This document shows positions 1-64,000 of a stretch of 64,000 nucleotides of DNA, piece by piece (the first letter of the stretch is position 1; each line of letters starts with the position of its first letter). A model generated the notes under the pieces. That model was given only the letters and a program-made list of their open reading frames with translations, had not been told where the DNA came from and did not search any database. A program made the position numbers and the translations under genes. Source of the stretch: Anaerolineae bacterium (GTDB lineage Bacteria; Chloroflexota; Anaerolineae; Anaerolineales; Anaerolineaceae); the NCBI GenBank assembly GCA_013178295.1, contig JABLWW010000007.1, positions 62,001 through 126,000 of the forward strand. The letters run 5' to 3'.

Positions 1-1686
1 GATGTGGCAATCGGTGCTGCCTACGCCGGGCGGCGCGCTCTTGCCACCATGAAACACGTTGGCGTCAATGTTGCAGCAGATGCATTGTTTTATGCCGCCA
101 TGAGCGGCATTGAAGCGGGCCTGGTGCTTGTATCCGCCGATGACCCGGCCATGCACTCTTCACAAAATGAGCAGGACAATCGCCAGTATGCAAAGTTTGC
201 TCGTATCCCATGTCTGGAACCATCAGACAGCCAGCAAGCAAAAGACTTGACCATTGCCGCTTACGACCTCAGCGAGCAATTCGATACCCCCGTGTTATTA
301 CGGATGACCACGCGGTTATGCCACACCAGCACGCTTGTCGAAGTAAGCGAAACGCGTCTTCCGCCGCCAGGACCAAAACCTTATCCGCGCAACTACGAAA
401 AGTATGTAGATATCCCCGCTAATGCGCGCAAACGCCATCTGGTCATTGAGCAGCGTATTCGCGACCTGTGCGAACATGCTGAAACCTTCCCTTTCAACAC
501 TGTTGAGATGAAATCAAACCGCCTCGGTATTGTTACTGCGGGTGTTGCAGCACAATACGCCCGCGAGGTCTTCCCTGAAGCTAGTATCCTGCATCTGGGA
601 ATGAGCTATCCCCTGCCAAGAAAGCTGATCAAGGAATTTGCCAAAAAAGTCGAAAAACTTATCGTTCTGGAAGAGCTTGACCCCTTTATCGAGAGTGAAC
701 TACGTCTGATGGGTATCGATCTGTTTGAAGGCGTCGACTCACTCAGCGATACCCGTATGCCAAACGCAAAATCCATTTTCCCAATCACAGGGGAATTAGA
801 CCCCGGTATTGTGCGTTTCTGCGCCGAGAAAGCAGGGCTATTAGAGCCACCTACCACCCACCGCCCTGCAGCAGTTGATCTTAATCTGCCGGTGCGCCCA
901 CCTGTTCTCTGTCCGGGATGCCCGCACCGCAGTACATTTTATCTTCTCAACAAACTGAAAGTACCTGTCAACGGTGATATCGGCTGTTATTCACTAGGCG
1001 TCATTGCACCTCTCAACGCCATCCACACCATCGGTGCGATGGGTTCCAGCATCGCTGTAGCTCACGGCGCCGCTGTTGCAGGAGATAGCGAACGTCATGT
1101 AGCTGTTATCGGCGACTCCACCTTTTTCCACACCGGTGTGCCCGCCCTGATGAATGTGGCATACAACCAGAGCAACGTTATCACCATCATCATGGACAAT
1201 CGCGTTACCGGAATGACCGGACACCAGGAAAACCCGGGGACTGGTAAAACCCTGCAGGGCAAGGAAACTTGTGAAGTGGATATTGAAGCATTGGTACGTT
1301 CCATTGGCATTGACCTGGTCAAAACCGTGTCCGCCTATGACGTTGCCGCCATTGAGAAAACTCTCAAAGAGTGGATGAAACTGGATAAGCCCGCTGTGCT
1401 GATTACAAAAGAGGAATGCGCCCTGCTTCCCTCTGCTCGCCAGAGGTATTATCCCTTAGAGGTCAACACCGAGATCTGCAACGGATGCACCATCTGCTTC
1501 CGCATTGGCTGCCCTGCCATTTCAAAGTCCGAACAGCTTCATGAAGTCTACAAACGCCCGCTGGCAAAAATTGATCCCTCTCTCTGTACCGGCTGCGAGA
1601 TCTGCGCGCAGGTCTGTCCCCGCAATGCCATCCTCTTCCGTCAACAGGCAAAGGAAAAACGCGAACAAGCTGAGGTAAAGAAATGA
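1..1686 (+). CDS. iorA: Indolepyruvate:ferredoxin oxidoreductase alpha subunit (5' end outside window)
   Basis: Catalytic subunit of the cytoplasmic enzyme that oxidatively decarboxylates aryl pyruvates (from aromatic amino acid transamination) to aryl-acetyl-CoA with reduction of ferredoxin. The frame is open from base 1 without a start context, and the first residues fit the family some 45-50 positions in, so the true start lies to the left. Visible are the TPP-binding half (GDIGCYSLG, then GDSTFFHTG) and, near the C-terminus, two ferredoxin-type clusters: CNGCTIC followed by GCP, and CTGCEICAQVCP. The stop overlaps the iorB start by four bases (ATGA), so the two subunits are translationally coupled. 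Confidence 0.95.
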   Translation, partial: DVAIGAAYAGRRALATMKHVGVNVAADALFYAAMSGIEAGLVLVSADDPAMHSSQNEQDNRQYAKFARIPCLEPSDSQQAKDLTIAAYDLSEQFDTPVLLRMTTRLCHTSTLVEVSETRLPPPGPKPYPRNYEKYVDIPANARKRHLVIEQRIRDLCEHAETFPFNTVEMKSNRLGIVTAGVAAQYAREVFPEASILHLGMSYPLPRKLIKEFAKKVEKLIVLEELDPFIESELRLMGIDLFEGVDSLSDTRMPNAKSIFPITGELDPGIVRFCAEKAGLLEPPTTHRPAAVDLNLPVRPPVLCPGCPHRSTFYLLNKLKVPVNGDIGCYSLGVIAPLNAIHTIGAMGSSIAVAHGAAVAGDSERHVAVIGDSTFFHTGVPALMNVAYNQSNVITIIMDNRVTGMTGHQENPGTGKTLQGKETCEVDIEALVRSIGIDLVKTVSAYDVAAIEKTLKEWMKLDKPAVLITKEECALLPSARQRYYPLEVNTEICNGCTICFRIGCPAISKSEQLHEVYKRPLAKIDPSLCTGCEICAQVCPRNAILFRQQAKEKREQAEVKK

Positions 1687-2309
1687 ACCCGATAAAATTT
1701 GATCCCAAAGCAGCTCCTGTCAATTTTCTCCTCACTGGTGTAGGCGGCCAGGGTACCATTTTGGCAAGCAACGTGATCGCCGAGGTCGGTATCGGTGCAG
1801 GACTGGATGCCAAACAGGCAGAGGTTCACGGCATGTCACAACGCGGCGGCAGCGTTACCTCACAGGTGCGATGGGCACCCAAGGTATTTTCACCCTTGAT
1901 TGCTAAAGGCGACAGCGATATCCTCATTGCCTTTGAGAAGCTGGAAGCCGTCCGTTTTATTGACTACATCAAACCTGGAGGGCTTGCCCTGATTAACGAC
2001 CACTGTATTGCACCGATCACCGTCAGCGCTGGCAACGCCGAGTATCCAGATGATCAGACAATCCATGCAACCATTGCTCGCTACACCTCAAACGCCTACT
2101 GGGTGCAGGGGCAAAAAATCGCTTTGGAACTGGGCAACCCGCGGGTCACTAATGTTGTCCTTCTTGGAGCACTATCGGCTTTTATTACCCTTCCCGAAGA
2201 ACAATGGCTGCAAGCTATCGCCCGGCGTGTGCCCGAAAAACATCTTGCGCTCAACAAAAAAGCATTTGAAATGGGACGAAAGGAAATCCAATTTTCGCAA
2301 AACCCTTGA
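1683..2309 (+). CDS. iorB: Indolepyruvate:ferredoxin oxidoreductase beta subunit
   Basis: Partner of IorA in the arylpyruvate oxidoreductase, homologous to the gamma domain of 2-oxoacid:ferredoxin oxidoreductases. The 208 residues match the usual length of about 200. The N-terminal glycine-rich segment (LLTGVGGQGTILASNV) and the following AEVHGMSQRGGSV are the family signatures. The start is fixed by the ATGA overlap with iorA. The stop codon lies inside the -35 box of the promoter for the downstream T-box leader, so the iorAB and trpB2 transcription units abut. Confidence 0.95.
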   Translation: MNPIKFDPKAAPVNFLLTGVGGQGTILASNVIAEVGIGAGLDAKQAEVHGMSQRGGSVTSQVRWAPKVFSPLIAKGDSDILIAFEKLEAVRFIDYIKPGGLALINDHCIAPITVSAGNAEYPDDQTIHATIARYTSNAYWVQGQKIALELGNPRVTNVVLLGALSAFITLPEEQWLQAIARRVPEKHLALNKKAFEMGRKEIQFSQNP

Positions 2310-2333
2310 CAAACGAAACAAAGTTCATATAAT
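2306..2333 (+). promoter_or_regulatory. Consensus sigma70-type promoter for the T-box/trpB2 unit
   Basis: TTGACA at 2306-2311 and TATAAT at 2328-2333 are separated by 16 bases. Both hexamers match consensus perfectly. The -35 box overlaps the iorB stop codon. Transcription would begin near 2340, just before the T-box stem I. Confidence 0.85.
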
Positions 2334-2354
2334 AAGCCCAATCGCATACAGAAA

Positions 2355-2675
2355 GACTGTGAAGAGGACGAGTACGCAGTACTCAGGCGGCACAGAGAGC
2401 AGGATCAGGTGAAAGCCTGCACGCACCGTACTGTGGAATGGACCTCGGAGTTGCAGGGCAAAAGTGAATAACAAGTAGTCCGCGCCGGAGATGCCACCGT
2501 TATCAGGGCAAAGGGTATAAACAGCATGATGTGAATGCTGTCGTACTCAAAAGAGTGAGGCTGGCTTTTCCCTGTGTGTCGCACCCAGGGATTTTTGATT
2601 AAAACATACAGCCTAAGTTGGGTGGCACCACGGACACGGCGTTCGTCCCATAGCGGATGAGCGCCGTGCCTTTTT
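2355..2675 (+). promoter_or_regulatory. T-box riboswitch, specifier UGG (tryptophan)
   Basis: An untranslated leader that senses uncharged tRNA. Stem I carries the conserved AGTA loop-E element (2371-2374), an AGAGAG bulge (2394-2399), the distal GGTGAAAGCC motif (2408-2417) and, on the 3' side, GAA-TGG-A with the specifier TGG at 2439-2441, paired below by GAGG/CCTC. The T-box sequence GGGTGGCACCACGG (2620-2633) contains the TGGC bulge that pairs with the tRNA acceptor end. A terminator overlaps the antiterminator. The tryptophan specifier agrees with the tryptophan synthase gene downstream. The whole 2310-2706 interval is this regulatory leader. Confidence 0.93.
2635..2675 (+). terminator. 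T-box-controlled intrinsic terminator
   Basis: CACGGCGTTCGTCC (2635-2648) pairs, with G-U pairs, to GGATGAGCGCCGTG (2655-2668). The stem is followed by CC and a TTTTT run at 2671-2675. It is mutually exclusive with the T-box antiterminator. Confidence 0.9.
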
Positions 2676-2706
2676 AATCATTTTTTATTTTTTACGGAGG
2701 TTAACT

Positions 2707-4080
2707 ATGTCTCAACAAACTCGTTTCTTACTTGGCGAAGCGGATATCCCGCGCTACTGGTACAACATCAATGCCGACAACCCCATCCCCCCGGCCCCAG
2801 TGCTCAATCCAATGACCCTTGAGCCAGTTACACCAGACTTTCTCTCCGCTATCTTTCCCATGTCGCTCATCCTTCAGGAAATCAGCACAGAGCGCTACAT
2901 CGAAATTCCTGAAGAAGTCCGCGAAATCTACAAACTATGGAGACCCACTCCGCTTATCCGCGCCCGCCGTCTGGAACAAGCGTTACAGACTCCTGCGCAT
3001 ATTTACTACAAGTACGAAGGCGGTTCCCCATCCGGAAGCCACAAAAGCAATACCGCTGTAGCCCAGGCATTCTACAACAAGGCAGCCGGAACAAAGGCAA
3101 TCACCACCGAAACCGGTGCTGGTCAATGGGGCTCTGCCCTCTCGATGGCATGTGCTTTCTTTGACATTGCATTGGAAGTGTACATGGTCAAAGTTTCTTA
3201 TGAGCAAAAGCCTTACCGCCGCTATTTGATGGAGACATACAACGCGCAGGTCTTTGCCAGTCCCAGCGACCGCACCCAGGCCGGGCGCGCCATCCGCGCC
3301 CAAGACCCGGACAGCCCTGGTTCATTGGGCATCGCCATCTCCGAAGCTGTAGAAATGGCTGCCACATCCAACGGGGCAAAAAAGTACAGTCTCGGCTCCG
3401 TCCTCAACCATGTTTTGCTACACCAAACTGTCATTGGGGAAGAGGCGCTCAAGCAAATGGACATGGCTGGCGAATATCCCGATGTGGTCATCGGTTGTGT
3501 TGGCGGAGGGTCAAACTTCTCCGGTATCGCTTTCCCATTCCTGCGCGAGAACCTGAAAAACGGCGCCCGTACGCGCCTTTTGGCAGTTGAACCCCAGGCT
3601 GCACCTTCCATCACCAGAGGCATGTATGCTTTTGACTACGGTGACACAGCTCGTATGGCACCCGTTGTTAAGATGCACACATTAGGACACGATTTTATTC
3701 CGCCTAAAATCCATGCTGGCGGCTTGCGCTACCATGGGATGGCGCCCACCCTGTCAGCGCTTTGCGACGCCGGTTACATCGAGGCAAAAGCAGTCTCACA
3801 GGTAAGCGTGTTTGAAGCTGGTGTCATGTTTGCCCGTAGCGAAGGTATCCTCCCCGCCCCCGAGTCAGCACACGCCATTCGCGCTGCCATTGATGAAGCT
3901 CTCCAGGCACGCCAAACAGGCGAAAAACGCGTGATTTTATTCAATCTCTCTGGTCATGGGCACTTCGACCTCAGCGCTTATGAAGCTTTCAACAGCGGAA
4001 GATTGCAGGACGACACGCTGCCAGAGTCGGTCATTACAACACTCAAGGAAAGATTGCCAGTTGTAGAAGTCATGGCATAA
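2707..4080 (+). CDS. trpB: Tryptophan synthase beta chain, TrpB2 type
   Basis: PLP enzyme making L-tryptophan from indole and serine. At 457 residues it is the long TrpB2 form, not the roughly 400-residue TrpB1 that pairs with TrpA. The PLP lysine sits in [13 protein letters not shown] (residues about 105-117), and the phosphate-binding loop is [17 protein letters not shown] ribosome site (2696-2700) precedes the ATG. No trpA is adjacent, so it may act alone to salvage indole. Indole is close to the chemistry of the IorAB substrate next door. Regulation by the tryptophan T-box supports a biosynthetic or salvage role. Confidence 0.94.
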
Positions 4081-4105
4081 ACAAACCCAAATATCTTCTC
4101 TCGTA

Positions 4106-4162
4106 CGGCTCACGTGCGTTGGAAAGTCAGAATGAACTCCTGACTCGCCAGCCCGTGAGCCG
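4106..4162. terminator. Nested inverted repeat between convergent genes
   Basis: CGGCTCACG (4106-4114) pairs with CGTGAGCCG (4154-4162), and inside it AGTCAG (4125-4130) pairs with CTGACT (4140-4145). It lies exactly between convergent trpB2 and the FIST gene. There is no clear T run on either side, so a terminator role is only likely. Confidence 0.45.
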
Positions 4163-4164
4163 AC

Positions 4165-5322
4165 TCATTCACCCCGCCTGCCAATAAGAACAACCTGTAA
4201 ATGTTGATTGAGCACCTGCGGTGCTTGAGATAATGCCTCACGATGAATTTGCCCGTACGTATACGCGCCAATCAAGGGGATCTCCCCCAAAACCTGGCGC
4301 AGCTGTTCCATAACACTTTGAAGCCGATCATTAAACAAATACCGCCAGGCAACATCAACAAACAACAACGCAAGAACCGGGCTGGCTTCTCTCAGTTCTT
4401 GAAGCGCCTGCAAGGCAGCCAACTTGACCGCTTCGAGGCAGGCTTGTGTATCACCCACCAGCAAGTGTGCTATCTGTCCCTCAGCTACTGAAGCATTCAT
4501 TCGCAAACTTCCGTCCTGATTCACCCCCAGCGGTGAGCGTAGCAGTAGCGCTTTGCTGCCCGGAAAATGCTCAACACCCAGCGGATATAGGCGCACAAGT
4601 TCCGACCACGGCTGCACCACCCAGTTTTCCACAGGACGTCCAAATATCCGTGAATAGACTTCAACAGCAGCAACTCCATCCAAAGATTTGATACTTCTCT
4701 CCACAACACTCCCCACAGTAAACAACATGCCCGTCTCCTGCCAGCCATGCCCATTCCCCGCGCCCACTGCGCAACGCCCGCCAAGCGCCAGAAATGAGAT
4801 CGCGCCTTCCTCAACATGACCGCCCCCTATCTGATATGCCCCGTGCTCATCATCACCACAGGCAAATCCTCCACATACTGGAAAACCATACTGACCCAAA
4901 ACTTCGTAAACGCGATCCGGAGGAGGCTGAATACCATCCGCTGCCAGAAGCATCCCACTAACGTCTCCTGATTCCTGCAACCCGCGAACAACCGCATCCA
5001 CTTCATCAAACATATCTCTACCAACACACTCCACCTGCACCTTGTATTCCCTCCCACATAAGATCGCTACCACCACACAACGATCCTGTTCACCATTTGA
5101 GAGAATAGGGGCAATGGTAGAAAACCCCCAAAGGGGAATACCACCCAAAAGAGCATTTAACCCCCTCATAACACTTCTCATATCATATTCTTTACAGACA
5201 AAAGCTACCGCCAACGTTGGTCGCGCCGTTCCCATCTTGCCAAGAGCCTTTTCTGACGCTTCGCGTGCAGCTTTATAACCATCTAGTCCCTGCCCCATAC
5301 CCCAAAAGACCTCTTGTACCAT
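4165..5322 (-). CDS. FIST-domain sensory protein
   Basis: A protein of 385 residues built from a FIST_N domain (about 20-215) and a FIST_C domain (about 225-370). The family is a predicted small-ligand sensor often tied to signal transduction. Typical features are the small-residue repeats (GGFACGDDEHG, GAISFLALGG) and the C-terminal block ending in PLIGAYTYGQI. No signal peptide or membrane segment is visible. A strong AAGGAGGTG site overlaps the end of the upstream histidine kinase gene, only 15 bases away, so both are one operon. It probably supplies or modulates an input for that kinase, but the ligand is unknown. Confidence 0.85.
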   Translation of the reverse strand: MVQEVFWGMGQGLDGYKAAREASEKALGKMGTARPTLAVAFVCKEYDMRSVMRGLNALLGGIPLWGFSTIAPILSNGEQDRCVVVAILCGREYKVQVECVGRDMFDEVDAVVRGLQESGDVSGMLLAADGIQPPPDRVYEVLGQYGFPVCGGFACGDDEHGAYQIGGGHVEEGAISFLALGGRCAVGAGNGHGWQETGMLFTVGSVVERSIKSLDGVAAVEVYSRIFGRPVENWVVQPWSELVRLYPLGVEHFPGSKALLLRSPLGVNQDGSLRMNASVAEGQIAHLLVGDTQACLEAVKLAALQALQELREASPVLALLFVDVAWRYLFNDRLQSVMEQLRQVLGEIPLIGAYTYGQIHREALSQAPQVLNQHLQVVLIGRRGE

Positions 5323-5337
5323 ACCTATCCCACCTCC

Positions 5338-8337
5338 TTACCCGGCTACCGGCACAGTAAAGTGAAAGGTTGTCCCCACACGATACTCACTTTCAAACCA
5401 GATACGCCCGCCCTGCATCTCAACCAGGCTTTTGGTAATATTCAGCCCCAGCCCAGTGCCGGGCGCCTCACGCGCTTTCGGATCCTCAGAACGGAAAAAC
5501 TTCTGAAAAATCTTCTTTTGGTCCTCCGGGCTGATACCATACCCTGTGTCCGTAACCCAGAAATGAACCACCTTTGATGCGCCATTTTCATCCCACCGAT
5601 TGTCAGATGCTTCAGCAGATAAAAACAACTTTCCGCCAGTGGGGGTATATTTATGCGCGTTGCTGACCAGATTGGTCATCACCTGCGTCAAGCGCGTGCG
5701 GTCAGCCCAAACATCAGGCAAATCGTCCGGGTAATCAATGACCAATTCCTGACTCTTCTCGTCAATCTGCCGCCTCATTGACCGAATAACCTCATCCAGG
5801 ACCTCGCGCGGCTTGAGTGCTTTAAAGTCTAAGCGTAAACGGTTCGCCTCAATCCGCGATACATCTGCCAGATCAGATACCAGGGTTGCCATCCGTTCTA
5901 CATTCGCCTTGATGGTGGCTAAGAAATTCGCCTGTGATTCGGTTACCGGCCCAACCGCACCAGCTGCTAGCAATTCAGTATACCCCTTGATGGAAGTCAT
6001 CGGGTTTTTCAGCTCGTGTGAAACAAAAGAGACAAACTCACTTTTTGCCATATTTGCTGCCTGAACAGCTGCATACAGCTGCGCGTTTGCAATCGCAATA
6101 GAAGCCTGATCGCTTAAGCGTTGTAAGAAGCCAAGCATATCTTCCCTGTTTACAACAGATGCACTCTCAAGCACCAATAATCCTATCGTCTTTTGCTCGC
6201 GTTGAATTGGGGTGATCAGCTGAGTTTTTGCTTGCAATAAAAACCCCTCCTGCTCAGACGATAACAAAAATTCCCGCGGAACTCCCCCGGCAACGACCTC
6301 CTGCAAATGACGTTGGTCAACGGGAATCAGCAAATCCGGGAATGCATGAAGTTCATCCGTATACCCCTGAAAAGCCATCACTTTTAAACATTCGCCTTCG
6401 ATAAGCCCTACCATGCCTGCCTGAAACTCCGTCTGCCTCAATGCCCAATCCAACGTAATGGTCATCGCACGCGTAACGTCCAGGCTGGTATTCAATTCAC
6501 GCCCGATGCGCTGTAAAACAGAGAGTTCCTCAACGCGCGAGGCCAAAGCCTGGTCTGTCATTGTGTATAGTCTGGCATTTTGAATAGCCACTACCGCCTG
6601 GGCAGCAAAAGCTGTGAGCAAATCCTGATCCTCGCGTGAAAAAGGTTCTCTGTTTCTCTTGTTGATCACCTCAATCACACCTACCACTTTATCCAGCAAG
6701 ATCATTGGCACAACCAGCACCGCCCGGGTTACAAAACCGGTTTCCTGATCCGTTTTTGAAAACCACTCCGAAGAAGATAGCACATCATTTACAATAACAG
6801 GGCTTTTCTCCACAACTGCTTTCCCCACCAGCCCACTGCCGGGTGCCATTCTGCGATTGATCAAATCCTGAGCTACCGGGCCTAGCACCACTCGAAAAAC
6901 CAGCTCACCCGTCTGTTCGTCAACCAACAACAAACTGCCCGCTTCACATGAAAGAATATCTACGGCACTCTGCATGATATTTTGCAGCAAGGGTTCAAGC
7001 TCCAGCGTAGATGTCAGCTGGCGCGAGACTTCGTTCAAGCTTTTTAAGTGACGCTCACGTCTTTGGGTTTCTTCCAAAAGCCGGGCTTTGATAATCGCGC
7101 CCGCCGCCTGGTCGGCGATCGCCTGAAGCAGATTCAATTGCTCTGCCGTATAACGCACCGCGACATCCCGCGAAGCCAGGTTCATCATGCCAATCGTTTC
7201 TGCCCCAGCGTTTAAGGGCACCCCTAACCAGGCTAGAACACCTGGGCGGTCAACCGGGAAACCGCGCGCTTTGCACTCTCTTGCATAGTCCGCGGTAATA
7301 ACCGAACGCCGCTGACGTATTACCTCCTGCTCCAATAGTTGATCGCCGCCATCAAGCGGCTTGTTCTCCAACTGGTGCAAGCGCTCTCCATTTTCAATGT
7401 AAAAAATATGAGTCAAAGCTCCCGTCTGTTCATCGGACAAAAGAATACGAAAATCGTCCAATGGAATAATTTGCGAAGTTTGAGCGTAAATCAGCTCCAG
7501 AATATCATCCAAAGACAGTGTAACATTAATGCCTTGCGCAACGAGCGCAAGCACATTCATCTCACGCACGCGCTCTTCCATTCTCGCGATCACCTGTGCG
7601 CGCTCAATCGCCACTGCGGCTTGATCACTGATTGCATCCAGGAATACTATTTCACGAGGCGAATACACTCTACCGGTAACATGAGGGCCAAGAGCAATCC
7701 AGCCTGCCAACCTCTCCTGGCCGACCAGCGGGGTATAGATGTGCGCGCCAAGGAGGCGAATGCGATTCGCCTCAGGCTGCAAATTTTTCGGCAAAGCTCC
7801 TAAAGAGATGCGCCAGGGCTCCCGCATCGAGCTCAATTGCTGCACCAGTTGACTGTTTGCCGAGAAACGTATATCGCTGGTGGGGCTGCGCGTCTCATCA
7901 TACGTGGCAACATATTCGTCACAAAGCGGATCATACAGGTAGATATGCAATATGGAGGGCGCCAGAGTTTTCTCCAGATACTGACGCACAAGCTTGACAA
8001 TCTCTGCTAGCCCAACCGCTCCCGTAAGATCAGAGCTGAAGTCTTGCAAACGTTCCTGATATACCTTTGCCCCACGGAAAAATAACTTGTCAATCGTCTT
8101 TTCAAGCTCCATACGCAGAGGCAAAATAAGCAACGCCAAAATAAAAACAACAACTCCAACCAGAACAGGGTTCCTATATGGGAAAATTTGGTGAAAAATG
8201 ACGCCAAACCCGCTTACCATCAAGGCATACCCCAACGCCAGTAACAAAAGCAAAAGACTGTAAACCAGCGCCTGCTTGACAACAAAATCTCTTCGCACCA
8301 GACGGCGCAGACTAAAAAAACGGGAAATTTGTGCCAT
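5338..8337 (-). CDS. Membrane-anchored multi-GAF sensor histidine kinase
   Basis: About 999 residues. Two hydrophobic segments near the N-terminus (about 22-45 and 55-78) are followed by four GAF-type domains (about 105-255, 270-420, 440-590, 610-750). Then come HisKA with the phospho-acceptor His in FVSHELKNP, and a HATPase domain with N (NLVSNAHKY), G1 (DTGYGIS) and G2 (GTGLGL) boxes. I chose the ATG at 8337. A TTG at 8385, next to the stop of the preceding NusG-like gene, would add 16 polar residues. It lies between the NusG-like and FIST genes in one operon. No cognate response regulator with an output domain is adjacent. Confidence 0.88.
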   Translation of the reverse strand: MAQISRFFSLRRLVRRDFVVKQALVYSLLLLLLALGYALMVSGFGVIFHQIFPYRNPVLVGVVVFILALLILPLRMELEKTIDKLFFRGAKVYQERLQDFSSDLTGAVGLAEIVKLVRQYLEKTLAPSILHIYLYDPLCDEYVATYDETRSPTSDIRFSANSQLVQQLSSMREPWRISLGALPKNLQPEANRIRLLGAHIYTPLVGQERLAGWIALGPHVTGRVYSPREIVFLDAISDQAAVAIERAQVIARMEERVREMNVLALVAQGINVTLSLDDILELIYAQTSQIIPLDDFRILLSDEQTGALTHIFYIENGERLHQLENKPLDGGDQLLEQEVIRQRRSVITADYARECKARGFPVDRPGVLAWLGVPLNAGAETIGMMNLASRDVAVRYTAEQLNLLQAIADQAAGAIIKARLLEETQRRERHLKSLNEVSRQLTSTLELEPLLQNIMQSAVDILSCEAGSLLLVDEQTGELVFRVVLGPVAQDLINRRMAPGSGLVGKAVVEKSPVIVNDVLSSSEWFSKTDQETGFVTRAVLVVPMILLDKVVGVIEVINKRNREPFSREDQDLLTAFAAQAVVAIQNARLYTMTDQALASRVEELSVLQRIGRELNTSLDVTRAMTITLDWALRQTEFQAGMVGLIEGECLKVMAFQGYTDELHAFPDLLIPVDQRHLQEVVAGGVPREFLLSSEQEGFLLQAKTQLITPIQREQKTIGLLVLESASVVNREDMLGFLQRLSDQASIAIANAQLYAAVQAANMAKSEFVSFVSHELKNPMTSIKGYTELLAAGAVGPVTESQANFLATIKANVERMATLVSDLADVSRIEANRLRLDFKALKPREVLDEVIRSMRRQIDEKSQELVIDYPDDLPDVWADRTRLTQVMTNLVSNAHKYTPTGGKLFLSAEASDNRWDENGASKVVHFWVTDTGYGISPEDQKKIFQKFFRSEDPKAREAPGTGLGLNITKSLVEMQGGRIWFESEYRVGTTFHFTVPVAG

Positions 8338-8381
8338 ATTCTCACCAATCCTTCCAGCGCGGCGAGCTTCGCTGCTCTTTG

Positions 8382-8894
8382 TCAATTTGCTATCTTCTGT
8401 ATCTGATTCGCACGCAGTTCCAGCGGCAGCAGAGCGCGGTCGCTCAACATTTGCAACAGCACACGCACGCGATCCGACCCAGAAATCCGCACATCAAACA
8501 ATGCTTCATACCCTCGAAAAGGTCCATCCTGAATAATGACTTTATCGCCAGCCTCCAGGCCGCTACCATCATCCTGTTCAAGGATATCCCATTTACCAAT
8601 TTTATGTCGCAGAGAGTTAACAAATCCCTCTGGCACCACAGCTGGCTCTCCACCAAATGCCACCAGCCCTGTAGCATAAGGCATGTATTGCAGGGTCGAA
8701 ATACCAATCACCTCCAGATCAGCGCGAACAAACAAATAGCCAGGGAAATAAGGTACAACCTTACGCGCTCTCGGATTAACGGGTTTCACCCGCAAACGCG
8801 GATAAAACACGTTTAATCCGCTACGCAGCAATTGCCGCCAGAGCAGTTCTTCTTTATGTGGATGGCTGTGCATCACATACCAGTTTTCAGCCAT
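8382..8894 (-). CDS. NusG-family specialised transcription elongation factor (RfaH/LoaP-like)
   Basis: A protein of 170 residues with an N-terminal NGN domain (ENWYVMHSHPHKE, then PYFPGYLFVRADL) and a C-terminal KOW motif (GDKVIIQDGPFRGYEAL). Housekeeping NusG normally sits beside secE and the L11/L1 genes. This one heads a sensor operon, so it is likely a paralogue acting on particular transcripts. Its stop is next to the alternative start of the histidine kinase. Whether it acts on its own operon or on distant targets cannot be told from the sequence. Confidence 0.82.
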   Translation of the reverse strand: MAENWYVMHSHPHKEELLWRQLLRSGLNVFYPRLRVKPVNPRARKVVPYFPGYLFVRADLEVIGISTLQYMPYATGLVAFGGEPAVVPEGFVNSLRHKIGKWDILEQDDGSGLEAGDKVIIQDGPFRGYEALFDVRISGSDRVRVLLQMLSDRALLPLELRANQIQKIAN

Positions 8895-8940
8895 AGACCG
8901 TTTGCTCTTTCAAATCCATTTCACATACCTTCACATCTTC

Positions 8941-8957
8941 GTATAATATTATTATAC
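8941..8957. promoter_or_regulatory. Palindromic, possibly bidirectional -10 region
   Basis: GTATAATATTATTATAC is a perfect inverted repeat lying between divergent genes. It presents TATAAT on the plus strand (8942-8947) and on the minus strand (8951-8956). A TTCACA at 8920-8925 could be a weak -35 box for the plus strand. No good -35 box is seen for the minus strand. Confidence 0.5.
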
Positions 8958-9006
8958 CTTTATCCAATCAGCTTACTTTAATTCCCACAAATTTGTTTGT
9001 TGCCCC

Positions 9007-11268
9007 ATGAATGGTCTCGCCCACCCTTTCATTGTTGGTACAGGGGAAACAAAAATCCTTCCGCTTTCCAGGTATCTGCCCTCCATTGCACCGGGAACAA
9101 TAAGCAGCTGGCTTGCAAGAGAAATCCCACCAGGTGAATGGGTCATTGACCCTTTTGGCGCATCTCCACTTGTAGCGCTGGAGGCTGCCCAAAATGGTTA
9201 TCGCATTCTGACTGTTGTCAACAACCCCGTCACAGCATATATCATCAAGATACTGGCGGGGGGTTATGAATTCGCTGACTTTCAAACGGCATTGGCTGAG
9301 CTATCCCTCATCAGGCGCGGGGATGAAAGACTGGAAACGCATCTCCAGTCACTGTACAAAACCCGCTGTGCATCCTGTGGACAAAGCATCTATGCGGATG
9401 GATACGTCTGGCGGCGCGGGGAGAAAACGCCTGTATCACGCCTCTATCAATGCCCACATTGCGGCGATGAAGGGGAACGACCAATTACGACAGAGGATGC
9501 CGAAGCTCTCTCTTTGGTGAGCAATGATCAACTCCATCGCGCGCGCGCATTAGGACTCTTAAGATTAACCGATGAAATCAGTCGTGAAAGCGCTGTGGAA
9601 GCCCTTCAGACATATCTGCCTCGCCCTCTATATTTTCTAATCACACTACTCAACCGCATCGAAACCAGCGCAATCTCAGAAAAAAGCCGCAACCTGCTCC
9701 TGGCTCTTATCATCAGTGCCTGCGATGAAGGCAACAATCTATGGCAAAGCCTGACAAGCCGCAATCGCCCGCGGGTTATCACCACACCAACACAACACTG
9801 CGAACACAACTTGTGGAAATCACTTGAAAATTCTATCCGCCTGTGGAGCAATGCTCCCCACACAGTCCCCCTGACAATATACCCTGCCACCCCACCCAAA
9901 AGCGGGGGGATTTGTCTCTTCCCGGGGCGAATCAAGAACCTGCTCCCGCTTGCCAACGACGAGATAAAACCCAACGCCATCATCACCGCGATCCCAAGAC
10001 CTAACCAGGCATTCTGGACCTTTTCTGCCATCTGGTCTGCCTGGCTATGGGGACACGAGGCGCTAATCCCCATGAAAAGCGCATTGGAACGCCGCAGATA
10101 CGATGGGACATGGCATACCAACGCCGTCAGCCAGGTTTTAAGGGTATTAAACAAGGAATTACCCCCAGGATTGAAATTGTTCGGTATCCTTGCGGAACAT
10201 GACCCCGTCTTTCTCAATTCGGTCTTTGTTGCCGCCGAGGCATCTGGTTTGTTATTTACAGGTCTTGCAACCCGTCAGGGGCAGGACACCACACAAGCCC
10301 ATTGGATTACTGGTAAATACACCCGCAGAAAATACACGTCGCATTCAAAAGTGATTCGCGAAGCCATCGAGCAATTTCTCTCATACTGCTTTGAGCCAAT
10401 GCCATATTTGCAGCTGCATGCAGCTTGTCTGGCTTACATCTCAACCGACTACTCCTTTTTTGTTGATACAGAAGAGTCTCCAGATGATGCTCTTAAGAGG
10501 TTACAGGTAAATATTGAACAGATTTTTGGTGACGCCCAGTTCTTAAGAAAATTCCACAGCCAGTCAAAGGAAATCGAAAGCGGTTTATGGTGGCTGCAAC
10601 AAGAGCCTGTCGCCACACAACCCATCACTCTTTCGGATCGGACAGAGAAGCAGATCATTGAACAGCTATTTTTATCGCCTTCCATACATGTCCCCGAACT
10701 CGAACAAACTTTATGCTCATTGATGCCAGGACTCTTGACACCCTCCGCTGAGTTCATCCATGCCTGTCTTGAGTCCTATTGCGAACAGCAACCGGCCAGC
10801 AATCATTGGACCCTTCGCCCTCAGGAAACACAACAAAGCAGGCAAACCGACCTGGACACATCCCGGCTTCTGTTATCGGATGTCGGCAAGCGGCTGGGGT
10901 TTCACCCACACGGTGAAAATCCCTTGCTTTGGCAAAGCGAAGATGGTTTGGTGGAATATAGCTACCACTTCACAGCAACGAGCATCATCAGCCCAATCAT
11001 ATTTAACCCCAGCCCCACCACCGCAAAGCACAATGTCATTGTCCTTCCCGGTAGCCGTTCAAAGCTGCTTGCGCTAAAACTACAGCAAGATGCACGGCTG
11101 GCGGAAGCAGTCAAAGACCGCTGGCTTTTTCTCAAATTCCGCCATCTGCGTCAGCTTGCAAAGCGCAGCGACCTCAATCAGCAGTTGTGGAATACCTTAC
11201 TGAGCAAAGATCCTCCCCTCTGGGGAGATTCAACACAGATCAAAATGTTCCCCGAAGAGGAAAGCTAA
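9007..11268 (+). CDS. Zn-ribbon DNA-methylase-like protein with degenerate catalytic motif
   Basis: A protein of 753 residues resembling adenine-specific DNA methylases that contain a Zn-ribbon. A motif-I-like segment DPFGASPLVALEA (about residue 48) follows an N-terminal ILPLSRYLPSIAPG region. A Zn-ribbon comes next (CASC near 120, CPHC near 150). Where these enzymes carry a D/NPPY motif, the protein reads AIPRPNQAFWTF (about 322), which lacks the catalytic pattern. The first glycines of motif I are also altered (FGAS rather than FxGSG). It may bind DNA or a nucleotide without methylating. The stop overlaps the stop of the convergent PBP gene by three bases. The function is unknown. Confidence 0.55.
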   Translation: MNGLAHPFIVGTGETKILPLSRYLPSIAPGTISSWLAREIPPGEWVIDPFGASPLVALEAAQNGYRILTVVNNPVTAYIIKILAGGYEFADFQTALAELSLIRRGDERLETHLQSLYKTRCASCGQSIYADGYVWRRGEKTPVSRLYQCPHCGDEGERPITTEDAEALSLVSNDQLHRARALGLLRLTDEISRESAVEALQTYLPRPLYFLITLLNRIETSAISEKSRNLLLALIISACDEGNNLWQSLTSRNRPRVITTPTQHCEHNLWKSLENSIRLWSNAPHTVPLTIYPATPPKSGGICLFPGRIKNLLPLANDEIKPNAIITAIPRPNQAFWTFSAIWSAWLWGHEALIPMKSALERRRYDGTWHTNAVSQVLRVLNKELPPGLKLFGILAEHDPVFLNSVFVAAEASGLLFTGLATRQGQDTTQAHWITGKYTRRKYTSHSKVIREAIEQFLSYCFEPMPYLQLHAACLAYISTDYSFFVDTEESPDDALKRLQVNIEQIFGDAQFLRKFHSQSKEIESGLWWLQQEPVATQPITLSDRTEKQIIEQLFLSPSIHVPELEQTLCSLMPGLLTPSAEFIHACLESYCEQQPASNHWTLRPQETQQSRQTDLDTSRLLLSDVGKRLGFHPHGENPLLWQSEDGLVEYSYHFTATSIISPIIFNPSPTTAKHNVIVLPGSRSKLLALKLQQDARLAEAVKDRWLFLKFRHLRQLAKRSDLNQQLWNTLLSKDPPLWGDSTQIKMFPEEES

Positions 11269-14200
11269 GGCGGCGTAATCGTAGGAATCAATATTTCAGT
11301 CGGTATCGGCGTTTGCGTTGGAACAGGCGTTGGTGTCAGCGTTGGCGTAACCGTCGGGGTCGAAGTGGGAGCAAGCAAGTTCAGATGAATGCGTTTCTCA
11401 GCATACCCATCTTCAGTGCTGGCTAAGTACAAACGCAACGTGACCCTGCCATTCTGTGTCCCATCAAGAAACCACACATAAAGTATGTCCGGATACTTAA
11501 TCTGCTGAGTCACCTTATCGCCAAGTTGAATCCACTGTGAAGGCTCATCCCCAAGACCATACTGCAAAACAAAGTCCTTAAACCCCTCCGTCGCATCCAC
11601 AATACCGTAGATATCAAGGGGGCTGTACGTGATCGTCTGACCATCAAAAATACCCTCAAAGCGCACTATAGGGCGCGGATCATCAATGCGGCATTCTCGC
11701 GACGGTATCAAAGCAATCGGCTCATTAAAGCCAATCCCTGCAGCCCACCGCCGACCTTGCTCGGTATTCTTGATCCAATCAACTGCCTCTTGATCACTGA
11801 CATTCAGGACAAACTCCTCGCGCACAAACTCGGAGCAGTCATGAGAAGCCAACAAGCCTGTCCAGGTATCCACCTTCACCTTGCGCCAGAAATCATATTC
11901 CTTTGGCAGCGGTGGCTGGTCTGCAGCAAAGACCTCAACCCGCTGCGACGGGCACCACTCTGAAGGTTCCGTACCGGACATGGCACAAATTGTTCGCTCG
12001 ACAACATCATTTGGTTTCACAAAGGGAGACGACACTCCCCCATAAAAAGTGTTGATAATGGTGCGCATACTATCCGCCCAAATAGGTCCAGCCCCCGTCA
12101 CACCACTGGTACCGCGCATGGGCGTGTTATCTGCGTTTCCCACCCATACTCCAACCGCGATATCAGGCGTATAACCAAGCGTCCAGTTATCACGGAAATC
12201 ATTGCTTGTACCGGTCTTAACCGCCGCCTGGAAAGGCAAATTAAGCACAGAGTTCGTGCCAAATTCTGCTTCCCGTGCTTGATTATCTGAAAGAATAGAG
12301 GATATTAAATAGGCATGTTTAGGTTGCACTGCTGGATATGGATCAGGTGGTTTATATTCATACAAGACTTCATTCTTATAGTTTAATATCTTGGTGATCG
12401 CCACAGGCGGCACACGCCAGCCACCATTCGCATATACCGCATAGGCTGCTGTCAATTCAAGCAGCGACACTTCCCCGCCGCCCAACGTCAGCGATAATCC
12501 ATAATCCGGCCGTGTCAGCGTGCTGATACCCAGCCTGCGGGCAAAGGCAACCAGTCCATCCTCCCCCGGCACTTCAGGCTTATCATATATTCCCACAAAC
12601 TGTAGCGTTTTAACAGCCGGGATATTATAAGAATTTGCCAGAGCTATCCGTACTGTTACGGGTCCATGAAATTCATCGTCATAATTCTTGGGTTCATAAG
12701 GCGGGCGTGTATCATTGGGGTCGCCCGAAGGCGGAAAGCGACTGGGGATATCCCATATCAACGTGGCAGGTGTCCACCCTTTCTCAAACGCCGCCGTGTA
12801 CGTAAGCGGCTTTATCGCTGAACCCGGCTGGCGCGGCACAACCGCCATATTGATTTGCCCTGTCTGTGGATCGTCAAAATCAGGGGAGCCAACCATCGCC
12901 AAAATTTCACCGCTTGCCGGTTTAATCACCACCAGTGCCCCATTCTTAACATTTCTATCAGCCAGACCCCGCACATGTTCACTGACAATTCTCTGCACCA
13001 CTTCCTGAAATGCCGGATCAAGAGTCGTATACACGGTCAGCCCTGAACTGTAGATCATCTGATCGGTGTAACCAAATTGATCCCTAAGCAAAGACTGGAT
13101 ATAGGTAACCCAATGCGGATAACGCATAACATTTTGATCCAACTCAAAACGATATGCGTAAATTTCCTCCCTTGCACGGGCAACATCCGCTTCAGAAATG
13201 CACACTTTATCAATATTGGTGCTGACGTAAATACAACCCTGCTCCCTACTTGCTTCATACATCAGTCGGAGAACCTGCTCAAAACGCCTGAGCGTTTCCT
13301 CACGATTCTGAAAGATATCATAAACCGCTGGCGCCTGAGGCAAGCCCGCCAAAAACGCCGACTGCGCCAGCGTTAATCTGCTGGCGCTGGTATGGAAGTA
13401 CGTCTGCGCCGCGGCTTCGATACCATACGCCAGATTCCCATAGTATATCTGGTTGAGATATAGCTCCAGAATCTCTTCTTTGCTATACAAACGAGTAATT
13501 TCCGCCGCCAGCACAATCTCCAGCGCCTTCCTCTGGACTGTTTTCTCCCCCCGTTCCTCAGGCGACAACAACAGAACACGGGCTAACTGCTGGGTAATGG
13601 TCGAAGCCCCAGAGACAATCTTCCCCGTCGTGTAATTCTGCCACAGAGCGCGCACAATTGCCACAGGATCATAGCCGGGATGGTTGTAATATTCCTTATC
13701 CTCTGTGGCAATAGTGGCTGCAATGATATACGGCGAGATCGTGCCAGGCTTCAAATCAATATACGTACGCCTTCCGGCACTGGGATCCAAAATCTCGTAC
13801 AACGGGTTGCCGTTGCGGTCCAAAATCCTTGTGGTTTCAAACTGCGCTGCGTGTTCTTTAAGATGACGCACGTCAGGAAATTGCGGGCTGTTCACCAGAG
13901 AATAATATTGAAAAACAGCCACCGATACAACCACAATCATAAAGAGAATAGCAACAAACACAATAGCGATAAAAAGACGCAACAGACATCCCCAAATACT
14001 CATTCCGCTCTCACCCCCCCCCGAAGGTGGCTGTCCGGAAGACGGGCGCGGTGACAGAGGCCTGCCGTACCCACCTCCACCCCCACGTGGCGGAGAAGGT
14101 GGGGGAACGCGTTGAGAAGGGATACCATAAGCAGATGGGGTTACACGCGTAGCCCCCCTGTCTACAACAGGTTTCCACTCCGGCAAAGGTTGTCTGGGAG

Positions 14201-14834
14201 CGCCGCCCACCACCGGGCGCGTCTGTCCGCTAATGGCGTTCGGTTTTGTGTCACCAATTCTGTCCGTCGCCGGCCGACGCGTACCTCTGCCGCCAGAAAG
14301 GGGGGAAATGAGAGGTGTTTCTGGAGGCTCCTCAGGATACTCCGTCTCTTTCCATCCTTCTGAGACTGAAAAATCTGATTTTTTAGTCTCCTCTGGCGTC
14401 TGACTCTGTTCCATAAAAGGTGGTTCTTCCTCCAGACTTTCCACCTTCCAGCCAGCCAGCTCATCCCCTTCGTTTACCTCACCAGGAAGAGGCATTTCCA
14501 ACCACGCATGATCTTCCTCAGAATCCTCATAATCGTCCAAGCTCGAGGTATTCATCTGTGCCAAATACTCTGAACGGGTATACTCGTGAGGAGGCAACGG
14601 AGGCAATGTCGCTGACTTTTCCGACTCAATAGGCTCATCGTCAGGCTGTTCAATTTCCGATCCCTGTTGTGCGCGACCGTCCCTCTCCATTGGAGAGGAA
14701 GGCTCAAAGTAGCTCGCCGACAACCCCATTTGCCCATCGTCAGAGAGTATCTTGCGCAAGCGGCTTGCCCCCTCGGAAGGCGACCCGGAGGATGTGCTGT
14801 CTTGCTCCTTATGCCACTGATCCGAATTGTCCAT
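11265..14834 (-). CDS. Class A penicillin-binding protein (transglycosylase/transpeptidase) with long disordered tails
   Basis: Bifunctional peptidoglycan synthase of 1189 residues, well above the usual 700-850. Residues 1 to about 280 are acidic and Gly/Pro-rich, presumably cytoplasmic and disordered. A single membrane segment follows (about 283-312). The GT51 transglycosylase has EDKEYYNHPG and TITQQLAR. The transpeptidase has the SxxK serine in PGSAIKP, SYN, and KTGTS. The C-terminus ends in a Thr/Pro tail (TPTVTPTLTPTPVPT) that probably spans the wall. The gene is convergent with the methylase-like gene, their stops sharing CTAA. Confidence 0.94.
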   Translation of the reverse strand: MDNSDQWHKEQDSTSSGSPSEGASRLRKILSDDGQMGLSASYFEPSSPMERDGRAQQGSEIEQPDDEPIESEKSATLPPLPPHEYTRSEYLAQMNTSSLDDYEDSEEDHAWLEMPLPGEVNEGDELAGWKVESLEEEPPFMEQSQTPEETKKSDFSVSEGWKETEYPEEPPETPLISPLSGGRGTRRPATDRIGDTKPNAISGQTRPVVGGAPRQPLPEWKPVVDRGATRVTPSAYGIPSQRVPPPSPPRGGGGGYGRPLSPRPSSGQPPSGGGESGMSIWGCLLRLFIAIVFVAILFMIVVVSVAVFQYYSLVNSPQFPDVRHLKEHAAQFETTRILDRNGNPLYEILDPSAGRRTYIDLKPGTISPYIIAATIATEDKEYYNHPGYDPVAIVRALWQNYTTGKIVSGASTITQQLARVLLLSPEERGEKTVQRKALEIVLAAEITRLYSKEEILELYLNQIYYGNLAYGIEAAAQTYFHTSASRLTLAQSAFLAGLPQAPAVYDIFQNREETLRRFEQVLRLMYEASREQGCIYVSTNIDKVCISEADVARAREEIYAYRFELDQNVMRYPHWVTYIQSLLRDQFGYTDQMIYSSGLTVYTTLDPAFQEVVQRIVSEHVRGLADRNVKNGALVVIKPASGEILAMVGSPDFDDPQTGQINMAVVPRQPGSAIKPLTYTAAFEKGWTPATLIWDIPSRFPPSGDPNDTRPPYEPKNYDDEFHGPVTVRIALANSYNIPAVKTLQFVGIYDKPEVPGEDGLVAFARRLGISTLTRPDYGLSLTLGGGEVSLLELTAAYAVYANGGWRVPPVAITKILNYKNEVLYEYKPPDPYPAVQPKHAYLISSILSDNQAREAEFGTNSVLNLPFQAAVKTGTSNDFRDNWTLGYTPDIAVGVWVGNADNTPMRGTSGVTGAGPIWADSMRTIINTFYGGVSSPFVKPNDVVERTICAMSGTEPSEWCPSQRVEVFAADQPPLPKEYDFWRKVKVDTWTGLLASHDCSEFVREEFVLNVSDQEAVDWIKNTEQGRRWAAGIGFNEPIALIPSRECRIDDPRPIVRFEGIFDGQTITYSPLDIYGIVDATEGFKDFVLQYGLGDEPSQWIQLGDKVTQQIKYPDILYVWFLDGTQNGRVTLRLYLASTEDGYAEKRIHLNLLAPTSTPTVTPTLTPTPVPTQTPIPTEILIPTITPP

Positions 14835-14872
14835 GATGATACGATTCTAGCATAAAAACCATTCTTTTTTGC

Positions 14873-14901
14873 TTGACATCCCTGCAAGACATCGCTATAA
14901 T
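14873..14901 (+). promoter_or_regulatory. Consensus promoter of tRNA-Gly
   Basis: TTGACA (14873-14878) and TATAAT (14896-14901) are spaced 17 bases apart, a perfect match to the sigma70 consensus. The tRNA begins 14 bases after the -10 box. Confidence 0.9.
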
Positions 14902-14915
14902 CCCTTTCACGGTTT

Positions 14916-14987
14916 GCGGGTGTCGCCAAGTGGTAAGGCAGCAGCTTCCCAAGTTGCCATTCGTGGGTTCGAGTCCCATCACCCGCT
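14916..14987 (+). tRNA. tRNA-Gly (anticodon CCC)
   Basis: A full cloverleaf: acceptor GCGGGTG/CACCCGC, D stem GCC/GGC, anticodon stem GCAGC/GTTGC with loop TTCCCAA (anticodon CCC), T stem GTGGG/CCCAT with loop TTCGAGT, discriminator T. The CCA end is not encoded. A T-rich stretch (14992-14997) just downstream may end the transcript. Confidence 0.96.
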
Positions 14988-15036
14988 CAAATTTTTTAAG
15001 GACAGCCCAGAGCCTGGAATCGAGACACCGTTTGTT

Positions 15037-16239
15037 TTATTTTTCAGATGTCTTTATCCTCTGCGCAAATTGCGCGCCAAGCCGCTCAGCCCTTTGCAAA
15101 TCCTGCTCTGTCGGTGCGCCAGTCACCTCAAGAGAGTCTGTTAACTCCCACGCCATTGGCTTAATCAGACATACAAAGCCATCTTTTGCACCTCCGCCCC
15201 ACCCATAACTGCCAAAAAAAGCCGCTTTCCGGTGGTGTATCTTCTTTTCGGCGGCGTAGCGGATCACCTCCGCCACCGGTGGGAACAATTCCCCCTCATA
15301 AGTAGGGCTGCCCACAATTACCCCGCCGCGCTCCAGGAGGCTTGGCAAAATATAGCTGACATGGACATTGGATACATTAAAAACATTGAGAGGCACCTTT
15401 TGCGATACTACCCCCTGCGCCACCGCTTCCATCATGCGCTCCGTATTCTGGTACATCGAAGCGTAAATCAGTGTTACTGCCTCTTGCGCCTTTCCAGAAG
15501 CACAGTCCAACCACTCCTGATACCAGCATGCTAATCGCGTTACACCCTCACGCCAGATAGGCCCATGCGATGGAGCGATCATCCGCACCGGCACATCGGA
15601 AATCTTCGCCAACAGCTTGCTGACGGGCTTCTCATAATGCGCCACAATGTTAACAAAATAACGCAGATTTTCCTGCCTCAGGTGTTCAATGTCATACAGA
15701 TCGGCATAAATTGCGCCCGGCAACAAGCCATAGCCACCAAAAGCATCATTTGAGAACAACAACTGTTCATCGGGCATATATGTCATCATCGATTCCGGCC
15801 AGTGTACAAACGGCATTGTGATAAACCGCAACTGTGAATCTCCCAGCGAGAGCTCATCTCCATCGGACACAACATGAATATCAAAATCAATCCCATAAAA
15901 TGCCTTGAGCATTTTCTGGGTGATCTTGGAGCCCACAAGAACCGCTTTAGGGGCAAGTTGGCGAATGATATTCAACGCCCCGGCATGGTCAGGTTCAACG
16001 TGATTCAACACGATATAGTCCAACATACCAATATCAACAACCGTCTTTATCTGCGTAATCAGTTCTTCCGTCTGAAAAGATTTCGCTAAATCAATAAGAG
16101 CAGTCTTCGTCCTTCGAACCAAATAACTGTTATAACAAATCCCACTCTGTTTGATTGACCATAACCCTTCAAACATTTGGGTAATATAATCATTCACGCC
16201 TACCCAGTACACACCAGGCATCATTTCAACTGGCAGCAT
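15037..16239 (-). CDS. Flavodiiron protein (A-type flavoprotein, O2/NO reductase)
   Basis: A cytoplasmic enzyme that detoxifies O2 or NO in anaerobes. The N-terminal metallo-beta-lactamase-like half holds the diiron ligands HVEPDH (about residue 82), the His of FVHWPES, the Asp of FSNDAFGG and the His of PSHGPIW. The C-terminal half, about 255-400, is a flavodoxin domain (LIYASMYQNTERM for FMN phosphate, then GSPTYEGELFP). At 400 residues it is the minimal class, without a rubredoxin tail. It appears monocistronic and fits an anaerobe that meets occasional oxygen. Confidence 0.94.
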   Translation of the reverse strand: MLPVEMMPGVYWVGVNDYITQMFEGLWSIKQSGICYNSYLVRRTKTALIDLAKSFQTEELITQIKTVVDIGMLDYIVLNHVEPDHAGALNIIRQLAPKAVLVGSKITQKMLKAFYGIDFDIHVVSDGDELSLGDSQLRFITMPFVHWPESMMTYMPDEQLLFSNDAFGGYGLLPGAIYADLYDIEHLRQENLRYFVNIVAHYEKPVSKLLAKISDVPVRMIAPSHGPIWREGVTRLACWYQEWLDCASGKAQEAVTLIYASMYQNTERMMEAVAQGVVSQKVPLNVFNVSNVHVSYILPSLLERGGVIVGSPTYEGELFPPVAEVIRYAAEKKIHHRKAAFFGSYGWGGGAKDGFVCLIKPMAWELTDSLEVTGAPTEQDLQRAERLGAQFAQRIKTSEK

Positions 16240-16394
16240 TGATCTCTCCTAAAAACTCATTTTCAACACAAACAGCAAAGAATAATCACCTACTTTCCCC
16301 CAACGGCTAAATCATCACGCACTTCAAACAAATACAATACCTCACTCCAGCAAACACGATTTATAAACGCAACCCTTCTCTTCCCCGCACAAAA

Positions 16395-16682
16395 CTACCG
16401 ATAATATCCCAGCTTGTCAAGGATCGCATCCGTGCGCGTATACTGTTCCAAAATAAAGTTTCTTTGTTCTCCGCTCAATTCGCTCATTGTTCTTGTAATT
16501 GTTTGACTGATATTTCTATATGGGGAAAGCGCTACCGAAGGCTTGCGGCTATCCACAACCGCTTTACCCTCCTGCAAATGAGCAGGATTGGACTTGATAT
16601 TGGGATTTGCAATACGATAAGGATTATTCAGACCATATATATGATAGTCTGCCGAAAAATTCTTTATAGGGTCAACATCCAT
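16395..16682 (-). CDS. Small conserved-looking hypothetical protein
   Basis: 95 residues, not recognised. The start at 16682 is supported by GGAGGG just upstream. A TTG at 16700 would add six residues but has no ribosome site. The sequence is soluble and Asn/Tyr-rich at the start, with a helical C-terminal third (RTMSELSGEQRNFILEQY) ending in DKLGYYR. It is divergent from the following membrane-anchored gene. No function is assigned. Confidence 0.6.
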   Translation of the reverse strand: MDVDPIKNFSADYHIYGLNNPYRIANPNIKSNPAHLQEGKAVVDSRKPSVALSPYRNISQTITRTMSELSGEQRNFILEQYTRTDAILDKLGYYR

Positions 16683-16782
16683 AATCCCTCCAAGTGTCAA
16701 ACAACGTTATAACAATAATAGCGCGTATATTATATTCTCTTTAATCAAGGATTTCAATTTATATTATGTTAAAATCCTCTGT

Positions 16783-17370
16783 ATGAGCCGCCAAAAACTA
16801 TTCAAGGCATTCTTTCTTTTTTCTATCACGCTTCTAGGCACAGCAACCATCATCGCCATTCTGTTTTTTAGCTATCTGCTTTCCGCCAGAAGTCAACCAA
16901 CCACACCTGCCGACTCCCCCGTTGCAAAAAGACCCGAAAGCATCACAGCAATCCCCGGCATAACAACCCAAGACATCATCAACGCGCTTTCACAAAACAA
17001 CGTCCCTTGCAACACATACGAAACGTTCAATGAGGACTTTTTGCGGTTAACTTGCGAACAAAAGACAAGCTCAGCTCGTTTCCTTATTTCGATCTTCACC
17101 ACAGACAAAATATCCGTACACCTCATAGATGCCAATTACACCCAGTTTCAAAATCCCTCCGACCAGCAAGCGGTCTTGCATCTCGGAGAACTTGCGAGGC
17201 TGCCCTATAAAAACGGGGAAGCGGAACAAGCCTATACATGGGTAGCAAAAACGATGCCAAAGTTATCTGGAGAACCAGATGACATTAAAACTACCACAAT
17301 CAATGGTGTCAAACTTAAATTGTATGGAAGACCAGAAGACCGCTCTCTCGAAATAGGCGAAATCCCTTAG
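16783..17370 (+). CDS. N-terminally membrane-anchored hypothetical protein
   Basis: 195 residues, not recognised. One hydrophobic segment (about 8-34) acts as a signal anchor. It is followed by a Pro/Thr linker and an extracytoplasmic domain of about 150 residues with two Cys (PCNTYETF and LTCEQK) that could form a disulphide. It lies 80 bases before another small secreted protein in the same direction. Confidence 0.65.
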   Translation: MSRQKLFKAFFLFSITLLGTATIIAILFFSYLLSARSQPTTPADSPVAKRPESITAIPGITTQDIINALSQNNVPCNTYETFNEDFLRLTCEQKTSSARFLISIFTTDKISVHLIDANYTQFQNPSDQQAVLHLGELARLPYKNGEAEQAYTWVAKTMPKLSGEPDDIKTTTINGVKLKLYGRPEDRSLEIGEIP

Positions 17371-17455
17371 CTTTTTAGCTCATCCTCCCTTTCCTGGCAT
17401 CATTCTTGTAACACAATACCTCAAACATTGCTTTTTTAGTGAAAGGGTATACGTG

Positions 17456-18049
17456 ATGAGCAGAAATATGAAATTTTACCTATCGCTGGCAGTGGCTATT
17501 TGTCTGTTAGCAGGAATGGTGTTAACCTTTTTAGGATGCACAGGGGTATTCAGCGGTATCCCCACCTACCCCGAAGCGACCAAAGTCCGCCTGAGCAACG
17601 CTGACAAAGACTCCTTCATTAGCAGTGGGATCGTCAACAAGAGTTATTTGCTTTTCAAACACGACCTCGAAATATCATGGTCAGACGATCTTAGCAGCGC
17701 CGTACGCAACCGTCTAGATAAAGCCCTGCCCAAACAAAAATGGCGTCTGGTCACAGACTGGAACGGTACACCACCGATTCTAATGAGCGAGTGGAAAAAC
17801 GGCGACCGCGGACTGCTGGTAATCCTGATCGACAACCTGGATGATAAAATGATCAGCGACCTGGAGCGCAGATATGGCTTCACCAACCTGAAAACGGGGA
17901 TTACCCTCATTACAATGTTTGTGTTTGACAAAAACAAAAACCTGCCCGATAAAACCGCCACGATCCAGGCAAGAAATCAAGAAAGCATCTCAACCAGTGA
18001 ACCGCCAACCTCAACCCCGCCGCCTGCTCAACCCACCACGACGCCCTGA
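17456..18049 (+). CDS. Probable secreted or lipid-anchored hypothetical protein
   Basis: 197 residues. The N-terminus has a Lys, a hydrophobic core and FLGCTG, an imperfect lipobox, so it may be lipidated. The mature part ends in a Pro/Thr-rich tail (STSEPPTSTPPPAQPTTTP). The ATG at 17456 is preceded by AAGGG, and a GTG at 17453 is possible. A strong terminator follows. The function is unknown. Position suggests co-expression with the anchored protein upstream. Confidence 0.65.
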   Translation: MSRNMKFYLSLAVAICLLAGMVLTFLGCTGVFSGIPTYPEATKVRLSNADKDSFISSGIVNKSYLLFKHDLEISWSDDLSSAVRNRLDKALPKQKWRLVTDWNGTPPILMSEWKNGDRGLLVILIDNLDDKMISDLERRYGFTNLKTGITLITMFVFDKNKNLPDKTATIQARNQESISTSEPPTSTPPPAQPTTTP

Positions 18050-18074
18050 CAATTCGGATTAGCCAAACAACAGA

Positions 18075-18124
18075 AAACACCCAGATGCCCTTTGACACAA
18101 ATCGGGCTGGGTGTTTGCTTTTTT
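18075..18124 (+). terminator. Intrinsic terminator
   Basis: AAACACCCAG (18075-18084) pairs with CTGGGTGTTT (18107-18116), followed by GC and TTTTTT (18119-18124). It ends the transcript of the small secreted-protein gene. Confidence 0.88.
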
Positions 18125-18129
18125 AAGAA

Positions 18130-18138
18130 TGGTATAAT
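18130..18138 (+). promoter_or_regulatory. Extended -10 promoter for the two-component cluster
   Basis: TGGTATAAT: a TGn element directly before a consensus TATAAT (18133-18138), 46 bases upstream of the first response regulator and just after a terminator. No convincing -35 box is present, which is usual for extended -10 promoters. Confidence 0.65.
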
Positions 18139-18184
18139 GTATACGGCTTAGCCATCCCCTCATTGATTGGTCTGCGCAAAGATC

Positions 18185-18613
18185 ATGACTTCAGACATCC
18201 CGACTGTTATGTATGTTGAAGATGACCTCGGTAACCGCGTTTTGGTGCGCCGCATCCTTCAATCCGAAGGGTACAAGGTCATCGAGGCAGAGAACGCCAG
18301 CCAGGCACTGTTCATGCTCGAAAAAGAACAACCAGATATTATCCTGATGGATATCAACATGCCAGATGTTGACGGATACACACTCACCACACGGCTAAAG
18401 ACAATGCCCAAGATCCAAAACATCCCCATTATTGCAGTGAGTGCAAAAGTATTAAAAGGCGACCGGGAAAAAGCAATTGCTGCCGGTTGTAATGGATACA
18501 TCGAAAAACCCATCAATGTTGACACGTTAAGCCAGATCATTAATCAATATATACATGAGGCGAAACATGGCAGAAGAAACTTCCCCCAATCCAACCAACA
18601 CACCACATACTGA
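18185..18613 (+). CDS. Single-domain response regulator (CheY-like)
   Basis: A receiver domain without an output domain, 142 residues. The acidic pair is in YVEDDLGNR, the phospho-acceptor Asp in IILMDINMPDVDGY, the Thr/Ser switch in AVSAK, and the conserved Lys in GYIEKPINV. The ATG at 18185 is preferred over a TTG at 18167. The 3' end overlaps the next regulator gene by 47 bases, so both are made together. It is probably an intermediate in a phosphorelay with the histidine kinase at the end of the cluster. Confidence 0.9.
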   Translation: MTSDIPTVMYVEDDLGNRVLVRRILQSEGYKVIEAENASQALFMLEKEQPDIILMDINMPDVDGYTLTTRLKTMPKIQNIPIIAVSAKVLKGDREKAIAAGCNGYIEKPINVDTLSQIINQYIHEAKHGRRNFPQSNQHTTY

Positions 18614-19049
18614 AGATATACCGATAAAAGGCAACCAGACAACACCACAATCTTCTAACCAGACAATTGTCCTTGTCGTTGAGGATAATGTATTGAACTT
18701 TGTCCTTATTGCGCGTATGTTGAATGTGCTTGGGGTACATTGTGAATGGAAAACTTCTGGCTACCAGGTTGTGGAATCGGCCAATACCCTTCCCCGCATA
18801 GACCTTATTTTGCTTGACATTCGTCTGCCATACGAAGATGGTTACGCCGTCCTCGAAAAAATCCGTCAGTCCTCAATACATAAGGATGTCAAAATTGTTG
18901 CTATCACCGCAGAAGCCAGCCCCGGTCAGATGAATAAAGCGAAACAGGCTGGTTTTGACGGCTTTCTGGGAAAACCTCTTGACCCCGATCGTTTTCCGGA
19001 TCAAATCCAGCGTATCCTATCTGGAGAACCGGTCTGGGAGTTAAGCTGA
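18567..19049 (+). CDS. Single-domain response regulator with disordered N-terminus
   Basis: 160 residues. A Thr/Pro/Asn-rich leader of about 30 residues precedes a receiver domain with VVEDN, the Asp in LILLDIRLPYEDGY, AITAEA and GFLGKPLDP. The ATG at 18567 has GAGG six bases upstream, lying within the end of the preceding gene. An ATG at 18555 is also in frame. It lies six bases before the GAF gene, in one operon. Confidence 0.9.
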   Translation: MAEETSPNPTNTPHTEDIPIKGNQTTPQSSNQTIVLVVEDNVLNFVLIARMLNVLGVHCEWKTSGYQVVESANTLPRIDLILLDIRLPYEDGYAVLEKIRQSSIHKDVKIVAITAEASPGQMNKAKQAGFDGFLGKPLDPDRFPDQIQRILSGEPVWELS

Positions 19050-19055
19050 TACCCA

Positions 19056-20228
19056 ATGGAAAAAGCAAGTCTTCTCTCCAGCATCTGCCAGGCGGTCTCG
19101 GCAAGCTGCGAGCCAGTGCAGTTATACGAGATCCTTTATCAGAAATTCTTCTCCCATTTTGGCAAAGATCTTCTTTTCTGCGCAGCCCTTGTGGATCAAA
19201 AGCACGGGATAGTGACTCCCGTCTATGCCGCCCCTTATGGCGTTGATACCTGGCAAACATGCAATCATCCCGCTGACAATCTGACCTCGCGGGTGCTTTT
19301 CGACCTTACTCCCATCCTGATTAATCAGATAAGCAGCGCTGAACTGCCCGCTGGCATCCAATGTGTACAGACCGACTCACAAGCCTGGTTCGGCTTTCCA
19401 ATTTCACACGGAAAAACTGCTTTAGGGCTGATTGTCCTGCAATTTGAACCACCTCTACCCATTGAAGAAGACCTGGATTCTTTCTGCGGCATTGGTCAAG
19501 TCATCGGCGCCTTTGTCCGTGCCAGGCAGGCAGAAGAAAACCAGAATCTGTTTGCCAGCCAGCTTGCAATCGTAACAGAAATTGCCCGCGAAACAACCGG
19601 CCCACTTGAGATTGACCACATTATCAACCACTCCACCGCCCTTTTAAAAGAGCGTTTTGGCTTCCATCATGTAGCCATCTACCTTGTTGATCCTTTAGGC
19701 CAACACGCCATCCTGAGGGAGCCGTTCACCTCAAACATCCCCGTTGCCCCTCAGCAAAAAATCGTCATCCCATCCCCATCCGTTATTGCAAAGGCAATTG
19801 CCAATGCAGAGATAATTCTTATTGATGAGAGCACCCATCATCCCCCCGAATCTGTTGAACACTTACTTCCCTCTTCCAGGTCGGCGCTGGTCATTCCGCT
19901 AAAATCTAGCAACTGGGTACTGGGCGCAATGGACATTCAAAGCACGCTCCCATCCATCTTCTCACCGCAGTATATCCTCATCCTCCAGGTACTCTGCGAT
20001 CAAATTGCCCTTGCGCTTGAAAAAGCCCGTCTGTTTGAACAAACCATTCATCGCGTTGAACGCGAGCAAAAAGTCATCGAGATAACCGGCAAACTTCGCT
20101 CTGCAAATGACATCAGCAAAGTACTTGAGATTGCGGTGCGCGAACTAAAAGAAGCGCTCGGGGTTAAACAGGTACAGATTATTCTGCAACGTTCCGAAGA
20201 GAATAAAAAACTGGAAGAGTTTATCTAG
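19056..20228 (+). CDS. GAF-domain sensory protein
   Basis: 390 residues with two GAF-like domains (about 10-155 and 175-325) and a C-terminal helix (VEREQKVIEITGKLRSANDI) that starts another GAF-like stretch cut short at the end. There is no kinase or output domain and no membrane segment. The stop TAG directly abuts the ATG of the histidine kinase gene. This gene and the next may be the two halves of one multi-GAF kinase, split but still co-translated. The ligand is unknown. Confidence 0.82.
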   Translation: MEKASLLSSICQAVSASCEPVQLYEILYQKFFSHFGKDLLFCAALVDQKHGIVTPVYAAPYGVDTWQTCNHPADNLTSRVLFDLTPILINQISSAELPAGIQCVQTDSQAWFGFPISHGKTALGLIVLQFEPPLPIEEDLDSFCGIGQVIGAFVRARQAEENQNLFASQLAIVTEIARETTGPLEIDHIINHSTALLKERFGFHHVAIYLVDPLGQHAILREPFTSNIPVAPQQKIVIPSPSVIAKAIANAEIILIDESTHHPPESVEHLLPSSRSALVIPLKSSNWVLGAMDIQSTLPSIFSPQYILILQVLCDQIALALEKARLFEQTIHRVEREQKVIEITGKLRSANDISKVLEIAVRELKEALGVKQVQIILQRSEENKKLEEFI

Positions 20229-22247
20229 ATGAGCGATACATCTGCCGAATTTGAACCCCTGGAAACTCTCCCTATTTGGACATGGGAATGTTCTAACGAA
20301 GGAGTATATACCGTTTGCAGCCCCGAAATCTCAACCTGCCTTGGTATATCTCCCGATGAGGTCGTCGGTCAGAATCTCCGCACCTATCGCTTAGATAGCG
20401 CTTCCATCAACCGCCTTTCAGAAATCTTTCAACAAGATGCCTTCCCAGCGGAAGTTGACGTTTCGTTCCTTTCCGCTCAAAATGCCTGGGTCCCTGTGCG
20501 GATGCACCTCTTTTGCCGCCGCGATTCAAGCGATGCAAAAACAGGTTACCACGGCTTCAACAAGGTGCTGGCGCAATTTGATCATGTCCTGCCGGAAATT
20601 GAAACTGGCGGCTATGCAGAACCCACAAATGGAGAGCCAGCACCGGTTACCTACACAACTGTGCGAGGGATTTCCATCATAGGCGAAGAAATTCAAACCA
20701 GTACACAGATATGGTCATCTGCCGGACAGGAAAGCGCCCTCAAACGTAAAATCATTTTTCAATCCGCACATAATAAATCTCCTGCTGTTATCGCAGTGCC
20801 CTTTTATTTTGGGGAACACGGCGCTGGAATATTGGAGATTATTGATGAAGACACCCATCGCATCTGGAATGAGGATGATCTGCTGCTTGTCGAAGATGTG
20901 GTTAAACAACTGGCGCTCACCCTGGAGAACGTGCTGCTCTATAACGTAGCCCAACAAGAGCTATTGCAAAGAACCCGCGCCGAAGAGGAAATCTTAAGAC
21001 GCAATGTCGAACTGGCTAGATTAAATCAGATTGGACAAGAACTACGCAGGCTTTCCACTCAGGAAGAGATTTTCAGATATGTCTTTGACCAGATGCAGCA
21101 ACTCATTGATAACCGCAATTTGATTATTTCCCTATACAAAGAGGAGAACTTCCTCTGGATACCGGTGCATTCAGAAGGCGGCGTTTTACTCCCGCCGCTC
21201 GAAAGGGCTTTTGGGAATGGTATCCCTGAGTATGTGCTGAGAACAAGGAACCCCCTGCTCATTACCAGTCAGGCAAAAGCAGAACTCCACAATCTGGGCA
21301 TTCAAACACCAGACACAATTCCCCAGTCCTTACTGGCAGTGCCCATGATTACAGGAGAGCGAGCAATCGGCGCCATTATCCTGCAAGATTTTGAAAAGGA
21401 AAACGCTTATAACTTTATCCACCTTGAATTGCTCTCCACCATCGCAACACAGGTAGCAGCAGCATTAGAAAATGTCAGCCTGCTCGAAAAACTTCAGGAA
21501 TCGCTGAACGAACTCAAAGAACTTGACCGCCTCAAAAGCCAATTTCTGGCAAACATGAGCCACGAACTGCGCAACCCTCTGAACTCAATCATTGGTTTTT
21601 CACGAGTGATAATGAAAGGTATTGATGGACCCGTCAACGAGACACAAATCCAAGACCTGACCGCCATTTACAACTCCGGTCAGCACTTGCTCAACCTCAT
21701 CAATGATGTCCTCGACCTTTCCAAAATCGAGGCGGGAAAAATGGAATTATCCATCGGGGAAGTCAACATGGCAGAAGTTATTGAAAGCGTCATGTCCACC
21801 GCTTCTGGTCTTATAAAGGACAAGCCCATCACGCTGGTGCAAAAAGTGCCTGATGACCTCCCAAGCATCACCGCTGATGCAACGCGGGTGCGTCAGGTGT
21901 TACTCAACCTGGTCTCAAATGCTGCAAAATTCACCGAACAGGGCGAAATCACCATCGAAGCGGCACACGGTCAAAGCCCTGAGGGCGTCCGGGAAATCAT
22001 CGTTTGGGTTACTGATACCGGAGCGGGCATCGCCCAAGACGATCAGAAAAAGCTATTCCAGCCCTTCTCACAGGTAGACGGTTCGCCCACACGCAAAAGT
22101 GGGGGAACTGGTTTGGGCTTATCCATTTGCAAATCGCTCATTGAAATGCATGGGGGAAGAATAGGCATCCAATGGAGTGAAGTAGGCAAAGGCAGTTCTT
22201 TTTACTTTACCCTTCCCATAGCTGGACCACCCAATCAGAAATCATAA
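20229..22247 (+). CDS. Cytoplasmic PAS/GAF sensor histidine kinase
   Basis: 672 residues: a PAS-like domain at the start (SPEISTCLGISPDEVVGQNL), a partial GAF at about 140-245, a coiled segment, a second GAF (about 265-420), then HisKA with the His in MSHELRNPLNSIIGFS. The HATPase domain carries LVSNAAKF, DTGAGIA and GTGLGL. There is no membrane segment. It closes an operon of two receivers, a GAF protein and this kinase, which together could form a complete signalling set without a DNA-binding output. Confidence 0.9.
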   Translation: MSDTSAEFEPLETLPIWTWECSNEGVYTVCSPEISTCLGISPDEVVGQNLRTYRLDSASINRLSEIFQQDAFPAEVDVSFLSAQNAWVPVRMHLFCRRDSSDAKTGYHGFNKVLAQFDHVLPEIETGGYAEPTNGEPAPVTYTTVRGISIIGEEIQTSTQIWSSAGQESALKRKIIFQSAHNKSPAVIAVPFYFGEHGAGILEIIDEDTHRIWNEDDLLLVEDVVKQLALTLENVLLYNVAQQELLQRTRAEEEILRRNVELARLNQIGQELRRLSTQEEIFRYVFDQMQQLIDNRNLIISLYKEENFLWIPVHSEGGVLLPPLERAFGNGIPEYVLRTRNPLLITSQAKAELHNLGIQTPDTIPQSLLAVPMITGERAIGAIILQDFEKENAYNFIHLELLSTIATQVAAALENVSLLEKLQESLNELKELDRLKSQFLANMSHELRNPLNSIIGFSRVIMKGIDGPVNETQIQDLTAIYNSGQHLLNLINDVLDLSKIEAGKMELSIGEVNMAEVIESVMSTASGLIKDKPITLVQKVPDDLPSITADATRVRQVLLNLVSNAAKFTEQGEITIEAAHGQSPEGVREIIVWVTDTGAGIAQDDQKKLFQPFSQVDGSPTRKSGGTGLGLSICKSLIEMHGGRIGIQWSEVGKGSSFYFTLPIAGPPNQKS

Positions 22248-22268
22248 TTTTTTCAAGGAGAAACCCGT

Positions 22269-23579
22269 ATGGAAGCCACCCAACACAAACAAGCCATTCG
22301 CGCTTGGGTCATGTACGACTGGGCGAACTCTGCTTTTGTAACTACAGTCGGCGCCGCCGTACTGCCAGTCTATTACTCCAAAGTAGCCTCGCAAGGTCTG
22401 GCGCCAAACGAAGCCACAGCCAACTGGGCGTTTACCACCACAATTGCCCTCATCCTGGTTGCCATACTTGGCCCCATATTGGGCGCAATGGCGGACTTCA
22501 GCGGCGCAAAAAAGCGCTTCCTGACAGCTTTTGTTTTGGTTGGAGTAACTGGAACTGCGCTCTTGTATTTCATTCGCACGGGTGATTGGCTGCTGGCATC
22601 GCTTTTCTACATCATCGGCAGCATCGGCTTTTCAGGCGCCAATGTTTTCTATGACTCTTTGCTCCCTCATGTAGCACGACCAGATGAAATTGACCAGGTA
22701 TCCTCACGCGGTTTTGCAATGGGTTATTTGGGTGGCGGGATACTCCTGGCTGTCAACCTGGCAATGATTATGCTTTCACCTGAGTCAATGACTGCCCAAA
22801 TGACCCGCCTGGCTTTTGTGACAGTCGCGGTCTGGTGGCTGGTATTCACCATTCCCCTGTGGCGTCACGTCAAAGAGCCGCCGCGCCGCATTTTATCCGA
22901 CGAAGGCTCTTTTACACCCATTCAAGCCAGCATCAAAAGATTAGCGCATACTTTTAGCGAGATAAAAAAATACCGACAGCTGCTGAAATTTATCATCGCT
23001 TTCTGGTTATACAACAATGGCATTGGCACAATTATCTATATGGCATCCATTTATGGCACTGAACTAGGGTTTAGCAGCACAACGACCATTGGCACATTGT
23101 TGATGGTGCAGTTTGTTGCCATGCCCTTCGCTCTTCTTTTTGGCTGGCTGCCCAAAAAGATAGGCACAAAACCCGCCATTCTTCTCAGTTTAGGTGTGTA
23201 CACCTTGATTGCCATTGGCGGCTACTTCCTGCAAAAAGAGATACATTTTTGGATACTGGGCTTCGCTGTCGCCACAGTACAGGGTGGAAGTCAGGCACTG
23301 AGCCGCTCCCTATGCGGAAGGATGATGCCCAAAAGCAAATCAGCAGAGTTTTTCAGCTTCTTCAGCATCAGCGAAAAAATCGCAGGTACCGTTGGCCCAC
23401 TGATTTTTGGCATTGTCAGCAAGGTGATGGGTGGCAGCCGCATGAGCGTGATATCGCTGATTATCTTTTTCATTGCTGGAGCAATACTGCTTCAAAAAGT
23501 TGATGAAGAAGAAGGTATCCGCGTGGCAGAAACCGAAGAGGCTGCTCTGTCAGGCGTCGCGATGGCTGATGTCGGTTAA
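22269..23579 (+). CDS. MFS transporter of the UMF1/Atg22-like family
   Basis: 436 residues with about 12 hydrophobic segments. The N-terminal signature WVMYDWANSAF is typical of the UMF1 branch of the major facilitator superfamily. A cytoplasmic loop near 210-235 is followed by the second six-helix bundle. AAGGAGAAA gives a good ribosome site. The substrate is not known. It is convergent with ruvA, six bases apart. Confidence 0.88.
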   Translation: MEATQHKQAIRAWVMYDWANSAFVTTVGAAVLPVYYSKVASQGLAPNEATANWAFTTTIALILVAILGPILGAMADFSGAKKRFLTAFVLVGVTGTALLYFIRTGDWLLASLFYIIGSIGFSGANVFYDSLLPHVARPDEIDQVSSRGFAMGYLGGGILLAVNLAMIMLSPESMTAQMTRLAFVTVAVWWLVFTIPLWRHVKEPPRRILSDEGSFTPIQASIKRLAHTFSEIKKYRQLLKFIIAFWLYNNGIGTIIYMASIYGTELGFSSTTTIGTLLMVQFVAMPFALLFGWLPKKIGTKPAILLSLGVYTLIAIGGYFLQKEIHFWILGFAVATVQGGSQALSRSLCGRMMPKSKSAEFFSFFSISEKIAGTVGPLIFGIVSKVMGGSRMSVISLIIFFIAGAILLQKVDEEEGIRVAETEEAALSGVAMADVG

Positions 23580-23584
23580 TATCC

Positions 23585-24160
23585 TCAACTTGCAAAAAAG
23601 CGGAGTGCCAGCCGCAAACGCTCCTCGACATCCTCCGAAGCATCCTTAGGCAAGGATTGTAGCGCTGCCTGAGCCTCCACGACGCTGTATCCCAGCCCTG
23701 TCAAGGCTTCCAATACGGCTGTATCGGCGTCCATACGTTGCAGGGTAGCAAAAGGTATCTCGCCCCCTACACGCCCCTGAAGGTGTAGCAATATCTTCTG
23801 GGCATTTTTCCTGCCCACACCAGGCACACGGCTAAAAATATCTGCCTGCTCACTCAACACTGCTCGACGGATAGCATCAACAGACAGGTGGGACAAGACC
23901 GAAAGCGCAATTCGCGGGCCTATGCCATTCACCCCCAAAAGCAAAACAAAAAACTGACGCTCTTCCTCCTTCTCAAAGCCGTACAGCGTCAGAGAATCCT
24001 CGCGCACTACCAGGGAGGTATGTAAAGTGATTGTTTCTCCAACTTTTACCTGCTCCCTTAACGCATTGGTAACAAAAACTTCAACGCCCAACCCACCAAC
24101 GATGATAACCAGGCTGGTTTCGTTAACCGCATATATCTCTCCCTGTATTAACGCAATCAT
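23585..24160 (-). CDS. ruvA: Holliday junction branch migration protein RuvA
   Basis: 191 residues, the normal length. It has the N-terminal OB fold (MIALIQGEIYAV), two helix-hairpin-helix motifs (LLGVNGIGPRIAL, RVPGVGRKNAQKI) and the C-terminal RuvB-binding domain (ALTGLGYSVVEAQAAL). RuvA binds four-way junctions and recruits RuvB. The start overlaps the stop of the trmH-type gene (ATGA), and ruvC lies upstream in the same operon. ruvB is not in this operon. Confidence 0.97.
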   Translation of the reverse strand: MIALIQGEIYAVNETSLVIIVGGLGVEVFVTNALREQVKVGETITLHTSLVVREDSLTLYGFEKEEERQFFVLLLGVNGIGPRIALSVLSHLSVDAIRRAVLSEQADIFSRVPGVGRKNAQKILLHLQGRVGGEIPFATLQRMDADTAVLEALTGLGYSVVEAQAALQSLPKDASEDVEERLRLALRFFAS

Positions 24161-25005
24161 ACCCTCACCTCGCCTGTCTGCCTTTCCCGACGTTGATTAA
24201 AAATTTCGTACAGGACAACTGCAGTAGAAACAGCCAGATTTAACGAATCACTGCGTCCAACCATTGGAATACGCACAACCGCATCACACAATCGCAAATG
24301 ATGTGTCTGCAAACCCTGCCGTTCGCTGCCCATTAATAATATCAAACAAGGGGGATAACCGAAATAATGATAATCCATATGGGCACTCCCCGAAGTGCCT
24401 ACAAGTGTAAGATGGTTCTTTGTCTTCCATGAAGCAAAATCATCAAAGCTCGACCGAACCAGATCCAGCGAAAACACAGCACCCATACTGGCGCGTAAGG
24501 CTGTAGGATCATACGGATCTGTTGTGTTATCCAGCAAAATGATCCCTTTCCCTCCCACCGAATCCAGCGTACGCATGACGGTGCCCAGATTGCCAGGGTC
24601 TTGAATGGAATCCAGCGCAACCCACAGATCGCCCTCTCCCAACGAAAGACTGTTCAACATTTTCCACCTCTGCCGCACAACCGCAGCAATCCCCTGCGGG
24701 CCCTCTTTCAACGCCAGGCTTTCAAAAACTGGCTTGCTCACTTCTAATACTTCAACCCCTAACCGGCACTGTTCCGCAACGAGTTGATGCCCAAAATCGC
24801 TTCTCAACAAATCGGGCGCCACAATCAAAAGCTCTACGTGCGCCCCCTGTTGAACCGCTTCACCTACGATCCGCAAACCTTCCACAAAAAACAAACCCGT
24901 TGCCTGTCGTTCCTTGCGCTCGCGTAGCTTGCGAATATTTTTGACACGGTCATTTGAAAGGCTGGTAACCCTTGTTGCAAAGGTTTGGGAAGTATTCTGC
25001 GCCAT
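24157..25005 (-). CDS. TrmH/SpoU-family RNA 2'-O-methyltransferase
   Basis: 282 residues. The N-terminal substrate-binding domain (SLSNDRVKNIRKLRERKER) is followed by the SPOUT knot with its three motifs: DPGNLGTVMRTLDSVG, LILLMGSERQGL and MVGRSDSLNLAVSTAVVLYE. It is closest to RlmB-like or TsnR-like 23S rRNA methyltransferases. The exact target nucleotide cannot be read from the sequence. The ATG at 25005 is used, with a GTG directly before it. Confidence 0.9.
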   Translation of the reverse strand: MAQNTSQTFATRVTSLSNDRVKNIRKLRERKERQATGLFFVEGLRIVGEAVQQGAHVELLIVAPDLLRSDFGHQLVAEQCRLGVEVLEVSKPVFESLALKEGPQGIAAVVRQRWKMLNSLSLGEGDLWVALDSIQDPGNLGTVMRTLDSVGGKGIILLDNTTDPYDPTALRASMGAVFSLDLVRSSFDDFASWKTKNHLTLVGTSGSAHMDYHYFGYPPCLILLMGSERQGLQTHHLRLCDAVVRIPMVGRSDSLNLAVSTAVVLYEIFNQRRERQTGEVRV

Positions 25006-25030
25006 CACTATCTAAAAAATAAGAGGGTAA

Positions 25031-25525
25031 TCAGCGAGACACCTGCAACCAGCCATTGGTGTGTAGATGGCATATTGCCAGCGCAAGGGCATCCGCCGCA
25101 TCATCCGGTTGTGGAACCTCCTGCAAGCCAAGTAACAGACGCACCATTTGCTGCATCTGTTTTTTGTCCGCAGCGCCATAACCAGCGACCGCCTGTTTCA
25201 CCTCCAAAGGCGAGTACTCATTGACCTGCACTCCTGCTTCAGCCAGCGCCAGCAGCGCAACCCCGCGCGCTTGCCCTACCGCGATGGCAGAGGTCACATT
25301 ACGCTGAAAAAACAACTTTTCTACTGCACCGTACGCCGGTCGGTGCAGAGCCAGCAATTCGGATAATTTTCGATAGATGATCAGCAAACGCTCTTGCTGG
25401 GGCAAAGTGTTCGGCGTCAAAACGACCCCAAAGTCAACAGCCCTCAAGCAACCATCTTCTGCTGCTTCTGATACAAAAGCATACCCTGTCGTCGCCGTAC
25501 CAGGGTCTATGCCTACAACAAGCAT
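25031..25525 (-). CDS. ruvC: Holliday junction resolvase RuvC
   Basis: 164 residues, the usual size. The four acidic catalytic residues are visible in GIDPGTATTGYA, GAVEKLFFQ, EVKQAVAGYGAADK and DAADALALAICH. It cuts Holliday junctions with RuvAB in the cytoplasm. It follows yebC by six bases. Confidence 0.97.
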   Translation of the reverse strand: MLVVGIDPGTATTGYAFVSEAAEDGCLRAVDFGVVLTPNTLPQQERLLIIYRKLSELLALHRPAYGAVEKLFFQRNVTSAIAVGQARGVALLALAEAGVQVNEYSPLEVKQAVAGYGAADKKQMQQMVRLLLGLQEVPQPDDAADALALAICHLHTNGWLQVSR

Positions 25526-25531
25526 ACAGAA

Positions 25532-26287
25532 TCATTCCGCAGCCATCGTGGCCAATGCTTCGTCAGAGATATGCAAGTTCGAATAGACATTCTGCACATC
25601 ATCCAGCTCTTCAAGCGCTTCGATAGCTCGCATGACCTGTAAAGTCTGTTCTACATTTAGCTGCACTTCCTGATTGGGCACCATACGCAATCCGGCATCA
25701 TCAATGGGTATCTTCGCTGCGCGCAGACGGTCGCTCAGTGCTTTGTACGCTTCAACTTTGGCAACAATCTCGATGCTGTCATCATCCTGGGTAACATCAT
25801 CTGCCCCGCCTTCTACAGCCAGTTCAAAAATCTTATCAAAATCTTGCCCTTTGGCAGGAATCACAAAGAAAGCCTGACGAGAAAACTGCCATGCCACCGA
25901 ACCCGCTGCACCCATAGATCCGCCTGAACGGCTCAAGATGTGGCGTATCTCCGCCACTGAGCGATTGCGGTTATCCGTAACCGTCTCAATCATCAGTGCA
26001 ACGCCATGCGGAGCATAACCCTCATATAGCACTTCTTCAAAAGCTGCCCCATCTTTACTCTCTCCCGTACCCCGCTTGATGGCACGTTCAATGTTCTCTT
26101 TGGGCATATTCTGTGCGCGCGCTTTTTCCACCGCAATGCGTAAAGAGAAATTGGTTTCTGGATCCCCGCCACCCTCACGCGCCGCAATTACTATCTCACG
26201 CGTCAAGCGGGTGAACAGCTGTCCTCTCTTTGCATCTGCTGCGCCCTTTTTTCGCTTAATCGTCGCCCATTTTGAATGACCTGACAT
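25532..26287 (-). CDS. yebC: YebC/PmpR family protein
   Basis: 251 residues with the highly conserved N-terminus MSGHSKWATIKRKKGAADAK and the middle domain segment FEEVLYEGYAPHGVALMIE. Members are either transcriptional regulators or translation factors that relieve stalling at proline tracts. The conserved yebC-ruvC-ruvA order supports the assignment. It is the first gene of the operon. Confidence 0.96.
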   Translation of the reverse strand: MSGHSKWATIKRKKGAADAKRGQLFTRLTREIVIAAREGGGDPETNFSLRIAVEKARAQNMPKENIERAIKRGTGESKDGAAFEEVLYEGYAPHGVALMIETVTDNRNRSVAEIRHILSRSGGSMGAAGSVAWQFSRQAFFVIPAKGQDFDKIFELAVEGGADDVTQDDDSIEIVAKVEAYKALSDRLRAAKIPIDDAGLRMVPNQEVQLNVEQTLQVMRAIEALEELDDVQNVYSNLHISDEALATMAAE

Positions 26288-26367
26288 AACGCATCACTCC
26301 TGATGTAAAATTTCTGCCTTTATGACGTATCGTTAAAAATTATACCATGCAATCCAATATCCCCAAA

Positions 26368-27144
26368 TCAAACCGCTTGCGGCGTCTGCTGCACAACCGG
26401 GTTCGATAACGTGCCAATCCCATCAATGGTTACTTCCACCACATCCTTCGGCAAAATAGGTGACACTCCTGCTGGTGTTCCCGTCAAGATGACATCTCCC
26501 GGATATAGCGTCATCACCGTCGAGACAAAAACCACCAATTGCGGTACACTGAAAACCATGTCCCGCGTCGAACCCATCTGGCGCATTTCCCCATTCACCC
26601 GGCAAGTAATCAACACATCGGCGAAATCCAGTTCCGTTTCAACCCACGGACCAAGCGGGCAAAACGTATCAAAACTCTTGCTGCGCGTCCACTGCCCATC
26701 TTTTTGCTGAAGGTCGCGAGCAGTTACATCATTTCCACAGGTATACCCCCATACATAATCCAGCGCCTTGTCCAGTTCAATCCAGCGCCCCGTTTTCCCA
26801 ATCACTACCCCCAATTCTGCCTCATGTTCCACCTGCTGCGATTGCGGCGGGAGCACAATGGCATCTCCATTGCCAATCACACAAGAAGAGGGCTTGAGAA
26901 AAATCAACGGCGTCTCAGGAACTTCCGCCCCATGTTCACGCGCATGTTCCGCATAATTGCGTCCCACAGCAACGACTTTGCTCGGCGTCACTGGAGGTAA
27001 GAGCTTGATCTCGCTCAGCGGGATATGCGCTTCCATACGGCGATATTCGCCAAATGGATTGCCTTCCACCCTTCCCACCATATTCTCCAACACCCAGCCA
27101 TATTGTGGCTCACCATTACGGTAAGTAAATCGAATAAAACGCAT
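26368..27144 (-). CDS. Fumarylacetoacetate hydrolase family protein
   Basis: 258 residues. The catalytic beta domain begins near 60 (KVVAVGRNYAEHAREHG) and holds the metal ligands in HEAELGVVIG and GYTCGNDVTARDLQ, then ILTGTPAGV near the end. It belongs to the FAHD1-like group (hydrolysis or decarboxylation of 2-oxo acids, or isomerisation in aromatic catabolism). The ATG at 27144 has a GAGG six bases upstream, favoured over a GTG at 27156. Confidence 0.9.
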   Translation of the reverse strand: MRFIRFTYRNGEPQYGWVLENMVGRVEGNPFGEYRRMEAHIPLSEIKLLPPVTPSKVVAVGRNYAEHAREHGAEVPETPLIFLKPSSCVIGNGDAIVLPPQSQQVEHEAELGVVIGKTGRWIELDKALDYVWGYTCGNDVTARDLQQKDGQWTRSKSFDTFCPLGPWVETELDFADVLITCRVNGEMRQMGSTRDMVFSVPQLVVFVSTVMTLYPGDVILTGTPAGVSPILPKDVVEVTIDGIGTLSNPVVQQTPQAV

Positions 27145-27230
27145 GGAAAACCTCACAAAATGATTTCTTTTGTTGCCACCTTATTATAAACGCCCTAGCC
27201 ACACCAAATACGTGGTAAAATAAAACTTGC

Positions 27231-27304
27231 GGGCGGTTAGCTCAGTTGGTCAGAGCACATCCCTTACACGGATGGGGTCGTAGGTTCGAGTCCTATACCG
27301 CCCA
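27231..27304 (+). tRNA. tRNA-Val (anticodon TAC), prophage integration site
   Basis: A complete cloverleaf: acceptor GGGCGGT/ACCGCCC, D stem GCTC/GAGC, anticodon stem CATCC/GGATG with loop CTTACAC (anticodon TAC), T stem GTAGG/CCTAT, discriminator A. CCA is not encoded. The 3' half from 27260 onward is repeated at 42859-42909. The gene stays intact because the element restores its end. Confidence 0.96.
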
Positions 27305-27310
27305 TTTTAC
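27260..27310 (+). repeat. attL: 51-bp att repeat in the tRNA-Val 3' half
   Basis: Identical over 51 bases to 42859-42909, running from the anticodon stem through the tRNA end plus six bases. Flanking bases differ on both sides. Integrase lies 86 bases further in. This is the classic tRNA-directed attachment core. Confidence 0.95.
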
Positions 27311-27311
27311 A

Positions 27312-27350
27312 CCACATTACTTCGACAGTGCGCGCGTAATGTGGTCTTTA
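27312..27350 (+). terminator. Hairpin and T-rich stretch after tRNA-Val
   Basis: CCACATTAC (27312-27320) pairs with GTAATGTGG (27336-27344), followed by TCTTTATTTTTT. It probably ends the tRNA transcript and shields the integrase. A second pairing, ATGTGGTCT (27339-27347) with AGACCACAT (27365-27373), excludes the first hairpin. Confidence 0.7.
27315..27328. repeat. Inverted 14-bp element, left copy (possible integrase arm site)
   Basis: CATTACTTCGACAG occurs here, and its exact reverse complement lies at 42806-42819 near attR. Inverted copies just inside both attachment sites suggest integrase arm-type binding sites. Confidence 0.45.
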
Positions 27351-27395
27351 TTTTTTAACAGCATAGACCACATCCTTACTTTAATGGAATGATAT

Positions 27396-28274
27396 ATGCA
27401 ATTCTCAAAGGCTATTCAGGGCTTCATCTTCTACCTCAACGGTGCAAACTATTCTTCGGTTACCATCCAATACTATGAGGGTAATCTAAGACGTATCCAG
27501 AAAGCTCTCGGAGACCCTCCGGTCGAGACAATTACCGCTGATCAACTCCGCGAGTTCCTCGCCGGAATCCCTCACAGCAACGCAACAAAACAAGTCTACT
27601 GGAAAATCATTCGCTCGTTTTACAAGTGGGCGTCTGTTGAGATCGGCATTCCTGACGCATCTGCAAACATCCCAGCCCCTGTTGCTGTCAGCAAAGCCAT
27701 CATCCCATTCTCTCAGCAAGATATTCAAGCTCTGCTCAAATCCACCAAATCAAAACGCAACCGTGCCATGATCATGTTCCTGCTAGACAGCGGCGTGCGC
27801 GTCTCAGAAATGTGCCGCCTCACCATCCTGGACGTTGACCTAACAACCGGCATGGTCAAGATCAACCCCTTCCAAACCGGCAAAAAATCACGCCCGCGTG
27901 TTGTATATCTTGGATCCACCGCCCGCCGCTACCTGTGGCAGTACATATCATCCCGCCCCGATACTGAGTATGCTAATGCCCCACTTTTTGCAACACACAC
28001 CGGCAAGCCGCTCAACCGTTGCGCAGTGAGAGATATTCTGCGCCGTCTGGCATCAACTGCCAACGTGCCGAACGTGCACCCCCACCGCTTCCGTCATACC
28101 TTCGCCATCCAGTACCTGCGCAATGGCGGAGATGTGTTCACATTGCAACGGCTGCTAGGGCACTCCTCGCTCCACATGGTGCGCCACTACCTCAACCTGT
28201 CAGACACCGATACCCAAGCTTCCCATTCATCCGCAATCTCCGCCCGCAAAATGCCTAGATTGTCGCCAAAATAA
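27396..28274 (+). CDS. Tyrosine recombinase (phage integrase)
   Basis: 292 residues. An N-terminal SAM-like core-binding domain (about 1-85: TIQYYEGNLRRIQKAL) precedes the catalytic domain with the first Arg in DSGVRVSEM, HPHRFRHTF, LLGHSSLHM, and the nucleophile Tyr in VRHYLNLS. It catalyses integration into tRNA-Val. It appears intact and is the only recombination gene in the element. The ribosome site is weak (GGAA), and the leader holds two alternative hairpins. Confidence 0.93.
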   Translation: MQFSKAIQGFIFYLNGANYSSVTIQYYEGNLRRIQKALGDPPVETITADQLREFLAGIPHSNATKQVYWKIIRSFYKWASVEIGIPDASANIPAPVAVSKAIIPFSQQDIQALLKSTKSKRNRAMIMFLLDSGVRVSEMCRLTILDVDLTTGMVKINPFQTGKKSRPRVVYLGSTARRYLWQYISSRPDTEYANAPLFATHTGKPLNRCAVRDILRRLASTANVPNVHPHRFRHTFAIQYLRNGGDVFTLQRLLGHSSLHMVRHYLNLSDTDTQASHSSAISARKMPRLSPK

Positions 28275-28352
28275 AGCTTTCCCACACTTTTATTATACGC
28301 TACTTTCGAGAGCGCATAAATTCACACTTACTCCACAATCCTTGTCCTGTCC

Positions 28353-28655
28353 TCATCCGCCTGAGCAATCCAGCACACCCTCACCCCTGTATGGGTTGAG
28401 CGCGTATGCTAGTGTACGCAGTGTCGCCACCAATGCCGCACGGCTGCTCTCGCGCACAACAATCGGCAGCTGTATCTCGCGCATTTTGACCTTCACCAGT
28501 CGCACCCGTCCGCCTGCTTCACCTGGCACTTCTTCCATCAGCGTTTCATAAGGCGGTACAGTATCGCCGATACGGTCAATCAATGACAAAATAGACCCGC
28601 TGTGCAGTGAGGTCTGTACTCCGTCCGCGTCAACCCATACCACCTGCTCAGACAT
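28353..28655 (-). pseudogene. Truncated distal tail (Dit-like) protein
   Basis: 100 residues matching the start of siphovirus distal-tail/tail-component proteins that follow the tape measure (YETLMEEVPGEAGGRVRL, LRTLAYALNPYRGEGVL). It stops after DCSGG, well short of the several hundred residues usual for the family. It overlaps the tape measure end by eight bases. The cut marks the left deletion boundary: no further tail, fibre or lysis genes lie before the integrase. Confidence 0.65.
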
Positions 28656-31413
28656 ACTGCCTCATCCTCTCCATGATGCGGTCAAGCTCACTCTCCGTCA
28701 AACTGCTGTCGCGGTAGTAGAAGTGATTCTCGTATGTAACCATTGTCGTCCCTCCCTGTGCCTCCGCCAGCAGCTTCTTGCTGTCGCGGTTCGAGACGAT
28801 CCACCCATCTGATGGCGGCAAAAACAACTCCGGCCCGCGCTCACCAACCAACACAGCCTCGTCTTTATAGACAAATCCACCTAATGCGCGTTGTGGCCGA
28901 TTCTCGTTGCTTGTTGATGTTCCTGGAGCATAGCTTGGCACACCTCCTCCGCTCCATCCCCCAAACGATGGATATTGGATTTTTGCAAAGATCGCATTTA
29001 ACTGGTTCACAAACGCCCTTGCCGCCGCAAAGGCTTCATCCTGCGTCGCCAAAAGCCCTTGTTTGAAGCCAGTACCAACTTTGGAGCCAAGCTTTGACCA
29101 GTCCTTATCAAGCTCCGTCCAAATCTTCTTGCCAAGCGTTTCTGCCGCTTTGCCGGTATCCGTAAATCCCGGCTTTACCCCATCCAGGATACCACTGCCA
29201 ATCTTCGTCCCTGTCCCCTTCCAGTCCGGCGTTGTCAGCGATTTCACCACAGAGTCGGCCGTTGTCTTGGCACTGTCCGTAACCGTTTTCATCGAACCGG
29301 TAAAAGCCTCCTTGCTTTCGCCCGCGCTCCTTCCCAGCACCTTGACCCCCTCGCCTGCGCTCCCCATTGATGCAATCAGGTTGCTGGCTTCCAGAGACGT
29401 TGCTCCCATAGAGGTCAGAAAACTGTACATATCCACAGAGCCATCCGCCGCATCCACGCGCAGCGCCTTGATTGCCTCATCGCTCTGGGTGAGCGGTATC
29501 ACGCCACTGCCAATCGCCGCAGTCAAGATATTAAAATTCTCTGCCAGCGCAATACTTTGCGGAGACATTAATCCAAACTCCAGCCCAATATTTTGTACCG
29601 CTGTTTTATACTGCTCCGCCGTAATCTGCCCGTTTTGCATCTGCGTTCCCAAATCCGCCAGCGCCTGGCGTGCTAGATCAACATCTTGCGGCTTGACCCA
29701 CTCCATTGCCAGCTGCGTCTGCGCCGTTGCCCGTTCAATGATTGCCTGCGCCGCCTCACGTTCAGCCTGCACCAGCTGCTGCGCCGCCATTGCCGCCTCC
29801 ATGTCAACAGAGACAGATTGCTGCGTAACACCAAGCTTATTTGCCTGTGATGCCGCAAGCTCGTCCATCGCCGACCGCAGATCGCCAAAGTGTGTAATCC
29901 CCTGCTGCGCAACATCGTTCATCCCGCGCTGTGCCTCAATGCCTTGCCAGGTAGCATCATTCATCAACCACTGTTGCCGTACGATCTCTACCGCCTGCTG
30001 CCCCATGTACTCACCGCGTATGCGGTACAGATTCCCCTCAGCATCAATCAACATCCCATATTTCGCCGCGAGATTCTCCATCTGCGCAGCATACTCAGTA
30101 TAGGAGGTTGCTGTAGCGCGTACAGCCTGCGCCTGCCGCTCAAACTCGTCGGTAACTATTTTCTGCCCAGCGTACAACGCACCAAAAACAGCCGCCAACG
30201 GAGCAAGCTGCAGTGCAAGACTTGCCGCCGTCGCTCCCAGCGTTCCCATACCAGCCGCGCCTAATGCGCTAGTGAGCGTTAGCCCGCTCTGATACGCCCT
30301 CAGCGCCGTCGCTGCCGCGCTGAACCCCTTGACTGCAAGTGATAACCCAGATGCAATATCAGCAAACAGCCCAAAAAGCATAGGACGTAAAACAACTAGC
30401 CCGGCAAAACCTACCGCGGCTTTCCTTACACCATCGCTTAACCCGCTAAACCAGGTAACAACGTCCTTTCCTCTGCTGACAACATCCGCGACAAACTCCC
30501 CAAACGCGGCTCCAAGCTCTTTGATTCTCTGCTGTACTTCTCTTGTCTGAAAAGCCTCCACCATCGTTGTCATCAGCGGTCGGATTGCGTCCGCCGTCCC
30601 CTCGAAAAACTCACGCAAACCAATATCCTTAATATCCTGCAAACTGCTAATCAGCCCGGCAAACGTCTCGGACTGCCGCGCCGCCGCACCGCCAAAATCC
30701 CTTTCCAATGCCTGCACAATTGCTTCAATCGCCTGCTTTGCCGGTATCAGCCCCTTCTCGCGCAGGTCAATCACCTGCTCAGTTGTCATCCCAAACGCAT
30801 CAGCCAGTATCTGCGTCACCGGCAGCCCTGCCTCTGTTAGTTGGCGCATCTCCATGCCTGTCAGTTTGCCAGCCGCACGTACTTGCCCCAAAGCAAGCGC
30901 GATACGCCCCATCGTGTCCTCACTCGCCCCGCTACCAGCCGCAAAATCAATCATCGCCTGCGTCAGACGCTGCGCCTCTTTGCTCGTAAACCCATACGCC
31001 TGCGCCATGCGAAACGCTGACGCAACCCCGCTCTGCGTAAACGGGCTTTTGATCGCAAGCTGCTGCGTCCATCCCAGCAGGTCTTTCGCCCGACCCGCCG
31101 ACATCTCCATCGCCTCAGCCATGTTGCGCGCCGCTCCGCTGCTCAACGCCTCACGCGCCGCCAGGCTTTGCAGACTCATCCCAAGCCGCTCATAGCTGGC
31201 GTAGCTCCTCACTGCTTCCACACCCAAGTTACGCAGACCGCCAATTGCCTGCTGTAACAGGTTCGCACCAAGCACACCGGCAAACACATCTTGCAGCCCT
31301 CTGCCATCTCCGCTAACTTTCTTGAGCAGATTGCTGACAGACATCAGCCCTTTTTCAGCCGCGCTTGTTTTCGCTTCAACAACGACCATCAACTGTGCTG
31401 CTGTTATCGCCAT
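28648..31413 (-). CDS. Phage tail tape measure protein
   Basis: 921 residues. The N-terminal tape-measure domain (about 70-270) contains SPFTQSGVASAFRMAQAYGF and GKLTGMEMRQLTEAGLPVT. Hydrophobic segments occur near 330-430, then long helical and Ala/Gln-rich stretches. The C-terminal region (about 850-890) holds FVYKDEAVLVGERGPELFLP, common at the end of tape measures. It sets tail length, implying a siphovirus tail of roughly 130-140 nm if 0.15 nm per residue holds. Confidence 0.93.
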   Translation of the reverse strand: MAITAAQLMVVVEAKTSAAEKGLMSVSNLLKKVSGDGRGLQDVFAGVLGANLLQQAIGGLRNLGVEAVRSYASYERLGMSLQSLAAREALSSGAARNMAEAMEMSAGRAKDLLGWTQQLAIKSPFTQSGVASAFRMAQAYGFTSKEAQRLTQAMIDFAAGSGASEDTMGRIALALGQVRAAGKLTGMEMRQLTEAGLPVTQILADAFGMTTEQVIDLREKGLIPAKQAIEAIVQALERDFGGAAARQSETFAGLISSLQDIKDIGLREFFEGTADAIRPLMTTMVEAFQTREVQQRIKELGAAFGEFVADVVSRGKDVVTWFSGLSDGVRKAAVGFAGLVVLRPMLFGLFADIASGLSLAVKGFSAAATALRAYQSGLTLTSALGAAGMGTLGATAASLALQLAPLAAVFGALYAGQKIVTDEFERQAQAVRATATSYTEYAAQMENLAAKYGMLIDAEGNLYRIRGEYMGQQAVEIVRQQWLMNDATWQGIEAQRGMNDVAQQGITHFGDLRSAMDELAASQANKLGVTQQSVSVDMEAAMAAQQLVQAEREAAQAIIERATAQTQLAMEWVKPQDVDLARQALADLGTQMQNGQITAEQYKTAVQNIGLEFGLMSPQSIALAENFNILTAAIGSGVIPLTQSDEAIKALRVDAADGSVDMYSFLTSMGATSLEASNLIASMGSAGEGVKVLGRSAGESKEAFTGSMKTVTDSAKTTADSVVKSLTTPDWKGTGTKIGSGILDGVKPGFTDTGKAAETLGKKIWTELDKDWSKLGSKVGTGFKQGLLATQDEAFAAARAFVNQLNAIFAKIQYPSFGGWSGGGVPSYAPGTSTSNENRPQRALGGFVYKDEAVLVGERGPELFLPPSDGWIVSNRDSKKLLAEAQGGTTMVTYENHFYYRDSSLTESELDRIMERMRQYV

Positions 31414-31460
31414 CTCACAACCCGTATTGACATAAATCGTATAATAGATATGGAGGAATT

Positions 31461-31556
31461 ATGCGCCTTCTTGCCGACATCTTCTATCGCTCTCTTTCAC
31501 TGACCATCTGGATTGTGATCATTTTTCTGCTTCTTGTCCTCTATCGGTGTTCCTGA
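31461..31556 (+). CDS. Candidate small membrane peptide, opposite to the tail genes
   Basis: 31 codons on the strand opposite to the phage structural operon. GGAGG (31452-31456) lies four bases before the ATG, followed by a charged start and one strongly hydrophobic helix (LTIWIVIIFLLLVLY). It resembles small type I toxin or holin-like peptides, but no promoter with correct spacing is seen. It is partly antisense to the frameshifted part of the tail chaperone gene. Confidence 0.3.
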   Translation: MRLLADIFYRSLSLTIWIVIIFLLLVLYRCS

Positions 31557-31741
31557 TTTCGCACTCGATCTCTTCAAAAAACCTGCCCCACTCTGCCCAA
31601 TGCGCCGGGCGCTCCGCCAACTCCCACACCGGCACACCCATCCGCTTGGCAAGCTGGTACAGATTCCACACCTCCACAATCCAGTCCGGCGGTGGCAGTG
31701 TGCGCCCGTTGCTCGCCAGCCACCGCCTCAGTCTTTTTTTT
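31519..31741 (-). other. -1 frameshift site and downstream frame of the tail chaperone
   Basis: The 0 frame reads GAG GAA AAA AAA GAC TGA, giving a slippery A AAA AAA heptamer just before the stop. After a -1 slip the frame continues for about 71 codons (starting RLRRWLASNGRTLPPPDW) to a TGA at 31519-31521. This tract has no start codon of its own near its beginning and encodes a convincing helical protein rich in Trp, Arg and Glu. Lambda-type phages make their G-T tail chaperone in the same way at this position. Confidence 0.8.
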
Positions 31742-32051
31742 CCTCGCCGTCAGGTGCGCGCACATCGTCAACAATTCCCGTGATCACCGCCGCCAAAAAA
31801 TCCACCGGCAGCTTCTCTGCAAACTCACGCGTCGGTTTGATCCGCTGCCCTTTGTCGTCCAGCACATCCCAGCTTTCCACCACCATCCCAACTTGCGCTG
31901 CTAAACTCTCTGCGCTCTCCAAACCGCGCAGTTCTCGCAACGCCGCCGGAGTGATCGCATTCAGCCTGTACGTCACATCCAGACTCTCGCCATCGTAATA
32001 GACCGTGATTGTCCTGGTCTTTGCGTTTAAATCTTTGTATCGTATCGCCAT
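31728..32051 (-). CDS. Tail assembly chaperone (short, G-like form)
   Basis: 107 residues (MAIRYKDLNAKTRTITVYYD), ending in GEEKKD at the slippery site. The ATG at 32051 has GAGGTG upstream, while an in-frame start at 32072 is less likely. It lies between the tail tube and tape measure genes, where siphoviruses encode their tail chaperone. The -1 frameshift product would be about 177 residues (31519-32051). The chaperone coats the tape measure before tube polymerisation. Confidence 0.8.
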   Translation of the reverse strand: MAIRYKDLNAKTRTITVYYDGESLDVTYRLNAITPAALRELRGLESAESLAAQVGMVVESWDVLDDKGQRIKPTREFAEKLPVDFLAAVITGIVDDVRAPDGEEKKD

Positions 32052-32058
32052 GCACACC

Positions 32059-32295
32059 TCACAGATAATCAAATCGGATGCGTTTTAGTCGCTCTGCCTC
32101 TCCAACATGCCCAATATGCTCGATCAGCCGGTCGAGATCATCTGGCGTCAGCGCATCAAACCGCACCTCTCCACCAATAACAGTCTCGCTGAGCCAGCGC
32201 AGCTTATCGCCAGTCTCCACCGCCTGGCATTGCCCAACCTCAGCGTCAAACGTCAGTTTGACCGGCATAAGCGCAAAAACTTCAACATGGATCAT
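32059..32295 (-). CDS. Hypothetical phage tail-region protein
   Basis: 78 residues from the ATG at 32295 (MIHVEVFALMPVKLTFDAE). Not recognised. A GTG at 32361 would add 22 residues of Gln/Lys/His repeat encoded by a 9-base tandem repeat. A similar ATGATC start with a GAGGTTTTTGC stretch occurs just before the repeat (about 32368-32397), as if the 5' end had been duplicated. An ATG at 32268 is a further candidate. The stop overlaps the alternative start of the tail chaperone gene. Confidence 0.6.
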   Translation of the reverse strand: MIHVEVFALMPVKLTFDAEVGQCQAVETGDKLRWLSETVIGGEVRFDALTPDDLDRLIEHIGHVGEAERLKRIRFDYL

Positions 32296-32297
32296 CT

Positions 32298-32360
32298 GTT
32301 GCTTCTGTTGCTTCTGTTGCTTCTGTTGCCTGTGTTGCTTCTGTTGCCTGTGTTGCTTCA
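32298..32360. repeat. Seven tandem copies of a 9-base unit
   Basis: GTTGCTTCT and its variant GTTGCCTGT alternate over 63 bases (pattern 3 + 1 + 1 + 1, plus GTTGCTTCA). A unit of nine keeps the reading frame, so copy number changes would only lengthen a repeat peptide. Confidence 0.9.
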
Positions 32361-32393
32361 CTTCTGACCAACATAAGCAAAAACCTCAACTGA

Positions 32394-33371
32394 TCATAGC
32401 GTCTGCTGCTTGTTGACCACGCGGATCGTGAACGCCTTGCCCCAAGACGCATCATACACACCCTGCATCTCATACTCAACGGCGAAGACACCATCCGTAT
32501 CTTTGAACTCCGACACATTCGCAACCTTAACCGCCATGTCAATCTGCAGCAGGTAGTAGTATGTGCTGCCAATCAGTGCGCCTTGAGCTTTGATCCGCAT
32601 AAATTTGGTATCACCTGCACGCAATGGAGTCAGCAGCCCCATCCCGGCCGCATTTGCCTCCACAAGCACATTACAGCTCAGCTTTGGCGCAGTCTCAACT
32701 GTTGCCACATAAGACGACTCAGACGCATCCAATACCCACAGCGGATTGAAACGGTCGGAAAGCTCCCACACCACCTCAAGCACCCTATCAAGTTTCGTTG
32801 TGCCCAAAGCCGCATACGTATCGTCTATATAGTAACTTACCTGTGTTGGCAACACGGGCACTTGCTCGATGCTTGTTGGGCTGCTTGTCATCGTAATCCC
32901 ATCCGTCAGCGTCTTGCCAAATAAACTCCCGTCAAGCTCGATCTTACTGCGGCTGAAGCTCAGCTTAAGGCTGTTGACCTGCGCTCCGACAATGCGGTGC
33001 GCCCGTGTACTGTCGCCCTGCTCGATGCTGAACGTTTTGGTTGTATCCGCAGACGCATTTGCACTGCTGAAATCCCAAATCACCGGGCTGCCAGAAACCG
33101 CCACCACAGACCCGCTCGTCGCATTGACCAGGCTCGACAACGGATAGATGATCTCGCTGTATGTCGGCTGCCCGCTGAGCTTTGCCTCAACCCATTCCTT
33201 GCCCAATGCAGAGAGAGTTGGATACTTACTCCCCATTGGACGGAACATCTCCACTTCCGCCTTAATACCAGGCTCGATGCTCAAAGAGTTTAGCTTCTTG
33301 TCCGCCGCAACACTCCCGGATGTTTCCACCCCGATCTGTACGCCCTGAAAAACACTCGCACGTTCTGCCAT
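32394..33371 (-). CDS. Major tail tube protein
   Basis: 325 residues, beta-rich. It runs from MAERASVFQGVQIGVETSGS through a long set of strands to a C-terminal YEMQGVYDASWGKAFTIRV. Size, composition and position (after the tail terminator gene, before the chaperone and tape measure) fit a siphovirus tube protein. The translation start carries GAAAGGAGTTTGAAATG, identical over 17 bases to that of the capsid gene at 36501, suggesting strong, matched expression. Confidence 0.82.
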   Translation of the reverse strand: MAERASVFQGVQIGVETSGSVAADKKLNSLSIEPGIKAEVEMFRPMGSKYPTLSALGKEWVEAKLSGQPTYSEIIYPLSSLVNATSGSVVAVSGSPVIWDFSSANASADTTKTFSIEQGDSTRAHRIVGAQVNSLKLSFSRSKIELDGSLFGKTLTDGITMTSSPTSIEQVPVLPTQVSYYIDDTYAALGTTKLDRVLEVVWELSDRFNPLWVLDASESSYVATVETAPKLSCNVLVEANAAGMGLLTPLRAGDTKFMRIKAQGALIGSTYYYLLQIDMAVKVANVSEFKDTDGVFAVEYEMQGVYDASWGKAFTIRVVNKQQTL

Positions 33372-33386
33372 TTCAAACTCCTTTCT

Positions 33387-33797
33387 CTATTGCGTCCACA
33401 CCCGGAACTCGATTCCAAGATGCCGGTACTGGACGCCATCAACAACTTCTGGATACATAATTGTCCGCTCTTCCACGCACCCAATCACAATGCCGTTTGT
33501 CACATCCCCGCTTGCGCCATGCAGTACACCGCGGACGCGGTTCATGATCGTTTCCAGCGTGCTGTAGCTTTCAGCTTTGTCAACACCTTTAACCATCACA
33601 AGCTCGTCCCACATGATGACCGCCGTACCAACACCCATCACTGTACGGCTGCTCACCCGTTGCACCAGCACAAACGGATAGACTGCACTTTGCGGTACAA
33701 CCCCGCTGTAGATGCGCCCGGCAACCAGAGACTGCATGGTCGCATCTTCCCTCAGCAGCCCAACGACCCAGCGCTCTGCGGTCAACACGCTTGTCAT
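33387..33797 (-). CDS. Tail terminator/completion protein
   Basis: 136 residues (MTSVLTAERWVVGLLREDA, then YPFVLVQRVSSRTVMGVGTAV and a closing GIEFRVWTQ). The pattern and gene order match tail-terminator proteins of the DUF3168/gpU kind that cap the tail tube. Start and stop overlap with the gp10-like gene by four bases (ATGA). Confidence 0.72.
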   Translation of the reverse strand: MTSVLTAERWVVGLLREDATMQSLVAGRIYSGVVPQSAVYPFVLVQRVSSRTVMGVGTAVIMWDELVMVKGVDKAESYSTLETIMNRVRGVLHGASGDVTNGIVIGCVEERTIMYPEVVDGVQYRHLGIEFRVWTQ

Positions 33798-34141
33798 CGC
33801 AGCATCGCCTCCAATCGGCGCATCGCCTCAAGAAACGCCGGGCGCACCCGCTCAGCCGCCTGCGTCATATAGTGATAACCAGTGAACGAGTGATGCCCAA
33901 ACTCAACGTAGCTCGCGTACTCAGTATGTGGGGCAACGATGGCTCGCAGGTCACCTTCCATATCAGTCTGGATGCTGCTCTTCAGCAAGCCGGTATCAAC
34001 ACCGTGCCCCTCATACAGCTCACTTTTCGCCTGCGCCTCAACGTCAAAAGCCGCCTTGCGCACAACCATACTGGTTACCTGTGGCAGCTTTGCAGCGATC
34101 TCCGGTAGCCTGTCAAACGTGATCCTGATTGCGCCGCTCAT
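33794..34141 (-). CDS. HK97 gp10-like head-tail connector protein
   Basis: 115 residues from the ATG at 34141, which has GGAGG upstream (the longer frame adds 13 residues without support). It shows the family signature DTGLLKSSI followed by YASYVEFGHHSFTGYHY, near the centre. Such proteins join the head stopper to the tail. Both ends overlap neighbouring genes by four bases. Confidence 0.82.
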   Translation of the reverse strand: MSGAIRITFDRLPEIAAKLPQVTSMVVRKAAFDVEAQAKSELYEGHGVDTGLLKSSIQTDMEGDLRAIVAPHTEYASYVEFGHHSFTGYHYMTQAAERVRPAFLEAMRRLEAMLR

Positions 34142-34497
34142 AGAACCTCCGCGCACAGCACACGCCGCGCCGTTTCCCATTCACCGCCGCACAGTACCGC
34201 CTTGACCTCAAACGTCCGCCCGTTGATCACAATCCGTTGGCTTTCGTTGACCTCCGTCCCCGCCGGTAATGTGACGACATACGGCACTGAGATACCCAGC
34301 CGTTCAGCCGCCACCTTCTCAACCGGATGAAATCCACTCCACGACAAACGCCCCATCACGCTGCCAGATGACACGTACGTTACAATCCGCCCGCCCGTGT
34401 CATCTGTAACTGCCGAGCCGCTCATGAGTATGCACACGTCCGGCAGAGCACTCGCCTGCCCACTGCGCATACTGAGTATCTCGGTTGCGGATAGCAT
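34138..34497 (-). CDS. Head-closure/stopper protein
   Basis: 119 residues from the ATG at 34497 with GAGG five bases ahead. Strand-rich, with GGRIVTYVSSGSVMGRL, VPYVVTLPAGTEVN and RIVINGRTFEVKAV, a pattern shared with phage head-tail joining (gp16/gp9-type) proteins. It lies seven bases after the connector gene. Assigned mainly by order and fold pattern. Confidence 0.6.
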   Translation of the reverse strand: MLSATEILSMRSGQASALPDVCILMSGSAVTDDTGGRIVTYVSSGSVMGRLSWSGFHPVEKVAAERLGISVPYVVTLPAGTEVNESQRIVINGRTFEVKAVLCGGEWETARRVLCAEVL

Positions 34498-34504
34498 AAT
34501 GTCC

Positions 34505-34936
34505 TCACAGATTGATAGTCCACGAGCCAAGACCATACATGATCTCTTCGCCGGTTAAGTCTGCCGGTGGCTTTGGTTCAACTTGCAAGGTGAGTGTTCC
34601 AGGCTTACGCCGCGCATTCCATATTCGGCTTTGCGCTACAGCATTGATGTACGCCTGACTGCGTTGATAGCTTGCTCCATCTGCATTGAAATCGAAATTT
34701 CCTGCCAACGCAGCTGCCTTCTCCAGCCAGATATGTGCCGCTGCCGCAGCTAGATCATACGTTGCTGCCCATGCACTGTTAACCGTTCCATCTTTTAATA
34801 ACGGCGAATTTCCAGCAGCATCTATCGTAGGATATGTTTCGATGACAGCCTTTAGCACGTCATCGCTATATGTTGCAGATGTCGATTCAGCAATCATCCG
34901 CCGCAATTTCGCTATATCTGCCGCTGTCGCTGTCAT
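34505..34936 (-). CDS. Head-tail adaptor (gp6-like connector)
   Basis: 143 residues. The N-terminus, IAKLRRMIAESTSATYSDDVLKAVIE, is typical of small helical adaptor proteins that bind under the portal. A mid-part rich in Ala (DLAAAAAHIWLEKAAAL) follows. It sits directly after the capsid-associated genes. Confidence 0.7.
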   Translation of the reverse strand: MTATAADIAKLRRMIAESTSATYSDDVLKAVIETYPTIDAAGNSPLLKDGTVNSAWAATYDLAAAAAHIWLEKAAALAGNFDFNADGASYQRSQAYINAVAQSRIWNARRKPGTLTLQVEPKPPADLTGEEIMYGLGSWTINL

Positions 34937-34948
34937 CGAAACCTCCCA

Positions 34949-35536
34949 CTATTCAACTATGTATACCAGCTTCAGCTTCTTTGACCCATTCGGCGTTCCT
35001 GCTGGTATGTACATGTTGGCACTTAGCGACCCAGAGCTACATACCCACGATCCAGAATCTGCCTGATTGTCAAATACTTGTTTCAGCACCAAAGCAGAGC
35101 CGCTCTCGATCAGATGTGGTATTCCAAATTTATCTGTCGTTCCAACCGCAATCGAACCACTTGTAGCTGGTAGTGTAATCTGCAACACCGACTTGAACGC
35201 TTTTGAGCCTTCGCCAGCAGACACCGATCCACTCACGTACAATACATCACTGATCGTCTGATCTGCAATATCTTTTCCCTGCACAACAACACTACCGCTC
35301 GTTCCAGCATCAGAGCCTATCGCATTCAAAACACGCGGAACATCTGGCTGACTAAACCCACTGGTCAAAATCTGGCTGCCACTTACCGGCGTCATTGGCA
35401 AAATTGATGCACTGCCAGACGTAGCAGGTGTAATCTCATAAACTGCCACAACACCAAGCGTCAGACCGGTTACTGCCTTGCCACCATCTCCTTGCAGCGG
35501 CTTTGCTGGTTCCGTTTTATACGGATAGTATCCCAT
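34949..35536 (-). CDS. Ser/Gly-rich phage structural protein, possibly capsid decoration
   Basis: 195 residues from the ATG at 35536 with GAGG ahead (GTG at 35539 is the alternative). Strongly Ser/Gly/Val-rich with repeating strand patterns (TSGSASILPMTPVSGS, TLPATSGSIAVGTTDKFG). It lies between the capsid and the adaptor. The role is inferred from position only. Confidence 0.55.
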   Translation of the reverse strand: MGYYPYKTEPAKPLQGDGGKAVTGLTLGVVAVYEITPATSGSASILPMTPVSGSQILTSGFSQPDVPRVLNAIGSDAGTSGSVVVQGKDIADQTISDVLYVSGSVSAGEGSKAFKSVLQITLPATSGSIAVGTTDKFGIPHLIESGSALVLKQVFDNQADSGSWVCSSGSLSANMYIPAGTPNGSKKLKLVYIVE

Positions 35537-35556
35537 CACGCACCTCTTTTCAGCAA

Positions 35557-36501
35557 TTACACTGTCAGTACACCAAATGGATACCGGTTACCGCTGGATG
35601 GTTGAACACGGTTTGCGGGATTAGGAACAGCGAAACCAAGCCGCATCGTTACCCGTAGCGCAACCATGTCCTGTTGCAACAGGTTATAGACGATTACACC
35701 GCTGCCATCCTGAATGACGCCAGTATCAAACACCTTCCAGTTCATATCCTGCCGTATGGAATACACCAGCTGATCCCATTGCCCAACAATCAGTGGATAA
35801 GACGAATTCATTGCTCCATTTGTTGGAAATAGAATTGGCGCTCCATCCAACGTATATTGACCAGGTGTCTGCATTGAAGGTTGGAAAATCAACTGCCCGT
35901 CGGTTGTGCGTACACCGCGTAGCTTACCGCGCATTGTCATATGCGCGATTGAACCGCTCATCATGAAACCATCTGCTTCAATCTTCGCAACAACGCCATT
36001 CTCGCCAAGAATATCCTCATAGAGGTCAGCGCCGGTGCCAATTGCAACCGCATTGCCAGCGGAATTTGCCGCCGTGACAATCGCCGCCGGCCAGCTCGCC
36101 GGTTTGTTCGTGCCAAACAGCACCGCCATATCAATTGCCTGACCAAGCGCAGTCTGTATATCAGGCAATACCATATCCCAGATCGGTGCAGAGCTGTCAT
36201 CCAACACCGCTTGCGGAATCGGCACAATCACTGCTAACTCCTCAGCAGTAATCGTGACGTCCTGCCAGTTCACCTCACTGGTCTGCTTCAATCCAGTATC
36301 TCCGCTTACAAAATACGCCGTCGCCAGAGCGCTCATCACCGGCAGTTTCGTCTGATAGCGCGCCATATCGCGCAATCTACGTCCCAAGCGCATTACTGCG
36401 CTCTGCTCGGCAGCTACGCCGCGCGCAATTTCATTCGAGTATTCCACCGGCACAAGTCCGGCAACATCAGTTCGATTAATATCAGTGTTATAAGTAGGCA
36501 T
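35557..36501 (-). CDS. Major capsid protein (HK97-fold, set B)
   Basis: 314 residues. The N-arm (MPTYNTDINRTDVAGLVPVEY) leads to a core with VNWQDVTITAEELAVIVPIPQAVLDDSS and a C-terminal ALRVTMRLGFAVPNPANR, the usual layout of HK97-fold capsids of the phage capsid family. No cleavage protease gene is present. The preceding gene encodes the scaffold. It differs clearly from the capsid fragment fused to the MuF toxin at 38222-39760. Confidence 0.88.
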   Translation of the reverse strand: MPTYNTDINRTDVAGLVPVEYSNEIARGVAAEQSAVMRLGRRLRDMARYQTKLPVMSALATAYFVSGDTGLKQTSEVNWQDVTITAEELAVIVPIPQAVLDDSSAPIWDMVLPDIQTALGQAIDMAVLFGTNKPASWPAAIVTAANSAGNAVAIGTGADLYEDILGENGVVAKIEADGFMMSGSIAHMTMRGKLRGVRTTDGQLIFQPSMQTPGQYTLDGAPILFPTNGAMNSSYPLIVGQWDQLVYSIRQDMNWKVFDTGVIQDGSGVIVYNLLQQDMVALRVTMRLGFAVPNPANRVQPSSGNRYPFGVLTV

Positions 36502-36519
36502 TTCAAACTCCTTTCAAAT

Positions 36520-37047
36520 TTATCTTCCTGCCGCTCTGCGAATCGCCGCATTCATATCAAACTTGCCTTCTGCGTTTCCACCGGCGCCATCTCCAGCATT
36601 CCCACTTCCAGCAGGTTTCACTCCAAAGAACTCCGGAGCAATTTTCTTCAGCGTTTCCCAGTCTGGCAGTCCCGTTTTGCTATTAAACAATCCTTCTGCA
36701 ATTGCCACCGCGTAAGCCGCTTTCGGATTTCGACAGCCAATCTCTGGCTTTGACGCCTCTTCCAAAAAAGCCGCTCGTCGCTCAGCAGCCTCCAATCGGG
36801 CACTAATATCCTTCAAAGCCTTCTCGGCTTCACTGCCCTTCTCAGCCTTCCCGGCAAGTTCTCTGATTTGTTTCGCCAGTTCATCCCGTTCCTGGCGCGT
36901 CGCACTCACTGTGTTTTTCAACCCCGTGATATGCGCCGAATAAAGAGCTTTAACTTTCTCATCCTGCTTATCAAGCCATGTCTCGAATGTCTCATTCTGT
37001 GACTCATGAGAATTGCTCTCATTTTGATTACCTTGTTCCTCAGGCAT
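36520..37047 (-). CDS. Scaffold protein (set B)
   Basis: 175 residues. A charged coiled coil (about 45-100: TRQERDELAKQIREL, AEKALKDISARLEAAERR) is flanked by a polar N-terminus and a Gly-rich stretch (GSGNAGDGAGGNAEG), ending in a basic helix MNAAIRRAAGR. This is the usual layout of phage minor structural/scaffold proteins encoded directly before the capsid. AGGAGG precedes the ATG. Confidence 0.78.
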   Translation of the reverse strand: MPEEQGNQNESNSHESQNETFETWLDKQDEKVKALYSAHITGLKNTVSATRQERDELAKQIRELAGKAEKGSEAEKALKDISARLEAAERRAAFLEEASKPEIGCRNPKAAYAVAIAEGLFNSKTGLPDWETLKKIAPEFFGVKPAGSGNAGDGAGGNAEGKFDMNAAIRRAAGR

Positions 37048-37055
37048 CTCGCCTC

Positions 37056-37400
37056 CTATCGAAACATAAACGTTGCTTTACCTGTTACCACCGCAACCAA
37101 CAGCGCTACCATCACACCCGTCAGAATACTTAGTATCCAGCGCAATATCTTGTTCGTCATCGAAATCTCTGCTACCGCCTTCTCTAAAATCCCGATCCGT
37201 GTATCGTGATCTTCGAGCTTCCGAAACACCTGCTCCAGCTTTGCATTGACAACCGGAAAGCATCCCGCCTCCGTCTGCTCCATTTTGCGGACACGATCTT
37301 CGATACCGTGCATGATGACTTTCATCTCTGAAAACTCTGCTGTGAGACGTTCTGCCAGATGATCAATCTGCGCCTGTAGTGCGCCAACACTTGTCGCCAT
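37056..37400 (-). CDS. XhlA-like small membrane protein
   Basis: 114 residues: a coiled-coil region (about 5-80, LAERLTAEFSEMKV, DHDTRIGILEKAVAEI) and one C-terminal membrane helix (ILRWILSILTGVMVALLVAVVTG). The layout is that of haemolysin XhlA-type phage lysis helpers. It follows the holin-like gene by three bases, so the two form a lysis pair, though no endolysin remains. Confidence 0.65.
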   Translation of the reverse strand: MATSVGALQAQIDHLAERLTAEFSEMKVIMHGIEDRVRKMEQTEAGCFPVVNAKLEQVFRKLEDHDTRIGILEKAVAEISMTNKILRWILSILTGVMVALLVAVVTGKATFMFR

Positions 37401-37403
37401 CGC

Positions 37404-37742
37404 TCACTTCGCCGAATAACTCTTACCGATGATCGGCAGACCGAGCAGAATCGAGTGCGCCAGCTTCGCACCACCAAGTTGCACAATGTAGCCAAAGACG
37501 ACCAGCAGCACATTGGCGATCTGCCCGGCTTGCTTGTCCAAAAACACAATGTCAACCGCTGGCTGGTACACATTGAGAAACAGCAGCACAGCCAACCCAA
37601 TCAGGTTGAGCGCCGCTGACCAGGCTTGTGCCTGCCCATCTTTGACTAATCCAGCAGTCTTGAGGATATTGATAATCGCAGCAATCAATGCCGCAAATCC
37701 TGCCAAAGCCCCCCATTGAGTAAGCAAAGAGTTTAAATCCAT
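37404..37742 (-). CDS. Holin-like membrane protein
   Basis: 112 residues from the ATG at 37742, which has GGAGGTG ahead (upstream in-frame codons cross a terminator and are excluded). Three hydrophobic segments (about 12-29, 43-60, 70-90), then a short polar end. Size, topology and the adjacent XhlA-like gene support a holin. It is the first gene after the leader terminator. Confidence 0.65.
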   Translation of the reverse strand: MDLNSLLTQWGALAGFAALIAAIINILKTAGLVKDGQAQAWSAALNLIGLAVLLFLNVYQPAVDIVFLDKQAGQIANVLLVVFGYIVQLGGAKLAHSILLGLPIIGKSYSAK

Positions 37743-37769
37743 TTTTTCACCTCCAAAAGTTTGTAAACG

Positions 37770-37804
37770 AAAAACCGCCCACACCTTTTCATGGTGTTGG
37801 GCGG
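37770..37804 (-). terminator. Intrinsic terminator in the leader of the holin gene
   Basis: Read on the minus strand, CCGCCCAACACC and GGTGTGGGCGG form a stem around a short ATGAAAA loop, followed by TTTTT. It lies between the promoter at 37839-37865 and the holin gene, so transcripts from that promoter would stop after some 60 nucleotides unless antitermination occurs. Confidence 0.85.
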
Positions 37805-37838
37805 AAACCAACAAAATACCGCGTATTCAGTTAATTAG

Positions 37839-37865
37839 ATTATAGCATAAAATCTCGGTTGTCAA
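37839..37865 (-). promoter_or_regulatory. Promoter before the holin leader terminator
   Basis: On the minus strand TTGACA (37865-37860) and TATAAT (37844-37839) are spaced 15 bases, with TGC directly before the -10 box (extended -10). The -10 overlaps the end of a decayed immunity-gene fragment. A similar TTTATGCTATAAT lies after the intact immunity gene at 40912. Confidence 0.7.
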
Positions 37866-37914
37866 GCCACGCCAGCCCAAATCTCTCAATAATTGGACTG
37901 ACCTTTTGCAACTC
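37840..37914 (-). pseudogene. 3' remnant of a third immunity-like gene
   Basis: The minus strand encodes ELQKVSPIIERFGLAWLDN before a stop at 37840-37842. This matches the end of the two intact small proteins nearby (ELEKVKPIAERLNLI and FAIVKPIAEKLKLTWYE). Upstream the frame meets a stop and a decamer repeat, so only the 3' end survives. Confidence 0.6.
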
Positions 37915-37918
37915 CTAC

Positions 37919-37958
37919 TTATGTCGCCTTATGTCGCCTTATGTCGCCTTATGTCGCT
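37919..37958. repeat. Tandem decamer repeat
   Basis: Three exact and one variant copy of TTATGTCGCC. It lies where the third immunity fragment loses its 5' part, so it may mark the breakpoint of that deletion. Confidence 0.85.
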
Positions 37959-37994
37959 ATATGACGCAATAGCGTAGACGGTAAACCTGTTTTA

Positions 37995-38249
37995 TTATTC
38001 ATACCATGTTAATTTAAGCTTCTCGGCAATTGGTTTGACTATCGCAAATCCTTCGAGTATTCTGGCATTTTCTTCCGGAGTAAACCAATCTCGGTAATGC
38101 AAATATCTCGCAATACCATCTGTCCATTCAAGCGAAAAAGTTGTTAACTGATTCGGGTCATTCATCAAGTCAGAAACAATATCAGAATCCATTAAATCAT
38201 TAATTTGACCCTCGATAATTTTTAATGAAATCTCTTGTTTCGTATCCAT
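37995..38249 (-). CDS. Probable immunity protein for the capsid-MuF toxin
   Basis: 84 residues, acidic, soluble, with no known domain. The start lies 28 bases inside the end of the toxin-like gene, so both are translationally coupled. Its C-terminus (VKPIAEKLKLTWYE) resembles that of the 89-residue protein at 40912-41181, which follows the other MuF gene in the same overlapping way. A small acidic gene overlapping the 3' end of a MuF toxin is the standard immunity arrangement. Function is inferred from this context. Confidence 0.6.
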   Translation of the reverse strand: MDTKQEISLKIIEGQINDLMDSDIVSDLMNDPNQLTTFSLEWTDGIARYLHYRDWFTPEENARILEGFAIVKPIAEKLKLTWYE

Positions 38250-39760
38250 CGAAAACTTTCCCGTTTTTTAGTCAATTGAATGATAACATCTTCGGGTTGA
38301 TACCCGGTCACCAGATAACCATATTGTACTTTATATTCCACAAAAATAAAATCACCCCCATTGCTTCCACGCCAATCTCGACTCCCTCGGACAAATCCAA
38401 TCTGCCATGCATCATTATATCTGGATACAAATACATCAGAATCTTGATCAAGAATAACCTCTTCTAGACTCCGTTTGTAATCCTCCAACGTGGTGCCATC
38501 CGGCCATTCTTGGTTAACAACAACGTGCTTGAGATAATGCCCAACATCAGTTGGAATCGTATCACCAATTTCCAGCTTTTTCCCATCCCAAACCTGTCCA
38601 CGTATTGATGTTCTAACCCGCATCATCTCTGTTGAACTGAACCCCGCATTCGCCACATGCCGCGCCACCCGTTCCAACTCTCCATGCGTCAACTCCCGCA
38701 ATCCCAACCCCGCTACTCGAATCAAATCGTCTGCTGAGTATTGACCGGCATTCTTCGCCGCGCCCATCAACGCCAGGCGCGTGTACCCTTTCGCCTTTTC
38801 TGCACCCAGCAACTCCACCAGGCTCTTCTCATACCGATGCGTCCCCCACTCACGCGACCGTTTGCGCCCAACTACATCCCCCAGCGCAAACTTCCCATCC
38901 TCCCACGCCGCATACTTCGCCGGTCCCAAAATCTTGATCTGTGTCTCAACAGGCAGTCGCTCAAACAGGTCAACGCCAAGCGTTATCTTTGGCGGAGTCT
39001 CCTCAACATCGCCAAAATCCAAACCATACTTGCGCCCAAGCTCCGCCCACGACCTGGTCGCTGGCACCATCGCACACCGCCCGTTGGGATGATCATCCAG
39101 CCGCTCATCCAGCGTGTGAAACGTCCCGTGCATCGCCCAGCACGCCGCACATGTACGCTCCCCCAGCGCGCTGTGCCAAATCCACCCATCCACCAAATCG
39201 CTGTTTGCCTGGTAACTCGCCCGTGTCGCCTCACGGTGCGCCCGCAGCGTCTCCGTCCGTGCAATCCTCAGCGCCCGGCTCAGCGTTGTCCCCAGCGCCT
39301 TGCGCGCCGAGCGGATAGTAGCGGCAGTGATGTCGGTACCACTGGTTCCCACCGAACCGGACAACCCAGCATACAGGGCAAACAAATCGTTCTCAATCGC
39401 CTCGGCAATTGCCGGAACAGCTGAATTGATATAGCGATCCATCAAATCCTGGTTCGCCTGCGCACGCGCCGGGTCTTCGATCAGAAAAGAAACTTCTTTG
39501 TGTTTGTTCAGGGTTACAGACAGATCAGCCCCGCCGCTTGGAGTTTGCAAAGTTACAGCAGTATTGGCTGACTTGTCTTGTGCTGTGAAAGTTCCAGGAT
39601 ATGGAATGTGCAGAACATCACCTACCTGGAACGTAGCAACATCAGTATCTTTAGTTACCAGTTTCGCCAATACAACATTTGAACGTAAAACTTCAAGTGC
39701 TTTCTGCGCCCAGATTTCTGGGATGAAAGCCGCAGCAGTCGTAGTCGTAATATTAGCCAT
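38222..39760 (-). CDS. Chimeric capsid-MuF protein with C-terminal toxin-like domain
   Basis: 512 residues. Residues 1 to about 152 are the start of a major capsid protein (MANITTTTAAAFIPEIWAQK, with DITAATIRSA at the end). From residue 153 the sequence switches to a MuF head-morphogenesis domain (RKALGTTLSRALRIARTE, Cys/His set TCAACWAMHG and HPNGRC). A helical linker follows (about 265-360), then a strand-rich C-terminal domain (about 385-512: KHVVVNQEWPDGTTL, WRGSNGGDFIFVEY, GYLVTGYQP). From residue 153 on it aligns throughout with the protein at 41160-42266. The junction near 39305 lies at a shared RK-x-L. GAGGTG precedes the ATG. Confidence 0.8.
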   Translation of the reverse strand: MANITTTTAAAFIPEIWAQKALEVLRSNVVLAKLVTKDTDVATFQVGDVLHIPYPGTFTAQDKSANTAVTLQTPSGGADLSVTLNKHKEVSFLIEDPARAQANQDLMDRYINSAVPAIAEAIENDLFALYAGLSGSVGTSGTDITAATIRSARKALGTTLSRALRIARTETLRAHREATRASYQANSDLVDGWIWHSALGERTCAACWAMHGTFHTLDERLDDHPNGRCAMVPATRSWAELGRKYGLDFGDVEETPPKITLGVDLFERLPVETQIKILGPAKYAAWEDGKFALGDVVGRKRSREWGTHRYEKSLVELLGAEKAKGYTRLALMGAAKNAGQYSADDLIRVAGLGLRELTHGELERVARHVANAGFSSTEMMRVRTSIRGQVWDGKKLEIGDTIPTDVGHYLKHVVVNQEWPDGTTLEDYKRSLEEVILDQDSDVFVSRYNDAWQIGFVRGSRDWRGSNGGDFIFVEYKVQYGYLVTGYQPEDVIIQLTKKRESFRWIRNKRFH

Positions 39761-39773
39761 AGTTACACCTCTT

Positions 39774-40379
39774 TCAATCTTCTAAAATACGTCCCTCCCG
39801 CATTGCCTGCATGATGGCATCGCGGTTGGCAGCAAAGAATCCTGGATCACGCAACTGCGAGCGCGTGAAGACTTGCTGACCTGAAACTCTTCCCTGCGCC
39901 GGGTTGGTGGGTGAAATAACCGATTGCTGTCCAGCAAGATACGGCTTTTTAGCAACCAGCTCTTTCAGCACCTTTTCCAGATTCGCCGGCTTGCCGTCTT
40001 CGTCAAACTCAATCTGTTTGAGATCAAGCAGACGATACGCCGCCTCTGGATCAACCACGCCAAGACGCGCGGCGTGCAGTTTGACCTCGTACTCCAGCGT
40101 CCTCGCCTGGAGAGACTGCTGATACTCGATCTCTTTGCGCTCTAGCTCCGCAAGCCGCTTTTGGAGACGCTCTTGTTCGGTCATCTTGGCCTCCTCATCT
40201 GCCTTGACCTTGCTCTCCAACTCGCGCAGACGCTTGCGGTACTCAGCTGCTTCGGCTCGCAGTTTGCGCACATACTCAGTATCAAAACGTTCTTCCTCCG
40301 CCGCCTGGGCTTCGGGCCGCTGTGCAACCTCCTGGGTTGCGCCATCTGTGACCGTCTGGGTCTGTTTTTCTTCGTCCAT
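39774..40379 (-). CDS. Scaffold protein (set A)
   Basis: 201 residues. A long charged coiled coil (about 35-105: EYRKRLRELESKVKADEEA, QERLQKRLAELERK) precedes a helical part and a C-terminal segment (FTRSQLRDPGFFAANRDAI). This is the usual layout of phage scaffold/minor structural proteins placed directly before the capsid gene. GGAG precedes the ATG. It differs in sequence from the scaffold at 36520-37047, supporting two separate head modules. Confidence 0.78.
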   Translation of the reverse strand: MDEEKQTQTVTDGATQEVAQRPEAQAAEEERFDTEYVRKLRAEAAEYRKRLRELESKVKADEEAKMTEQERLQKRLAELERKEIEYQQSLQARTLEYEVKLHAARLGVVDPEAAYRLLDLKQIEFDEDGKPANLEKVLKELVAKKPYLAGQQSVISPTNPAQGRVSGQQVFTRSQLRDPGFFAANRDAIMQAMREGRILED

Positions 40380-40382
40380 TTT

Positions 40383-40697
40383 TTACTCCGCTAACCTCTT
40401 AATAGACTCTGGAGGCTCTTCATCCAGTTCACGATACAAGCGAATCAGCGCCCGCGCCGCCTTGCGCTTCTCTTCCGGCGAGGCTTTCACCCCACCACGA
40501 GCACCGGCCAGGGCTGCCGCCGCCGCATGTACACCATTCCGATTCAGCGTGCCGTCCGGCTCGCGCACGGGCAACTTCGCCTGCGCTCTCGCTGTGTACT
40601 CTGACTTCGCCGGTTTGATCAGGCACGCCTCGTACCACTGTTCATCGCTGTAATCGCTCTCGCTAAATCGTGACCAGGGCTTATCACTGATAGTCAT
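40383..40697 (-). CDS. DUF6582-type phage protein
   Basis: 104 residues from the ATG at 40697, which has GAGGTG ahead. The block KLPVREPDGTLNRNGVHAAA followed by KAARALIRLYREL is seen in small phage proteins near prohead protease, portal or scaffold genes. The role is not established. It is three bases ahead of the scaffold gene. Confidence 0.65.
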   Translation of the reverse strand: MTISDKPWSRFSESDYSDEQWYEACLIKPAKSEYTARAQAKLPVREPDGTLNRNGVHAAAAALAGARGGVKASPEEKRKAARALIRLYRELDEEPPESIKRLAE

Positions 40698-40824
40698 GTC
40701 CACACCTCAGTTCAAACTGATTACCCAAAAACCTCCGTAGTAAACGTAAGTCATTGCTAACATCCGTTTCCACGTCCACAAACACTCAGTATCCAGAACG
40801 AAAAGACTTCTCATCATGCCAAAA

Positions 40825-40864
40825 CAAAAAACCCGGATGCAACACCTTTCGGCATTGCTCCGGG
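40825..40864 (-). terminator. Intrinsic terminator after the MuF-A/immunity-A pair
   Basis: Minus strand: CCCGGAGCAATGCC, loop GAAA, then GGTGTTGCATCCGGG and TTTTTT. It lies downstream of a promoter-like element at 40897-40926 and upstream of the scaffold operon, mirroring the arrangement at 37770-37865. Confidence 0.85.
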
Positions 40865-40896
40865 CTCGTACCTCGTGAGCAGTATTTTCAACTCAT

Positions 40897-40926
40897 ATTA
40901 TAGCATAAATTTTAAATCAGATTCAA
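40897..40926 (-). promoter_or_regulatory. Promoter-like element at the end of immunity gene A
   Basis: Minus strand: TTGAAT (40926-40921) and TATAAT (40902-40897) spaced 18 bases, with TGC before the -10. The TTTATGCTATAAT stretch is shared with the copy at 37839. The -35 box lies in the last codons of the immunity gene. Confidence 0.55.
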
Positions 40927-41181
40927 CCTCTCAGCGATTGGCTTGACTTTTTCTAACTCGTCAAGTAAATCATCAAACCGCTCTTTTTGCTCTGGCGTCA
41001 ACAGATACTGATTCTTCTTCAATACCTCGACCATGCTCATGGTTTCCTGCCAATCTGTAGCCAAAGCATAAAAACCAGTTTCATCACTCAAATCGTAAAG
41101 TTCTTGTTTGAGTGTTTCAATCTGACCAGCAATTGTTCGTAAAAAAATATCTGCCCGATTTATTTCATCTTGCGTAGCCAT
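40912..41181 (-). CDS. Probable immunity protein for the MuF-A toxin
   Basis: 89 residues, acidic and helical (IAGQIETLKQELYDLSDET, EKVKPIAERLNLI). It starts 22 bases inside the MuF-A gene end. It resembles, at its C-terminus, the small protein at 37995-38249 and the remnant at 37840. No known domain is recognised. The immunity role is inferred from overlap with, and repeated pairing to, the toxin-like genes. Confidence 0.6.
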   Translation of the reverse strand: MATQDEINRADIFLRTIAGQIETLKQELYDLSDETGFYALATDWQETMSMVEVLKKNQYLLTPEQKERFDDLLDELEKVKPIAERLNLI

Positions 41182-42266
41182 CGTATTTCGCTCCGATGAA
41201 CTTGTAACTGTTTTTGCAAATCAACTGGTTGAAAACCCGTTACCCAGAAACCATAACCATCTCGGTATTCAACCAAAATAAAATCACTACCACCAACCCC
41301 ACGCCATTGACCACTATCTGCAATGAAAGCGATTTGCCAGTAAACACATTGATACTTTGAAATCATTATACCATTCTCAGGACTTCGAATAACGGTGCGC
41401 AAACTTTCAAGATATTCATCCAGTGATGTCCCTTCTGGCCATTCCTGTCTTGCTAAAACGTGCTTGACAAAATGCCATTCATCCGCCGGTAAACGCTCTC
41501 CAACCTCCAGAGGTTTCCCCTTCCAAACAAGCCCAGCCATTTCTGGTTTTACTAAACTGGTATGTTCCCGATTGAATCCTGCCTTTGCAACCTTTTCAAC
41601 GATTTTTTGCAATTCATCATTGCTCAATTCGCGCAATCCAAATCCAACCGCTCGAATCAAATCCGATACGGAGTATTGCCCCGCATTCCTCGCTGCACCC
41701 ATCAGCGCCAGGCGCGTATACCCTTTCGCTTTCTCCTCTCCTAACACTTGTTCAAGGCTCTTCTCATACCGGTACGTCCCCCATATTGTTGACTCTGTTT
41801 GCCCAACAAGATCACTCAACGTAAATTGATCATCCTTCCACGCCGCCCACTTCGCCGGCCCCAAAATCCCGATCTGCTTCTCCGCCGGCAATTTATCAAA
41901 CAGAAGCACGCCTGGTTCAATTTCCGAATTCGTGTCTGGAACATCAGACAGGTCAATTCCGTACTGTTTCCCAATTTCCGCCCAGGTCTTTGTCTTCGGC
42001 ACCATCGCACAGCGTCCATTGGGATGATCATCCAGCCTCTCATCCAGCGTGTGAAACGTCCCGTGCATTGCCCAGCACGCCGCGCACGTCCGCTCATCTG
42101 CCGCGCTGTGCCAAACCCATCCTCTGACAATGTCGCTGTTCGCCTGGTAACTGGCGCGGGTGGCTTCACGATGCCCTCTCAGTGTTTCTGTACGAGCAAT
42201 GGTCAGCGCACGGCTCAACGTCGTTCCGAGCACTTTGCGCAGTTCAGTTAAAAAGTCGCCAACCAT
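41160..42266 (-). CDS. MuF-domain head protein with C-terminal toxin-like domain (5' truncated)
   Basis: 368 residues from the ATG at 42266 (a GTG at 42281 is also possible). No ribosome site is visible. The MuF domain (about 5-110) carries RKVLGTTLSRALTIARTE, TCAACWAMHG and HPNGRC. A helical linker with ILGPAKWAAW and YTRLALMGAARNAGQY follows, then a strand-rich C-terminal domain with KHVLARQEWPEGTSL, WRGVGGSDFILVEY and FWVTGFQP. Full MuF proteins have an N-terminal region of 100 or more residues, missing here. It is clearly homologous to the chimera at 38222. The tail resembles BECR-fold nuclease toxins only loosely. The activity is unproven. Confidence 0.75.
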   Translation of the reverse strand: MVGDFLTELRKVLGTTLSRALTIARTETLRGHREATRASYQANSDIVRGWVWHSAADERTCAACWAMHGTFHTLDERLDDHPNGRCAMVPKTKTWAEIGKQYGIDLSDVPDTNSEIEPGVLLFDKLPAEKQIGILGPAKWAAWKDDQFTLSDLVGQTESTIWGTYRYEKSLEQVLGEEKAKGYTRLALMGAARNAGQYSVSDLIRAVGFGLRELSNDELQKIVEKVAKAGFNREHTSLVKPEMAGLVWKGKPLEVGERLPADEWHFVKHVLARQEWPEGTSLDEYLESLRTVIRSPENGIMISKYQCVYWQIAFIADSGQWRGVGGSDFILVEYRDGYGFWVTGFQPVDLQKQLQVHRSEIRWLRKMK

Positions 42267-42296
42267 TTTTGGGACAAACACTAGAACGTTTGTATA

Positions 42297-42324
42297 TTGA
42301 CAGAATGCTCAAAACGTTTATAAT
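42297..42324 (+). promoter_or_regulatory. Consensus promoter for the DUF3800 leader
   Basis: TTGACA (42297-42302) and TATAAT (42319-42324), spacing 16, both perfect. It starts a plus-strand transcript through a structured leader into the DUF3800 gene. Confidence 0.88.
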
Positions 42325-42330
42325 GAAATT

Positions 42331-42392
42331 GCGGTCGGGAGAGCTGCAGAAGGCGGTTCGTTCGCGCAGGCGACTCGGCTGCATTCTTTTTT
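42331..42392 (+). ncRNA. Structured leader upstream of DUF3800 (candidate DUF3800 RNA motif)
   Basis: A GC-rich 50-base segment with TGCAG (42345-42349) facing CTGCA (42379-42383), an inner GCG-TTCG-CGC-like hairpin, and a closing ATTCTTTTTT run, then GGGGAG and the ATG. Several conserved RNA classes named after DUF3800 were described upstream of genes of this family. I cannot say which class, if any, this matches. Confidence 0.5.
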
Positions 42393-42407
42393 AAGTGGGG
42401 AGAGAAC

Positions 42408-42734
42408 ATGTATTTGCTCTATCTTGATGATTCCGGTTCTCCTGGTAATCCAAACGAAGATTATTTTGTGTTAGGTGGTATTTGTATCTCTGAAGCCAGT
42501 GTTCGCTGGCTTTCTCATAGATTAGATCAAATCGCCTGCGTATACGGCGAGCAGGTAGAATTACATTATGAAGACCTGGCGGCACGCTTCAACAATCACC
42601 TTGAACAAAACGTCAGCACGGAAAGACATCAGGAAAGAGGATTAATCATTCTAGATAAATCTTCGTATGAGACAGGTTTGCAAAGTCTGACAATTAATTT
42701 GAGTTATGCGGACAACCCGCAACGAGAACGTTAA
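42408..42734 (+). pseudogene. Internally deleted DUF3800 protein
   Basis: 108 residues. The start (MYLLYLDDSGSPGNPNEDYF, then LGGICI) is the DUF3800 N-terminus with the acidic Asp pair of a ribonuclease-H-like fold. After about residue 48 it jumps to a segment normally late in the protein (LIILDKSSYETGLQSL), then ends. Full members have 230-260 residues, so some 90 internal residues and the C-terminus are gone. It is probably inactive. It is the last gene before attR. Confidence 0.7.
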
Positions 42735-42805
42735 AAATCGGAATGTATTAACAATCACATCCTTTGCAATTGTGCACATTTAAAAAACGATACCATTACA
42801 AAAAC

Positions 42806-42819
42806 CTGTCGAAGTAATG
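42806..42819. repeat. Inverted 14-bp element, right copy
   Basis: CTGTCGAAGTAATG is the exact reverse complement of 27315-27328. It lies 40 bases inside attR, where integrase arm sites would be expected. Confidence 0.45.
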
Positions 42820-42858
42820 AGTATGTTTTTGCCAGACAACCGCGTCCTTCAGCCGTTC

Positions 42859-42909
42859 TCCCTTACACGGATGGGGTCGTAGGTTCGAGTCCTATACCGC
42901 CCATTTTAC
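42859..42909 (+). repeat. attR: second copy of the 51-bp att repeat
   Basis: Identical to the tRNA-Val 3' half at 27260-27310. The 5' half of the tRNA is absent here, so it is a boundary copy only. The region 42735-42858 before it holds no gene. Confidence 0.95.
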
Positions 42910-42911
42910 GT

Positions 42912-43847
42912 TTAAAACCAGTTACGCCTGGCAAATATCGCAATGACAAGAACAGAAATGAGAGCAATCATACCTGTAACAATCAGGTATGACGTCTCCT
43001 GTTCAAACAGCGTGGGAAAATCCACATTCATCCCAAAGAAGCTGGTAACAATGGTGGGGATACTCAGCACCACAGTAATCGAAGCCAGAAACTTCATCAC
43101 AAAGTTCAGGTTGTTTGAAATAATTGAAGCAAAAGCATCCATCATGGAACTGAGAATGTTGCTGGAGATATTGCTCATCTCAATAGCCTGCCGGTTCTCA
43201 GTAATCACATCTTCCAGCAAATCCTCATCTTCCGGATACATGCGAAATAGCTGGCTGCGCTGCAAACGCTCAAGCATCAATTCATTTGACTTGAGCGCAG
43301 TGGTGAAATAGACAAGACTTTTCTGGTGCTTTAAAAGCTCCAGCATTTCACGGTTTTGCATTGAAAGCTGTAACTTATCTTCCAATATATCTACCGCCTT
43401 GTTGATCTCCCGCAAGTAAGTAAGATACTTGGTTGCCGTACTGAGCAGAATCTGCAAAAGAAAACGATTGTGCTTGGCAGTCGAAAGTCCCCTGATTCTG
43501 CCAGAAGCAAGCTCACGGAGAATATCATTCTCCCAACGGCACACTGTGATGATATAGTCTTCCGTCAAAATAATCCCCAAGGGGATCGTAACATAGGGTA
43601 CATCCATCTTTGCCCCCTGATAATATGGGATGCGTAGCAGAATAAACAATGTACCCTCATCATCCCGCTCACTACGCGCCAGCTCATCAATATCCAATGG
43701 GTAGGTAATAAAGTCTTGCGGAAAACCCAAATCGGCAAGCTGCTCAATCTCATTGGTTGTCGGATCAAAAACATTGACCCAGCAACCCTTTGTAAGACCC
43801 TCCAGTCGCTTGAGGCCTGTTTCATCATTTTTGTAGTATGTGATCAT
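42912..43847 (-). CDS. corA: CorA-family Mg2+/Co2+ transporter
   Basis: 311 residues. The large cytoplasmic N-terminal domain and long helix (KALKSNELMLERLQRSQLF) are followed by two membrane helices at the C-terminus. The selectivity motif GMN is in SFFGMNVDF. The start at 43847 has GGAGGT five bases ahead (TTG at 43850 is less likely). The stop codon lies two bases beyond attR, so the prophage inserted without harming the gene. Confidence 0.94.
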   Translation of the reverse strand: MITYYKNDETGLKRLEGLTKGCWVNVFDPTTNEIEQLADLGFPQDFITYPLDIDELARSERDDEGTLFILLRIPYYQGAKMDVPYVTIPLGIILTEDYIITVCRWENDILRELASGRIRGLSTAKHNRFLLQILLSTATKYLTYLREINKAVDILEDKLQLSMQNREMLELLKHQKSLVYFTTALKSNELMLERLQRSQLFRMYPEDEDLLEDVITENRQAIEMSNISSNILSSMMDAFASIISNNLNFVMKFLASITVVLSIPTIVTSFFGMNVDFPTLFEQETSYLIVTGMIALISVLVIAIFARRNWF

Positions 43848-43995
43848 CAATCACCTCCAGCGAAAGATTGCGCAGAATTTCTTCACGCACAGCATTCAAA
43901 CAAAGACATTCACTTGCCGTTATAATATAAGCGCGTGCCCAAAGACTCAGATCGCCCCGACATTATAATCCAAATGCATCTTTCCGGAGGAAATA

Positions 43996-45276
43996 ATGGA
44001 AAAGTTTATCATCGAAGGCAGCATACCATTATCGGGGGAAGTTACGCCTTCTGGCAACAAAAATGCAGCCTTACCGCTGCTCTCTGCCTGCCTGCTGACC
44101 GACCAACCTATTACCCTACACAATGTGCCCGCCATTCTCGACGTGCGCGCCATGCGTTCCCTCTTGGAAAGTTTGGGGGTGGAATTTACAGATATTGACG
44201 AACATACCTGGCGCATACAGGCGAAACAGGTTCGCCCAACCGATCTCGACCCTGACCTATGCCGCGCGATACGTGCCTCTATCCTCCTCGCCGGGCCAAT
44301 GACCGCTCGCTGCAAAGAGCTGCGTCTGTATCCCCCCGGCGGGGACGTGATCGGCAGACGCCGCGTCGATACGCACCTTCTGGCACTGCGACAGCTTGGT
44401 GCTGACATCACCTACGACCGTTCATTTATCTTCAAAGCTAAGACCCTGAAAGGCGCTAACATCCTGCTGGATGAAGCCAGTGTTACCGCAACCGAAAATG
44501 CTATCATGGCAGCTGTTACTGCTCAGGGAGACTCGACCATCCGCAATGCAGCCTCCGAACCGCACATCCAGGAACTATGTCACTTTCTCAACCTTCTTGG
44601 TGCAAATATCGAAAATATTGGCTCAAACACCCTGCACATTCGCGGCGTGCCAAAACTCAAGGGTGGAGAATTCACCATTGGGCCTGACTACCTCGAAGTA
44701 GTTAGCTTTATTGGCGCAGCAGTTGTAACCCACGGTTCTATCAGAATCCGTAACGCTGGAATACAATATTTGGACATGATTCGTCTGGTTCTTGGAAGGC
44801 TAGGGGTGGTATGGGAAATGGATGGTGAAGATATTATCGTGCCTGCCACACAGCCACTTGAAATTGAGCCTGATCTCGGAGACATCATCCCCGAAATCAG
44901 CGTCATGCCATGGCCTGCCTTTCCAACCGACCTGATGAGTATCGCTATCGTCATCGCAACACAATCCAAAGGCACCGTCCTCTTCCACGACTGGATGTAT
45001 CCCAGCCGCATGTTCTTCACCGATAAACTGGTGGGAATGGGTGCCAGAATTGTGCTGTGCGACCCGCACCGCTGTATTGTGCAGGGTCCCAGCAAACTTT
45101 ATGGCGAGAAAATGGAAAGTCCTGATATCCGCGCTGGCATGGCTCTGCTGCTGGCGGCGCTTTCTGCTAAAGGGCAGTCAACCATCCGCAATATCGGGCA
45201 AATAGATCGCGGCTATGAAAAAGTGGACTTAAAACTTTCTGCACTCGGAGCAAAAATACAGCGTGTCTCCGGTTAA
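43996..45276 (+). CDS. murA: UDP-N-acetylglucosamine 1-carboxyvinyltransferase, Asp-type active site
   Basis: First committed step of peptidoglycan synthesis (enolpyruvyl transfer from PEP). 426 residues, normal length, with the start MEKFIIEGSIPLSG and GNKNAALPLL for substrate binding. The active-site loop reads YPPGGDVIGRRRVDTHL: Asp117 (codon at 44344) stands where most MurA have the catalytic Cys. Asp here, as in Mycobacterium and Chlamydia, keeps activity but prevents covalent inhibition by fosfomycin. GGAGGA lies ahead of the ATG. Confidence 0.95.
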   Translation: MEKFIIEGSIPLSGEVTPSGNKNAALPLLSACLLTDQPITLHNVPAILDVRAMRSLLESLGVEFTDIDEHTWRIQAKQVRPTDLDPDLCRAIRASILLAGPMTARCKELRLYPPGGDVIGRRRVDTHLLALRQLGADITYDRSFIFKAKTLKGANILLDEASVTATENAIMAAVTAQGDSTIRNAASEPHIQELCHFLNLLGANIENIGSNTLHIRGVPKLKGGEFTIGPDYLEVVSFIGAAVVTHGSIRIRNAGIQYLDMIRLVLGRLGVVWEMDGEDIIVPATQPLEIEPDLGDIIPEISVMPWPAFPTDLMSIAIVIATQSKGTVLFHDWMYPSRMFFTDKLVGMGARIVLCDPHRCIVQGPSKLYGEKMESPDIRAGMALLLAALSAKGQSTIRNIGQIDRGYEKVDLKLSALGAKIQRVSG

Positions 45277-45295
45277 ACCTCCAACGCCGTTTTTT

Positions 45296-45637
45296 TTACT
45301 CCTTGATCACATCCAAAAACTCAGTCAGGATTTCTCTTAACATCCCTTCTGGCAGGGCGCCCACTTGAGTGTGCGCCACTTTGCCCCGATAGAGAAATAG
45401 CATCGTTGGTATACCCTGAACCCCAAATTCCTGCGCCCATTTGGGGTTCTCGTCTGTATTGACCTTTGCAACCAGTAATTTGCCCGCGTATTCTTTCGCC
45501 ACCTTATCCAGAATTGGGGCAACCATTCGGCATGGGCCGCACCATGGCGCCCAAAAATCAACGATCACCGGTAACTCAGCATTTAAAACCACACTCTCAA
45601 ACTCAGCATCTGAAACATGTACAGGCGTATCGCTCAT
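45296..45637 (-). CDS. trxA: Thioredoxin
   Basis: 113 residues with the redox motif WCGPC (residues 31-35 within VDFWAPWCGPCR), the cis-Pro in GIPTMLFLYRG, and FGVQ ahead of it. Cytoplasmic disulphide reductant. The ATG at 45637 is preceded by AAGGAG. It is convergent with murA. Confidence 0.96.
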   Translation of the reverse strand: MSDTPVHVSDAEFESVVLNAELPVIVDFWAPWCGPCRMVAPILDKVAKEYAGKLLVAKVNTDENPKWAQEFGVQGIPTMLFLYRGKVAHTQVGALPEGMLREILTEFLDVIKE

Positions 45638-45731
45638 GATTTCTCCTTGAAAAATCTGTTTTGTCCAACGTTTCTCATTTTACACAATTTGCACCATTTT
45701 GCGGAAAATTGCCCACAGACACTCATGCATC

Positions 45732-46454
45732 TCATCCCTGTCGGCGTCGAAAGTCCACAAAACGATAACCCACCCCCCGCTCGGTCAGAATATATTTCGG
45801 ATTGGCAGGGTCCTTTTCCAATTTCTGACGCAAATAGTTGATATATAGACGTACATAATGCGGCTCGTCGCGGTATTCATAGCCCCACACCTTGGTCAGC
45901 AGTTGATCATAGGTCAGCACCCACCCCGCATTCTGAACCAAATGATATAACAGACGGTACTCCGTCGGGCGCAGTTTGACCAATTTCCCATCCAGCCAGA
46001 CCTCGCGCCTGCCAAAATCAATCTTCAACCTTTCATCCACCTCAACATAGTCCTTTGAGACTTCGCCTGCCGCCTCGGTACGTCTTAACACTGCACGCAC
46101 GCGGCTAACCAGCTCTCTTGGGCTGAACGGCTTGGTTACATAGTCATCCGCACCGAGTTCCAAACCTCTAACGCGATCATCTTCCTCCCCTTTTGCCGTC
46201 AGCATAATGACTGGCACCGAGCTGATTTCCCGCACCATACGCAAGACCTCAAAACCATCAATATCAGGCAGCATCACGTCCAGCAAAATCAGCGCTGGCA
46301 TTTCTTTGCGCAGGGCATCCATTGCCTGAACACCGCGATACGCCTCAACAACACGAAACCCGTCATGTTCCAAATTCAAACGAATAAAACGCGCCATGCG
46401 CTCTTCATCATCTACCACAAGAATAGTCTGATTGGCAAACTGATCCGTCGGCAT
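45732..46454 (-). CDS. OmpR/PhoB-family response regulator
   Basis: 240 residues. The receiver domain (about 9-123) has VVDDEERM, the phospho-Asp in [18 protein letters not shown] and the Lys in [11 protein letters not shown]. The winged-helix DNA-binding domain (about 140-235) has [17 protein letters not shown] and [13 protein letters not shown]. It follows a small hypothetical gene by two bases. No histidine kinase is adjacent, so it may answer one of the orphan kinases in the window. Confidence 0.94.
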
Positions 46455-46456
46455 TT

Positions 46457-46702
46457 TTACGTCTCCCGCACAAACGAAATGATTTCTTCCTCTTCCTCCT
46501 CCCCTGGAAGCACTTCTATAAAGTTAATCCTCGTGATCGGCCAGATAACCGTTGTAACACTCGAATCCAAATATGTAAGATCCTTGCCATCGCGCCGTCT
46601 CGGGTTTTTGACAACAATCAAACCATCCGCAGGAGAAGGAAGTTGATCCACCTCACCCAAAATGGGATCCTCGTTGTGTATATGAATAATTACAGAAATC
46701 AT
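46457..46702 (-). CDS. Small acidic hypothetical protein
   Basis: 81 residues ([40 protein letters not shown]), ending in a Glu-rich run ([11 protein letters not shown]). Probably an all-beta fold. Not recognised. Its stop lies two bases before the response regulator start, and the phosphatase gene is 46 bases upstream, so it likely belongs to the same signalling operon. Confidence 0.65.
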
Positions 46703-46748
46703 CGTCCAACCTCTTTAAAGACATCAATCTGCCATAACCGAAAAAGCC

Positions 46749-47633
46749 TTACAAGTATCGCACAAGAACCACACTGATATTATCCGGTCCACCAGCGCGA
46801 TTCGCCGCTTCAACCAGCCTGGAGCAGGCACGCGAGAGGTTTCCAGCCGACAAAACCACTTCTACAATCTCCTCCTGCGGCACCACCCCCCAAAGACCAT
46901 CACTACACAACAAAAGGTATCCGTTATCTGGAAAAACATGGGTATTAATGTCAGGCTTAATGGGTTCAAGCTGTCCAAGCGCCCGATAAAGAACGTTACG
47001 CTGGGGATGCACTGCCGCCTCTTCTTCGGTAATCTGTCCCAATTCAACCAACCGCCCCACCAAAGAGTGATCTTTAGTCAACAGTTCAACCTTCGCGTCA
47101 GGTTCTATAAAATACGCTCTGCTATCGCCTACATGCGCAAGCGTAACCTGATTGCCAATCACCACTGCCACCGTCAGTGTTGTGCCTCCGCCCGGTGCTT
47201 TGCGCAAGACGTTCTTCTGCGCTTCCTCTATCCCCATTTCAATGACCTCGTGGAGACTTTCTTCCTGCTCCACCGCCCTCAAACCCATCAAAGGCGGATA
47301 AAGACGGGCAACCAGATACTCCACCAATGCCCGCGTTGCCATGCCGCTTGCCACTTCCCCATGCTGATGCCCCCCCATGCCATCAGCAACAATGAAAATG
47401 CCAAAGGGTAGCTGCCGGTCGCCTTCGGCAATTACCGATGTCATTGCGAACAACGCATCCTCATTGTGATCGCGTAGCTTGCCCACTGACTGCGCACTAC
47501 CAGCTACAAGCTGTGGGGGAAGGTAAACAATGGTTTCATCTGCGCCCTCACCAGCCGCTGGACGTCTTATCCTTGCCTCTTCCTGTACAGGGTTAAGCGG
47601 CTTCTTGAAAAACTTATTAACAATATTTCCCAA
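46749..47633 (-). CDS. PP2C-type Ser/Thr protein phosphatase
   Basis: 294 residues. After a basic N-terminal tail (about 50 residues), the catalytic domain shows RDHNEDALF, the metal-binding VADGMGGHQHGEVAS, ALVEYL, AHVGDSRAYF, LLCSDGLWGV and GGPDNISVVLV. It probably reverses the action of the Ser/Thr kinase encoded directly upstream (43 bases away). Confidence 0.94.
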   Translation of the reverse strand: MGNIVNKFFKKPLNPVQEEARIRRPAAGEGADETIVYLPPQLVAGSAQSVGKLRDHNEDALFAMTSVIAEGDRQLPFGIFIVADGMGGHQHGEVASGMATRALVEYLVARLYPPLMGLRAVEQEESLHEVIEMGIEEAQKNVLRKAPGGGTTLTVAVVIGNQVTLAHVGDSRAYFIEPDAKVELLTKDHSLVGRLVELGQITEEEAAVHPQRNVLYRALGQLEPIKPDINTHVFPDNGYLLLCSDGLWGVVPQEEIVEVVLSAGNLSRACSRLVEAANRAGGPDNISVVLVRYL

Positions 47634-47676
47634 TCATCGCCTCCACAAAAAATCTTTGCCTCATACAGACAAATTA

Positions 47677-49560
47677 TCAATCCATTATCGCATACAAATA
47701 GTGATCGTGCGACCCAATATAGATGACATCATCGTGAACACAGGGCGCGCCGGTAATCGCCGCTGCTGAAGAAAATTTCCAGCGCATCTTGCCATTCCGG
47801 CAATCCAAACAGTAAAGATTTCCGTCCGCAGCCCCGCAATAGACAAACCCTTTACAAACCACTGGCGACCCGCTTACCTGATGACCAACACGGTATTTCC
47901 ATATTTCTCGCCCGTTCACATCCAGACAATAAATATACCCATCAGCCGACCCTATATAAATCTTCTTCTCAAAGCAACACGGCGAACTGACCGTACCTTT
48001 TTCCATACGGAAACGCCAAGTCACCCAGCCCGTTTTTACATCCAACGCATAGACCATCGCATCCAGCGAAGCAAAGTACACCATGCCACCTTCAATCGTC
48101 GGCGAGGATGTAACTCCCCTTTTGGCTTTAAAACGCCAGCGTATCTGACCGCGAAAATCAATGCAAAAAACATCTCCCGCCTCGCTGCCCACGACAATCA
48201 TTCCTTCCGCTAGGCAAGGAGTGGAGCGTATGGCGCTTCCAGCATCCACACGCCAGACAGGGCGCGTTGAGGCTGTATTAATAGCATACAGATACCCATC
48301 ATCAGAACCAATAAACAAATGCCCCTCTGCAAGGCGCGGGGTATTACGAACAGGCGCCCCAGTCTCATACAGCCAGGAAAGCTTCCCTGTTCGCAATGAA
48401 ACCGCATACACCCGGCGGTCTTCAGAGCCAAAATAGACATCGCTTTCCCAAACAACCGGTCTGCCTGCGATTCCCCCTTCGGATGCGTACTTCCACATCA
48501 AACTCCCATCGCGCGCATCCACAGCGTATAAACATCCATCATACGAACCCACATAAACCACCCCCTCGAAATAAAACGGTGAGCCTCTGATCTCGTCCTG
48601 ACAATCGAATCTCCAAAGCACCTTCTCTGCCCCTTCTCCTGCAACCGCCTGAGCATTGACTTTGAGAGAAATCTTGCTTCCAGAACCAAGCCCCGCCTTC
48701 ACGGCAATCAAAGCTTCCATCATCGCCTCAATGGACGGATAACGATCCGCCGCATTATATTGCAAGGCTTTAGAAATCACCCCTTCCAACTCTTCAGATA
48801 CCTGCGGGTTGTACTGCCGGACCGGGCGCTCAGCAAAGGTGAAAGGCGGCTGGCTACGCGGATCGACCCGTGTTAATAGGTGGTGCAATGTCGCCCCCAG
48901 CGCATACACATCCGCCTGCGGGGTGGCTTCACCCCGATATTGTTCGGGCGGAGAATATCCCTCTGTCCCTATCATCGTCCCCTTCTGCCCCGTGCGGAAA
49001 TTCTTTGCAATGCCAAAATCCACCAGTACCACATGCCCCTCGCGATTAATCATCACGTTCGAGGGTTTCATATCACGAAAAATAATCGGCTCCGGCTGAT
49101 GCGCATGCAGGTAGCGCAAAACATCACACAGCTCTATTCCCCAATCAACCACCTTCTCAACCGGGAAAAAGCCTTCCTCTTCATCCAGCATCAACTCCAG
49201 GTCTTCACCATCTATATATTCCAGCACAAGGTACGAACGCTCATCATAGGTAAAATAGTCAAATATTTTTGGAATGGAAGGATGTGTTAGCGTAGCGAGA
49301 ATATGCGCTTCCCTTTCAAAGTTTTCGACAATTGTTCTACGTACCAACGGGTCAACAGCCAGATTGAGCATCTCCTTAACCGCCACAAGTTTCTCCACAT
49401 TAGGAAAGTGCATATCCCGCGCGCAATACACCGCCCCCATCCCACCCATGCCAATAACCTCCTGTATTGCATAACGATTAACCAGGACAAAACCGGGGGG
49501 GAGTCTTCGAGTAGCCTTATCAACAGAACCCGTGCTTAGCGGCACGCTCTCAATGCTCAA
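47677..49560 (-). CDS. Ser/Thr protein kinase fused to a PQQ-type beta propeller
   Basis: 627 residues. The kinase domain (about 28-290) has the glycine loop GMGGMGAVY, the Lys in VAVKEML, the catalytic IIFRDMKPSNV (His of HRD replaced by Phe, as in related bacterial kinases), and DFGIAKNF. From about 315 to the end run seven or so repeats of about 40 residues, each with a W.F/W.Y...G.V..SP pattern, forming a propeller. No membrane helix separates the parts, so the propeller is probably cytoplasmic. It is paired with the PP2C gene. Confidence 0.92.
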   Translation of the reverse strand: MSIESVPLSTGSVDKATRRLPPGFVLVNRYAIQEVIGMGGMGAVYCARDMHFPNVEKLVAVKEMLNLAVDPLVRRTIVENFEREAHILATLTHPSIPKIFDYFTYDERSYLVLEYIDGEDLELMLDEEEGFFPVEKVVDWGIELCDVLRYLHAHQPEPIIFRDMKPSNVMINREGHVVLVDFGIAKNFRTGQKGTMIGTEGYSPPEQYRGEATPQADVYALGATLHHLLTRVDPRSQPPFTFAERPVRQYNPQVSEELEGVISKALQYNAADRYPSIEAMMEALIAVKAGLGSGSKISLKVNAQAVAGEGAEKVLWRFDCQDEIRGSPFYFEGVVYVGSYDGCLYAVDARDGSLMWKYASEGGIAGRPVVWESDVYFGSEDRRVYAVSLRTGKLSWLYETGAPVRNTPRLAEGHLFIGSDDGYLYAINTASTRPVWRVDAGSAIRSTPCLAEGMIVVGSEAGDVFCIDFRGQIRWRFKAKRGVTSSPTIEGGMVYFASLDAMVYALDVKTGWVTWRFRMEKGTVSSPCCFEKKIYIGSADGYIYCLDVNGREIWKYRVGHQVSGSPVVCKGFVYCGAADGNLYCLDCRNGKMRWKFSSAAAITGAPCVHDDVIYIGSHDHYLYAIMD

Positions 49561-49742
49561 ATCATACCTCTATGTTAAACCTTGATGCCACCACATTAAA
49601 TTATAAGCTCAAACACCTGTTTTGCAACCTTTCTCCTCTATCGCTTGATCGTTACCAAACATTATACAACCCAACTGGACTCAAACCGCCGAATGAAGTA
49701 GAATCACGCACATACTTCTGCTTTCCAAAAGGAGATCCGGGA

Positions 49743-50834
49743 ATGCAACGTTCCAAAGTGGCAATTTTGCGCACAAAACCAGAAACCGTGCTAGAAGATT
49801 ATCAGCGGCTGTGTGATCTTGCAGGGATCAAAGAAGCACTTGACCCGAAAGCTACAACCATTCTCAAAGACAATATCAGCTGGCATCTGCTGTACCCCAG
49901 CTCCAACACAACACCCTGGCAACTAGAAGGTACTATCCAGGCTTTGTTAAAAAATGGTTTCAACGACCTTGTAGATGTCCACAACAAAACCGTCGTAACA
50001 ATTGCCGACCTGGGAGACCGCTACAATAAATTCGGTCCAATTCTGGAAAAATATGGAATACCCAAAAAGTATAATTTCCTCCCCCAGGATATGACCTGGA
50101 TCAACTACAAACCCAAGGCAAAAATGGCTGTCTTGGACATGATCTTTCCAGATGGAATCTACATTCCCGATTACTTCATTGGCAAAAACATCGTGCATTT
50201 ACCCACTGTCAAGACCCATAGCTACACGGTCACCACTGGTGCAATGAAAAATGCCTTTGGGGGATTGCTAAACACAAACCGCCACTATACACATACCTGG
50301 ATTCATGATACGCTGGTGGATCTGCTGGCGATCCAGAAAGAAATTCACACCGGCATATTTGCCACGATGGACGGCACCACAGCCGGTAGCGGGCCTGGAC
50401 CACGGACATTGCTGCCACACCAAAAGGACGTCATTCTGGCATCCAGCGACCAGGTGGCGATTGACGCCGTCGCTGCATCTATCATGGGTTTTGACCCAAT
50501 GAAGATACAATACATTGCCCACGCCACAGAACGGGGGCTAGGCGAAGGAAACCCCAAAAATATAGAAATTGTTGGCATGCCCGAAATTGCCAACGAGCGT
50601 TGGAATTTCAAAGTAGGTGTCAATCTTGGCACAGGAACGGGTATGCTACTCTGGCGTTCTCCCCTGAGAATATTTCAAAAACTATTATTCCGCACCCCCT
50701 TGGTTAACCTCTTCATCTTCGCCAGCGAATATTATCACGATCATTTCTGGTACCCACAGAACGGCGTAAAAGTAGTGCAAAAATGGAAGCGCGAAAGCCC
50801 ATGGGGGCAACTGTTTGAAAAATACCCGGGTTGA
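49743..50834 (+). CDS. DUF362 family protein
   Basis: 363 residues from the ATG at 49743, where AGGAG lies ahead. An upstream in-frame ATG at 49572 would add 57 residues unlike the family. It shows the DUF362 pattern: a KVAILRTKPETV start, HLPTVKTHSYTVTTGAMKNAFGG, then SSDQVAIDAVAASIMG. No Fe-S Cys set is present. The function of this family is unclear, with some members linked to cofactor or redox reactions. Confidence 0.85.
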   Translation: MQRSKVAILRTKPETVLEDYQRLCDLAGIKEALDPKATTILKDNISWHLLYPSSNTTPWQLEGTIQALLKNGFNDLVDVHNKTVVTIADLGDRYNKFGPILEKYGIPKKYNFLPQDMTWINYKPKAKMAVLDMIFPDGIYIPDYFIGKNIVHLPTVKTHSYTVTTGAMKNAFGGLLNTNRHYTHTWIHDTLVDLLAIQKEIHTGIFATMDGTTAGSGPGPRTLLPHQKDVILASSDQVAIDAVAASIMGFDPMKIQYIAHATERGLGEGNPKNIEIVGMPEIANERWNFKVGVNLGTGTGMLLWRSPLRIFQKLLFRTPLVNLFIFASEYYHDHFWYPQNGVKVVQKWKRESPWGQLFEKYPG

Positions 50835-50837
50835 GCA

Positions 50838-51320
50838 CTACTGCGGATAAGCAGTTATCACCAGGAAATCCTCAACCGCCCACCCCGAGCGTCCAGCGTC
50901 ATTTGGCGATACAAGATACCACCACGTATACCCATCCGCCAGGGCAGCCCCATCCATCACCTGGAATACTTCCCCCTCCGAACCCAGAAATTTGGGGCGG
51001 TTTCCAACCCCTGGTGCCGACCTCAGGCGCAGCCCCTCACCGCCGGTGCCATAAACCTTGACAAAGACACCTTTTGCAATACTGCTCGGTGTTGAAGTAG
51101 GCAATGGAGCGGTAGCAGAAACAACCGGTACAGGTGTTGGAGCATCAGTGGGCATAAAAACCAACGTAATCACCGCAGTTGGAAATGTAGCGCGCCCGTC
51201 CTGATAGGGAGCACTAAGCCAGGCAACAAACACCAAAAATAAGCACAAAACCACAGCAATTGCTACGGCCCCCAAAATGACCCAGCGATTGATCCGTGCG
51301 CTTAACCAAGAACGCCACAT
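50838..51320 (-). CDS. Membrane-anchored SH3-domain protein
   Basis: 160 residues. A cytoplasmic basic start, one membrane helix (about 13-36), a Thr/Pro-rich linker (TDAPTPVPVVSATAPLPTST), and a C-terminal bacterial SH3 domain (about 85-157: LRLRSAPGVG, WWYLVSPNDAGRSGWAVEDFL). Such domains often bind cell-wall peptides. Convergent with the DUF362 gene, ten bases downstream of the antiporter gene. Confidence 0.82.
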   Translation of the reverse strand: MWRSWLSARINRWVILGAVAIAVVLCLFLVFVAWLSAPYQDGRATFPTAVITLVFMPTDAPTPVPVVSATAPLPTSTPSSIAKGVFVKVYGTGGEGLRLRSAPGVGNRPKFLGSEGEVFQVMDGAALADGYTWWYLVSPNDAGRSGWAVEDFLVITAYPQ

Positions 51321-51330
51321 AACACTCTAC

Positions 51331-52422
51331 CTAAGCCGGCATCAAGAAAAAGGCTAACCCCAGAATGGCATACACTGCTAACAACGCTGCGCCTTCCAGC
51401 CAGTTTGATTCGCCGTCCGAAGAAACCAACACCGTAATCAAAACACCTGCCCCAATGGCAATCAACTCAAACTGGTTAAAAATCAACGTCAGCGGATGCC
51501 CCATCAAAAGACTAATAAAAACAAGGAACGGCGCAACCAGAAGAGCAACTTGCAGACTGGACGAAATGGCAATCTCAACGCTCAAATCCATCTGATTCCG
51601 CCTTGCCACTGTTACAGCCACCAGATGCTCGGCAGCATTGCCCACAATAGGTATCAAGATAATACCAAGAAAGAACTCGGAAAGGCCAAAATCTGCCACC
51701 ACCACTTCGACAGCGCCCACCAGCATCTCGCTCAACCAGACAATGCCTGCCGTTGAAAGCGTCAGGATGACAAGCGCCGTCATCAGTGACCAACGCGGCT
51801 TCTCATGCGCCTCTACAGATGGGTGCGTGATTGGGCTTGGCAGCACCTTCAGGCTATAAATCAATCCCAACGCGTACAGCAGAATCATCACAACGGCAAC
51901 GCCCAGACTGAGCGCCTCAACCCGCATACTCCCCTCCAATCCAATCGAATGGCTGAACAAAGAAGGGATAACCAACGCCAGTGTTGCAAGCGTCAGCAAT
52001 ATGGCATGATTGGTTGCCTGTTTTTTGTCAAAATGCTGCACCCCATTTTTCAACCCACCCAAGAGCATCGAAAAACCAAGTACCAGCAAGATGTTCCCCA
52101 AAATAGAACCCGTGATAGACGCCTTGACTAATTCCAAAAGCCCCGCCCGCACCGCTACAAGCGTGATAATCAATTCGGCGGCGTTCCCCAGCGTTGCGTT
52201 AAGTAGCCCGCCAATCTTTGGGCCAGTATAAGCTGCCAGCGTCTCCGTCGCGCTGCCAATATATCCTGCTAGCGGCACCACCCCCGCCGCCGAGAAGGCA
52301 AAAACCCAAATCTCCCCCCAATGCCCCAAATGCGCCCACAAGGCAAGCGGTAACGCAAGCAGCAACACCTTCATAGGGTCAGCGCTAAAAAACTGGAGAA
52401 CCTTCGACTTTTTATTCACCAC
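51331..52422 (-). CDS. Ca2+/H+ antiporter (CAX family)
   Basis: 363 residues with about 11 membrane helices. The two inverted alpha repeats with conserved acidic residues are [20 protein letters not shown] and [16 protein letters not shown]. The family exports Ca2+ in exchange for protons. It heads a two-gene unit with the SH3 protein. Confidence 0.93.
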
Positions 52423-52490
52423 TAGCTCCTCACATTCTCATGAACAAATGTCAATTATACTAAAACTACGCATCTGCGATAGCTTTGGTA

Positions 52491-52499
52491 TGTTATAAT
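52491..52499 (+). promoter_or_regulatory. Extended -10 promoter of the second Ser/Thr kinase
   Basis: TGTTATAAT: a TGn element followed by TATAAT (52494-52499). The start of transcription would lie near 52506, leaving a leader of only about 15 bases before the ATG at 52523. Confidence 0.6.
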
Positions 52500-52522
52500 G
52501 ACGCAGGGCTATGGAGAAAGGG

Positions 52523-53617
52523 ATGTCCTTCACCTCACTGTTGGGTAACCGTTACCAGATACAGGCAACGCTGGGAACGGGTGGAATGTCTATTGTGTAC
52601 CAAGCCCGTGACCTGATGCTGGAACGTCCTGTGGCAATTAAAGTGCTTCGGCAAGATTTTTCGAAGGACAGCGCTTTTCGCGAGCGTTTCCGCCAGGAAG
52701 CTAAAGCAGCCGCCAACCTGTCGCATCCCAACATTGTTACCGTTCACGATTTTGGCTTTGACAGTGGCAGATTATTCATCGTTATGGAATATATCCCTGG
52801 AAAAGACCTTAAGTCGCTGATTAAAGAGCACGGGCGCTACACGCCAGAAGAAGCGCTACCGCTCATCATCCAGGCTTGTGCCGGTATCGGCTATGCGCAT
52901 CGCGCCGGTCTTGTTCACTGCGATGTCAAACCACACAATATGCTTGTTACCCCTGACCGGCGGCTCAAGGTTACTGACTTTGGCATTGCACGCGCCCTTT
53001 CCACGATCAAACCAGATGAAAAAAGCGATATTGTGTGGGGATCACCGCAATATTTTTCGCCAGAACAGGCTGCCGGTCTGGCGCCCTCTCCTGCTTCGGA
53101 TGTCTACTCTCTAGGCGTTATCCTGTACGAAATGCTCACAGGCAAGCTCCCTTTCCATTCAGACTCGCCATCAGAACTGGCACGCATGCACCGCGATGTC
53201 CCCCCCATCCCCCCGCGGCGTTTGAACCCGGAAATCTCTCCTGAACTGGAACAGATACTCTTCAAAACACTTTCCAAAGAACCATCTTTACGCTACCGTA
53301 CTGCCGACCAGATGGGAAGGATACTGGTCAGCTTCAGCCGTCTCCCGGAAACACTGGATACCATCATTCCCGATTTCCCTTCAGCATTTCCCACCACACC
53401 ACGCCCTGCTGTCCAACCACCTCAAAAACAAACCGTTTACACACGCGTCCCGTCTTCCTCACCACCTCCTGTTCACCACACCCACCCAGCAGCTGCCCCC
53501 AAACAGGAAGAACTCGACTGGCTCACCATCGGACTTGGATTGGTTGCCCTGCTGGCAGTTGGCGGTTTGGTGCCTCTCTGGCTGACCGTTTTCCTGCGCC
53601 TCAGATCATTAAACTAA
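52523..53617 (+). CDS. Ser/Thr protein kinase with C-terminal membrane anchor
   Basis: 364 residues from the ATG at 52523, which has GGAG six bases ahead (an ATG at 52511 would add four residues). The kinase domain (about 8-268) shows GTGGMSIVYQA, VAIKVLR, LVHCDVKPHN, DFGIARAL and SPEQAAG. A Pro-rich linker (about 280-325) leads to one membrane helix (about 338-360). There is no outer sensor domain, unlike PknB. It lies 14 bases ahead of rpe. Confidence 0.93.
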   Translation: MSFTSLLGNRYQIQATLGTGGMSIVYQARDLMLERPVAIKVLRQDFSKDSAFRERFRQEAKAAANLSHPNIVTVHDFGFDSGRLFIVMEYIPGKDLKSLIKEHGRYTPEEALPLIIQACAGIGYAHRAGLVHCDVKPHNMLVTPDRRLKVTDFGIARALSTIKPDEKSDIVWGSPQYFSPEQAAGLAPSPASDVYSLGVILYEMLTGKLPFHSDSPSELARMHRDVPPIPPRRLNPEISPELEQILFKTLSKEPSLRYRTADQMGRILVSFSRLPETLDTIIPDFPSAFPTTPRPAVQPPQKQTVYTRVPSSSPPPVHHTHPAAAPKQEELDWLTIGLGLVALLAVGGLVPLWLTVFLRLRSLN

Positions 53618-53631
53618 AAAGCTATCACGTC

Positions 53632-54309
53632 ATGCACAACGCCACTCCAAACACCTTTATCTTGTCCCCATCCATTCTGTCTGCAGATTTTGCCCATTTG
53701 GAAAACCAGATCCGCGCTGTAGAAGAGGCTGGCGCTGATTGGATACACATTGACGTGATGGACGGCGTTTTCGTGCCCAACATCACCATGGGACCGTTTA
53801 TTGTCAGCACCTGCCAGCGAATCACCAGACTCCCACTCGATGTGCATCTTATGATTCATCAGCCCGAACGTCACATCCAGGCTTTTGCCGAAGCCGGCGC
53901 ATCTCTTATCAGCATCCATATCGAGTGCAACCCAAATATCCACCGCACCCTGCAGCAAATACGAGATCTGGGATGCCGTCCGGCAGTCGCCATCAACCCA
54001 GGAACACCGGCAGGCAGCATTGAGGCTGTTCTGGATATGGTGGATATGGTGCTGGTTATGACAGTCAACCCAGGTTTCTCTGGCCAGGTCTTTTTGCCAA
54101 ACACCGTTTCAAAAATTGCTCAGGTCAGTGACCTGATTCAATCCAAAAATCTAAAAACCCTGATACAAGTAGATGGCGGCATCAGCGCTGAAACACTCCC
54201 CACCGTTTATAAAAACGGTGCACGGGTGATCGTGGCAGCAACGTCTATTTTCAAACATCCGGCTGGTATTCATGCCGCAGTTCAAGCCTTGCGAGATTCA
54301 ATCCGTTAA
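53632..54309 (+). CDS. rpe: Ribulose-phosphate 3-epimerase
   Basis: Interconverts ribulose 5-phosphate and xylulose 5-phosphate in the pentose phosphate pathway. 225 residues in a TIM barrel with LSPSILSADFAHL, the metal/acid-base residues in HIDVMDGVFVPNITMGP and VHLMIHQPE, TVNPGFSGQ and the catalytic Asp in QVDGGIS. A small inverted repeat downstream separates it from convergent rpmB. Confidence 0.96.
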   Translation: MHNATPNTFILSPSILSADFAHLENQIRAVEEAGADWIHIDVMDGVFVPNITMGPFIVSTCQRITRLPLDVHLMIHQPERHIQAFAEAGASLISIHIECNPNIHRTLQQIRDLGCRPAVAINPGTPAGSIEAVLDMVDMVLVMTVNPGFSGQVFLPNTVSKIAQVSDLIQSKNLKTLIQVDGGISAETLPTVYKNGARVIVAATSIFKHPAGIHAAVQALRDSIR

Positions 54310-54313
54310 AAAC

Positions 54314-54341
54314 AAAAACCGCAGCCAATACTGCGATTTTT
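54314..54341. terminator. Bidirectional terminator between rpe and rpmB
   Basis: AAAAACCGCAG and CTGCGATTTTT form a 5-bp GC stem with an A-run on one side and a T-run on the other, suited to ending both convergent genes. Confidence 0.65.
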
Positions 54342-54365
54342 GCCTGTGCAATATTCTATGAAACA

Positions 54366-54548
54366 CTAAACACTCTTGACTAATGTCCGAATGCACTTTG
54401 CACACAACGTCTTGCGTACCTTGCGCCCATTCACCAACATCGTCACCCGCTGCAAATTGGGGCGAAATGCGCGGTTGGTTGCCCGCATTGAAAAACTGCG
54501 GTTATGCCCAAAAGTTGTTGTCTTTCCACAAGCCTCACACTTTGCCAT
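54366..54548 (-). CDS. rpmB: Ribosomal protein L28 (Zn-ribbon form)
   Basis: 60 residues from the ATG at 54548, with AAGGAAG ahead (a longer frame lacks support). It has MAKCEACGKTTTFGHNRSFS and LCAKCIRTL, so four Cys bind zinc (C+ form). Large-subunit protein. It has its own promoter at 54602-54630. Confidence 0.96.
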   Translation of the reverse strand: MAKCEACGKTTTFGHNRSFSMRATNRAFRPNLQRVTMLVNGRKVRKTLCAKCIRTLVKSV

Positions 54549-54601
54549 TGATAAACTTCCTTTCAAACACCTTGATGATTCCAACATAACAGCAAATATG
54601 C

Positions 54602-54630
54602 ATTTTACCATAAACCGTATCTATTTACAA
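54602..54630 (-). promoter_or_regulatory. Promoter of rpmB
   Basis: Minus strand: TTGTAA (54630-54625) and TAAAAT (54607-54602) spaced 17 bases, with TGG before the -10 box (extended -10). Confidence 0.75.
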
Positions 54631-54666
54631 GAAGAACTGTTTTAACACCTGTAAAGGATGATGAAT

Positions 54667-55023
54667 ATGAGCAGAACGACAAACCAATTGGGGAATATTT
54701 ACATCTCTCATCGAGCCATTGGTACAATCGCACATCAATCCGCCCTGGAGTCTTACGGCGTAGTTGGGTTGGCAGCAAAAAACATCTTCGCTGGCATTAG
54801 CAACGTCCTCACCAAAGACCCTACGCTCGGCGTTGAAGTCCATTATGATGGTCAGGCTATCTCTATTGATTTATACATTATCATCGAATATGGCACCCGT
54901 ATCACCTCCGTTGCCTCAAGCGTGGCAAGCAATGTACGCTTTCAGGTTGAAAAGGCTCTCGGCATAAATGTTAAAGAGGTTAATGTACACGTGCGCGGCT
55001 TGCGCATCAGCAACACGGATTGA
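54667..55023 (+). CDS. Asp23/Gls24 family protein
   Basis: 118 residues from the third clustered ATG, about eight bases after AAAGGA (ATGs at 54658 and 54661 are also in frame). The pattern GNIYISHRAIGTIAHQSALE, GVVGLAAK and NVKEVNVHVRGL fits DUF322 proteins, linked to envelope stress and, in many genomes, found beside the DAK2/FakA gene as here. Likely cytoplasmic. Confidence 0.9.
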   Translation: MSRTTNQLGNIYISHRAIGTIAHQSALESYGVVGLAAKNIFAGISNVLTKDPTLGVEVHYDGQAISIDLYIIIEYGTRITSVASSVASNVRFQVEKALGINVKEVNVHVRGLRISNTD

Positions 55024-55062
55024 TTCAGTATATGCCGACAGCGCCACATTTACGGGAGTAGT

Positions 55063-56751
55063 ATGGATAACAACACACATTTTCAATCCGCCACAGAAAA
55101 ACAAATCAAAGACACCCGCAATATTGACGGTCAAGACCTGAAAACGCTCATTGCCGCCGCGCTGGCGTGGTTAAAGGCAAATCAGCAATATGTCAACTCC
55201 CTAAACGTGTTCCCCGTTCCCGACGGCGATACCGGCACAAATATGGTGTTGACTCTCCAGGCTGCCTTAAACGAGATTGCGGGAACACAGGAAACAAACA
55301 TCGGAAAAATTGCCCACCAGATTGCTCAGGGAGCCTTGATGGGGGCACGGGGCAACTCCGGGGTTATCCTTTCTCAGCTTTTGAGAGGTTTTGCGCGCAC
55401 CCTTGACAACTACGAAACTATGAACGCGCAGATGCTGGTCGAATCTTTGAACGAAGCACGCACAACAGCCTACAAAGGGGTTGTACGCCCAGTGGAAGGT
55501 ACCATCCTCACTGTTGCCAAAGATATTTCCATCGAAGCCAGCCAGGCTGTTCTTGAAACAGACGATATGCTTATCATCCTTGAAAAGATTACACAGGCTG
55601 GAGAAGAATCTGTCAAGCGAACCCCCGACCTGTTACCCATCCTCAAACAAGCAAACGTTGTTGACGCTGGCGGCAAAGGATTGGTCTTTATTCTGGAAGG
55701 TATGTTGCGTTTCCTAAAAGGGATGCCGCTGGATATGCCTCAAACCGTAGTTCAACCGCTATCGGTTTTGGCACAGACCGAAGAAGTCATGGAAACTATA
55801 GAACCTGGTCAGGATTATGAAGTGGTAATTGATTTCAAGCCAATGGACACTTTTGATCTGGATAGGTTCTATAACCGTCTGACGGAAATCGGCACTTCCA
55901 TTCAGATGGGTGAAGGGGACGGTATGTACCGTATGCACATTCATGTCCCTACAGAGAAACGCTATGAACCGATTGACTACGTGATGAGTTTAGGGACAAT
56001 CACCCGCGTGCAAATCGAAAATCTTATTGAGCAAATGAATAGCAGCGGCAAGAAACTTACCCCTCCTGAAATTAACCTTGCACCAGTAGAGGAAGGGCAA
56101 ATCGCCGTTGTTGCAGTCTCGCCCGGATTGGGTTTATCCCGTATCTTTGCCAGTCTTGGCGCCGCAGCAATCGTTGAAGGCGGACAAACCATGAACCCCA
56201 GCACAGAAGAGATTTTGAAGTCTTTTAAAGACCTGCCCACCGACAAGGTGATTATCCTTCCCAACAACAAAAACATCATTATGACCGCTCAGACGGCTGC
56301 AAGCGCTTCGGATAAGCAGGTCGCTGTTATCCCCAGCCGCAGCATCCCACAAGGATTAAGTGCCATTCTGCATCTTATACCAGACGGAAACTTCGACCAG
56401 GTTGTCAAGAACATGAACAATGCCCTCAAAGATGTCAGCACTGGCGAAATCACATACGCCACACGCGACGCGGTCATAAACGGTGTCCAGGTCAAAGAAG
56501 GCAGCTTTATTGCCATGTTGGACGGCAAACTTGTTGAAGCTACTGATACATTAGAGAAAGCCTGCTTGGGTATGCTCAGCCAGGCAAATATCGAAGATAA
56601 AGAACGTATTACGCTGTTCTACGGCAACAACATCAACGGGAATGACGTTGATCAAATCACAAATTTGATAAAAAGCCAATACCCCGAGCACGAGATTGAA
56701 CTGCACGAAGGCGGACAGCCATATTATCATTTCATCATTGCCCTTGAATAA
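55063..56751 (+). CDS. fakA: DAK2-domain fatty acid kinase-like protein (FakA)
   Basis: 562 residues. The N-terminal DhaL/DAK2 ATP-binding domain shows the Asp-rich metal site NVFPVPDGDTGTNM and GARGNSGVILSQLLRG. A middle domain and a C-terminal EDD-like fold (IILPNNKNIIMTAQ, ITLFYGNN) follow. FakA phosphorylates fatty acids held by a DegV/FakB partner, and a degV gene starts two bases after the stop. Both probably feed exogenous fatty acids into phospholipids. Confidence 0.93.
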   Translation: MDNNTHFQSATEKQIKDTRNIDGQDLKTLIAAALAWLKANQQYVNSLNVFPVPDGDTGTNMVLTLQAALNEIAGTQETNIGKIAHQIAQGALMGARGNSGVILSQLLRGFARTLDNYETMNAQMLVESLNEARTTAYKGVVRPVEGTILTVAKDISIEASQAVLETDDMLIILEKITQAGEESVKRTPDLLPILKQANVVDAGGKGLVFILEGMLRFLKGMPLDMPQTVVQPLSVLAQTEEVMETIEPGQDYEVVIDFKPMDTFDLDRFYNRLTEIGTSIQMGEGDGMYRMHIHVPTEKRYEPIDYVMSLGTITRVQIENLIEQMNSSGKKLTPPEINLAPVEEGQIAVVAVSPGLGLSRIFASLGAAAIVEGGQTMNPSTEEILKSFKDLPTDKVIILPNNKNIIMTAQTAASASDKQVAVIPSRSIPQGLSAILHLIPDGNFDQVVKNMNNALKDVSTGEITYATRDAVINGVQVKEGSFIAMLDGKLVEATDTLEKACLGMLSQANIEDKERITLFYGNNINGNDVDQITNLIKSQYPEHEIELHEGGQPYYHFIIALE

Positions 56752-56753
56752 GC

Positions 56754-57620
56754 ATGGGTTCTATTTGTATCGTCACTGACAGTACCTGCCAGATGGTCAG
56801 GGGCGCTGCCCCCGCCCCGCAGACGCAGCTTGAAATAATCCAATGGGAAATAAAAACCAGCGGAATCCACCCTGTCAATGGAGAAAGTCTGAAGGTCAGT
56901 GACCTGCCGCCGCAAGCAACCTGTGGGTTTCCCTTTCATCTCACTGCCCCTACCGTTGAACGCATTGCCGCGCTTTTTTCACATCTCTCAAAAAGATTTG
57001 AAAGCATTGTGGGAATATTTTCATCAAGCTTGCTCGGCAGTTGTTATGACAACGCCCAGAAAGCCTCTAAGGACTATCAAGGCAAAGTTGAAATCTTTTT
57101 GATCGACACACAAACGTTCTCAGTAGGACTAGGATATCTGGTGCAGTGTGCGCTCGATGCCGCCGCTCAGGGGCTGTCCGCCTCAGAAATTGACCGCAAA
57201 GTGCGTAACCTATGTGCCATCACCTACTCCCTCATTTGCGCCCCTGCAATCTCGTACCTTCATCATAATGGTTTTGTTGATCATGGGCAGGCGATGATCG
57301 GGGAAATGCTCGGCCTATATCCCATTTTCACTCTGGAAAGCGATAAATTACTGCCAATAGAAAAAGTGCGCAGCTATCGCCAGGCTATAACCTTCTTCCA
57401 GGAATTTCTTGAAGAATTTGAGCATGTCAAACACATCTCAGTGATCAAAAGCCCTCTGATCGTTTACAATGAGCCACGACAGGGCTCCGGTTTTCTTCTA
57501 AACGTCCTGTCAAAACCCGTCTATTCAGAGCACATTATCAATCTGCCCACAGCGATGCTGTTTGGTCCCACCTGTCTTGGCATGTTCATTGTAGAAGCCG
57601 AAAATCCCAGATTACACTGA
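56754..57620 (+). CDS. DegV family fatty-acid-binding protein (FakB-like)
   Basis: 288 residues. The start ICIVTDSTCQM and the block IFSSSLLGSCYDNAQKA, with LIDTQTFSVGLGYLV, are the DegV pattern of an acyl chain in a tunnel with the carboxylate bound by Ser/Thr. It binds the fatty acid presented to FakA. The two-base spacing to fakA shows co-translation. Confidence 0.9.
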   Translation: MGSICIVTDSTCQMVRGAAPAPQTQLEIIQWEIKTSGIHPVNGESLKVSDLPPQATCGFPFHLTAPTVERIAALFSHLSKRFESIVGIFSSSLLGSCYDNAQKASKDYQGKVEIFLIDTQTFSVGLGYLVQCALDAAAQGLSASEIDRKVRNLCAITYSLICAPAISYLHHNGFVDHGQAMIGEMLGLYPIFTLESDKLLPIEKVRSYRQAITFFQEFLEEFEHVKHISVIKSPLIVYNEPRQGSGFLLNVLSKPVYSEHIINLPTAMLFGPTCLGMFIVEAENPRLH

Positions 57621-57680
57621 AGCCACAGCTTTTTGGCGCCAATTTACATACCTCAATTGACTTTGCGGTAAAATAACATC

Positions 57681-60161
57681 ATGCTATTGCCCATTAATAA
57701 ATTACAGAAGATCTTCAAACTCGAAAGCGAACGAAACTATGACAACAGAGCCGTTTTAGGGGGAATAGACAAAATCATTCCCTCCTGGGAAAGCGAAGCT
57801 CGAGAATCCCATCTGGCTGAGGATCTCATTCAGCAAGTTGCTACACATCTTTACCGCTATCCGCAAGCTGATGCGCAAGAACGACAAAAGATAATCACCG
57901 AAATCAATAAATTACTTGACCCACTTCAAGGCACAAACTCAGCGCAGGGCAGCATGCAAGATCAAAAGTATGCCAACTCAGTGCAAGCCGAGCAACCCGT
58001 CAACCGCCAGCCAACCTTTGAGAAAAAGACAACTTCCCAGAAGCCGAGCAGCAGATTTTCCAAACTGCCCACTGAAAGCCCACCTGGACTGGACTCCCCG
58101 CTGACAACCCTGACAGGTGTCGGTCCGGGAAATGCCAAAAGGCTCAAGGAGATTGGTCTCTATACCCTTGGCGACCTGTTGTATTACTTTCCCAGACGCT
58201 ACGACGACTACAGCCAATTGAAAACCATCAACCGCTTGCAATATGGCGAAGAACTAACCGTTATCGGAACAATCCAAAATATTAGCACCCGCCAAATTTC
58301 TATTAGAGGAAAACCCGCACAGATTACCGAAGCTGTGTTATATGACGGCACAGGCTTTCTGCGTATTAACTGGTTTAACCAACCCTGGATTGAAACCCGT
58401 CTCCCACCTAAAACACAAGTTTCACTGTCCGGTAAAGTGGAAGCCTACCTGGGGCGTCTTTCGATGTCCAACCCGGATTGGGAGCTTCTGGAAGCAGAGC
58501 ACCTTCACACCAATCGTATTGTGCCTGTTTACCCTCTCACCGCTGGCATCAGCCAAAAATGGTTACGTGCCCGCATGTTCCAGGCGGTCCGCTTCTGGGC
58601 ACCGCGCATTCCCGATTACCTGCCCGAATCAGTACGGCAGGAGACCGGCTTGTTGGACCTGCCCACTGCGTTGTTACAAATCCACATGCCAGATAGCATG
58701 GAACAGTTACACGCTGCACGTGCCCGCCTGGCTTTTGATGAGATCTTTCTGCTTCAGCTTGGTGTTCTCGGACAAAAGCAAAGCTGGCAGTCTGCCGAAG
58801 CGCAGGTATTTACCGCGCCTGACGGGTGGCTGGAACAGCAGATTGCACACCTGCCTTTTGCTCTTACCAATGCACAACGCCGTGCAATCGAAGATATCTG
58901 CGCTGACCTTGCCAGTGGGCATCCTATGAACCGTCTGTTGCAGGGTGATGTTGGCTCAGGAAAAACTGTGGTTGCTGCGCTTGCTGCCATGATTGTTATA
59001 AGACAGGGTGCTCAGGCTGCCTTTATGGCGCCAACCAGTATCCTTGCCGAACAGCATTACCGCAGCCTCAGCAAACTGCTCATCGAGCAAAACCCGGAAC
59101 CGATCATCAAGCCGGAGCAAATCTGCCTGATGATCGGCGATACACCAGAAAACGAGAAACAGGAAATCCGCGCCAGACTCGCTGATGGTCAGATCAAAGT
59201 CGTCATTGGCACCCACGCGCTGATCGAAGACCCGGTCACCTTCCAGGATTTGCAATTCGTAGTAATTGATGAGCAACACCGTTTTGGGGTTGCACAACGA
59301 TCTGCCTTACGGATCAAGGGCAAGAACCCGCACTTGCTGGTCATGACAGCAACCCCCATCCCACGCTCACTGGCGCTTACGGTTTACGGCGATCTTGACC
59401 TTACCGTCATAGACGAGATGCCTGCCGGGCGTAAGCCTGTTGAAACGTATATTCTCCACCCCTCTGAGCGCGAAAGGGCATATCATCTGATACGCTCGCA
59501 GATAAAACTGGGGCAACAGGCATTTATCATATATCCGCTGGTCAATCAGGGCGAGACCGACGAGGTCAAAGCCGCCGTCCAGGAGCATCACTACCTGCAG
59601 AAGGAAATTTTCCCAGACCTCAAGTTAGGGCTACTACATGGACGCTTGCGTCAGGAAGAAAAAGACCGAACCATGAGCCGTTTTCGCAAAGGGGATTTTC
59701 ATATCCTTGTCTCAACCTCTGTGGTTGAAGTTGGTGTAGATGTGCCCAACGCAACCGTCATGTTGATTGAAGGCGCTAATCGTTTCGGTTTGGCGCAGCT
59801 TCATCAGCTGCGCGGCCGTGTCGGGCGCGGGCAGGAACATTCATACTGTCTTCTCATCCCTGATACAGAAAACAGCCTTGACAATGAACGGCTGGCAGTC
59901 ATGGCAGAGACCAACGACGGTTTTGTGCTCGCAGAACGCGATTTGGAACAGCGCGGACCCGGCGAATTCTTGGGCACCCGCCAGTCCGGCTATTCCGAGC
60001 TGCGTATGGCAAACCTTACCAACATCCGCCTAATTGAAAAAGCCCGTCAGCAGGCTCAGGCATTGTTCAAAACAGACCCACACTTTTCTGACCCAAAGCA
60101 TTATGCATTGGCAAAAATGGTACGCCGCTTTTGGGAAGGTGGAAGAGGAGATATTAGTTGA
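57681..60161 (+). CDS. recG: ATP-dependent DNA helicase RecG
   Basis: 826 residues, longer than the usual 680-700 because of an N-terminal extension of about 140 residues (helical, then Gln/Ser/Pro-rich). The wedge/OB domain starts near LTTLTGVGPGNAKRLKEIG. Helicase motifs follow: GDVGSGKTVVAALA (Walker A), IDEQHRFG (Walker B), MTATPIPRSLAL, STSVVEVGVDVPNA, HQLRGRVGRG. Rescues stalled forks and processes R-loops. Confidence 0.96.
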   Translation: MLLPINKLQKIFKLESERNYDNRAVLGGIDKIIPSWESEARESHLAEDLIQQVATHLYRYPQADAQERQKIITEINKLLDPLQGTNSAQGSMQDQKYANSVQAEQPVNRQPTFEKKTTSQKPSSRFSKLPTESPPGLDSPLTTLTGVGPGNAKRLKEIGLYTLGDLLYYFPRRYDDYSQLKTINRLQYGEELTVIGTIQNISTRQISIRGKPAQITEAVLYDGTGFLRINWFNQPWIETRLPPKTQVSLSGKVEAYLGRLSMSNPDWELLEAEHLHTNRIVPVYPLTAGISQKWLRARMFQAVRFWAPRIPDYLPESVRQETGLLDLPTALLQIHMPDSMEQLHAARARLAFDEIFLLQLGVLGQKQSWQSAEAQVFTAPDGWLEQQIAHLPFALTNAQRRAIEDICADLASGHPMNRLLQGDVGSGKTVVAALAAMIVIRQGAQAAFMAPTSILAEQHYRSLSKLLIEQNPEPIIKPEQICLMIGDTPENEKQEIRARLADGQIKVVIGTHALIEDPVTFQDLQFVVIDEQHRFGVAQRSALRIKGKNPHLLVMTATPIPRSLALTVYGDLDLTVIDEMPAGRKPVETYILHPSERERAYHLIRSQIKLGQQAFIIYPLVNQGETDEVKAAVQEHHYLQKEIFPDLKLGLLHGRLRQEEKDRTMSRFRKGDFHILVSTSVVEVGVDVPNATVMLIEGANRFGLAQLHQLRGRVGRGQEHSYCLLIPDTENSLDNERLAVMAETNDGFVLAERDLEQRGPGEFLGTRQSGYSELRMANLTNIRLIEKARQQAQALFKTDPHFSDPKHYALAKMVRRFWEGGRGDIS

Positions 60162-60164
60162 CCC

Positions 60165-60689
60165 ATGGTACGTGCTGTCTTTCCCGGAACCTTTGACCCC
60201 ATTCACTATGGGCATATTGACATTGCCCAGCGCGCCGCACGCCTTTTTGATGAGCTGATCATCGCCGTCTACGACCGGCCGCTAAAGAACCTGATCTTTT
60301 CCCCTGAAGAGCGTCTGCACCTGGTACGCGCGGCTTTTAATAATACATCCAATATCACCGTCATGGGGTATGATGGTTTGACAGTGGATTTCTGCCGTAA
60401 GATCAACGCTCAGGTAATTGTGCGCGGGCTGCGCGTCTTCTCCGACTTTGAACATGAATTCCGCATGGCGCTCGCCAATCACCACCTTGCCCCAGATATT
60501 GACGTCATTGCACTGATCACCAGCGAGAAACACACTTTTCTGTCTTCCACAACAGTGCGCGAGATTGCCTGTCTGGGCGGCAACGTCAGTGATATGGTGC
60601 CGCCCGAGGTGGCAGAAGCGCTAAAAAGACGGTATTTCGAGTTAGGCGATGAAAGAAAGGTCACGCCCATCAGTTCGTTGCGCGATTGA
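60165..60689 (+). CDS. coaD: Phosphopantetheine adenylyltransferase
   Basis: Penultimate step of coenzyme A synthesis. 174 residues, close to the usual 160. The nucleotidyltransferase motif FPGTFDPIHYGH, RGLRVFSDFEHEFRMALAN and FLSSTTVREI are present. The start lies three bases after recG. A C-terminal extension of about 10 residues is present. Confidence 0.96.
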   Translation: MVRAVFPGTFDPIHYGHIDIAQRAARLFDELIIAVYDRPLKNLIFSPEERLHLVRAAFNNTSNITVMGYDGLTVDFCRKINAQVIVRGLRVFSDFEHEFRMALANHHLAPDIDVIALITSEKHTFLSSTTVREIACLGGNVSDMVPPEVAEALKRRYFELGDERKVTPISSLRD

Positions 60690-60766
60690 CTTTTGTTCCA
60701 AAATAAGGCAAAATTGGTCTATCACTTGCAACGATTTGCTTTAAAAACTTTTTCGGAGGCTGGCGC

Positions 60767-61240
60767 ATGGATATTTTACATCTTGTAGACCGCCTGGAGG
60801 AGCTTTTTAACGAAAGCCGCTCCTTTCCTTTCACACACAGCGTAATCGTTGATGAGGACCGCATGTTGGATATCATTGACCAGATGCGCGTTTCCATCCC
60901 TGAAGAAATCAAAAAAGCGCAGCAACTGCTGGCGCAGCGCGATCGCCTCCTCGCCCAGGCTCAAGAAGAGGGAAACCGCACCATTGCACTGGCACGCGAG
61001 AAGTCTGAACAACTCATCAACAACAGCGAAATCGCACAGGCGGCTCACGCACGGGCAGAACAAATCATAGAACAAGCCCGCATTGAGGCAGAAAGAATAC
61101 GCCGCGAGGCGGATGACTATGTACTTAATACCCTTTCGCAAATCGAACTGGAACTGGAGCGCTATCTTGGCCAGGTACGAAATGGCATCCGCACCATACA
61201 AACCGAAAAGCGGCAGCAGCAACAAATTGATCAGCCGTGA
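60767..61240 (+). CDS. Coiled-coil protein, DivIVA/SepIVA-like
   Basis: 157 residues. A conserved-looking head (MDILHLVDRLEELFNES, then DEDRMLDIIDQMRVSIPEEI) is followed by a continuous coiled coil (about 45-145) rich in Ala, Arg, Glu and Gln. This recalls the SepIVA/DivIVA-like proteins of actinobacteria involved in cell elongation. It is often mislabelled as an ATP synthase subunit. GGAGG lies ahead of the ATG. mreB is also close by, fitting an envelope-growth role. Confidence 0.7.
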   Translation: MDILHLVDRLEELFNESRSFPFTHSVIVDEDRMLDIIDQMRVSIPEEIKKAQQLLAQRDRLLAQAQEEGNRTIALAREKSEQLINNSEIAQAAHARAEQIIEQARIEAERIRREADDYVLNTLSQIELELERYLGQVRNGIRTIQTEKRQQQQIDQP

Positions 61241-63284
61241 CCGCCCAAATATCCTCGCACTCTCAAAAATTCTGACATTTCTTTTTGTATCACTCTCATT
61301 AGCCCTTTGTTCTCCTCTTCCCTCCTCTTCTTCATCTGATACCAATACCCCATGGCGCTATGGTGACCTGCGCCTGTTAGACCCGCCGGACGCTCCCAAC
61401 CCTGCCCTGGATGGCATTGCTGCCTACGCACGTCAGACAAGCGAGCACCTCGAGATACGTCTGGACTTGCTTGAAGCCGACATACAACCGCTTGCCGATA
61501 TCTATATTGCCATGGACACACAACCTGGCGGCGCTCAGAGTATCCCCCAATTAAGCATCCCACAAACCATCCCCCGGCTACAATGGGACATCCTGTTCAT
61601 TTTGAAAAACGCCCACTCCTCCATTGCATTGAATACCCAAAATCAACCCCTGCCCGAACTTAACCCCTTGATCAATTGGGATAGCGAGAACGACTACCTC
61701 ACAGTACGCCTGCCCAACGCTGCGTTTCAAGATGCAACAAAACATATTGCATTTCAAGTATTCATCGGTGCCGCTGGCAGCAATACTGTCGCCGACCAGC
61801 TCAATATTTTTCACCTGGATGGCGCTCCTCCCCTAAACCGTTCCCGCGTTGCGTTTGTATTCTGGGATACTCTCCCAGCCCAAACCCCGGCACTGGCATT
61901 GCGCCATTGGAATGGCGCCCATGCCGGGCCGCTTGGTCAACGCCATGGTCTTTATCATCTTCTCAAAGCCGCTTCACAAGCACAAATTCCGCTGCTTTTG
62001 CTCGACCTCAAGCAACCTCAGAGTTACAAAGCGCTTGAGTATATGGGGCATATTAGCTTCATTCGTCAACTCGAAGCGCAGCGTATGCTGATTCTGGCAG
62101 AGTTCACTGACCCGCTTACCCATCTTAATACAATGCGCCTTGAAACACTCGCAGTAACAGACACCACCCCACAGATGATGAAGCCATTAAGCCGAGAAGG
62201 CATCACCCCAGAGCTAAAACAGGCTCTCATTAGCAATGCGTTTTCACCCCAGCGACACACGCTCATTCTGGGTGGAAGCCTTCCCCACAGCCTGTGGGGC
62301 GAATCCTCCATTGCGCCTTCTGCATTCCAGTATTTTGCTAATCACCCCTGGATTAACGTACTGGATCACTATGACTTGCAAATGCTTTCTAAAGAAATTA
62401 ACCCCCGTTCCACCACCACCGAGATTCCATCATACATACCCGAAAACACCGCCAATCAGATCAAACCCCTACTCGAGCAACTCAAAGAACTCCCCGAGGG
62501 ACAATTGACCGAGAACGCCTGGCGGTATTACCATGACCTGACTTCTCCAAGCCAGGATGAAAGGCTGTGGGAATTACGCATGACCCATCTCAAACATCTT
62601 GAGCGCCTGATTATTGCAGCCCATTGGGCGCAAAAACCCGTAGCCTATTCAAGCTGTGCGCTTTCGTTCGATCCTGATGCCTGCATACTGGCTTCAGAGG
62701 AAACTTTTGCATATCTCGAAAAACCCGGTGCCCGTTTGCTGATCGGCGCAAGCCTGAGCCCAGCAGGCGCATGGCAGTGGGCTGCACCCCTCTCCCAGCT
62801 TGCCATCGGTCTGAGCGACCCTGCTGACTGGAAAATTGAAAACGGCAAACTAACTGATCCTAATGAAATTCCCGCTGCTTTCGCGGATGAATCACTGCCA
62901 GTAAAGGTTTACCACACACAAGCTTCCCATAACCAGATTATCTTCACCGATCAGGAGAGCAATATTCAAAAAATCTTCTCAATACAGGGCAAAGGTCTTC
63001 AGGTCGAATATCAGGCTCCCATGCCCATTGAGACCATCATCCCTATGGTATCGTTGCCAATCCCTCGCTACCCCCTCAGCAAAAATGAGGAAGACCTATA
63101 CCCTGAACTCGTCCTTTCCGATGCAGAATACAGGGCAATAACCTGCTGGGACTCGAGGCAGTGGATGAGCAAAGCTGAAAACCCCAACAGTGAATACCCG
63201 CCAGGGCATTACCTACCATACCCGCTGAAAGTGTTTTATATCACCTCATCAGGAAGCTTCAAGGTCTTTATTCTTCCCCAATAA
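61227..63284 (+). CDS. Large secreted protein of unknown function
   Basis: 685 residues if it starts at the TTG at 61227, which gives a basic N-terminus, a hydrophobic core (LTFLFVSLSLALC) and a possible lipidated Cys. The upstream part of the open frame overlaps the coiled-coil gene and looks like shadow. The mature protein has a beta-rich N-terminal region (about 45-215, RLDLLEADIQPLADIYIAMD) and a middle alpha/beta region (RVAFVFWDTL, RHGLYHLLKAASQAQIPLLLL), then helical parts. I recognise no domain. The start remains uncertain. Confidence 0.65.
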   Translation: MISRDRPNILALSKILTFLFVSLSLALCSPLPSSSSSDTNTPWRYGDLRLLDPPDAPNPALDGIAAYARQTSEHLEIRLDLLEADIQPLADIYIAMDTQPGGAQSIPQLSIPQTIPRLQWDILFILKNAHSSIALNTQNQPLPELNPLINWDSENDYLTVRLPNAAFQDATKHIAFQVFIGAAGSNTVADQLNIFHLDGAPPLNRSRVAFVFWDTLPAQTPALALRHWNGAHAGPLGQRHGLYHLLKAASQAQIPLLLLDLKQPQSYKALEYMGHISFIRQLEAQRMLILAEFTDPLTHLNTMRLETLAVTDTTPQMMKPLSREGITPELKQALISNAFSPQRHTLILGGSLPHSLWGESSIAPSAFQYFANHPWINVLDHYDLQMLSKEINPRSTTTEIPSYIPENTANQIKPLLEQLKELPEGQLTENAWRYYHDLTSPSQDERLWELRMTHLKHLERLIIAAHWAQKPVAYSSCALSFDPDACILASEETFAYLEKPGARLLIGASLSPAGAWQWAAPLSQLAIGLSDPADWKIENGKLTDPNEIPAAFADESLPVKVYHTQASHNQIIFTDQESNIQKIFSIQGKGLQVEYQAPMPIETIIPMVSLPIPRYPLSKNEEDLYPELVLSDAEYRAITCWDSRQWMSKAENPNSEYPPGHYLPYPLKVFYITSSGSFKVFILPQ

Positions 63285-63291
63285 AACAGCC

Positions 63292-64000
63292 TTACAGCCG
63301 AATCAGGCTGCGCCTCAAAATTTCCCGCATCCCCAAAGCCCGCGCCGCGCCTTGGGCTGTGCAGGTCAAAGGGTTATCCACCAGATACGCCGGAATCCCC
63401 AGCGCCTTGGTTAGGTATTTATCCACACCACGCAGCAGAGCACCGCCTCCGCAAATTGCCACACCGCGGTCAATAATATCTGAAATCAGTTCTGGTGGGG
63501 TTCGTTCCAGAACACGCCTGGCAACAGCCACCATATCCGTCAGAGGCTCTTGCAACGCCTCAACGATATCATCAGTGGTCAGGTGCACCGGCTTGGGTAA
63601 ACCAGATACCTGATCCTGCCCCTGCACTTCCATCACCTGCTGCATCTCTTGAGGTATCGCTGCCCCAATTTTAATCTTAAGCTGTTCAGCCGTAGGCTGC
63701 CCGATGATCACGCCAAATTTTCTGCGCACATAAGAAATAATTGCATCATCAAGAGCCAATCCCCCCGTGCGTGCCGTCTCCGCCACAACAATGCCATGCA
63801 TTGCCAGAACCGCCGCTTGATTCGTCCCGCCGCCCAGATAAACAATCATATTCCCAGTAGGAGTAGCAATGGGCAAATCCACACCTATGGCTGCCGCAAG
63901 GGGCTGTTGGATCAAAGTGACTTCCCGGCAACCTGCGCCAAGACCGGCTTCATGGACGGCGCGCGTCTCCACACTGGTTATCCCATAAGGCGCTGTAATC
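63292..64000 (-). CDS. mreB: Rod-shape-determining protein MreB (5' part outside window)
   Basis: Actin-like ATPase guiding cell-wall synthesis. The frame is open to the right window edge. The visible C-terminal 236 or so residues include PYGITSVETRAVHEAG, QQPLAAAIGVDLPI, YLGGGTN for the phosphate loop, TGGLALDDAII and AICGGGALLRGVD. About a third of the protein is missing on the right. It is convergent with the secreted-protein gene. Confidence 0.95.
   Translation of the reverse strand, partial: ITAPYGITSVETRAVHEAGLGAGCREVTLIQQPLAAAIGVDLPIATPTGNMIVYLGGGTNQAAVLAMHGIVVAETARTGGLALDDAIISYVRRKFGVIIGQPTAEQLKIKIGAAIPQEMQQVMEVQGQDQVSGLPKPVHLTTDDIVEALQEPLTDMVAVARRVLERTPPELISDIIDRGVAICGGGALLRGVDKYLTKALGIPAYLVDNPLTCTAQGAARALGMREILRRSLIRL

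Follow-up and report, generated by a model that had tools for sequence, protein, structure and literature searches.

Type III toxin-antitoxin systems such as ToxIN, AbiQ and CptIN consist of one promoter, one or more RNA units, a Rho-independent terminator and a protein gene, and the terminator between the RNA and the toxin helps to hold the antitoxin in excess (PMC5086642). Phage-borne pseudo-ToxI mimics of the antitoxin RNA also exist (PMC3475682). In Clostridioides difficile, the prophage protein AbiF is accompanied by RCd22, a structured noncoding RNA with two abiF motifs which is antitoxin-like in cis and in trans and binds the toxic AbiF (PMC12373285). The accessory nucleases of CRISPR V-A2 and VI-F, which are tied to RNA-based immunity, are DUF3800 proteins with an RNase H fold (PMC10910872, PMC12669027); these are TPR-fused or CRISPR-linked, whereas no CRISPR link was seen at the loci described here.

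DUF3800 RNAs make up several Rfam classes for which we found no stated function, and no toxin-antitoxin role for DUF3800 was proposed in the literature found. The motifs themselves were reportedly described in a 2017 paper. The window, the whole 64-kb stretch of Anaerolineae DNA analyzed here, carries a member of one of these classes. In a covariance-model scan against Rfam, RF02915 (DUF3800-VI) matched positions 42332-42381 on the + strand with 47.8 bits, 12.8 bits above the gathering score of 35 bits used as cut-off, and the match spanned model positions 1-52, the full length of the model, with an E-value of 7e-7 across the whole window. It was one of four Rfam matches above cut-off in the window, and no other Rfam class matched at 42332-42381. 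The original prediction of a DUF3800 RNA class at this site is thus borne out by the cmscan check it had called for, and the assignment to DUF3800-VI is correct; the RNA is a further member of a known family. It shares with RF02915 the sequence, the three-way junction and the place upstream of DUF3800, and differs in that its partner gene is broken. No second DUF3800-VI RNA was found elsewhere in the source genome, while one of 60 relatives (G009) carries an RF02915 RNA of 52.4 bits, likewise without DUF3800. A T-box leader (RF00230, 102.7 bits) lies at 2350-2653 (+) of the window.

With its full closing helix the RNA occupies 42330-42383 (+), a segment that folds into a three-way junction at -28.5 kcal/mol (z -2.8), a value equaled by one of 200 shuffled sequences and in keeping with the foldable segment originally claimed. 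All three stems form in the window sequence on folding: P1 of 10 bp (42330-42339/42374-42383), P2 of 7 bp (42341-42347/42353-42359) and P3 of 4 bp (42362-42365/42370-42373). The promoter upstream had been called perfect, and the sigma-70-type site at 42297-42324 (+) does match the consensus at 12 of 12 positions (-35 TTGACA at 42297-42302, a 16-nt spacer, and -10 TATAAT at 42319-42324). Three promoter-like sites occur in 300 nt at this locus, where shuffles give 0.3 on average, and the promoter would have transcription begin close to the 5' end of P1. On the other side of the RNA, TCTTTTTT lies one base 3' of P1 and is followed by GGGGAG and then by ATG 42408, so that the T-run (42385-42392) and the good ribosome-binding site (42397-42402, 5 nt before the ATG) are both where they had been described. 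P1 and the T-run together form an intrinsic-terminator-like end, a feature also present in relatives. A simple hairpin scan called no terminator here, presumably because P1 closes the junction.

The gene that follows belongs to a 15.6-kb prophage element integrated in tRNA-Val (27260-42909) and bounded by an exact 51-bp direct repeat of the tRNA-Val 3' end and its flank, with attL at 27260-27310 and attR at 42859-42909. A tyrosine integrase (27396-28274, +; PF00589, E 1.8e-37; PHROG integrase) adjoins attL, and the element also contains head, tail and tape measure genes. The RNA and the DUF3800 pseudogene are the final items before attR, a usual position for cargo. A tRNA-Gly at 14916 was also considered as the attachment site and gave no match. 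Two proteins of the element (38222-39760 and 41160-42281, -) both contain a Mu-F domain and resemble each other in the C-terminal part; the former has a P22-coat-like N-terminus, as if capsid and Mu-F genes had been fused by deletion.

The remnant of DUF3800 (PF12686) is an open reading frame of 108 aa at 42408-42734 (+), with its ATG 25 nt downstream of the RNA. It matches PF12686 with 32.4 bits (cut-off 21; E 2e-7) over profile positions 1-98 of 149. When aligned with relatives, it retains profile positions 1-45 and 111-161 of 248, which means that some 65 codons are missing internally and that the 3' part is gone beyond about residue 161. In the family alignment six acidic residues are invariant or near-invariant (D7, E55, D146, E151, D183 and D194), and these are candidate active-site residues; D183 and D194 were lost from the window protein with its C-terminal third. 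Judged by its alignment, the frame is a pseudogene of the DUF3800 family that lacks the full-length fold and the full set of conserved acidic residues. No other DUF3800 of the same subfamily was found in the source genome.

Pattern scans over viral contigs and about 85,000 genomes yielded 42 distinct true RNAs from Acidobacteriota, Planctomycetota, Chloroflexota, Cyanobacteria, Bacteroidota, Proteobacteria and other phyla. Ten mostly G+C-rich matches were dropped as chance, having neither a T-run nor DUF3800 (L018, L019, L020, L032, L033, L042, L045, L047, L052 and L054), and L173 was dropped because it lies within a coding gene and below cut-off. In a second pattern scan of phages, all matches except L131 fell in contigs whose DUF3800 was known beforehand. 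In the alignment of the 42 homologous RNAs, standard pairs fill 96.1% of pair cells and both sides change in 11 of the 21 pairs; when the partners are slid against each other, pairing falls to 33-46%. The covariation score was 0.314 against 0.163 in shuffled alignments, and none of 500 shuffles scored as high. About 19 positions were prescribed by the search pattern, and conservation there is therefore not independent evidence; P3, which the pattern left free, covaries most. The covariation asked for in the original prediction is therefore present, and it supports a three-way junction in DUF3800-VI RNAs generally. Almost all genomes have just one RNA locus, the exception being a Syntrophorhabdus genome with three copies, and for this reason spread as a MITE-like mobile element made of internal-deletion derivatives is unlikely.

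Related loci share a common layout across phyla: a promoter, a three-way-junction RNA at about +1, an intrinsic terminator and DUF3800. In 22 of 40 loci, the window included, the distance from the end of the best -10 element to P1 is exactly 5 nt, which would have the RNA start at about +1, and the mean promoter score of the loci is 8.7 against 6.5 in shuffles. Relatives have either a T-run right after P1 or a separate hairpin and T-run between the RNA and the gene. Of 39 intact DUF3800 genes, 34 have a terminator-like structure no more than 70 nt from the start codon, compared with 80 of 312 shuffled sequences and 21 of 208 other ORFs of the same loci under the same criterion (p about 4e-22). 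Two tandem RNAs occur in five arrays (L003, L005/L007, L028, L044 and L049), and in all of these except L049 a separate hairpin terminator stands between the RNAs and the gene. At one locus of an isolate genome, that of Zavarzinella formosa (L017), the RNA and an intact DUF3800 are transcribed away from each other, and the RNA has its own promoter and its own terminator-like hairpin. The placement of promoters and terminators, the tandem copies and the divergent Zavarzinella locus suggest that the RNA of the relatives is probably a separately terminated small RNA rather than a 5' UTR, and the term leader in the original prediction is probably the wrong picture.

The same order of promoter, three-way junction, terminator and gene was retained in loci found through the protein: in viral contigs, two Pseudomonas phages, plasmids, small E. 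coli and Klebsiella plasmids, and Chloroflexota and Acidobacteriota genomes. All intact DUF3800 proteins of the window subfamily that were encountered had such an RNA, with the RNAs outside RF02915 recognized by inspection and single-sequence folding rather than by a model. More distant DUF3800 genes (L113-L116, L120, L123 and L126) showed no such RNA by eye, so the link between RNA and protein holds for the window subfamily only.

The gene is broken or absent beside an intact RNA in 24 of 48 RNA-first loci. Among the 39 determinable loci found by pattern, window included, the gene is intact in 19, broken in 14 and absent in six; nine further loci, from covariance-model scans of genomes in two other phyla, comprise five intact and four broken or absent. 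The claim of an intact RNA next to a deleted protein therefore holds for the window, where a full-length RF02915 match stands beside a gene without its middle and end, and the situation is met again in roughly half of the related loci. Gene loss takes the form of truncation, frameshift or in-frame internal deletion, although sequencing error could account for a few of the single frameshifts. The RNA scores just as well where the gene is broken (66.0 bits) as where it is intact (65.2 bits). On phage contig L004, a perfect DUF3800-VI RNA at 904-955 lies directly upstream of the terminase large subunit and portal genes, and no DUF3800 was found in the 16.7 kb of this contig. None was found in the Syntrophorhabdus genome either, whose three dispersed RNA copies (L135, L136 and L137) include at least two with a recognizable promoter and a downstream G+C-rich hairpin. 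In three Acidobacteriota remnants the RNAs are 89-93% identical, the promoters about 75% and the leaders 56-81%. The RNA is conserved above its flanks in two Acidobacteriota pairs (p 8e-5 and 8e-4); in the L016/L058 pair, which has one shared gene break, the excess is not significant (p 0.12). The opposite case, a gene kept and its RNA lost, was seen zero times, for which a rough size argument gives a chance of about 0.04-0.06. Part of this asymmetry is expected from target size and search method, as the gene exceeds the RNA in length about 15-fold and intact RNAs were used for the search.

An AlphaFold2 model of DUF3800 (pLDDT 89, pTM 0.90) predicts an RNase HII-like fold, in agreement with the published RNase H fold of the family (PMC10910872, PMC12669027). 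No solved relatives were found by sequence. The first-ranked Foldseek match of the model was RNase HII (E 3e-4); comparisons with RNase HII and HIII gave Z-scores of 8-10 (up to 9.8) and compact alignments of about 150 residues at an rmsd of 3-4 Å. RNase HII and HIII were the closest of the solved folds listed for the model, and ToxN was not among them.

We favor, with moderate confidence, a toxin-antitoxin-like reading in which a separately terminated, trans-acting RNA restrains a harmful DUF3800, and in which the window locus is a decayed prophage cargo module. An intact module would comprise a strong promoter, one or two RNAs of about 55 nt at the transcription start, each forming a three-way junction, then a terminator and DUF3800. 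Most transcripts would end at the terminator and give free RNA, and the minority that read through would serve as DUF3800 mRNA, hence the RNA would always be in excess. The free RNA would bind DUF3800 and hold the predicted nuclease in check. After loss of the gene the RNA could persist because it is harmless, or because it may be useful against a DUF3800 arriving by phage or plasmid. This reading is suggested by the type III-like anatomy, the likeness to AbiF/RCd22 and the existence of phage antitoxin mimics. The type III layout is matched by the terminator-like structures of the intact relatives and by P1 and the T-run in the window. The known type III antitoxins, however, come as tandem repeats and are pseudoknots, while the window has one copy, two copies are found only in the five related arrays, and covariation supports a three-way junction for DUF3800-VI; ToxN is an endoribonuclease, whereas DUF3800 has a predicted RNase HII-like fold. 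With AbiF/RCd22 the locus has in common a prophage-borne protein and a noncoding RNA motif known from comparative genomics. The proteins differ (Abi_2/AbiD/F against DUF3800) and the RNAs are unrelated, and the function shown for AbiF/RCd22 is only inferred for DUF3800-VI.

Two other functions for the RNA would account for parts of these data. The RNA could act in cis, either as an attenuator in the 5' UTR or as a protein-binding leader, and so tune DUF3800 expression, perhaps autoregulatorily, which would make the window copy a useless leftover. That the RNA precedes the gene and runs in the same direction in nearly all loci agrees with this, a terminator right before the gene suits attenuation, and Rfam types RF02915 as Cis-reg. 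That label omits, however, that the relatives form a promoter-to-terminator unit which is sometimes tandem, divergent or gene-less. A leader is hard to reconcile with the divergent Zavarzinella RNA and its own terminator-like hairpin, with three RNAs kept in a Syntrophorhabdus genome devoid of DUF3800, with the gene-less RNA of the phage contig, or with tandem copies followed by a constitutive-looking hairpin, and we consider it unlikely. We are equally doubtful of the RNA as a scaffold or guide needed by a DUF3800 nuclease in phage defense, that is, as part of a ribonucleoprotein effector without a toxin-antitoxin pair. An RNA cofactor of a nuclease would yield much of the same anatomy, and the modeled RNase HII-like fold and weak PADLOC candidate matches are consistent with it, as are the presence of DUF3800-family RNase H-fold proteins at CRISPR V-A2 and VI-F loci and the noted association of DUF3800 with noncoding RNA (PMC10910872, PMC12669027). 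Yet a cofactor should be dispensable without its protein, gene-less RNAs are common and one genome has three of them, and no long variable stretch that could serve as a guide is obvious in the RNA. Restraint of a harmful DUF3800 by the RNA is therefore preferred over both.

A separate question is what the window copy does at present. The module may simply be dead, with the 55-bp RNA still intact because the 750-bp gene beside it was the larger target and was hit first. This is a serious possibility, if slightly short of an even one, and it is compatible with RNA restraint in the module at large, since it bears on this one copy and its present role alone. It is favored by the target-size argument, by abrupt truncations in MAG loci, and by the absence of significant excess constraint on the RNA in L016/L058, where the gene break is clearly shared. 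On the other hand, the RNA is equally good in broken and intact loci, it exceeds promoter and leader in conservation in two of three Acidobacteriota pairs, and an orphan copy sits beside terminase on the phage contig. The window RNA may be a relic retained for protection against addiction, or simply a recent leftover. The original suggestion of an independent role for this RNA is plausible.

The reading of RNA restraint can be extended, as a tentative and rather doubtful proposal, to all DUF3800 RNAs: they would be three-way junctions of one shared topology acting as antitoxins of RNase HII-fold toxins, and the gene-less prophage and phage copies, among them the window RNA and that of contig L004, would be anti-addiction or anti-defense mimics. 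If so, they would constitute a large unrecognized type III-like class over phages, plasmids and many phyla. RNA restraint of DUF3800, if confirmed, would already bring both a new fold and an RNA of new architecture to the RNA-neutralized toxins, and would suggest RNA mimicry by phages.

Two further groups of RNAs were also observed. Small plasmids of E. coli (3.6-6.9 kb) and Klebsiella carry a diverged RNA, a strong terminator and DUF3800 as a main cargo gene; in the 3604-bp plasmid NZ_CP104685 (L008), of this E. coli/Klebsiella group, the diverged RNA locus spans 1570-1685. Promoter-driven three-way-junction RNAs upstream of DUF3800 that reached no Rfam cut-off (L097-L109 and L165) were found in Chloroflexota and at one Acidobacteriota locus. 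They show the same three-way topology on folding and apparently represent unlisted DUF3800 RNA classes.
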